Below the pieces are notes generated by a model. The model had not been told where the DNA came from and did not search any database. It was given only the letters and a program-made list of their open reading frames with translations. Below, piece after piece: positions 1-34,031 of a stretch of 34,031 nucleotides of DNA. Within the stretch, counting starts at the first letter, position 1. Each line of letters opens with the position of its first letter. A program made the position numbers and the translations under genes. This stretch comes from Nodosilinea sp. LEGE 07298 (GTDB taxonomy: Bacteria > Cyanobacteriota > Cyanobacteriia > Phormidesmidales > Phormidesmidaceae), in the NCBI RefSeq assembly GCF_015207265.1, contig NZ_JADEXE010000039.1, positions 1 to 34,031 of the forward strand, in the 5' to 3' direction.

Positions 1-2
1 GG

Positions 3-212
3 AGTCGTCTGGATTGGCATGGCGACCGGGGCTTGAGTTTTCTGCAACTCGGTTTGCGGGAACTGGCTCGGCTTTGCTACGAGCGTTTGCCCTTGCCCAT
101 CCTCCAAGCCTTGCCTAAGGGCAATCCACCGCCCGCTTGCGCCTCTCAATGCAAGCGAGACGCCCTAGACTGTCGCATTGAGTTCGCTAAGGTCCTCACA
201 TTCTCATGGTGA
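3..212 (+). pseudogene. Probable transposase, C-terminal fragment cut by the window edge
   Basis: An open frame enters from the left edge and runs 69 codons to a TGA at 210-212. It contains the string DWHGDRGLSFLQLGLREL, a Pro-rich stretch (PKGNPPPACASQ) and the ending IEFAKVLTFSW. A basic and hydrophobic RGLSFLQLGL segment followed by a Pro-rich linker and a final EF-K-V strand resembles the C-terminus of cyanobacterial IS4-like DDE transposases. This is recognised by pattern only. The catalytic core would lie outside the window, so it cannot be said whether the element is intact. I could not identify a terminal inverted repeat after the stop. It could instead be the tail of another protein. 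Confidence 0.45.
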
Positions 213-626
213 GACTGCCCTAAGTTTTCTGCACCACTAAGGGAGACCTGTCTTAACCAGACTGGCCACAGCTATAACCTCACCCTTACAGTTGGCAACA
301 ATCTTTAAAACCAGGCCCTGTATTGTGATTTTGCCCGACGCAATGAACCGCCTTGCGGTGACGGTTATCGTGGCTCCTATGCCAAAAGAAGTAAGCTCTA
401 ACTCAACTCGAATTGCCTGCCAGTTTAAGGGTAAAAAAGACCAAAGAAACTTAGATAAAATTTGCACTATTGATATCGACTATGCCCAGGCGGTAGCTAC
501 CCCAAACACCCCCTATACCCAGCGCTCAGCCTGCACCTCAGCGATCGCTAAAAGAGATAGAAACAACCCCATAATGGCCCCCGCTAGGGTAGGATTTTGG
601 TTGCGTCAGCTCGTTGATAGACTTTC
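213..626. other. Intergenic stretch before the CHASE3 kinase
   Basis: This stretch of 414 bases has open frames on both strands, but their translations look non-coding: no domain, no ribosome binding site and mixed composition. It is AT-richer than its surroundings and contains one HIP1 octamer at 541-548. It presumably carries the promoter of the following kinase gene; I see no convincing -35/-10 pair. The first part may still belong to the insertion element whose transposase tail ends at 212. Confidence 0.5.
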
Positions 627-3600
627 ATGCTAAATCGCTTCAAAATTGGAACACGCATTGGTGCTGGGTTTGGGCTGGGGCTAGTGATCTTAACGCTGCT
701 CGGGACCGTTGCTTATCGAACCACCACCAGCCTGATTCGCAATGCCCAGCGGGAGAAGACGTCGTACCAGGTGTTGGGGTATCTCGACGAGCTAGAGGCT
801 GAGCTAGCCAACGCCGAAACAGGCCAGCGGGGCTACCTGATTAGCGGCCAAGCTCAGTATCTAGAGCCTTACAACCAGGCCGTCGCAGAGGTCGACGCTC
901 TATATGAGGCGCTAGGCCAGCTAACCCGCGACGACCCTGCTATTTACAACCAATTGATAGAACTCAGACCGCTAATCGACGCCCGGCTGAACAGACTGCA
1001 AGAGGGCATTCAGCGGCGCAATGTCGGCGGGTTCGCGGCGGCGCAAGACTTTGTATTGACGGATGAGGGGCGACAGCTGATGGAGCAGCTCCGCAATCAG
1101 ATCGCGGAGCTGAGGCTAGAGGAAGAGGACCTGCTGGAGGAGCGAGCCGAGCGATCGCAGCTGTCGGCTCAGCAGACTCTCTATACAATCGCCGTTGGCA
1201 TTCCGGCCTCGTTTATTTTGCTATCGCTGGTGGGCTGGGCGCTGTCGCGCAATATTTCTGACCCTCTGCGCGAGCTTTCAGACACCGCCGAACGGTTGGC
1301 AGCTGGTGATTTAGCGATCGACTTGCCCAACAGCACATCCCAGGACGAAACCGGCATACTGACCCGCACCTTCAACCAAATGGTAACCAATCTGCGGGAA
1401 ACCATTCGAGCCAACGAAGAACAGCGCTGGCTGAAGTCTAACCTGGCCGATTTATCGCGACAGCTGCAGGGTGAGCGCAGCCTCGAAACGCTGGCGAACC
1501 TGGTGTTGACTTACATTGCCCCCTTGGTAGAAGCGCAGCAGGGCCTTGTGTATCTGCTCGATCCTAATCACGAACCGCCCCGGCTCAAGCTGCTCAGCAG
1601 CTATGCCTACCAAGAGCGCAAACACCTCTCAAACGAGTTTGCCCTGGGCGAGGGGTTGGTAGGGCAGTGTGCCTTAGAACAGCAGCGCATTTTACTGACC
1701 GAGGTGCCCCCCGACTACATCCGCATTCGATCGGGGCTGGGCGCAGCGCCGCCGCTCAACATTGTGGTGCTGCCGGTGATGTTTGAGCACCAGGTTCAAG
1801 GGGTGATTGAACTGGCCTCTTTTCAACGATTTACCGATCTGCAGCTCACCTTCTTAGAAGAGGCCAGCGGGGTGGCAGGGGTGATGATCAACGCGATCGC
1901 CGCCTACCTGCAAACCCAGCAGCTGTTAGAGCAATCGCAGATTTTGACCGAAGAACTGCGCCAGCAGCAGGAAGAACTGCTGCACAGCAATCAGCTGCTC
2001 GAAGAGCGCACCCAGTCTCTACAAGAATCAGAGTACGTTTTGCAGCAGCAGCAGGAAGAACTACAGCAGTCGAACGAAGAACTGCAGCAGCAGCAGGAAG
2101 AACTACAGCAGTCGAACGAAGAACTGCAGCAGCTCAACGAAGAAATGGAAGAAAAAGCCGAGCTGCTCGAAACGCAAAAGCAGCAGGTCGAGCGTAAAAA
2201 TCAAGAGATTGAGCTGGCCCGTCAGGCCCTAGAAGACCAGGCCACTCAGCTAGCCCAATCGTCGCGCTACAAGTCAGAATTTCTGGCCAATATGTCCCAC
2301 GAGCTGCGCACGCCGCTGAACAGCCTGCTGATTTTGGCCCAGATGCTCAGCACCAACAGTGACGGCAACCTGACCGAAAAGCAGGTTGAGTATAGCCGCA
2401 CGATTCATTCTGCCGGGGCCGACTTGCTCGATCTGATCAACGACATTCTCGATATGGCCAAAATCGAGTCGGGCACGATGCAGGTGGCGGTCGAAGCCCT
2501 ACCTTTTACAGCCATTCAGCTGGAGCTGGTCCGCACCTTTGAGCCGCTGGCTGCCAGCAAAGGGCTGCGGTTTGAGATTGTGCTCGATGACGCGCTGCCC
2601 TCCAGCCTCTCGACCGACCCCAGGCGACTACAGCAAATTCTCAAAAACCTGCTCTCTAACGCCATCAAGTTTACCGATCGCGGCAGTGTTACCGTGCACA
2701 TTTCCCTGCTCGACGGTGACCAGGTGGCCTTTGCCGTCAGCGATACCGGCATTGGCATTGCGCCCGAAAAACAGCAGAGCATTTTTGGCGCATTTCAGCA
2801 GGCCGATGGCACCACCAGCCGCAAGTACGGCGGTACCGGCCTAGGGTTGTCGATTAGCCTGCAGCTGGCTCAACTGCTGGGCGGAATGCTAGATCTGCAA
2901 AGTCAGCCCGATCGCGGCAGTACATTTACCCTCCATCTGCCCCTGCACTACGTAGCCCCTGCCAATGATGAGATCGGGCCGTCCGTGCCACCGGAAGAGC
3001 TTCCGGCGGCCACCCCTGCACCGCAGCCCGCTGCAACGGTAGGCGATCGCCTGGAGCGATCGCTGTCGCCCCTGCCCGACACCTTAGCGGATGACCGAAC
3101 CCAGGTACAGGCGGATGGAAATGCTTCTGACCAGGTCTTGCTGGTAATTGAGGATGACCCCAACTTTGCCCGCATTTTGCTCGATATGGCGCGGGGGCAG
3201 GGGTTTAAGGTGCTGGTTGCCCTCGAAGGCCAGAGCGGCCTAGCGATGGCTCAGCGGTTTGGACCCAGTGCCATTACCCTCGACCTGCATTTGCCCGACA
3301 TGGATGGTCTAGCTGTGCTTGAACAGCTCAAGCACGACCCCATGACCCGCCATATTCCGGTGCACGTGATGACGGTGAATGACCAGCAGCAGCGGGAGTT
3401 TCAGATGGGGGCGATCGCGCACATTCAAAAACCCGTTGCGCCCGAGGTGCTGACTCAAACCCTGATTGATATCAAGCAGTTTGTCGAACGGCGGGTGCGC
3501 TACCTGCTGGTGATCGAAGACGACCCGGTGCAGGCCCAAAGCATTATTGAGCTGATTGGCGGCCCAGAGGTGACCAGTACCGCTGTACATACGGGGGCGG

Positions 3601-4301
3601 CGGCCTTAGCGACCCTGCGATCGCAGCCCTGCGACTGCATCGTGCTCGATCTGGGCCTGCCCGATATGAACGGCTTTGACTTGATCGAGCAGATCAAGCA
3701 GGATCCGGCCCTGGTGCGGTTGCCGATCATTGTCTACACCGGCAAAGACTTGACCGAAGCCGAAGCGACCCAGCTGCGCCGCCTGGCTGAGACCATCATT
3801 ATTAAAGATGTGCGATCGCCCGAGCGGCTGCTAGATGAAACCGCTCTGTTTTTGCACCGCGTGCAGGCCAAACTGCCGCCGGGTCAGCAGCAAATGCTAG
3901 AGCGATTGCAGCACAGTGACCCGGCCTTGGCGGGCAAAAAGGTGCTGATTGTCGATGACGATGTGCGCAATGTGTTTGCCCTTACCAGCTTGCTCGAACA
4001 GTACGATATGGACGTGGTGTTTGCCGAAAATGGCCGCGACGGCCTTCAAACGCTGAGAGCCAACCCCGATGTCGGACTGGTGCTGATGGATGTGATGATG
4101 CCCGAGCTAGACGGCTACGAAACAACCCGCCTGATTCGCCAGCAGGATCAGTTTCGATCGCTGCCAATTATTGCGCTGACCGCCAAAGCCATGCAGGGCG
4201 ATCGCGAGAAGTGTATCGAGGCCGGAGCCTCAGACTACATCACCAAACCCATCGATACCGAACAACTGCTAACCCTGCTGCGCCTGTGGTTATACACCTA
4301 A
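627..4301 (+). CDS. Hybrid sensor histidine kinase: CHASE3-HAMP-GAF-coiled coil-HisKA-HATPase-REC-REC-REC
   Basis: This 1224-residue membrane sensor kinase passes phosphate from its own His to C-terminal receivers. TM1 is at about residues 12-31. A CHASE3-type extracytoplasmic helical domain ([13 protein letters not shown]) spans about 37-180, TM2 about 186-207, HAMP about 208-260 and GAF about 285-425. A Gln/Glu-rich coiled coil covers about 430-545. HisKA has the H-box [10 protein letters not shown] with phospho-acceptor His558. The HATPase_c domain (about 655-775) has N-box [10 protein letters not shown] and G-boxes DTGIGI and GGTGLGLS. Three receivers follow with acceptor Asp886, Asp1008 and Asp1155. 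All catalytic motifs are intact. ATG at 627 fits TM1 starting right after a basic N-terminus, although no clear Shine-Dalgarno is visible. The neighbours cheR, cheB and a second hybrid kinase suggest one signalling module. The ligand is unknown. Confidence 0.95.
2043..2126 (+). repeat. Perfect 42-bp tandem duplication inside the kinase coiled coil
   Basis: Bases 2043-2084 and 2085-2126 are identical. Each unit encodes 14 residues ([14 protein letters not shown]), two heptads of the coiled coil, so the duplication keeps both the reading frame and the heptad phase. Perfect identity at DNA level suggests a recent copy-number change or ongoing homogenisation. Confidence 0.95.
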
Positions 4302-4362
4302 TCTGAGCCTAAAATCCTCTCTTTGAGATACTGTCTAGCCAAAGGATTAAGCGACAATAGAT

Positions 4363-4414
4363 CTAAAGCGTGATGGGTTTTAATCTAAACCTGTGCATAG
4401 CACTCACGCTTTAG
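4363..4414 (+). terminator. Stem-loop between the kinase and cheR (11-bp arms)
   Basis: CTAAAGCGTGA at 4363-4373 is the exact reverse complement of TCACGCTTTAG at 4404-4414, with a 30-base loop. No T-run follows, so it is not a textbook intrinsic terminator. It could be an attenuator, an mRNA processing or stability element, or an operator. It separates the long kinase gene from the tightly packed cheR-cheB-kinase-hydrolase group. Just downstream, an 11-mer is repeated with one mismatch (4417-4427 and 4430-4440), directly before the cheR start. Confidence 0.5.
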
Positions 4415-4445
4415 GCCAGTTGTTCGAACCAGTTGTGCGAGATTA

Positions 4446-5270
4446 GTGGGTATCTTAAAGCCAGACGATGTGGATATTCACTTGCTGATAGAGGGGCTAT
4501 ATCATCGGTATGGCTACGATTTTCGTAACTATGCCAAGGCGTCTCTAAAGCGCCGCATACAGAGCTTTTTGAAGTCCGAAGGGCTTTCTAGCGTACCCGA
4601 ACTGCAGGTTAAGATGCTGGGCGATCGCGCCTGTGCCGATCGCCTGCTGCTAGGGCTAACGGTTAATACAACGGCCATGTTTCGCGACCCTAGTTTTTAT
4701 ATCGCCTTTCGGCAGCAGGTAGTACCGCTGTTGCGCACCTACCCCTTCTTTCGAATTTGGCACGCAGGCTGCTCTACCGGGCAAGAAGTCTATTCTATGG
4801 CCATTCTTCTACAGGAAGAAGGGCTTTACCCCCGCTGCCGCATCTACGCTACCGACGCCAACGAAAAGGTTTTGCAAACGGCCAGACAGGGCATCTATCC
4901 GTCCAAACAAATGCAGGAGTATACCCACCTGTACTTGAAGGCAGGCGGGCGTCGTAGCTTTTCCGAATATTATACGGCCCGTTACAACAGCGTTATTTTG
5001 CGCCCTTTTTTGCGGGAAAGAATTGTCTTTGGCGAACACAATTTAGTCACCGATGGTTCCTTTAATGAATTTAATGTCATTATCTGCCGCAACGTGCTGA
5101 TTTACTTTAACCAGGCGCTGCAGAATCAGGTGCATGAGCTGTTCTACAACAGCTTATGTAAATTTGGCGTACTCGGCTTGGGCAAGCAAGAGACCATTCG
5201 GTTTACTAAGTATGAAATGGCTTACGACGATTTAGCAAAAGCTGAAAAGCTATACAGGAGGCGGAGTTAG
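4446..5270 (+). CDS. cheR: CheR-type protein-glutamate O-methyltransferase
   Basis: This protein transfers a methyl group from S-adenosylmethionine to Glu side chains of a sensory protein. It has 274 residues, the normal length for a stand-alone CheR. The N-terminal helical domain (about 8-65, with YGYDFRNYAKASLKRRI) precedes a Rossmann methyltransferase domain. SAM motif HAGCSTGQEVYS is at about 106-117, DANEKV follows, and NVLIYF lies at about 216-221. The start is GTG at 4446, chosen because the family begins just before DVDIHLLIEGLYHRYGY. The stop shares one base with the cheB start (TAGTG), indicating translational coupling. No MCP or CheA is nearby, so the substrate is probably not a flagellar chemoreceptor; the preceding kinase is a candidate (inference). 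Confidence 0.93.
   Translation: MGILKPDDVDIHLLIEGLYHRYGYDFRNYAKASLKRRIQSFLKSEGLSSVPELQVKMLGDRACADRLLLGLTVNTTAMFRDPSFYIAFRQQVVPLLRTYPFFRIWHAGCSTGQEVYSMAILLQEEGLYPRCRIYATDANEKVLQTARQGIYPSKQMQEYTHLYLKAGGRRSFSEYYTARYNSVILRPFLRERIVFGEHNLVTDGSFNEFNVIICRNVLIYFNQALQNQVHELFYNSLCKFGVLGLGKQETIRFTKYEMAYDDLAKAEKLYRRRS
5256..5261 (+). promoter_or_regulatory. Shine-Dalgarno AGGAGG deciding the GTG start of cheB
   Basis: A perfect AGGAGG lies within the last codons of cheR, eight bases before GTG 5270. It supports GTG as the real start and a one-base overlap with the cheR stop. Confidence 0.8.
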
Positions 5271-5842
5271 TGGCCTACGAACTAATTGCCATAGGCACCT
5301 CCTTAGGGGGGTTGTCGGCTTTAAAAACTTTGCTAAGATCGCTCCCTACAGCGTTTCCTGCCGCCCTGGCGATCGTTCAACACCGGCATAAAGAGTCCGA
5401 TCAGGGTCTGAGTTCTTTTCTGCAAAAGTTTACGGTTTTGCCTGTGCATGAAGTCGAAGACAAAGAACGTATCCAGCCTGGCCACGTTTATTTTGCCCCC
5501 CCTGACTATCATCTGCTGGTAGAATATGGGTATTTTTCGCTCTCTGTTGATGAGCCGGTTTGCTATGCGCGTCCATCTATTGATGTGTTGTTAGAGTCGG
5601 CGGCAGACGTTTACAACGAGCGAGCTATTGGCGTTCTTTTGACTGGGGCCAATCACGATGGGGTGCAGGGGTTGTCGTCACTCAAGGCGCAGGGAGGGGT
5701 GACCATTGTGCAAGCGCCAAACACTGCAGAAAGCCCGATTTTACCTACCGCTGCGATCGCAGCCGTCAATGTCGACTGGGTTTTACCGCTGGCCGATATT
5801 GCGCCTCGCCTCATTCACCTTTGCCCAGCAGCGGGAGTATAG
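5270..5842 (+). CDS. cheB: CheB-type protein-glutamate methylesterase, catalytic domain only
   Basis: This enzyme removes methyl groups added by CheR, and members of the family can also deamidate Gln to Glu. Its 190 residues correspond to the esterase domain alone; the N-terminal receiver that normally controls CheB activity is absent. The probable catalytic triad is visible: Ser11 in IGTSLGG, His38 in VQHRH, and Asp130 in LLTGANHDG. The GTG start overlaps the cheR stop by one base and is preceded by a perfect AGGAGG. Without its own receiver, activity would have to be controlled by a partner or by substrate access. Receiver-less CheB is common next to hybrid kinases in non-chemotaxis clusters, which fits here. 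Confidence 0.93.
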   Translation: MAYELIAIGTSLGGLSALKTLLRSLPTAFPAALAIVQHRHKESDQGLSSFLQKFTVLPVHEVEDKERIQPGHVYFAPPDYHLLVEYGYFSLSVDEPVCYARPSIDVLLESAADVYNERAIGVLLTGANHDGVQGLSSLKAQGGVTIVQAPNTAESPILPTAAIAAVNVDWVLPLADIAPRLIHLCPAAGV

Positions 5843-5844
5843 GC

Positions 5845-7974
5845 ATGCCAACCGAATCTCCAGTCAACATTTTGCTAGTAGATGATCAGCCCGAAAACCT
5901 GGTGGCGCTAGAGGCTATTTTGGGCGATTTGGGGGCAAACCTGGTTAAGTCAACCTCGGGTCAAGAGGCGCTGCGCTGTCTGCTGCAAGATGACTTTGCG
6001 CTGATTTTGCTAGATGTGCAAATGCCCCAGATGGATGGTTTTGAGGTAGCGACTTTGATTCGGCGGCGACCGCGATCGCAGGATACCCCAATCATCTTTC
6101 TGACCGCCTTTAGCAGCAGCGAACAGTTTATGTTTAAGGGGTATGCCCTAGGTGCGGTTGACTACCTACTCAAGCCCATCGCGCCCAACGTTTTGCTGTC
6201 GAAGGTGGCTATTTTTATTGAGCTATTTAAAAAGACCGAGGCGCTGCGGCAAAAAACAGAAACCCTACAGCGCCAGGCCACCCAGCTAGAAGCCATCAAT
6301 ACCGAACTTCAGACCAGCGAAGAACGATTTCGCCTGCTCAGCACCTGTTCTCCGGTGGGGGTATTTGTCACCGATACCGAGGGCCGCTGCGTCTACACCA
6401 ATCCGCGGTTCCAAGTCATCTGTGGAGGTTCCCCAGAGCCTGCCCCAGGCCAGAAACTAGACCAGAGACCGAGCCAGAGTTGGTTAGACTCGGTCCATCC
6501 TGACGACCTGGCTGCGGCGCGATCGACCTGGACCGCCTACCTGCAAAACGGGCAAGACTACGTCCAAGAGTTTCGCCTGCGGCCCAGGGGCGAGACCGAC
6601 CGTTGGGCTTCAGTTCGCTCCGCCCGTATGGTGTCTGAGCAAAAAAACTTTTTGGGCTACGTGGGCACCGTTGAAGACATTACCGAGCGCAAGCAGGCCG
6701 AAGCCGCCAATGCCCAAATCATTCGTGAGCAGGCGGCTCGTCAGGAAGCCGAGACCGCTAACCGCATGAAAGATGATTTCATTGCGGTGCTGTCCCACGA
6801 ACTGCGCACGCCGCTAAACTCAATTTTGGGATGGGCAAATCTGCTGCAGGCCGGCAAGCTGGATCCGCCAAAAGTCGAGTACGCTATCGACACCATTGAG
6901 CGCAATGCCCTGGCCCAAAAACAGCTAATTGAAGACATTCTAGATGTTTCACAGATTGTGCGGGGCAAGCTACAGCTGTACCGTTTGCCGGTAGATATGG
7001 TTACGGTCGCCCAAACGGCCCTAGAAACCGTGCGACCTGCGGCAACGGCTAAGGCGATCGCCCTGACCACCAATTTTCACGACTACGATCGCCTGGAGGT
7101 GACAGGTGATGCCCTGCGGCTGCAGCAGGTGTTTTGGAATCTGCTCACCAATGCGGTCAAATTTACCCCCGAGCAGGGGCGAGTCGATATTCACTTGTCG
7201 GTCGTGGCCAGTTTGCCCAAAGGCAGGTTGCCCAGTGGCCCCTGTCCTCAAGATTACTCCCCGGCCCCGGCCTATGCTCAGCTGCGCATCACCGATACCG
7301 GACAGGGCATCGACGCCGACTTTTTGCCACACATCTTCGATCGCTTTCGGCAAGCCGACAGTAGCATCACCCGCTCCCAGGGGGGCCTGGGACTGGGGCT
7401 GGCAATCGTGCACCACCTAGTCGAGCAGCATCAGGGCTGCGTTTGGGCCGAAAGCGCTGGCCTCGACCAGGGGGCCGCGTTTACCGTTGCCCTGCCACTG
7501 GCGCATTCTACCTCCCCAACGCCACCGGCCCCTAACCTTCTGCTCGATGAACCCTCTACCCACGCCCTCAACGGCCTGCCAATTGTGGTTGTCGAAGATG
7601 ACACCGACACCCGTGATTTACTGGCCTTTTTGCTGGAGGCTCAAGGGGCGGTAGTGACAACCACGGCTTCGGCCAAAGAAGGGCTGCACCTAGTTGACTC
7701 GATGCGGCCCGCCGTTTTGCTGTGCGACATCAGCATGCCCGACATGGATGGTTACACGCTAGTGCAAACGATTCGAACTCAGCTGCCTGCTCCCCAGGCG
7801 GATATTCCGGCGATCGCCATTACGGCCCACGCCCGCCTTTCCGACCAGGCTCAGGCGCTGGCGAATGGGTTTCAAAGTCACCTATCCAAGCCAATCGAGG
7901 CCGAAACCTTGATTCGCACCATTCTTCAGGTAACCAATTCAGGTCATGACCTCTCTAAGTCCGAGCAAGATTGA
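5845..7974 (+). CDS. Hybrid histidine kinase / response regulator: REC-PAS-HisKA-HATPase-REC
   Basis: This 709-residue protein lacks membrane segments and so is soluble. Order: N-terminal receiver (about 5-125, acidic pair in LLVDDQ, acceptor Asp57, Lys in LLKPI), short coiled coil, PAS with PAC (about 158-288, ERFRLLSTCSPVGVFVTD), HisKA with His318 in [10 protein letters not shown], HATPase_c (about 415-552; NLLTNAVKFT, DTGQGI, GGLGLGLA), and C-terminal receiver with Asp628. The N-terminal receiver makes it a likely acceptor of phosphate from the upstream CHASE3 kinase (inference). ATG 5845 is chosen: GGGAG at 5833-5837 is well spaced and the gap to the cheB stop is two bases. An in-frame TTG at 5821 would add eight residues. 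The 3' end overlaps the next gene by 29 bases. Confidence 0.94.
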   Translation: MPTESPVNILLVDDQPENLVALEAILGDLGANLVKSTSGQEALRCLLQDDFALILLDVQMPQMDGFEVATLIRRRPRSQDTPIIFLTAFSSSEQFMFKGYALGAVDYLLKPIAPNVLLSKVAIFIELFKKTEALRQKTETLQRQATQLEAINTELQTSEERFRLLSTCSPVGVFVTDTEGRCVYTNPRFQVICGGSPEPAPGQKLDQRPSQSWLDSVHPDDLAAARSTWTAYLQNGQDYVQEFRLRPRGETDRWASVRSARMVSEQKNFLGYVGTVEDITERKQAEAANAQIIREQAARQEAETANRMKDDFIAVLSHELRTPLNSILGWANLLQAGKLDPPKVEYAIDTIERNALAQKQLIEDILDVSQIVRGKLQLYRLPVDMVTVAQTALETVRPAATAKAIALTTNFHDYDRLEVTGDALRLQQVFWNLLTNAVKFTPEQGRVDIHLSVVASLPKGRLPSGPCPQDYSPAPAYAQLRITDTGQGIDADFLPHIFDRFRQADSSITRSQGGLGLGLAIVHHLVEQHQGCVWAESAGLDQGAAFTVALPLAHSTSPTPPAPNLLLDEPSTHALNGLPIVVVEDDTDTRDLLAFLLEAQGAVVTTTASAKEGLHLVDSMRPAVLLCDISMPDMDGYTLVQTIRTQLPAPQADIPAIAITAHARLSDQAQALANGFQSHLSKPIEAETLIRTILQVTNSGHDLSKSEQD

Positions 7975-8791
7975 ATCAGGGTCAGTGCGTTCAGTCGCGA
8001 TCGCCGTTCCCCAGGGCAGCATCCAGACGCTAGTGGCCCAGACCGCTCAAGAGACTGCGCTACCGCCTGTGGTATTTGTTCACGGCATGGCCTGTAATGC
8101 CGATCTATGGCAGGCGCAGCTGGAAAAAACTGCCCAGAGCAGAGACGCGATCGCCATCTCCCTGCGGGGCCACGGCACCTCTACCCCACCCCCAGACGAC
8201 GACTATTCCCCTGCGGCCTGTGCCGCCGACCTGTTTGCGGTGCTCGATGCCCTGGGATTAGAGCAAATTGCCCTGGTGGGCCACAGCTACGGCACCTCAG
8301 TTGCGATCGCCGCTGCCGCCGCCCAGCCCCAGCGCCTAACCCAGCTGATTTTGGTCGACCCACCCATTGACTGTACCCATTGCCCAGCCGATGTCTACGC
8401 GGCCCAGATTGCCCCCATGCAGGCCGATATGCTGGGTAAGGGCTGGCGATCGGTGCTAACGCAATCCTTTCGCCAGGCGCTGATGGGGGGTACCCCAGAA
8501 ACCCACGCCGAAATTTTGACCCGCCTCGATCAAACCCCCGAGGCGGCGCTACGCGGCACCAGTCGCGAGCTATTTACCTTCCCAGCCCTAGATGGTCTCG
8601 ATACCTACCTGGCCTCGCCTGGGGCAAATGCCCACGTTATTCTAGCCGCCGCAAAGGCCATGCCCTTTAGCCTGCACGTGCTGCGTCCGGCTCTGTCGAC
8701 GACAACAATTCCCAATACGGGGCACTGGCTGATGCTCGATGCGCCAAAGGCCTTTGACCAAGCGCTCAACAGCTGCCTGGCAACCGGTTGA
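7946..8791 (+). CDS. Alpha/beta hydrolase, overlapping the PAS kinase gene
   Basis: This is a 281-residue alpha/beta-hydrolase-fold protein. Oxyanion motif VFVHGMACNADLW is near residues 44-56, the nucleophile elbow GHSYG places Ser114, and NTGHW gives the catalytic His260. The acid residue of the triad is less obvious; the Asp in LILVDPP after strand 6 is one option. There is no signal peptide. The ATG at 7946 lies 29 bases before the stop of the upstream kinase in another frame, implying coupled expression; an in-frame GTG at 7985 would remove most of that overlap. The substrate cannot be read from sequence. It resembles small-molecule esterases or lactonases (AB hydrolase 1). By analogy with RsbQ, a hydrolase that works with a PAS-containing partner, it may act on a ligand of the kinase (inference). 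Confidence 0.88.
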   Translation: MTSLSPSKIESGSVRSVAIAVPQGSIQTLVAQTAQETALPPVVFVHGMACNADLWQAQLEKTAQSRDAIAISLRGHGTSTPPPDDDYSPAACAADLFAVLDALGLEQIALVGHSYGTSVAIAAAAAQPQRLTQLILVDPPIDCTHCPADVYAAQIAPMQADMLGKGWRSVLTQSFRQALMGGTPETHAEILTRLDQTPEAALRGTSRELFTFPALDGLDTYLASPGANAHVILAAAKAMPFSLHVLRPALSTTTIPNTGHWLMLDAPKAFDQALNSCLATG

Positions 8792-8834
8792 TTAGCTCTG
8801 CGCCCCATAGCCCGACGCTAGTGAGGCCCATTCA

Positions 8835-8857
8835 TAGGAGAAATAGCATTCGCCCAC
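8835..8857 (+). repeat. Decayed GTAGGGGC-type palindrome
   Basis: TAGGAGAAATAGCATTCGCCCAC matches the copy at 13890-13914 (TAGGGGC, AAATAGCATT, TGCCCC, AC) except for two single-base gaps and two substitutions. The internal palindrome is partly lost. Confidence 0.5.
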
Positions 8858-8870
8858 GGTGTTGATTGGA

Positions 8871-9034
8871 TTAAAGGGGATTGATTTTGGATCTGACCCA
8901 GGCGCGAAAGTTGATTTTGGCCTCAACTTCATCCACCTGACAGGCGGCTAAGAATTGATAGAGATCGGCTTTGGCACTGCTGTCAGCTTAGCAAACCCGT
9001 AATTACCAGAAATTGAGTTTCGAATGGCCGTCAC
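8871..9034 (-). pseudogene. Remnant of a small gene, frameshifted (unrecognised family)
   Basis: On the minus strand, 8987 to 8871 reads 38 codons to a TAA with strongly protein-like content (KADLYQFLAACQVDEVEAK then FRAWVRSKINPL). The frame has a stop immediately upstream and no start codon. A different minus frame, from GTG at 9034, reads TAIRNSISGNYGFAK up to the same point. Joining the two needs a single-base indel near 8988. The picture is a small gene of about 50-60 residues broken by one frameshift and its 5' end possibly lost. I do not recognise the family. It may instead be a short intact gene with a sequencing error. Confidence 0.35.
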
Positions 9035-9215
9035 CCCTCAACCCTGAATCTCGACCAAAGCCGCTCGGTTTTCAAGACGAGGTAAAGAATTCTCTCAGAG
9101 CCCCCCATTTCGGTGTCATCTTAGTGAGAATCTAAACCGATGGGTCACCGGCCTGCGCGGCTCAGGGTGTTTCGGCAAACTCACGCTGACCACCGCTACC
9201 AAGGAGACTCACCCG

Positions 9216-10754
9216 ATGAAACTGGCCTACTGGATGTATGCCGGCCCGGCGCATATTGGCACCCTGCGCATCGCCAGCTCGTTTAAAAACGTGCACGCGA
9301 TCATGCACGCGCCATTGGGAGATGACTATTTCAACGTCATGCGATCGATGCTGGAACGGGAGCGCGACTTTACTCCCGTCACCGCCAGCATTGTCGATCG
9401 CAATGTTTTAGCGCGCGGCTCCCAAGAAAAGGTGGTCGACAATATCGTGCGCAAAGACAAAGAAGAGCGCCCCGACCTGATTGTGCTCACCCCCACCTGC
9501 ACCTCCAGCATTCTGCAAGAAGACCTGGCGAACTTTGTGCAGCGGGCCAGCCTCGATGCCCAGGGCGATGTCATGCTGGCCGACGTCAACCACTACCGCG
9601 TCAACGAGCTACAGGCTGCCGATCGCACCCTGCAGCAAATCGTGCAGTTCTACCTGCAAAAAGCCCGCAAGCAGGGCACCCTGCCGGAGGGCAAAACCGA
9701 GAAGCCCTCGGTCAACATTATCGGTATGACCACCCTGGGCTTCCACAACAACCACGACTGCCGCGAGCTGCGCACCCTAATGGCCCAGCTCGGCATTGAG
9801 GTCAACCTGGTCATGCCTGAAGGGGCCAGCGTCCACGACATCCAGAACATGGGCCGGGCCTGGTTTAACCTGGTGCCCTACCGCGAAGTGGGGCCGCTGA
9901 CAGCCGAATACCTGAAAGACGAGCTGGGCACGCCCTATGTCGACATCACCCCGATGGGCATTGTCGAAACCGCCCGCTGCATTCGCGCCATTCAGGCGGT
10001 GCTGAACGAGCAGGGATCCGACGTTAACTACGACGAATTCATCGACGAGCAGACTCGGTTTGTGTCTCAGGCGGCCTGGTTCTCGCGATCGATCGACTGT
10101 CAAAACCTGACCGGCAAAAAGGCGGTCGTGTTTGGCGACAGCACTCACGCCGCTGCCATGACCAAAATTTTGGCGCGGGAGATGGGCATTCACGTAGTGC
10201 TGGCGGGCACCTACTGCAAGTGCGACGCCGACTGGTTCACCGCCGAGGTGGGCGAGTACTGCGACGAAATTTTGATCAGTGAGGATAACGGGGCGATCGG
10301 CGATCGCATTGCCCAGCTTGAGCCCGCCGCCATCTTCGGCACCCAAATGGAGCGCCACGTGGGCAAGCGGCTAGATATCCCCTGCGGCGTGATTGCCGCC
10401 CCCATCCACATTCAAAATTTTCCGGTGGGGTATCGTCCGTTTATGGGCTACGAAGGGGCTAACCAGATTGTCGACCTGGTGTACAACTCGTTTACCCTGG
10501 GCATGGAAGACCACCTGCTGGAGTTCTTTGGCGGTCACGACACCAAAGAGATCCTCACTAAAACCATGAGTGCCGATGCCGCCGTCGAAGCTGGCTTCGG
10601 CTGGAGCACCGATGGCCTAGCCGAACTGCAAAAAATCCCCGGCTTTGTACGCGGCAAGGTGAAGCGCAATACCGAAAAGTTTGCCCGCGACCAGGGCATC
10701 GACAGCATCACCGCCGAGGTGCTCTACGCCGCTAAGGAGGCGGTGGGAGCGTAG
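9216..10754 (+). CDS. chlB: Light-independent protochlorophyllide reductase subunit B
   Basis: ChlB forms the catalytic NB component of dark-operative protochlorophyllide oxidoreductase with ChlN. It receives electrons from the ChlL iron protein and reduces ring D of protochlorophyllide in the cytoplasm or at the thylakoid surface. The product has 512 residues, the usual cyanobacterial and chloroplast length. The N-terminus [18 protein letters not shown] is diagnostic. Asp36 in APLGDDYF corresponds to the unusual Asp ligand of the NB [4Fe-4S] cluster, and TPTCTSS carries the conserved Cys. A nitrogenase-like component 1 fold and the small C-terminal PCP_red domain ([12 protein letters not shown]) follow. 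AGGAG lies nine bases before the ATG. chlL and chlN are not in the window; separation of chlB from chlL-chlN is normal in cyanobacteria. Confidence 0.98.
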
Positions 10755-10755
10755 G

Positions 10756-10827
10756 GTATCGGGTTTACGGTATACGGTTCACGGTGCAAGGTAAAACCGT
10801 GAACCGTATACCTAACACCGTAAACCC
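10756..10827 (+). repeat. Phased heptamer repeat folding into a long hairpin after chlB
   Basis: Directly after the chlB stop the sequence divides without gaps into ten heptamers. The forward-type units are GTATCGG, GTTTACG, GTATACG, GTTCACG, GTGCAAG and GTAAAAC; the complementary units are CGTGAAC, CGTATAC, CTAACAC and CGTAAAC, then CC. Units at 63-69, 70-76 and 77-83 (prefix 107) pair perfectly with those at 10819, 10805 and 10798. The only interruption in the 3' arm is exactly one heptamer. It sits between convergent genes and probably also acts as a bidirectional terminator. The organisation is reminiscent of the short tandem heptamer (STRR) repeats described in cyanobacteria. Confidence 0.85.
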
Positions 10828-10832
10828 AAAAC

Positions 10833-11366
10833 CTAGCTACCCTCGCAGCCCACCCAGGTGCCCTGGTCTTCGTACACAAAGGGAGAACCGGTCTCACAGA
10901 GCACTGAGATAGCGCTCTGGGGTCCAGGAATAGTTACCTGAGACACAGTGCCGCCTACGGGACCGGGCACATCAGATAGCTCAGGCTCGGCAGGGGAAGA
11001 CTCTAGCTCCACAGTGCCACTAGGGGTAGCTGTTTCACAGCCGACCCAGTCCATACCCATGTCGCTGTAGGCAAACGGGGTAAACCCCTCCTGATTGCAG
11101 GTCACTAGCACCGCGCTCTCGGGGCCGGGCAGTCTGAGCTGTTTCACGGTGCCGCCAGCGGGGCTTTCGACATCGCCAAAAAATACATCAATGGTAGCGC
11201 CAGGTCCTTCGGTGGCAGGAGTTTCAGGAGCAGGGGCATTGGGGTCGAGCACTTCGACTGGAGTGGTGCAGCCCACGGCACCACTCAGGCAGAGTGCTGC
11301 CGCTGCGCCCAGGCGACCCCAGGCCGCCGCAGACACCCTAGCACCGGGTAGACGAAAAAAAGCCAT
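10833..11366 (-). CDS. Putative lipoprotein or secreted protein with a duplicated Cys-containing domain
   Basis: I do not recognise the family. The 177-residue product has an N-terminal hydrophobic signal (LGAAAALCLSGAVG) followed by Cys, a lipobox-like site, though Leu at -3 is missing. A Pro/Glu-rich linker follows, then two copies of a domain of about 40 residues: GGTVKQLRLPGPESAVLVTC ... MDWVGCE and GGTVSQVTIPGPQSAISVLC ... GTWVGCE. Each copy has a pair of Cys that could form a disulfide outside the cytoplasm. ATG 11366 is preferred over ATG 11402, because a TATAAT at 11408-11413 would put transcription start close to 11401. With the upstream start the product would have 189 residues. It is single-gene and convergent with chlB. 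Confidence 0.7.
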   Translation of the reverse strand: MAFFRLPGARVSAAAWGRLGAAAALCLSGAVGCTTPVEVLDPNAPAPETPATEGPGATIDVFFGDVESPAGGTVKQLRLPGPESAVLVTCNQEGFTPFAYSDMGMDWVGCETATPSGTVELESSPAEPELSDVPGPVGGTVSQVTIPGPQSAISVLCETGSPFVYEDQGTWVGCEGS

Positions 11367-11670
11367 AGCAAAACTACCTGTTGAAAGAACATTTTTCAGC
11401 ATTGAGCATTATAAACACTTTGACAATCCGCAGCTTAAGTTGCTAAAGATACGTTTTGGGGCAAGTAAGCTTTTTTTAGTGCCAAAAAACCTGCTAGCTT
11501 TGACAGATTGCTTCAGGCTCCGCTGCCTGCTGGCTGAGCTAATATCTCACGACCAGGCGATCGCGCGTCCTGCGATCGCAAAGATTCATCAGCAGCGGCA
11601 GCGGCCTCAAACCAAGGCAACCTATGATGGCACTAGTGACGGCCCTACTCCCTTTTGCTAGTGCGTAGCC
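11367..11670. other. Divergent intergenic region with two HIP1 octamers
   Basis: This region lies between the minus-strand lipoprotein gene and a plus-strand one-TM protein. It includes the -10 candidate above, a T-rich patch near 11470-11480 and two HIP1-like sites near 11558 and 11572. I see no further structured element; promoters for both genes are expected here. Confidence 0.45.
11408..11413 (-). promoter_or_regulatory. Candidate -10 box TATAAT upstream of the duplicated-domain lipoprotein gene
   Basis: The minus strand reads TATAAT here, a perfect consensus -10. No good -35 is seen at 16-18 bases. Transcription would start near 11401, which favours translation from ATG 11366. Confidence 0.4.
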
Positions 11671-12288
11671 ATGACCCCAACTGACCCAGCGCCCACCTCA
11701 CCTCCTAGCAGCGGTAGTACCGCCAAGTGGGTGGCGATCGGCTGTGGCGGCTGCCTGGGGCTAACGGTGCTAGCTGGATTAGCCTTGGCATTTTTCATCA
11801 ATCGCACCCTGCGATTTGCCGTTGGCCCTGACCAAAGCCCCGGCGAAACCGAGGAGCTGTTTACCTACGCCATCCCCGGCGAGAGCCAGAGCATTTTTAA
11901 CATGGGGATGTTTGGTCTACAGATAATTCAAGTCGCCAGTACCGACTCGCCGCCGTCGGTACTGCTGACGATGGGGCAGCTGCCTAGCTATCTTCAGGGT
12001 CGCGAGGCACAGCAAACTTTTGCCGAGCAGTTTCAGGACAGCGTTTCAACCCAAGGCAACTACCAGCTCGGTGAGCAGCGGTTAGAAGACCGCACCCTCT
12101 GTGGCCAGCCCGTGTCGGTGGTGATACAGTCGGGCAGCTTTTCAGACAGCAATACTACCTACGAAGCCGCTAGCTTGCTAACCTTTGTGGAGTACAACAA
12201 CGACAATCGCTTTGCATGGGTGCTGGCCCATGGCGATACGCCCCAGGCTACCGCCGACCAGGTGTTTGCTACCCTCGACTGTCGTTGA
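11671..12288 (+). CDS. Hypothetical single-pass membrane protein
   Basis: This 205-residue protein is of a family I cannot name. A Pro/Ser/Thr-rich N-terminus of about 18 residues precedes one strong membrane segment (about 24-45, with GCGGCLGLTVLAGLALAFF). The remaining 160 residues form a soluble, mostly beta-like domain with three elements worth noting: FTYAIPGESQSIFNMGMFGLQ, a central TLCGQPVSVV, and the C-terminal ATADQVFATLDC. One Cys in TLCG and one near the C-terminus could pair. ATG 11671 is the first Met; no strong Shine-Dalgarno is visible. The gene is convergent with the GT2-GtrA gene and ends nine bases before a heptamer hairpin. No function is assigned. Confidence 0.75.
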   Translation: MTPTDPAPTSPPSSGSTAKWVAIGCGGCLGLTVLAGLALAFFINRTLRFAVGPDQSPGETEELFTYAIPGESQSIFNMGMFGLQIIQVASTDSPPSVLLTMGQLPSYLQGREAQQTFAEQFQDSVSTQGNYQLGEQRLEDRTLCGQPVSVVIQSGSFSDSNTTYEAASLLTFVEYNNDNRFAWVLAHGDTPQATADQVFATLDCR

Positions 12289-12297
12289 GGCAAGCAG

Positions 12298-12363
12298 GTT
12301 TAGGGTACAAGGTGTCTGGTTTAGGGTAAACCCTTGTACCGGACACCTTGTACCCTAAACCCC
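12298..12363 (+). repeat. Second phased heptamer repeat hairpin, filling a convergent junction
   Basis: Nine contiguous heptamers read GTTTAGG, GTACAAG, GTGTCTG, GTTTAGG, GTAAACC, CTTGTAC, CGGACAC, CTTGTAC and CCTAAAC, then CCC. The outer 20 bases (12297-12316 and 12342-12361) form a perfect inverted repeat, continued by a wobble and two more pairs. The element ends at the base before the stop codon of the minus-strand gene. It has the same architecture as the element after chlB but different heptamers. It is a likely bidirectional terminator. Confidence 0.88.
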
Positions 12364-13692
12364 TCATTTCACCTGCGTCACCCGCCAGCTCAGCTTTAGG
12401 TTGAGCCAAAAATTCCAGAAGGTGACGATTGCAATCGCCACCAAATTTGCCAGGTAGGCCCAGCGCTGGCCAAAGACCAGGTTGTAGACCACATTCAGCA
12501 CCAGCACATTTAGCACCAGCCCCGCCAGGCAGACCAGGTTGAACTTGAGAAAGCGCTTTAGCCGTGCCGACCAGCCTCGCTGTAGCATGCTGACATCGGC
12601 AAAAGTCCAGGCATCATTCCAAATAAAGTTGTTGATAATCGCGACTTCAGCCGCCACAATCTTGCTGCGAGTCAGGGGCAGCCCCAGGGTGCTGTGCAGC
12701 AGGTAGAGAATCACCATATCGACCACCACGCCGCTCAGCCCAACTAGGCCAAAGCGCAAAAACCGCTGCATCGGGAACCGCTGGTGCAGCCGCGACAGCC
12801 GTCCGCCCAGCCGCAGCCGCAGCAGGTGATGAATGTAGTCAACATACTGTCGCCAGGTAACCTTGCTAGCTCCCTCCTGGCGTTCCTGAAACACGTAGCC
12901 CACCTCAGCGATGGTGTCGATGGTGCCACGCCCCAGCACCTCCAGCAAAATTTTGTAGCCTTTGGGGTTGAGCAGCGGGCCTGCGATCGCCTCTCGCCGC
13001 ACCATAAAGTAGCCGCTCATGGGATCGCTCACTCGGCCCACCACCTGGGGCAGCAGCAGCAGCCCCACGGTCTGTGCTCCCCGTGATAGCACCCGCCGGG
13101 TCAGGCTCCACTCGCTGACGCCACCGCCCTCCACATGGCGACTGCCGACTGCCAAATCGGCACCCTGCTGGATGGCTTCTAACAGCCCGACCAACACCTC
13201 GGGGGGATGCTGTAAATCGGCATCGATAACGCCTAAGATTTGCCCTCGGGCGATCTGCCACCCGCGTATCACCGCCGAAGAAAGTCCCCGTTCCTCCAGC
13301 CGCCGCAGCACCCGCACCTGAGGGTAGGTAGCCTGCAATTCCAGGGCCGTAGTCCAGGTTAAGTCGGGGCTGTTGTCATCGACCACAATCAGCTCGTAGT
13401 CGTTGGGCAGCACGCCGTCGAGCAGAGCCGCTAAACGCTCGACCAAGGGAGCGATGTTTTGCCCCTCGTTGTAAGTCGGTATGGTCAGAGATAACGTCAG
13501 CGTTTGCAGCGCTGGGCTATGGTCTGTAGCACTAGGGGTAGCCGCCGATGCCGCCAAGGGTAAAATCTGCAGTGGGCCGCTAGGGCAAGACTCAAGCTTT
13601 TGCAACTGGGATGGAGGAATTAAGGCCACGGCGCAACACACCAACTCTTGCGGTAGCCCAAAGCCCAAAGCGCCACACGAATCTAGCGCCAA
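12364..13692 (-). CDS. Family 2 glycosyltransferase (dolichyl/polyprenyl-phosphate sugar synthase type) fused to GtrA domain
   Basis: The cytoplasmic GT2 domain transfers a sugar from a nucleotide donor to a polyprenyl phosphate, and the C-terminal GtrA-like membrane domain is thought to anchor or move the lipid-linked sugar. The GT2 domain starts near residue 67 (LSLTIPTYNEGQNI), with VVDDNSPD, the DXD motif in IDADLQHPPE, and MSGYFMVRR. The GtrA domain (about 310-440) has four hydrophobic helices, beginning FLRFGLVGLSGVVVDM and including NNFIWNDAWTF. The start is uncertain: TTG at 13692 gives 442 residues, but the first 65 are Ala/Ser/Pro-rich and poorly conserved-looking, so a later start (for example a GTG near residue 19) is possible. 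Exact sugar and acceptor unknown. Confidence 0.88.
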   Translation of the reverse strand: MALDSCGALGFGLPQELVCCAVALIPPSQLQKLESCPSGPLQILPLAASAATPSATDHSPALQTLTLSLTIPTYNEGQNIAPLVERLAALLDGVLPNDYELIVVDDNSPDLTWTTALELQATYPQVRVLRRLEERGLSSAVIRGWQIARGQILGVIDADLQHPPEVLVGLLEAIQQGADLAVGSRHVEGGGVSEWSLTRRVLSRGAQTVGLLLLPQVVGRVSDPMSGYFMVRREAIAGPLLNPKGYKILLEVLGRGTIDTIAEVGYVFQERQEGASKVTWRQYVDYIHHLLRLRLGGRLSRLHQRFPMQRFLRFGLVGLSGVVVDMVILYLLHSTLGLPLTRSKIVAAEVAIINNFIWNDAWTFADVSMLQRGWSARLKRFLKFNLVCLAGLVLNVLVLNVVYNLVFGQRWAYLANLVAIAIVTFWNFWLNLKLSWRVTQVK

Positions 13693-14011
13693 TGCCTCAA
13701 GCCAACCGAAATTTTACATAAGCAATCATCCTACAGCAGTCGCTCCCCCACCGTAAATAATGGCGTGCTCAAGTAAAAAGCGATCCAGGAAGCTTTCACA
13801 ATTTCAAATCCTGTGCTAGCGATCGGGCACAGCCAGCACCTGATACTAAATCCAAATCACACAACCCCAGTTCCACAAAGGCCAAACCGTAGGGGCAAAT
13901 AGCATTTGCCCCACCAATTTAAGGAGTAACTCACCCCGTCGAATGTGTCTGAGGGAAGAGAGGGGCCATCATTTGGTTGCGTATTATACAGTGATCCATT
14001 GAGGAACTGAT
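13693..14011. other. Divergent intergenic region
   Basis: This region lies between the GT2-GtrA gene and the small secreted protein gene. It contains one member of the GTAGGGGC palindrome family (13890-13914) and an AT-rich stretch just before 14000 (TATTATACA at 13982-13990) that may be the -10 of the downstream gene. Confidence 0.4.
13890..13914 (+). repeat. GTAGGGGC-type palindromic repeat
   Basis: GGGGCAAAT at 13892-13900 and ATTTGCCCC at 13904-13912 are exact reverse complements separated by AGC. It shares the flank and stem type of the copies at 33031 and 33111 and of the decayed copy at 8835. Confidence 0.75.
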
Positions 14012-14356
14012 ATGCAACGCCTAATCACCCGCTCTAGAGAATGGTTTAGTGACCGTCTGCGCGCGATCGCCCTGGTTAGCTTGGTCGGCATCATGGGCTG
14101 GCTCATGCTGGCCAGTCAGCCTGCCTACGCCGCCGAAGCCCAACGGGCTTCTACCCCAACCGTCGATAAGACCATGACTGCAGAACCCCGAGATCAGGCC
14201 TACGACGAGGCCCTAGAGGTGATTGACAACCCCAACGGGGTGCAAAATACCTACGAAGAAAATCTCAAACAGTACCGCCAGGAAAATCCTGACCAAGGTG
14301 GTGTCGTCGCAGGCGCTAAAGAATTGGTCGAGAAAATCACGCCCAACCGCAAATAA
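14012..14356 (+). CDS. Small secreted (periplasmic or lumenal) protein
   Basis: This 114-residue protein has a classic signal peptide: basic start (MQRLITRSREWFSDRLR), hydrophobic core (AIALVSLVGIMGWLMLA) and an AXA site (SQPAYA, cleavage after about residue 41). The mature part of about 73 residues is hydrophilic and probably helical, with the phrase NPNGVQNTYEENLKQYRQENP and a Lys-rich C-terminus. I cannot name the family; small exported cyanobacterial proteins with this layout are common and some respond to stress. GAGGA at 14001-14005 is well spaced before the ATG. It stands alone, divergent from the glycosyltransferase and convergent with pyrD. Confidence 0.8.
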   Translation: MQRLITRSREWFSDRLRAIALVSLVGIMGWLMLASQPAYAAEAQRASTPTVDKTMTAEPRDQAYDEALEVIDNPNGVQNTYEENLKQYRQENPDQGGVVAGAKELVEKITPNRK

Positions 14357-14357
14357 G

Positions 14358-14446
14358 GGATTGCCCAAAGTTTTGTGGGATAGCCGTCTAGTCAAGACAG
14401 GCAGGATGCCTATTCCCACAAGACATCTCAAAGTTTTGGCCAATCC
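14358..14446. terminator. Imperfect large inverted repeat between the secreted-protein gene and pyrD
   Basis: GGATTG at 14358-14363 pairs with CAATCC at 14441-14446. Inside, TTGTGGGA-TAG (14373-14383) pairs with CTATTCCCACAA (14410-14421) with one bulge. The decamer CAAAGTTTTG also occurs directly repeated at 14366-14375 and 14429-14438. This looks like a partly decayed bidirectional terminator. Confidence 0.45.
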
Positions 14447-14526
14447 GCTAATGAAAGGTCATACAAGTTTCTAATCGCCTGCCCGTAAAAGCCGCAAATC
14501 AGGGAATTTTTCAGCTACTACAACTG

Positions 14527-15687
14527 TCACAAGCGATGGCTCAGCCCCACAGCATCACTAATGCTAGGCAGCTGGTGCTCCTCTAGCTTGGCCAGCAGCC
14601 CTTTCAGCACTCGCCGCACCATCCAGGGGCCTTCGTAAACCCAGCCGGTGTAGACCTGAAGCAGAGTAGCCCCCGCGACAATTTTTTCCCAGGCATCAGC
14701 GGCGGTAAAGATACCCCCCACACCCACAATCGGCAGGCTGCCCCCGGTGCGCTGGTAGATGTAGTGAATCACCTCGGTTGATCGCTGGCGTAGAGGGGCA
14801 CCGCTGATGCCGCCCGCCTCTTCTGCGACCCGGTTGCCGGTTTGTAGCAAGGTTTGGGTTTTGAGCCTTTCTTTGGCGATCGTGGTGTTGGTGGCAATTA
14901 TGCCCGCCAGTTCATAGGCTTGGGCCAGTTCAACGACAGCGTCAATGTCGGGCCAGGCCAGGTCGGGAGCAATCTTGACCAGCAGCGGTTTGCCAGCGCT
15001 ATTTTCTGCCTGCAATGCCGCCAAAATTGGGCCTAGCTGGTCGGCAGCCTGCAGCGATCTGAGCCCTGGCGTATTAGGTGACGACACATTCACCACAAAG
15101 TAGTCGCCGTAGGGGTAGAGCCGCTGAAAGCTCACTCGATAGTCATCAGCGGCATCGGCTAGCTCAGTCACCTTCGATTTACCCAAATTAATCCCAATCG
15201 GAATGCTGGGGCGATCGCTGTACCAGTAGGCGGCCAGGCGATCGGCCAGGGCCGCAGACCCCTGATTGTTAAAGCCCATACGGTTCAACACCGCCTCATC
15301 CTGCACCAGGCGAAACAGCCGGGGCTGCGGGTTGCCCGGCTGAGCATAGCAGGTGACCGTACCCAGTTCGGCAAAGCCAAAACCCAGCAGAGGCCAGGTC
15401 GGGGCCGCCGTTCCGTCTTTGTCGAAGCCCGCCGCTAGGCCCAAGGGGTTGGCAAAGGTCAGACCCCAGCAGGTTTGGGCCAAACGCGGGTCGCTGAGGC
15501 AAAACTGCTGCCGCAGCCACGGCCGGGCGCGGGCTGCCATCGGATGCTGGCCCGGCTGCCCCAGCCAGGTCAGCAGATTCATCGTGCGGTGGTGCAGAAA
15601 TTCTGGGTCGAGCGTGACGCCATGAAATAAGAGCGGGCGCACAAGCTGGCGGTAAGGATCTTTCACAGACGGTAGTGGTAAATGCAA
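14527..15687 (-). CDS. pyrD: Dihydroorotate dehydrogenase, quinone-dependent (class 2)
   Basis: This enzyme carries out the fourth step of de novo pyrimidine synthesis: it oxidises dihydroorotate to orotate with FMN and passes electrons to quinone at the membrane. The 386 residues include a class 2 N-terminal helical extension ([10 protein letters not shown], then HHRTMNLL), absent in class 1 enzymes. FMN and substrate motifs are clear: [37 protein letters not shown] with the class 2 catalytic Ser, [20 protein letters not shown] and VGVGGI. The start is TTG at 15687; an in-frame GTG at 15666 removes seven residues and is equally plausible, since neither has a strong Shine-Dalgarno. It is monocistronic here. 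Confidence 0.96.
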
Positions 15688-16070
15688 ACGGCGGGCAGGG
15701 TAAACTGATATTCAGGCTAAAGGTACAACTCTGGCTGTCAGTGGCCTTTGCAACGATGGAGCACGCCAGATGAGCACAACGGTTAGCGGTCTTAAAGGGG
15801 GAGGTGAGGCGTTCGACTGTCACCTTACCCCATTAAAGCAGCCCTGGAGGCTAGCTTAGAGCCGCTTGGCAGATCTGGGTGGAGTCTACAGCAATCAAAC
15901 CGCCATTGCCTGGCCAGTCTTAGTCTTACTAAGAACTAGCCGAGTGGACGGAAGGTGGTGCGATGAGCGTCCTAGGCAACTCTAGGGGGCTGACATTGGG
16001 TTAGCTTAAAACCCAGGCCAGTCTTTTTTGACTGATCTCTTCCCTGCAACCGAAGCGAGTGTTGACGCCA
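15688..16070. other. Divergent region between pyrD and the multi-GAF gene
   Basis: These 383 bases hold no convincing gene. A small inverted repeat TCTTAGT-CTT-ACTAAGA spans 15918-15934. The decamer GGCCAGTCTT occurs at 15912-15921, overlapping this repeat, and again at 16016-16025, followed by a T-run. CAGTC-TTTTTT-GACTG lies at 16019-16034. These could be operator or leader structures for the divergent genes. Confidence 0.4.
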
Positions 16071-18917
16071 ATGGCGCAATCCCAACCCCACGATTCTTCC
16101 TCCGACCGGCACGAGCATCAAATCATGGCTCTGTCGCGCATTCTCAAGGCGCTGCGGGGTGCCATAACGGCAGAGGAAGCCGTGACCCTGGCCCTCAACC
16201 ATGTGCACCAGGAGTTTTCTTTTGAAGTGGCCTGGGTTGGCCTTTACGATCGAGTCAACCATCGTCTGGTGACAAAGGGCTGCCATAGCCCCCGCCAGAT
16301 GCGTTCCATCCGTACCATGATCAACCTCACCCCTGGGGATGTGATGGAGCAGGTAGTGGTTCAGCAGCGGCCCCTGATCGTGGCCGACCTGCAAAACGAA
16401 ATTCGGGCCGGAGAGTGGGGCACCATCGCCAAACAGCTCGCCCTGCAAAGCGCCATTTTTTTCCCAGTTAAGCGCCAGGAGGTTTGCTTTGGCCTGCTGG
16501 TGCTGGCCTCCCCCGACTGGGGTAAAAGTGCCTCTTTGGGTGAGCGCTCTTACCTGGCCATTGTGATGGGCGAGCTAGCCGAGGCGCTGCACCATTTTGA
16601 GTCTGAGCAGCAGCGCCTGCAGACCAAGCGCCTAGGGCAACCCCTGCTGGCCCTGATTGGTCGCCTGGGCAACCTGCCTGATATCGACAGTCAGCTCACA
16701 GAACTCGTGCGCGAAACCCAGCGATTTATTACCCCCCAGCGCACCCGAATTTTTTGGTTTGAGCCGAAGGGCAACTATTTTTGGCAGCGCACACCGGGGT
16801 CGGCGACTCGACCTGCCCTACCAGAGGACGATCGATCGCTGCATATTGCCGTCGACGAGGTGCGTGGCCTCTATCAGGCACTGGGCAACCAGCAGCTGGT
16901 AGTGGTAGGCGAAAGCCGGGGCGCACTCAAAAGCATCATTTCCGATCGCCTGATGCAGCAGCTCCGAGCCCAGTCGCTGATGATTGCCCCCATCAGCCGC
17001 CAGGGCGATCTGATGGGTTTTTTGTCGGTAGAAGGCACCGTACCGCGCATCTGGGAGGAGTCTGAAAAGCAGTTTCTCATCGGTGCTGCCCAGCTGCTCA
17101 GTGTGGCCTTACCCGCTGCCGTCGCCAAAGAAACCGGACGCCAAACCGAGCTTGATCAGCACCTCACCACCGGAGTGATTCAGGGCATCCACGGCGATGT
17201 TGACTGGCAGCAAACCCTGCAGACCTGCTTCACCGTACTGCAAGACCGGCTGGGCATTCAGCAGTTTTTTGTGCTGTTATTCAACCCCGATCGCAATGGT
17301 TACGACCTCTGCTTTCAAAGCCAGGCTGGTCGCCCCCGAGGGGTACCCATGCTGTGGCCCTGCCTCGATGATGTCGATTGGCAAATGCTAGAGCGCAGCC
17401 CGGCGGCCATCAGTATCGACAATCTCACCCACGAACTCAAGCTAATGGCCTGGCGGCCCCACCTGCTTGACCTGGGTGCCCAGGCGGTACTGGTAGGCAA
17501 TGTCGCCCCTGGTAACGCCCCCGAGGGCATGGTGCTAATCTGCGACAGCATCAGCCGCCAGTGGACCACCACAGAGCAATCGCTATTTGAGGGGGTGGCC
17601 CGCCAGATTGGGGTAATTTTGCACCAGTGGCAGCTGCAGCGCCAGCTCGACCAGCAGCAGCATATTTATGAGTCGATTCAGTGGGGCCTACAGGCGCTTC
17701 ATCAGGAGCTGAACCCTGACCAGCTCGAACAGGTTACTCTGCAGCATGTCATGCAGCTGCTGCATGGGTCGGCGGTACTGCTGGTGAGCTGGTCACCGGG
17801 TAGTGCTACAGCCACCGTGACGCAGATGGTGAGTCAAGATACCAGCGTTAGTGTCGATACCCATCACCTGATTCCGGTGGGGTCTGATGCCCTAGTTAAC
17901 TGGGCGCTGCAAACCGACGGCATACTGCCCCTCTGCGTCGATGAGCTACCGACCGAAACCAGTGCCTGGTTTAGAGCGGTTGCGGGCAGTCGCCTCCTAA
18001 TTACGGCTCTGAGAACAGCCCCATCGCACACGGTAACGGGCATAGCGGTGGCGGTGTCGCTGCCCCACCGTCAGTGGGCCAACCACCACTTCACGATCTT
18101 TAAGCTGCTGACTAGCCAGCTCGCCTGGTCGCAGCGACACCTGGCCATGACCACCATGCTCACTCAGCAACGCCAGGAGCTCGAAAACCTGAATTGGTAC
18201 AAGCACCACCGCCTAGAAGACCTGTATCGCATGCTCGGTAAGCTAGCCCAGGATTTGGCCCACCTGCAGGCCAAAGACACCGCGATCGCAGGCGAGCTAC
18301 AGCTGCTCCACGGTCAGATTGCCGCCGTCATGGAAAATGCTGAGGTGGTTCTGGTCGGCGAGCGCTGGCAGCTTCATTGCGAGCATCAGACCATGCCGCT
18401 GATTAGCCTACTCAATCGTCTGATCGAGCGCGTCAACCCCATTCTAGAAGCCCGCCAGCTCTGGTCTAAGGTTCACAACGAGAGCAACGTGGTGCTCGGG
18501 GGCGACATGCTCAAGCTCGAGCTGATTCTCTACGAAATCATGGCGGCCGCTTGCAACCGATCGCCCGTGGGAGGGCGCATTGACCTCTGGTGTCGGGTGC
18601 TCAACCTAGATTGGGTCGAGCTTTCGGTTACTGACGATGGGCAGTGTTTACCCCGCCTGCTGGACGAACTCAGCCAAAGTCAGCCGCTAGACGTGCTGGC
18701 CCCTTCGGTCCTAGATGGCCCACCGGGACTGCATCTAGCGATTTGCAAACTGCTGATCGATCAGCTTGGGGGTGAAATCAGCTTCTCTACCCTCGACGAT
18801 GGCCGTACCCACAGCCGTGTTCTGCTGCCCCTAGCCGCCTACCCTGAACAGCACAAAACCAAACCGCTCATCCACTCAACTCCTCCCGCAGAAGCCAGCT
18901 ATCCTAGCCCCACCTAG
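16071..18917 (+). CDS. Multi-GAF sensor protein with degenerate histidine-kinase-like C-terminus
   Basis: This 948-residue protein has no membrane segments. At least three, probably four, GAF-like domains fill residues about 20-690; GAF-type strand patterns include VAWVGLYDRVNHRL, SAIFFPVKRQEVCFGLLVLA and SLMIAPISRQGDLMGFLSV. A helical stretch with WYKHHRLEDLYR (His712 or His713) stands where HisKA would be. An HATPase-like domain (about 790-925) follows, but it is altered: the N-box reads YEIMAAACNRS without the Mg-binding Asn, and the G1 box reads DDGQCL instead of DxGxG. The G2-like GPPGLHLAICKLL is present. It may be a weak or inactive kinase that acts by binding. ATG 16071 is chosen; a GTG 12 bases upstream is possible. 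It is a single gene, and its signals are unknown. Confidence 0.85.
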   Translation: MAQSQPHDSSSDRHEHQIMALSRILKALRGAITAEEAVTLALNHVHQEFSFEVAWVGLYDRVNHRLVTKGCHSPRQMRSIRTMINLTPGDVMEQVVVQQRPLIVADLQNEIRAGEWGTIAKQLALQSAIFFPVKRQEVCFGLLVLASPDWGKSASLGERSYLAIVMGELAEALHHFESEQQRLQTKRLGQPLLALIGRLGNLPDIDSQLTELVRETQRFITPQRTRIFWFEPKGNYFWQRTPGSATRPALPEDDRSLHIAVDEVRGLYQALGNQQLVVVGESRGALKSIISDRLMQQLRAQSLMIAPISRQGDLMGFLSVEGTVPRIWEESEKQFLIGAAQLLSVALPAAVAKETGRQTELDQHLTTGVIQGIHGDVDWQQTLQTCFTVLQDRLGIQQFFVLLFNPDRNGYDLCFQSQAGRPRGVPMLWPCLDDVDWQMLERSPAAISIDNLTHELKLMAWRPHLLDLGAQAVLVGNVAPGNAPEGMVLICDSISRQWTTTEQSLFEGVARQIGVILHQWQLQRQLDQQQHIYESIQWGLQALHQELNPDQLEQVTLQHVMQLLHGSAVLLVSWSPGSATATVTQMVSQDTSVSVDTHHLIPVGSDALVNWALQTDGILPLCVDELPTETSAWFRAVAGSRLLITALRTAPSHTVTGIAVAVSLPHRQWANHHFTIFKLLTSQLAWSQRHLAMTTMLTQQRQELENLNWYKHHRLEDLYRMLGKLAQDLAHLQAKDTAIAGELQLLHGQIAAVMENAEVVLVGERWQLHCEHQTMPLISLLNRLIERVNPILEARQLWSKVHNESNVVLGGDMLKLELILYEIMAAACNRSPVGGRIDLWCRVLNLDWVELSVTDDGQCLPRLLDELSQSQPLDVLAPSVLDGPPGLHLAICKLLIDQLGGEISFSTLDDGRTHSRVLLPLAAYPEQHKTKPLIHSTPPAEASYPSPT

Positions 18918-19017
18918 CGCAGCGATTAGAGTACGCCTATACAAATGTTACTGAAATGGGCGTTTCGATGGTCCATGACCAGCCCAGCAGGGCCAACGCC
19001 GAAAGCCTTGATTTGCT

Positions 19018-19034
19018 GGTGGGCTTTGCCTACC
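19018..19034. repeat. Short inverted repeat GGTGGGC-TTT-GCCTACC
   Basis: Seven-base arms with one mismatch flank TTT. It lies 30 bases before the perfect 19-bp hairpin in the same convergent junction. Confidence 0.4.
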
Positions 19035-19063
19035 GACCTTGATTCAGCACCATTCACCCATAT

Positions 19064-19103
19064 ACGAGTTAAGGGGTTAGAAGGTTCTAACCCCTTAACT
19101 CGT
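19064..19103. terminator. Perfect 19-bp inverted repeat between the multi-GAF gene and ndhB
   Basis: ACGAGTTAAGGGGTTAGAA at 19064-19082 is the exact reverse complement of 19085-19103, with only GG between. It serves both convergent genes as a probable bidirectional terminator, although U-runs on either side are poor. Confidence 0.75.
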
Positions 19104-19149
19104 CAACCAAAATGGCTGTTGTAGGCGGTTCGCGTAACCCCAGTTCTTT

Positions 19150-20703
19150 TCAGTTCTTTACTGTGCCGCTCACAGGAGTAACCGCCACTTGGGCTGTAGA
19201 GCTTTGCAGCATAGGGGTTTGGGTAACAGCATTGTTGGCGATCGTAAACAACGGGTTCGACAAAATGCCCGCTAGCGAGGTGGCCACCACCGCCAAAATC
19301 AGGCTGACCTGCATGGGGCGCATACCGGGCAGATCCCAGCGGATAGCAGGGTAGCCCTTAACGGCGTCAGACATTTCCTGGGGCTCTTTGACCACCATCA
19401 TCTTGATGACGCGGATGTAGTAGTAAATCGAGATTACGCTAGTGACTAGGCCTACCAGCACCAGCCCATAGGCCCCTGCTTGCCAACCGGCCCAGAAGAT
19501 GTAGATTTTGCCAAAGAACCCAGCCATCGGCGGAATGCCCCCTAGCGATAGTAGGCAAATACTGAGGCATAGGGTGAGTAGCGGATCTTTCTGGTAAAGC
19601 CCAGCGTACTCGCTGATTTGGTCGGTGCCCGTACGCAGCGAGAACAAAATCACGCAGGTAAAGCCACCCAAGTTCATAAACAGATAGATGAACAGGTAGT
19701 AGAGCATGCTGGCATAGCCCGCATCGGTGCCAACTACCAGGCCAATCATCAAGAACCCAGCTTGGCCAATGGAGGAGTAGGCCAGCAGTCGCTTCATGCT
19801 GGTTTGAGCCAGGGCGACCACGTTGCCCAGCACCATGCTGAGAATGGCTAGGGCGGTGAAGACAAAGTGCCACTGCTCTGATACCAGCGGGAAAGCAGTA
19901 ACCAGCAGGCGAATGGCTAGGGCAAAGCCAGCGGTCTTAGAACCGACCGACAGAAACGCAACGACCGGGGTTGGCGAGCCCTCATACACGTCAGGGGTCC
20001 ACTGGTGAAAGGGCACGGCGGCAATCTTAAAGGCGATGCCCGCAATCACAAACACCAGGGCCACGACTAGGCCAATCGGGGCATCGGTGCCGTCGCTAAC
20101 AATGCTGGTGGCGATCGCAGCTAACCGAGTCTCACCCCCCGACAGCCCGTACAGTAACGACGACCCGTATAGAAAAATGGCCGAACTAGCAGCCCCAATC
20201 AGCAGGTACTTGAGCGCCGCCTCGTTGGAGCGGGGATCGCGTTTCATGTAGCCAGTCAGCAGGTACGACGAAATACTTAGGGTCTCTAAGGAGACGAAAA
20301 TCATCACCAGCTCGCTGGCCCCCGAGAGAAACATGCCGCCCAGGGTAGCGGTGAGCAAAATGACCAAAAACTCGGCCAGAGAGGTGCCCGACTGCTCGAC
20401 GTAACGAATCGCCATCGGCACGGTTACCACCGCCGACAAAACGATAATGCCGCGAAACACGATGCTCAAATCGTCGGCGTTAAAGGCCCCTAAAAACCCA
20501 ACTGGGTTGACCATAGACCACTGCAACACCAGGGCTGCGGTGGCACCAAGCCCCCCCGCGATCGCCGCATAGGGTGTCCAAGCTGAAGATGATCGGCCCT
20601 GGATCAGATCGCCCACCAAAATCACTAAAATCGTGGCTAACAGAACGGCCTCCGGCCAGATAGTGCCAGCATTGAGCTGCGCCCCGAGGTTGACGAGATC
20701 CAT
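19150..20703 (-). CDS. ndhB: NAD(P)H-quinone oxidoreductase subunit 2 (NDH-1 membrane subunit)
   Basis: NdhB is a proton-pumping antiporter-like subunit of the thylakoid NDH-1 complexes used in respiration, cyclic electron flow and CO2 uptake. The 517-residue protein is almost entirely transmembrane helices (about 14). Recognisable conserved segments are [17 protein letters not shown] with the Glu of TM5, [30 protein letters not shown] and the Lys-containing [11 protein letters not shown], and [12 protein letters not shown]. Length and N-terminus match cyanobacterial NdhB. ATG 20703 is chosen; AAGG a few bases upstream is a modest Shine-Dalgarno. It stands alone, as is usual for ndhB in cyanobacteria, and diverges from topA. 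Confidence 0.97.
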
Positions 20704-21163
20704 GGGTACCTTTTCTCTTCTCTACGAGATGATTAATCTAACCGTACCAGTTCAATTGTGCAGTGACCAGAGGCGATCGCTCAATGGTTGCAATTGCGGC
20801 TGCAATTATCTTGTCCTGGCCAGATAGTAGCGCGATCGCCGCACCCCGACCAGATTCTTTCGCATCCTTATGAATGGGTCTGGGTTGATCCAGTAAGTTA
20901 ATTGGGCCAGGGCTAGACGATAGTTAGCGGAATGATCTATTTATTTAGCGTATAGGTCTCTATAGCGAGTTCCCAATGGTTAAGTTTTCATAGCCAGGGG
21001 CAACAGCAGTTCGGTAGGTGTGCAGTACAGTGTTGATCAACGGCCCCTTACACCTGCAAACTCTATAGATTCTATAGATCAAAACTCTATTAGATTTAGT
21101 CTCGTAGACTGAAAGAGCCTCATCGCGATTGCTAACGATTACCACTGAAGCGCCAGCAGCACT
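20704..21163. other. Divergent ndhB-topA regulatory region
   Basis: These 460 bases, AT-richer than the genes, should hold both promoters. Visible structure: HIP1 octamers near 20774 and 20832; the palindrome GTTGATCAAC at 21032-21041; a perfect tandem 9-mer TCTATAGAT at 21062-21079; and the inverted repeat AGTCT-CGT-AGACT at 21098-21110. The last three lie within 130 bases of the topA ATG and are candidate operator or promoter elements. No gene or RNA is recognised. Confidence 0.45.
21062..21079 (+). repeat. Perfect tandem 9-mer TCTATAGAT x2 upstream of topA
   Basis: Units 21062-21070 and 21071-21079 are identical and each contains the palindrome CTATAG. The AT-rich, symmetric sequence about 90 bases before the topA start could be promoter or regulator-binding DNA. 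Confidence 0.8.
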
Positions 21164-23932
21164 ATGTCAACCCTTGTCATTGTCGAGTCTCCTACCAAGG
21201 CCAAGACGATTCGCAACTACCTGCCGTCAGGGTATCGGGTTGAGGCGTCTATGGGGCACGTACGCGATCTGCCGCGATCGGCCAGCGAAATTCCCGCTAA
21301 CGTTAAGGGCGAGAAGTGGGCTCAGCTTGGGGTAAATCCAGGGGATAACTTTGCGCCGCTGTACATCGTGCCCAGCGACAAGAAAAAGGTGGTCAAGACC
21401 CTCAAAGACGCCCTCAAGGACGCCGATGAACTACTGCTGGCCACTGACGAAGACCGCGAAGGCGAAAGCATTAGCTGGCACCTGCTCCAGGTGCTCAACC
21501 CCAAGGTGCCTACCCGGCGCATGGTGTTCCACGAAATCACCCAAGAGGCAATTCAAGCCTCCCTCAATAACTGCCGCGACATCGACAGCCAGCTGGTGCA
21601 CGCCCAGGAAACCCGCCGCATTTTAGACCGTCTGGTGGGCTATACCCTGTCACCCCTGCTGTGGAAGAAAATTGCTGGCGGGCTATCGGCGGGCCGGGTA
21701 CAGTCGGTAGCGGTGAAGGTGGTGGTTAAACGCGAGCAAGAGCGCCGCGCCTTCCGCAAAGGCTCCTACTGGGATCTTAAGGCCAGTCTGCTGAAGGATA
21801 AGAACGCCTTTGAGGCCAAGCTGTACTCCCTGGGTGGCACTCGCCTGGCCAACGGCAGCGACTTCGATGAAGCCACTGGCCGCGTTACCGCCGGGCGCGA
21901 GGTGGTGTTGCTCGACGAAGCCCAGGCTCAGGAGCTACAAGTTCGCTTACAGGCTGGTGTCTGGACCGTCAGCAACCTAGAAGAGCGCCCCAACACCCGC
22001 AAGCCGTCTCCTCCCTTCACCACATCTACCCTGCAGCAGGAGTCCAACCGCAAGCTGCGGCTGTCGGCCCGCGACACCATGCGAGTTGCCCAGAATCTCT
22101 ACGAGCAGGGCTACATCACCTACATGCGTACCGACTCGGTACATCTGTCTGAGCAGGCGATTTCCGCTGCTCGGGCCTGTGTAACCACCAAGTACGGCAC
22201 CGACTACCTCAGCCCCAAACCTCGCCAGTACGCCACTAAATCCAAAGGTGCCCAAGAGGCCCACGAGGCCATTCGCCCCGCTGGCAGCACCTTTAGAACG
22301 CCAAAAGAAACCGGGCTGACCGGGCGCGAGGCCTCCCTCTACGACCTAATTTGGAAGCGTACCGTCGCTAGCCAAATGGCTGAGGCCCGCCAAACCAACA
22401 TCACCGCCTCCATTGAGGTCGAGAATGCCATCTTCCGCGCTACCGGCAAGCGGATTGACTTTCCCGGCTTCTTTCGGGCCTATGTTGAAGGCTCTGACGA
22501 TCCCGATGCCGCGATCGAAGACCAGGAGGTGCTGCTGCCCGTCTTGGCTATGGGCGATGCCCTGAACTGCACCGACCTAGAGGCGATCGGCCACGAAACC
22601 CAACCGCCCGCCCGCTACACCGAGGCCACCCTGGTCAAGACTTTAGAGAGCGAGGGCATTGGCCGCCCTAGTACCTATGCCACCGTCATCGGTACTATCA
22701 TCGATCGCGGTTACGTGCGGCTAGTCAACAACAGCCTGATCCCCACCTTTACGGCCTTCGCCGTCACCGAGCTGCTTGAGCAAAACTTTCCCGACCTGGT
22801 GGATGTCCACTTTACCGCTCGTATGGAGCAAACCCTCGATGATATTTCTACCGGCGAGGTCGAATGGCTGCCCTATCTAAAGGCGTTTTACTCTGGTGAT
22901 CAGGGTTTAGAAACCCTGGTTCGCGATCGCGAAACCCAGATCGATCCCACCGCTGCCCGCACGGTACTGCTCGACGATTTGGAAGCCAAAATTCGGATTG
23001 GTCGCTACGGCCCCTACGTCGAAATTGGCACCGGTGAAGAGTCGGTTAAGGCCTCTATACCGGCAGATGTTCCCCCTGCCGACCTAGATGGGGATCAGAT
23101 CGAGCGCATCATTAAGCAAAAAGTTGAAGGCCCCGACAAGGTCGGCCTGCACCCCGACACTGGGGAGCCGATCTTTTTGCGGATTGGCCCCTACGGCCCC
23201 TACGTGCAGCTGGGTGAACCCACCGACGACAACCCCAAGCCCAAAATGGCTTCTCTGCCAAAGGGCACTCAGCCCGAGGCTGTTACCCTGGAGATGGCCG
23301 TGGGGCTGTTGCGACTGCCCCGCAAGCTGGGTCAGCATCCCGACACTGGTGCGTCGATTAAGGCAGGCCAAGGCCGTTTTGGCCCCTATATCGTTCATGA
23401 CCAGGGTAAGGAGGGCCGCGACTACCGATCGCTGAAGGGCGACGACGACGTGCTAACGGTGACCCTAGAGCGCGCCCTAGAACTGCTGGCCCAGCCGAAG
23501 GCAGGGCGGGGGCGCAAAAAGGTTGACCCTCTCAAAGAACTGGGTGCCCACCCCGAAGACGAAGAGCCAGTGGCCGTGTTTAACGGCCCCTATGGTCTCT
23601 ACGTCAAGCACGGCAAGGTCAACGCATCGGTTCCCGAAGGTACTGATCTCGACGCTATCTCCCTGGAGGAAGCTCTCAGCTGGATTAACGCTAAGGCATC
23701 GACGAAAAAGGGGAAGGGTGGCAAGGGCAAATCTACGGCCTCTCGCACCACAAAGACAGCGGCGGCCAGCAAGACCAGCGGTGCTAAGAAAACGACCAAG
23801 ACTACTGGCACGAAAAAAACGACTAAGTCTAGTGCGGCTAAGTCTACTAAGACCACAAGCGGGCGATCGACCACGAAAAAGAAGTCTACAGCTAAAAAAG
23901 CCAGCGATCCGGCTCCTGAAACCGACGCCTAA
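21164..23932 (+). CDS. topA: DNA topoisomerase I (type IA)
   Basis: This enzyme relaxes negative supercoils by a transient 5'-phosphotyrosine link. It has 922 residues. The TOPRIM domain opens the protein ([13 protein letters not shown]) and carries the acidic metal site in [24 protein letters not shown] follows. Catalytic Tyr320 lies in TYMRTDS, and [15 protein letters not shown] is typical. The C-terminal Cys zinc fingers of the E. coli type are absent. Instead there are several TopoI_C repeats containing [29 protein letters not shown] and [11 protein letters not shown] (about 600-835), then a tail of about 80 residues rich in Lys, Thr, Ser and Ala, likely disordered and DNA-binding. ATG 21164 is the only sensible start. 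A strong hairpin follows the stop. Confidence 0.98.
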
Positions 23933-23945
23933 CCAGCTCTAACAA

Positions 23946-23985
23946 CACAAAGAGGCGAGGCCTTCAAAAGCCTCGCCTCTTTGTG
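23946..23985. terminator. Bidirectional terminator between topA and the pseudo-receiver gene
   Basis: CACAAAGAGGCGAGGC at 23946-23961 is the exact reverse complement of 23970-23985, with an 8-base loop. The stem is GC-rich inside and A/T-rich at its base (AAAG/CTTT), the classic form of an intrinsic terminator usable from either direction. Confidence 0.85.
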
Positions 23986-24013
23986 AGTGACAGTGAGAAA
24001 ATGGTATTTGGCT

Positions 24014-24817
24014 CTAGTACACAACGCCTCGGTAGCGGCGCACAGTGGTGCCATCGGCTAGTTTTTCGTCAAGGGCTCGCTTGGGCAAAGCATTTGACTC
24101 AACCGCTGGCGGCGACGGCGTGAAGGAATCTTTAGCAGCTTTGCGGGCTTTACCATTGCTCAAAGCCCTTAACCCGGAGGTGACCCAGGCAACATCGTTG
24201 AGTGGGTCTGGGGTGGGTTGCTCGGGAGAAACTGGCTCTTCTACTGGGGGTTTAGCACCGGCCAGAGATAGTCCAGGTGTTGTGCTTTTGCCCTTGACGG
24301 TGTCTGGGCGAATGGCTAGGGCTGGAGATGCCGACTGGGTGGTGCCCAACTGGCGGCGAATGTTGAGCAGCACCGTTAGCAGCGCTTTTTCATTGAGGAA
24401 GGGGTAATCGAGTCTGGTGAGAATGCACTTGATATTCTCGGTGGCGCTGGTCATTAGAGTGTCCCGATCAAAGCCACTGAGAAAATCGGTTGCGCCCTGC
24501 TGCTTAGCCCAGCGCCGTTCGGTATCGGAAACATGAAGCTGGCGGCAGCGAGTCAGAAAAATCTGCATCTTGGGGAAAGCGGCGCGGCACCAGCGGCAAA
24601 ATTCGTAGGGGTTAAGCTCTGCCGCTTCGGCATCTAGCACAATTACATCGGGCAGGGTTAACCCAGCACTGGCAATCTGACTCATGCAATCGGCCAGGTC
24701 ACCCTTGGCAGGTTCTAGGATGACGGCTAGTTTCTGAGACTTGAGCAGCGCCTGCCACATCAGCCCCTGTAGGCGGTTAGATTGAACAACAAAAGCCAGC
24801 TTCTGCGGTGCGTCCAC
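24014..24817 (-). CDS. Pseudo-receiver domain protein with C-terminal YRGVVY tail
   Basis: Residues about 5-130 of this 267-residue protein follow a CheY-like receiver pattern, with Asp62 in PDVIVLDAEA at the acceptor position and a Thr in IFLTR. However, the acidic pair is replaced (LAFVVQSNRL in place of a VDD motif) and the conserved Lys near the end is missing (GATDFLSGFDRD). Metal-dependent phosphorylation is therefore doubtful. A Pro/Ser/Thr-rich, probably disordered linker (about 170-245) ends in a short RRYRGVVY tail, similar in look to the YRGVxY motif of cyanobacterial DUF4278 proteins. The start is GTG at 24817. It is a single gene, convergent with topA. It probably acts as a protein-interaction module; function unknown. 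Confidence 0.78.
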   Translation of the reverse strand: MDAPQKLAFVVQSNRLQGLMWQALLKSQKLAVILEPAKGDLADCMSQIASAGLTLPDVIVLDAEAAELNPYEFCRWCRAAFPKMQIFLTRCRQLHVSDTERRWAKQQGATDFLSGFDRDTLMTSATENIKCILTRLDYPFLNEKALLTVLLNIRRQLGTTQSASPALAIRPDTVKGKSTTPGLSLAGAKPPVEEPVSPEQPTPDPLNDVAWVTSGLRALSNGKARKAAKDSFTPSPPAVESNALPKRALDEKLADGTTVRRYRGVVY

Positions 24818-25280
24818 GGTGTATAAAGTCCCCTAAAACGTGCGTCCGAAAGATTTAATGTCAAGTCTTGGCTGAATATTTACCGTTCCAAGACTATCGG
24901 TCAACTCAAACCTAGGCCGTCAAAAATCACACAGGATGGCGGTATCAACCTCAAACCATGCTCAGCTGGGGCGAACTAGCTAGGTCTTGAGTTCTAAAGC
25001 ATTCTGCTGGGGTCTGCAAATCAATACCCTGGCCATTACAGTCCCAAAATAGAGCTCAGGTGGCGCAATCAGGAATTTAATACAACTGTAAGTGTGATTT
25101 GTCTTTTGAAAAAGACAAGCGCGCTACATAAACAAAAAAATACCGCGTAAAACAGTGCTCAACCGGCCACAAGCATGCGCTATTTTGCTATGCAGTTGCC
25201 TGTACAGACTGGAGGAGCAGGGCTAAAGCGGGCACGTTACAGGCTACCGCTAAAATAGGGACCATACAAGGGTCACTACC
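24818..25280. other. Divergent region before the exopolysaccharide genes
   Basis: These 463 bases are AT-richer than the flanks and carry no gene I can support. The main structure is a 20-base palindrome at 25099-25118, listed separately. AAGGG at 25268-25272 is the probable ribosome binding site of the next gene. The promoter of the polysaccharide block should lie here. Confidence 0.45.
25099..25118. promoter_or_regulatory. Perfect 20-bp palindrome, candidate operator
   Basis: TTGTCTTTT at 25099-25107 is the reverse complement of AAAAGACAA at 25110-25118, with GA between. It lies about 160 bases before the first polysaccharide gene. Symmetry and length suit a dimeric regulator site or a small hairpin; no regulator is identified. 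Confidence 0.45.
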
Positions 25281-26084
25281 ATGACAGAGCCAAGCCTGAA
25301 GGCTAGACGCATTCTTAAAACCCGTGTAGATGCTACAAGCTACACCGATGCCTGCAATCGCATCCAAACTTGGGCCGAGCAGGAGCGATCGTGCTATGTG
25401 GTTGCGGCTAACGTGCATGTGGTGATGACTGCCTACTGGGATGCGCAGTACCAGCGTATTCTCGAAGGCGCGGCCCTGGTCACCTCAGACGGCATGCCGC
25501 TGGTGATGGGGCTACGACTGCTGGGCATACCGGGTCAAAGCCGAGTCTACGGTCCAGATCTAATGCTGGCCTGGTGCGATCGCGCGGCTCAGTTCGATCT
25601 GCCGATCTATCTCTACGGCGGCACCAACTCCATACTGGAGAAGATGGCGGTCTACCTGCAAGGGCAATTTCCTGGCCTGCCTATTGCCGGTACCCATGCG
25701 CCCCCGTTTCGTCCATTGTCATCGGCAGAAGCCGCAGCTGATATAGATCGGATTAACCAGTCGGGGGCCAGAGTCGTGTTTGTGGGCCTGGGCTGCCCCA
25801 AGCAAGAGCAGTGGATGCACCGTCACCAGGGGCAAGTTCAGGCCGTCATGATCGGTGTGGGAGCGGCGTTTAGCTTTTTTAGTGGCGACGTTTCTCAGGC
25901 TCCCCGATGGATGATGCGTCTGGGGCTAGAGTGGCTCTACCGCTTTGCCCAGGAACCGCGCCGCCTGTGGCAGCGCTACTTGATCAACAACCCGGCGTTT
26001 GTGCTGCTGTTTGGGGCGCAGGTGGCTAGGTACAGGCTGTTGGGAGCGCGGAGTAGGGAACAGGGTTCAGGGTTTAAGGTTTAG
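25281..26084 (+). CDS. WecG/TagA/CpsF-family glycosyltransferase (GT26)
   Basis: Family members transfer N-acetylmannosamine(-uronate) or a related sugar to a polyprenyl-diphosphate-linked sugar at the inner face of the membrane, the second step of a repeat unit. The 267-residue protein shows the family landmarks: VAANVHVVMTAYWD, the catalytic-site Asp in VTSDGMPLV, YGPDLML, LYGGT, VFVGLGCPKQEQWM, and GVGAAFSFFSGDVSQAPRWM, ending with EWLYRFAQEPRRLWQRY. AAGGG at 25268 supports ATG 25281. The final residues (about REQGSGFKV) are encoded by a heptamer repeat that runs across the stop codon, so the tail is probably repeat-derived. It leads a same-strand block with an initiating sugar-phosphate transferase and polymerase/ligase-like genes. 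Confidence 0.93.
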   Translation: MTEPSLKARRILKTRVDATSYTDACNRIQTWAEQERSCYVVAANVHVVMTAYWDAQYQRILEGAALVTSDGMPLVMGLRLLGIPGQSRVYGPDLMLAWCDRAAQFDLPIYLYGGTNSILEKMAVYLQGQFPGLPIAGTHAPPFRPLSSAEAAADIDRINQSGARVVFVGLGCPKQEQWMHRHQGQVQAVMIGVGAAFSFFSGDVSQAPRWMMRLGLEWLYRFAQEPRRLWQRYLINNPAFVLLFGAQVARYRLLGARSREQGSGFKV

Positions 26085-26092
26085 GGATCTAC
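26051..26092 (+). repeat. Heptamer repeat crossing the stop codon of the WecG/TagA gene
   Basis: Six contiguous units read GAGTAGG, GAACAGG, GTTCAGG, GTTTAAG, GTTTAGG and GATCTAC. After a two-base phase shift come GTTAATG and GTGTACC (26095-26108). The stop TAG at 26082-26084 lies inside the fifth unit. GTTTAGG is also used in the element at 12298. Unlike the other two elements there is no complementary half. Confidence 0.75.
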
Positions 26093-26120
26093 GGGTTAAT
26101 GGTGTACCAGGTAGGCAGGT

Positions 26121-26167
26121 TTCGACTTCGCTCAACCTTCAGTGATCGAGGGCTGAGCGAAGTCGAA
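26121..26167. repeat. 14-bp inverted repeat TTCGACTTCGCTCA ... TGAGCGAAGTCGAA
   Basis: Arms 26121-26134 and 26154-26167 are perfect reverse complements with a 19-base loop that can pair partly (CCTTC with GAGGG). This TTCGACTTCGCTCA word is familiar to me from intergenic dispersed repeats of several bacterial phyla. It sits between two same-direction genes and may attenuate read-through. Confidence 0.75.
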
Positions 26168-26324
26168 GTCCGATCAGCAAGTACCTTATTTTCTTGCGAG
26201 TCCCTTAGAACTTGTGTACACCCTTAAACCCGGCGCGTTACCTCAAACCCATTCCCAATGATGGTTTCTCAGCACAATTGCGGAATACTAGGGGCAACTT
26301 GATCCCTTGCGTCTGCCCCTTGCT

Positions 26325-27791
26325 ATGGATTGCCACCGCGCTGTACCCGCTGTCATGCATCAGCGGCCCCGCCACCGTCAAGATATTCGTGCCCCTCGGG
26401 GGCTGAAGCTACAGCTGCGCGATGCGGTTACTGGGCCGGGGCGGCGGAGTCTGGTGCTCTTAACCACCGATATTTTGGCGCTAGGGCTGTCGTGGCACAT
26501 TGCCAGGTCGCTCAACCAGTTCTTTTCGCCGATTCCGCCGCAGCTGGTGTGGTGGACCTGGCTGGGATTGCCCAGCCCCTTTTGGGTGCTGGTAGCCTGT
26601 AGCGTGGGGCTATTTGCCTACGGCGGTCTCTACGACACCACCTCTCAGGGACAACGACATCTGCGGGCGGGCAAGCTGCTGAGCCTGGTCTACCTGGGGT
26701 CGCTGGTGGTGATGTACTTTTATGACCCAAAGCTCGATTTGCCGCGATCGCTGTTCTTCTCAGCCTGGTTTAGCGGGGTGGGCCTGGTAGTGGGGCTAAG
26801 GCTGGTGGCAACGCTGTTGCTGCGCCCCCTAACTCAAGCGAAGATGCCATCCTCAGTATTTTTGATTGCCCCCGCTCCTCGGCTCAAGCGCCTGGCCGAC
26901 GTGCTATCTCAGCGGGCTAATGTGCCGGTGATTGGGGCAGCGCTGGCCACTACCGCCAACTCAGCCACCACGTATCAAGCAATTTTGGCTTCGGGGGCAA
27001 CACTGGTGCTGGCCGAGAGTATTCCCTCGGCTGACCTGGCTTCAGAACTGTACTGGAAGCTGCGGCGGGCGGGCATTGGCATGCAGCTGCTGCCCACCAG
27101 CCGCGATATGCTCTACCGCCGAGGTACCCCTGAAACCGTGGCCGGTCTGCCCACGCTGCGCCTTGATGCACCCCTGATGGGCGGCTGGGACTACCGCTTC
27201 AAGCGCTGGATGGACTACCTGGGAGCGGGGCTTGGCGTTCTAGCGCTAGGCCCGCTCCTGATGGGCATTGCTCTGGCCATTCGGCTCGACTCGCCGGGGC
27301 CAATTTTCTTTCGCCAGGAGCGGGTGGGGCTGCACGGCAAGCGCTTTCAGGTGTGGAAGTTTCGCACTATGGTGGCTGATGCGCCCCGGTTGCAGGCGAA
27401 TTTAGAGCAGCACAACGAGTCGGCGGATGGCGTGTTGTTTAAGGTGAAGTACGATCCACGCATTACCCGAGTGGGTCGCCTGCTGCGCCGCACCAGCCTA
27501 GATGAGTTGCCCCAGCTGTTTAACGTGCTCTGCGGCCAGATGAGTTTAGTGGGGCCGCGTCCCCTGCCCGTGCGCGATGTGGCTAAGTTTGACGGCTGGC
27601 ACAATATTCGCCACCAGGTGCTGCCGGGAGTGACCGGCCTATGGCAAATTTCGGGCCGTTCTGACATTGATACCTTTGACGATGTAGCTCGCCTCGACCT
27701 GCACTACATCGATAACTGGTCTTTGAATCTGGATTTAGAAATTCTCACCGCCACCCTGGGCATTGTGCTGTGGGGTAAGGGGGCCTATTGA
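26325..27791 (+). CDS. Polyprenyl-phosphate sugar-phosphate transferase (exopolysaccharide initiating enzyme, WbaP/CpsE type)
   Basis: This protein transfers a sugar phosphate (galactose, glucose or similar) from a UDP-sugar to undecaprenyl phosphate, starting a polysaccharide repeat unit. It has a long N-terminal part with about four membrane helices (from SLVLLTTDILALGLSW on) and a central CoA-binding-like soluble domain (VFLIAPAPRLKRL). A membrane re-entrant helix (MDYLGAGLGVLALGPLL) leads to the catalytic domain: DSPGPIFFRQERVG, FRTMVADA, RRTSLDELPQLFNVL with the conserved Asp-Glu, MSLVGPRPLP and PGVTGLWQISGR. The start is ambiguous: TTG 26307, ATG 26325 (used here, 488 residues) or ATG 26355, none with a clear Shine-Dalgarno. 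Its TGA overlaps the TTG start of the next gene. Confidence 0.94.
   Translation: MDCHRAVPAVMHQRPRHRQDIRAPRGLKLQLRDAVTGPGRRSLVLLTTDILALGLSWHIARSLNQFFSPIPPQLVWWTWLGLPSPFWVLVACSVGLFAYGGLYDTTSQGQRHLRAGKLLSLVYLGSLVVMYFYDPKLDLPRSLFFSAWFSGVGLVVGLRLVATLLLRPLTQAKMPSSVFLIAPAPRLKRLADVLSQRANVPVIGAALATTANSATTYQAILASGATLVLAESIPSADLASELYWKLRRAGIGMQLLPTSRDMLYRRGTPETVAGLPTLRLDAPLMGGWDYRFKRWMDYLGAGLGVLALGPLLMGIALAIRLDSPGPIFFRQERVGLHGKRFQVWKFRTMVADAPRLQANLEQHNESADGVLFKVKYDPRITRVGRLLRRTSLDELPQLFNVLCGQMSLVGPRPLPVRDVAKFDGWHNIRHQVLPGVTGLWQISGRSDIDTFDDVARLDLHYIDNWSLNLDLEILTATLGIVLWGKGAY
27777..27783 (+). promoter_or_regulatory. Shine-Dalgarno-like AAGGGGG supporting a TTG start at 27788
   Basis: This G-rich run in the end of the upstream gene lies four bases before TTG 27788. 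Together with the TTGA start/stop overlap it supports translation from TTG, since the next in-frame ATG is more than 50 codons downstream inside the first membrane segment. Confidence 0.55.
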
Positions 27792-30427
27792 CCGCCGATC
27801 CTTCCCCTACTCCGGCGGCCGCAAAGTCTCAAGGTGCGGTTGAGCGAGGGGTCAGATTTCTGCGCCGCTGTCTGGCTAACGTGCCGCTCTGGCTGGCCGG
27901 AGGGCTGGTGCTGCTGGTGTTTAGCTGGCTGCCGCTGAGCTACTACCGCATGGTGGGTTGGGCCTGGATTTTGCTCTGGCAGGTTGGGGCTGTGGCCTTG
28001 CTGGTGGCGCTGTGGCGGCAGTTACGAGGCTCGCACCGTGCAAACCCTGAGTCAGGGTTATCCAGCTTGGAGGTGACATCAAAGTTTGAATTCCATGGGC
28101 TGGGCTATGGGCTAGATTGGGTGGCGCTGGCGCTGGGAATTGTTGTGCTGTTGTCGGCGGTGGTGTCGCCCTTTCCCCGCGTAGCGCTGTGGAACGTGAG
28201 CCTGGTTGTGACCTACGGTGCGGTGCTGTACGTCTATCGCAACGTGGTCGATACGCCTGGGGCGCGGCCTTGCCAACGCACCTGGTTAACCCGCCTGCGG
28301 CTATGGTGGGGCTTAGTGGTGGTGGCTGCGGGCACAGCGGTAGTCAGCCTGGGGCTGTGGCGTCCCGATGCGGCTATGTGGGCCTCAGAGAATTTTTTGA
28401 CGGCCCTGCGCAACCATCAACCCCTGGGCCACCACAACTTTGTGGGCGGCTATTTTACCCTGATGGCGCCGCTGGCGGCGGCGGCGGCGATCGCCGCCCA
28501 GGGTTGGATGCGAAGGATTTGGATCGCAACCGCCGGGCTGCTGCTGCTGGCCCTGTATGTCAGCGGCTCGCGCGGGGCAATTTTGGGCCTGGTAGTTTGG
28601 CTAGGGGTGACCTGGCTCAGCCGCCTGAATCGGGTGAAGCCGATTCATCGCGGGCGCTGGGTGCTGGCTGGGCTGGGCGGTGCGATCGCCGTGGGGTTAG
28701 CCCTGGCTAGCAATCCTCGCATTCGCACCTGGTTTAGCGCTGGGGGGCTGGCCGATGGCCCCACCCTCGATCGCTGGTTTATGCTGCGCCTGGGAAGCAA
28801 CATTCTGCGCGATCGCCCCCTGTTGGGGGTTGGCCCTGGGGTAATGAGTCGGGTGTCGAACCTCTATCGCCCGATCGAAGCTGGGGCTGGGCTTGACCAT
28901 ATTCAGCAGCTGCACAATACCCCGGTGCAGCTTGCCGGAGAACTGGGCCTTCTGGGGTTGGCGGTGCTGCTGGCTGGAATGGTGCTGGTGCTGCGCCTGT
29001 GGATACGCCTGTGGCGACAGCCGCTGAAAACGACCGATCGCGCGCTGCTGGGCGGCATTGGTGGCAGCCTGCTGACCTACGGGGTCTCTAGCCTGACCGA
29101 CTATCAACTCGAAAATATTCCCATTGCGGGTGCGCTGCTGGGGGTAGTGGTGCTGCTGCTGGCGCTGGGCGATCGCTATCTTCCCCAACCCATGCCCATC
29201 GGAGCAGATGCCAGGCAGCACGGCTACCTGGCAGTAGCCCTATGGCTGGGGCTGCTGCTGACTATTTGGCTGCCCTTTACCCTTACGGTGGCCTACGGTG
29301 CCCTGGCCGATCGCGCCTTTTACAGCCAGCAGCTCAACCTGGCCGATACTCGCTGGTACAAGGCCTATCGCCTCAGCCCGTGGGATCCGACCGCTGCGGC
29401 GGTGGCCACTGAGGCACTGTGGGGCCTAGACCAGATGCTGGGCGACTCGGAGGCGCAGGAAAATGTGCGATCGCTCATGCTCGACTACGCCCAGCAGGCC
29501 CAGCAGGCAGCCCCTAACGATGGTTGGTTTAACCACAACCTGGCGGTACTGCACCAGACTACCGACCCCGCTAGCGCCCTGCCCTATGCCGCCCGCGCCG
29601 TGCAGCTTATGCCCCGCCACCAGCACTACGGCTATTGGCTGCTAGGCGATCTGCTGTTGCAAGCAGGCGAGACTAGACAGGCGATCGCCGCCTTTACCCT
29701 AGAAGTTCTGGTCAACCCTGCGGCCCTCACCTATCCCCACTGGCAGGAGGCTCCCTACCAGGCGATCTACCCCGCCGTGGCTCGGGCTACTCTGGCGGAG
29801 TACGACACCCTGCTGGCCGGGGTTTCTGCCGCTAGCCCCGCTTTTCAAGCCCTCTACGAAACCCGCGTCTTGCTAGCCTGGTGGACAAAGCAGCCGATGG
29901 TGGAGGTGGCCCCTAACCTGCTGCGTCCAGTTGTTGCCGCGCTGCTGCGGGCCGACTCTGATCCCGCTGCTGCCTTGGAAGCTGTAGAGCATAACCTCAG
30001 CTTGGGGCAGCAGTCCCCCGAGCTTAAGCTCCTGGCCACCTGGCTTGACCCTCAGGCACATCCAGCTCCGGCCCAGCCCCAGGATGTACCGTCTGACCTC
30101 GATGCTTTGCTGATTGAAGAAAGCCTGGCTATCCGTCCACTGCGCCTGTGGCTCAGCTCTATTGTCACCCGTCCCGACGAGGGCTACCGGGGGTCGTTAA
30201 CCTTTGCTTACCGCAATTACCAGGCCAAGCAAATTACCCTCATGCTGACGCCGCACAACCTCCAGCGCTATACCCTGGTGGCCAAGCTCAACCTCTTTCC
30301 GGCCTGGCCGAGAGAGTTTCCGGCTCTCGATCGCCGCATTGAGGCCCTACGTACCAAATCGTTGGGCCTGCCCCATCCCACCCACAACCGCTTTCGCCTC
30401 TCAGATTTAGATTTGTCTACCTCCTGA
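27788..30427 (+). CDS. O-antigen ligase/polymerase-like membrane protein with TPR-like C-terminal half (copy 1)
   Basis: An 879-residue two-part protein. Residues about 35-520 form a polytopic membrane domain of the Wzy/WaaL (O-antigen ligase) superfamily. It carries the motifs HQPLGHHNFVGGYF (near 208), SGSRGAILGL, LLGVGPGVMSR (near 347) and QLHNTPVQLAGELGLLG (near 375), where the His is in the usual catalytic loop. The rest is a soluble, helical part, probably outside the cytoplasm, with TPR-like helix pairs (APNDGWFNHNLAVLH, then YWLLGDLLLQAGETRQAIAAF). Proteins of this kind polymerise or attach polyprenyl-linked glycans, or glycosylate proteins, outside the cytoplasm. The TTG start overlaps the previous stop. 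The downstream gene is a paralogue with the same architecture. Glycan and acceptor are unknown. Confidence 0.87.
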   Translation: MTADPSPTPAAAKSQGAVERGVRFLRRCLANVPLWLAGGLVLLVFSWLPLSYYRMVGWAWILLWQVGAVALLVALWRQLRGSHRANPESGLSSLEVTSKFEFHGLGYGLDWVALALGIVVLLSAVVSPFPRVALWNVSLVVTYGAVLYVYRNVVDTPGARPCQRTWLTRLRLWWGLVVVAAGTAVVSLGLWRPDAAMWASENFLTALRNHQPLGHHNFVGGYFTLMAPLAAAAAIAAQGWMRRIWIATAGLLLLALYVSGSRGAILGLVVWLGVTWLSRLNRVKPIHRGRWVLAGLGGAIAVGLALASNPRIRTWFSAGGLADGPTLDRWFMLRLGSNILRDRPLLGVGPGVMSRVSNLYRPIEAGAGLDHIQQLHNTPVQLAGELGLLGLAVLLAGMVLVLRLWIRLWRQPLKTTDRALLGGIGGSLLTYGVSSLTDYQLENIPIAGALLGVVVLLLALGDRYLPQPMPIGADARQHGYLAVALWLGLLLTIWLPFTLTVAYGALADRAFYSQQLNLADTRWYKAYRLSPWDPTAAAVATEALWGLDQMLGDSEAQENVRSLMLDYAQQAQQAAPNDGWFNHNLAVLHQTTDPASALPYAARAVQLMPRHQHYGYWLLGDLLLQAGETRQAIAAFTLEVLVNPAALTYPHWQEAPYQAIYPAVARATLAEYDTLLAGVSAASPAFQALYETRVLLAWWTKQPMVEVAPNLLRPVVAALLRADSDPAAALEAVEHNLSLGQQSPELKLLATWLDPQAHPAPAQPQDVPSDLDALLIEESLAIRPLRLWLSSIVTRPDEGYRGSLTFAYRNYQAKQITLMLTPHNLQRYTLVAKLNLFPAWPREFPALDRRIEALRTKSLGLPHPTHNRFRLSDLDLSTS

Positions 30428-30439
30428 ACCCCCGCCGCC

Positions 30440-32998
30440 ATGACCGAGGATGCTCTACCCAAACCCAAACCCGTTGCCCAGGATCCCAGCGATGGCACCC
30501 TGCTGGCCCTGCTGGCAGCGGCATTGTACGTCATTTTCACCCTGCTGCCGGGCAGCAGCACCCTGATGGTGTCGTGGCCCTGGGTGTTTTTGTGGCAGGT
30601 GGGGCTGACCCTGCCTCTGCTCTGGCTGCTATGGCAACTGTGGCATCGGCCCGTGGAGCGCTTAGGCAATGGTTTTGACTGGATGGCGCTGCTGGCGATC
30701 GCGGGACTGATCATCTCCACCCTGGCGGCTGACTTTCCGGCCCAGGCGAGGTGGTACGGGTGGGCCGCAGTGGGGGCGATCGCGGCCGTCTACGCCCTCG
30801 GCGGCTGGTTACGCTACGGCCAACGCCTGCACACGTTGCTGCGGTTTCAGGGGTACGTCGCCCTGGCGTTTATTCTGCTCAGTTTGGGGCTGTGGCTGAC
30901 TCAGATCTATCAGCCGGAGCTGGCTCGGCTGGCCGCGCTGCAGAGCTATGGCGTCGATCAGTCCTTCAGCTTTGCGCTGACCAGCCTGCGCAACTGGCAG
31001 CCCATCGGCCACCAAAACTATGTGGCGGGCTACCTGGTGCTGGTGTTGCCCCTGCTTGCCGCGCTGGCTTGGGTGGAGCGGGGCTGGCACCGCTGGCTAT
31101 GGCTGGTGGGCCTGGGGCTGGGCCTGCTCAACCTCTACACCACCAGCTCGCGCGGCGGCTGGCTGGCGCTGATGGTCACCGGGCTACTCGCCGTCGGCAT
31201 TTCTCTGCTTTACAACCGCCTGCCCCGGCCTTTGGCCCTAGCCCTGGGTGGCACGGCCCTGGGCTTGCTGGTGCTGGGCTTTGTGGCAAACCCGCGACTG
31301 CGGCAGGTTTTGGGCAATCTGGCCCAGGGCAATTTTGAGGGCGGCGAGCTGTCTTACCGAGTAGTGACTAACGCTGTGGGCTGGCGCATGGGTATCAGCC
31401 AGCCCTTGACTGGTGTGGGGCCGGGTAGTGTGCCGCTGGTGTACCAGCAGTATCGGCCTAACTGGGCCGGGCGCGACGCCGAGCTGCAGTTTCAGCTCCA
31501 CAGCACCCCGGCTCAGCTCTGGGGCGAGTTTGGGATTTGGGGAGTGGTAGTGCCCCTGGCGCTGGTGCTGGTGCTGGTGGTGCTGACGGTGCGGTGGATG
31601 CGGTGGGGTGCCCAGGAGACTCCAGCCGGGCTGCCGCCAGTGCTAGTTTGGAGCCTGCTGGCGGGACTATTTGCCTTTGGGCTGATGAGCCTTACCGACT
31701 ACCAGCTCGACATTCCCGCGATCGCAGGCGCGATCGCCCTCTACCTGGCCGTGCTCGCCCGCAGCTTTAACCCCGTTTCCACAACCGAGGACGGTGCCGC
31801 ATCGCCGCGCCGTCACCGCTGGCTGGCCGGATTGGGCCTGGGACTGACTCTGGCGATGACCCTCTGGCTGGTGCCCGCCCACCGCGCATGGGGCACCGCC
31901 AGCAGCGGCTTTTCGGCCCTTACCGATCAGCCTGCCGACTTCGATCGCTTCGCCAGCCAGGTAGCACAGGCCCACGACCTGGCCCCCTGGGAGCCCTACT
32001 ACCCCTATCAGCTGGGCTACCACCTGGGCGAGTTTGCGCTGCAGTCGAGCGACAACCCGCCCCTGCGCCAGACCTTGCTCACCGATGCGATCGCCTGGTT
32101 TGAGACCGGCAACGAGATCGTGCCTTACCAGGAGTTTGGCCACTCGAACCTGGGCTGGCTTCAGATTGAGAATGGCAAACCGGCTGAGGCGCAGGCGTCG
32201 TTTACGAATGCGATCGCCCTGGTGCCCGCCAAACGGGGCGTATTCTTTGGGCTGGGGGTGGCCTGCCTGCAAACCGGCAATCTCGACTGCGCGACCGAGG
32301 CTTTAACCCTGGAGATCGTTCGCCATCCCGCCCTGCTGACTAGCTCGCTGTGGCAGATTCCGCCCTTCGTTACCCTGTACCCGGCGGTGCTCGATCGGCT
32401 GGAGCAGCGCTACAGCGAGCTGATTTCGCAGGCCGACGATCCTGAGTTTGAGCAATTTTTGCGGCAGGCTCGCGGCAGTTTGCGCTGGTGGCGCGGCGAC
32501 CTAGAAGCCGCCGCCGAAGACTGGCCCGCCAATGACGATCTGCGGCAGGGGCTGCTGGCGCTAGCTGCTGGCCAAACCGTCGATGCCTCTTCCTGGGCTG
32601 AAACTCCGGCTAAATACGCGATTTTGGCCTGGCAAACCCCTGACCAGCGCCAGGAACTGCTGCAGCGGGCCTGGGTGACCCAGCCCGAGGATGTTGACGA
32701 CCTGACTCAGGCGCTGCCGCCGTCCCAGGTGATTGATCAGCTGACAGCCAGTATGGAAAATGCCAACAATTTTACCGACTGGCTACGCACAGCCCCCAGC
32801 TGGCAACCCCGCAGTGAGCGACTGGGGTTTGGGGTGCTGAGCCGCCATATCGATGGCCCCAACCCATCAGATTTTTTTCCGCGAGTTGAGAATATTCCCG
32901 TTGTGCAGTTCTTTGAGTCGCTGTTTCCGTCGCCGATCTTTTATCCGGCGCTGGATAACGCGCTGGAACCGTATCAGAACAGGCTGCGATCGCAGTAG
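30440..32998 (+). CDS. O-antigen ligase/polymerase-like membrane protein with TPR C-terminal half (copy 2)
   Basis: An 852-residue paralogue of the preceding protein. The membrane domain has NWQPIGHQNYVAGYL (near 184), TSSRGGWLALM, LTGVGPGSVPLVY (near 324) and QLHSTPAQLWGEFGIWG (near 352). The soluble half has clearer TPR units (YQEFGHSNLGWLQIENGKPA and VFFGLGVACLQTGNLD). Both copies share the motif W..PPF..LYPAV or W.EAPYQAIYPAV and a similar C-terminal element (FP....FPALDRRIE in copy 1, FP....YPALDNALE in copy 2). ATG 30440 follows the copy-1 stop by 12 bases; no clear Shine-Dalgarno, so expression may depend on read-through translation. The divergence in sequence suggests an old duplication with distinct substrates or partners (inference). 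Confidence 0.88.
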   Translation: MTEDALPKPKPVAQDPSDGTLLALLAAALYVIFTLLPGSSTLMVSWPWVFLWQVGLTLPLLWLLWQLWHRPVERLGNGFDWMALLAIAGLIISTLAADFPAQARWYGWAAVGAIAAVYALGGWLRYGQRLHTLLRFQGYVALAFILLSLGLWLTQIYQPELARLAALQSYGVDQSFSFALTSLRNWQPIGHQNYVAGYLVLVLPLLAALAWVERGWHRWLWLVGLGLGLLNLYTTSSRGGWLALMVTGLLAVGISLLYNRLPRPLALALGGTALGLLVLGFVANPRLRQVLGNLAQGNFEGGELSYRVVTNAVGWRMGISQPLTGVGPGSVPLVYQQYRPNWAGRDAELQFQLHSTPAQLWGEFGIWGVVVPLALVLVLVVLTVRWMRWGAQETPAGLPPVLVWSLLAGLFAFGLMSLTDYQLDIPAIAGAIALYLAVLARSFNPVSTTEDGAASPRRHRWLAGLGLGLTLAMTLWLVPAHRAWGTASSGFSALTDQPADFDRFASQVAQAHDLAPWEPYYPYQLGYHLGEFALQSSDNPPLRQTLLTDAIAWFETGNEIVPYQEFGHSNLGWLQIENGKPAEAQASFTNAIALVPAKRGVFFGLGVACLQTGNLDCATEALTLEIVRHPALLTSSLWQIPPFVTLYPAVLDRLEQRYSELISQADDPEFEQFLRQARGSLRWWRGDLEAAAEDWPANDDLRQGLLALAAGQTVDASSWAETPAKYAILAWQTPDQRQELLQRAWVTQPEDVDDLTQALPPSQVIDQLTASMENANNFTDWLRTAPSWQPRSERLGFGVLSRHIDGPNPSDFFPRVENIPVVQFFESLFPSPIFYPALDNALEPYQNRLRSQ

Positions 32999-33030
32999 CC
33001 GTTCCTGCCGCTGTGACGCTAGATCGGGCT

Positions 33031-33053
33031 TTGGGCAAACGCCGTTTGCCCCT
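33031..33053 (-). repeat. GTAGGGGC-type palindrome, reversed copy
   Basis: GGGCAAACG at 33033-33041 and CGTTTGCCC at 33043-33051 are reverse complements around one C, followed by CTAC. On the minus strand it reads GTAGGGGCAAACGGCG, then TTTGCCC. Confidence 0.75.
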
Positions 33054-33110
33054 ACGGGATATTTGTTTTGATTCAGGAATTTTGAATTCGGATGTGGTGC
33101 GAGCCCGTTG

Positions 33111-33133
33111 TAGGGGCGCACAATCGTGCGCCC
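33111..33133 (+). repeat. GTAGGGGC-type palindrome, forward copy
   Basis: GGGCGCAC at 33114-33121 and GTGCGCCC at 33126-33133 flank AATC, preceded by GTAG. It faces the copy at 33031 in opposite orientation within one 172-base convergent junction, where the pair may act as terminator. Confidence 0.78.
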
Positions 33134-33170
33134 GAGGCAGGGTTTATAGCCCACTTGAGAGAAGTTTTCT

Positions 33171-34007
33171 TTAGGTGTCGTCGTGGGCGTAGCGGTGGTA
33201 GAGGAAGTCGAGGGCTTCGTTCCGCAGTTCGTAGAAGCGCGGATCTTCCATAATGCGGGCGCGATCGCGGGGGCGAGCAAAGGGCACCCGCATGACTTCG
33301 CCGATCTTGGCGGCGGGGCCGTTGGTCATCATTACCACGCGATCGCTCAAGAACAGTGCTTCGTCGATGTCGTGGGTGATCATCAGCACGGTGATCTGGT
33401 GGTCTTGCCAGATTTTCAGCAGTTCTTCCTGCAGTTCTTCCCGCGTAATCGGGTCGAGCGCCCCAAAGGGCTCGTCTAAAATCAGCACCTTGGGGCGTAG
33501 GGCTAGGGCGCGGGCAATGCAGACTCGCTGCTTCATGCCGCCGGAGAGGGCACTGGGTTTTTTGTTGGCCACATCGGCTAGGCCCACCATCTCCAGGTGC
33601 TCCATGACGATGTGCTTTTTCGCCGCCTCGGGCTTGTTGGGGAAGACCGAGTTCACACCTAGATAGATATTCTCGTAGGCGGTCAGCCAGGGCAGCAGCG
33701 AATAATTTTGAAACACCACCATGCGATCGGGGCCGGGCTCGCTGATGGTTTGGGTTTGTAGGCGCACTTCGCCGTCGGTGGGCTGGCGAAACCCGGCCAC
33801 CATATCGAGCAGGGTCGATTTACCGCAGCCGGAGTGGCCAATGACGCAGACAAATTCACCTTCGTTGACCCCTAGACTAATGCCGTCGAGCACGACAAAG
33901 TCGCCGGTGGCGGTGGGATAAACCTTCGTCAGGTTGTCGATCACCAGAAAGGGTTCCTGGGTCTGGATGGGGTTGGTGGATTGGGTGGGAGTGTTTAGCA
34001 CTTGCAT
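33171..34007 (-). CDS. ABC transporter ATP-binding protein of the nitrate/bicarbonate type (NrtD/CmpD-like)
   Basis: This cytoplasmic ATPase energises uptake of nitrate/nitrite (NrtD) or bicarbonate (CmpD); the two are too similar to separate here, with nitrate more likely by general resemblance. The 278 residues are close to the family length. Walker A GHSGCGKST is at 57-65, the Q-loop in VVFQNYSLLPW, signature LSGGMKQR, Walker B VLILDEPFGALD and the switch His in ITHDIDEA. The first 18 residues are variable and Thr/Gln-rich. ATG 34007 is 24 bases from the window edge. Upstream partners (substrate-binding protein, permease, NrtC/CmpC) would lie beyond the edge on the same strand, so this is probably the last gene of that operon. 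Confidence 0.92.
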   Translation of the reverse strand: MQVLNTPTQSTNPIQTQEPFLVIDNLTKVYPTATGDFVVLDGISLGVNEGEFVCVIGHSGCGKSTLLDMVAGFRQPTDGEVRLQTQTISEPGPDRMVVFQNYSLLPWLTAYENIYLGVNSVFPNKPEAAKKHIVMEHLEMVGLADVANKKPSALSGGMKQRVCIARALALRPKVLILDEPFGALDPITREELQEELLKIWQDHQITVLMITHDIDEALFLSDRVVMMTNGPAAKIGEVMRVPFARPRDRARIMEDPRFYELRNEALDFLYHRYAHDDT

Positions 34008-34031
34008 GGTCTTGGGTGGGTGAATGAGGGG

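Follow-up and report, generated by a model that had tools for sequence, protein, structure and literature searches.

Copies A and B, two large adjacent genes in a cyanobacterial glycan gene run from Nodosilinea, belong to two anciently separated signature classes of Wzy_C proteins, and B is predicted to join a WaaL fold to a TPR half. We consider it close to an even chance that both are TPR-fused, WaaL-fold O-oligosaccharide ligases whose acceptor is most likely a protein, foremost a pilin, and that a conserved protein, here called X, assists them. The link of A and B themselves to pilins is indirect: it comes from relatives and from a third paralogue, C, with neither X nor a pilin gene standing beside A and B in the window.

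Gene layout, domains and predicted fold of A and B

The window, by which we mean the whole stretch of 34,031 nucleotides that was analysed, is the complete contig C381 of a 7.25-Mb genome in 617 contigs, so the neighbourhood of the locus stops at the window ends. The genes of the locus lie on its forward strand. A gene for a GT26 glycosyltransferase of the WecG/TagA/CpsF type (25281-26084; PF03808, 1.9e-63; TIGR00696 above its cut-off) is followed by one for an initiating polyprenyl glycosylphosphotransferase, PGT (26307-27791; PF02397, 1.4e-63; TIGR03025, 373 bits with a cut-off of 295.55). Copy A, a putative TPR-fused Wzy_C ligase of 879 aa placed in the GHHNF class by the tree (27788-30427; PF04932, 8.3e-16), starts with TTG and shares 4 bases with the end of the PGT gene; copy B, its 852-aa counterpart placed in the GHxNY class (30440-32998; PF04932, 1.3e-17; tree and AF2 model), follows 12 bases after A. 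With this overlap and this spacing, PGT, A and B resemble one operon. The ORF list and the Pfam and TIGRFAM matches bear out the original prediction of two head-to-tail ligase/TPR reading frames downstream of the GT26 and initiating-transferase genes. The interval between the WecG and PGT genes holds an imperfect inverted repeat (26121-26167; 20-nt arms, 7-nt loop) that contains GAGCGAAGTCGAA; it occurs once within the window and is possibly a dispersed repeat.

Both copies are members of PF04932 (Wzy_C), A with 58.5 bits and B with 64.5 bits at a cut-off of 31.7; the domain spans 28529-28972 in A and 31112-31552 in B. Neither PglL_A nor Wzy_C_2 appeared among their Pfam matches at E values up to 1, and the IctB profile TIGR00947 had no listed match for either protein. 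The class signature is GHHNF in A (residues 214-218, 28427-28441), which matches the pattern GH[HPQ]N[FY], and GHQNY in B (residues 190-194, 31007-31021). As had been claimed, the His-containing loop is present in both copies, as QLHNTP in A (His 376, 28913-28915) and QLHSTP in B (His 354, 31499-31501), and 72 of 73 homologues share the histidine. Two arginines, R311 and R329 in A and R286 and R307 in B, are found in all 73. We take the loop histidine and these arginines to be putative equivalents of catalytic residues.

Outside these motifs, A and B have diverged as widely as the original prediction held, with 31% identity over 708 columns by BLASTP (E 2e-39). The C-terminal FP-x-PALD element that it had described as a shared mark exists in both, as LFPAWPREFPALD in A (residues 836-848, 30293-30331) and as LFPSPIFYPALD in B (residues 828-839, 32921-32956), but proved loose as a signature: P-x-LD occurs within the last 70 residues in 20 of the 38 A-class proteins and in 46 of the 80 in the B class, and an exact PALD in 9 and 17 of them, respectively.

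The AF2 model of B was built from 47 sequences (pLDDT 90.2, pTM 0.88). Its best PDB match was WaaL 7tpg, with Z 20.4 and an rmsd of 5.0 over 378 of 403 residues, covering B residues 14-447; the next-best row in the structure alignment had Z 15.2. Foldseek alone gave no match to the model at E 0.001 or better, WaaL standing at E 1.2e-3. From about residue 480 onward, the model aligns to TPR proteins, and the superhelix so delimited (about residues 478-761, 31871-32722) agrees with the TPR-like soluble half that had been proposed. TPR Pfam matches were clear for B (TPR_16 at 5e-6, under its curated cut-off) and marginal for A (0.03). B as modelled is a WaaL fold followed by a TPR half, and the TPR halves of A and B are probably periplasmic.

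Age, distribution and genomic setting of the ligase classes

With a threshold of E 1e-30 and at most three candidates scored per genome, the ligase was detected in 125 of the 290 genomes of the class. A set of 137 homologues was reduced to 123 by dropping copies with an identical C-terminal part; of these 123, all more than 760 aa long, 38 carry GHHN, 80 carry GH[QPA]NY and five carry neither. In a tree of 73 of the 123, hand-picked for spread and made by a quick search with SH-aLRT support only, the GHHNF class with A and C and the GHxNY class with B lie on opposite sides of one branch with an SH-aLRT of 100. A groups with the A proteins of Nodosilinea, B with its B proteins, and C falls inside the A class. 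Nine alignment columns are diagnostic of the two classes, and an SRHxDG tail marks 65 of the 80 B-class proteins and none of the 38 in the A class. A and B are an ancient pair of sister copies. A recent duplication confined to the strain, the outcome that the original prediction had named as telling against it, was considered and rejected on this phylogeny, in which the class split is old.

The B class extends to Microcystis, Pseudanabaena, Chroococcus and others, usually with one match per genome. Adjacent A-B pairs turned up within the family to which the window belongs, and the diverged pair is kept side by side in many genomes of family f1. In two loci, a 171-aa reading frame lies between A and B (L051, 7157-8000; L110, 9289-10045) and has no pilin-motif match. 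Other clusters retain the remaining module genes but have a single ligase, B in L050, L250 and L255 and an A-class gene in L260, and each of these four genomes has one ligase match. A single-copy orthologue doing both jobs in relatives had also been named as telling against it; the single copy, at least, is found within the same genus (L050, from Nodosilinea sp. P-1105).

The original prediction had further noted that Wzx, Wzz and export proteins were missing from the window. Pfam matched none of them among the 19 ORFs scanned, of 46 with at least 100 aa, many of them overlapping. The observation is uninformative: elsewhere the genome has four Polysacc_synt (Wzx type) matches, two Wzz matches above the cut-off and one below it, and four Poly_export matches, so the absence reflects gene scatter only. 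The lack of a flippase was rejected as a clue on these grounds and on the presence of a Wzx-type gene inside the ligase clusters of relatives (L050 and L109). The genome encodes six PF04932 proteins, namely A, B, the TPR-fused C on contig C163, IctB on contig C270 (TIGR00947, 568 bits) and two stand-alone proteins of 425-429 aa.

In two clusters of family f25, exporter genes of the Wzt type and the ligase share a single same-strand run; the exporter genes are ABC2_membrane and Wzt in L244, and Wzt in L245. The L245 ligase is of the B class; that of L244 is incomplete at the end of the stretch and was left unclassed. In both loci, X is divergent at the head of the glycan cluster, about 14 kb from the ligase. 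The L244 cluster (3054-19000) lies on one strand and has ABC2_membrane and Wzt instead of Wzx, together with WecG, PGT and the TPR ligase.

Protein X, paralogue C and the pilin neighbourhoods

X is a conserved protein of about 270 aa that is nearly always single-copy (e.g. L097, 10575-11426; L050, 9848-10654). It had no Pfam match and no PDB relative by sequence, and its model (pLDDT 58, six sequences) is poor and usable only as 'helical'. In three loci (L202, L203, L204), a pilA1-like gene, a pilA2-like gene and then X follow one another directly on the same strand, which is the order of pilA1-pilA2-sll1696. From this gene order, we infer that X is the counterpart of Synechocystis Sll1696. 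The genus g53, which we take to be Synechocystis from its PilA1-like protein, has X in four of five genomes; in three genomes of this genus (G095, G232, G262), the ligase is not adjacent to X. In G095, a 340-aa reading frame that looks transposase-like by eye (L175, 7600-8650) lies between the pilA2-like gene and X.

The pilA1-pilA2-sll1696 locus is reported to promote PilA1 glycosylation (PMC8546353). In the portion of that report drawn on here, a form taken for non-glycosylated PilA1 appears in the pilA2 mutant, and glycosylated prepilin is almost absent when both pilA2 and pilD are deleted. Its authors suspect Sll1696, whose homologues often map near pilin genes; the effect on glycosylation described in that portion comes from pilA2 mutants, not from deletion of sll1696 alone.

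Paralogue C sits between X and a pilin gene in nine of the nine Nodosilinea C loci fetched, with the pilin 84-109 bases from C. In the window's genome (L097 on contig C163, 7185-11426), C is flanked by a divergent Sll1696-like gene and by a pilin with Pilin_GH and N_methyl matches. X and a pilin adjoin with no ligase between them in L191 and L195, two loci of the window's genus where C is not nearby. In other genera of the family, the cluster of WecG, PGT and one or more ligases itself converges on X and a pilin. Counting all genomes other than the window's, with the Nodosilinea locus L050 included, nine loci show this convergence (L050, L054, L066, L071, L106, L109, L250, L255 and L260). Around A and B, neither Pfam, run on 19 ORFs, nor a motif scan picked up a pilin anywhere in the window, and X is likewise not adjacent. 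The suggestion that the soluble halves choose the acceptor, a protein for instance, thus gains support from the pilin and X ties of relatives and of C, and finds none beside A and B.

Among 24 distinct loci with both X and a ligase, 18 have a motif-bearing pilin and one (L260) a pilin recognised by profile only; the five without a pilin are L087 and L237, which stop at contig ends, and L108, L244 and L245. A pilin within 5 kb is absent from all 81 ligase loci that lack X, and most B-class genes accordingly show no pilin link; in L057, L240 and L246, the pilin lies just outside this limit, 5.6-6.0 kb from the ligase. Around X, a pilin was found within 5 kb in 11 of the first 40 loci and in 21 of all 55, some of the later 15 being drawn from a genus or families where pilins had turned up before.

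The starts of X and the ligase are less than 6 kb apart in 18 of 93 genomes, compared with about 0.3 expected by chance, a figure that assumes 5.5 Mb, ignores phylogeny and uses positions transcribed by hand. The 93 are the genomes with both positions among the matches listed, of 124 that have both genes, and the listing favours relatives of the query. Seventeen of the 18 tight cases belong to the single family f1 and one to f20; independent linkage events are therefore few. X is present in 124 of 125 ligase genomes and in 237 of 290 overall (Fisher 1e-13, with lists and counts compared by eye and phylogeny ignored). A further 113 of the 290 genomes have X but no detected TPR ligase, which means that this ligase cannot be all that X depends on. 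Of the 20 X-less genomes listed, 13 belong to the small-genome family f2.

Proposed function and known systems

In the mechanism that we propose, PGT would initiate a glycan on a polyprenyl carrier, WecG would extend it there together with glycosyltransferases from other loci, and a flippase or exporter encoded elsewhere would turn it over. A and B would then take the glycan off the carrier and attach it to an acceptor that the TPR half holds. This acceptor would most likely be a protein, above all PilA, the type IV pilin, or one of its relatives, with the Sll1696-like X assisting. In Nodosilinea, it is C that has the pilin neighbourhood, so the acceptor of A and B may be a pilin, a minor pilin or something else at the surface.

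The picture in which one copy, A or B, is the Wzy polymerase of repeat units and the other ligates the polymer seems to us improbable. The diverged copies kept adjacent in so many f1 genomes, with their nine class-diagnostic columns, are what such a division of labour might leave behind, but the B-only and A-class-only clusters, which have the same partners and one ligase match per genome, argue against an obligatory polymerase/ligase pair, and the split put forward in the original prediction is not supported in that form. The two short Wzy_C proteins of 425-429 aa could polymerise instead. The ligase is also present in Wzt-type clusters. ABC-exported glycans are completed in the cytoplasm, so Wzy is not needed there, and the single-ligase and Wzt-type clusters together favour ligation over polymerisation.

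More serious, though still unlikely in our estimation, is the alternative that A and B are ordinary O-antigen or capsule ligases acting on lipid or sugar, with a TPR half that serves complex assembly and a coincidental link to pilins. PGT and WecG are typical of EPS and O-antigen loci, the X-less ligase loci are without nearby pilins (0 of 81 within 5 kb), and the class is handled as EPS Wzy/WaaL in the part of Pereira 2015 considered here (PMC4594306). Against this, neighbourhoods with X and a pilin recur for both ligase classes, and X accompanies the ligase in all genomes but one, an association confounded by phylogeny. We give a similarly low likelihood to the idea that the paralogues handle the same glycan and differ in the protein acceptor chosen by the TPR half, a pilin for C and others for A and B. 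The genome does have three paralogues, of which C alone has a pilin and X as neighbours, but no acceptor gene was recognised for A or B in the window. This idea is inseparable by sequence alone from the pilin-directed ligase reading that we prefer and overlaps with it, so the likelihoods given here do not sum to one.

That Synechocystis glycosylates PilA1 is established, and the modification matters for its pili and for membrane health. In the literature searched, which leaves most subscription papers outside, no transferase was named for it, and a TPR-fused, X-associated cyanobacterial ligase was not met. Other pilin-glycosylation genes of Synechocystis have been named, none of them called a ligase in the part of the source considered (PMC7076178), and deletion of sll0737, one wzy copy, is described in the corresponding part of another as giving no evident phenotype (PMC6562117). 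As a wider and more tentative proposal, which we hold with less assurance than the ligase reading of A and B, TPR-fused WaaL-fold proteins could be the missing type IV pilin oligosaccharyltransferases of many cyanobacteria; the Sll1696 partner may present the pilin, and A, B and C may be acceptor-specific. The link of these Wzy/WaaL proteins to pilins and Sll1696 offers a candidate for the missing pilus-glycosylation enzyme that is testable in laboratory strains. It also calls for caution, since genes listed as EPS polymerases in cyanobacteria may in fact encode ligases for protein glycosylation.

The family meets several known systems in part. A, B and C carry GHHNF, GHQNY and GHHNF, respectively, and so match the motif GH[HPQ]N[FY] of the second cyanobacterial Wzy/WaaL group of Pereira et al. 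2015 (PMC4594306); the part of that study considered describes neither a two-class split nor a tie to pilins. TIGR03097, a putative O-glycosylation ligase (exosortase A) model, matches the ligase domain weakly (A 29.5 bits, C 41 bits), far under its cut-off of 188.1 bits, and its 408 positions end with the ligase part. Pilin O-oligosaccharyltransferases of the ligase superfamily are already known, and the genes for TfpO, TfpM and PglS often lie close to that of their pilin (PMC12645811, in the part drawn on here). Like the pilin-specific enzymes TfpO/PilO and TfpM, the cyanobacterial proteins have an O-antigen-ligase domain without PglL_A or Wzy_C_2 and, for paralogue C and relatives, a gene near a pilin; unlike them, they have a TPR half, X as a neighbour and a putative activity, and A and B are not near a pilin. 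With WaaL (7tpg), A and B share the PF04932 domain and the conserved loop histidine, and B the predicted fold over residues 14-447 (Z 20.4), whereas their acceptor is probably not the lipid A core and they carry about 370 further residues as a C-terminal TPR half.
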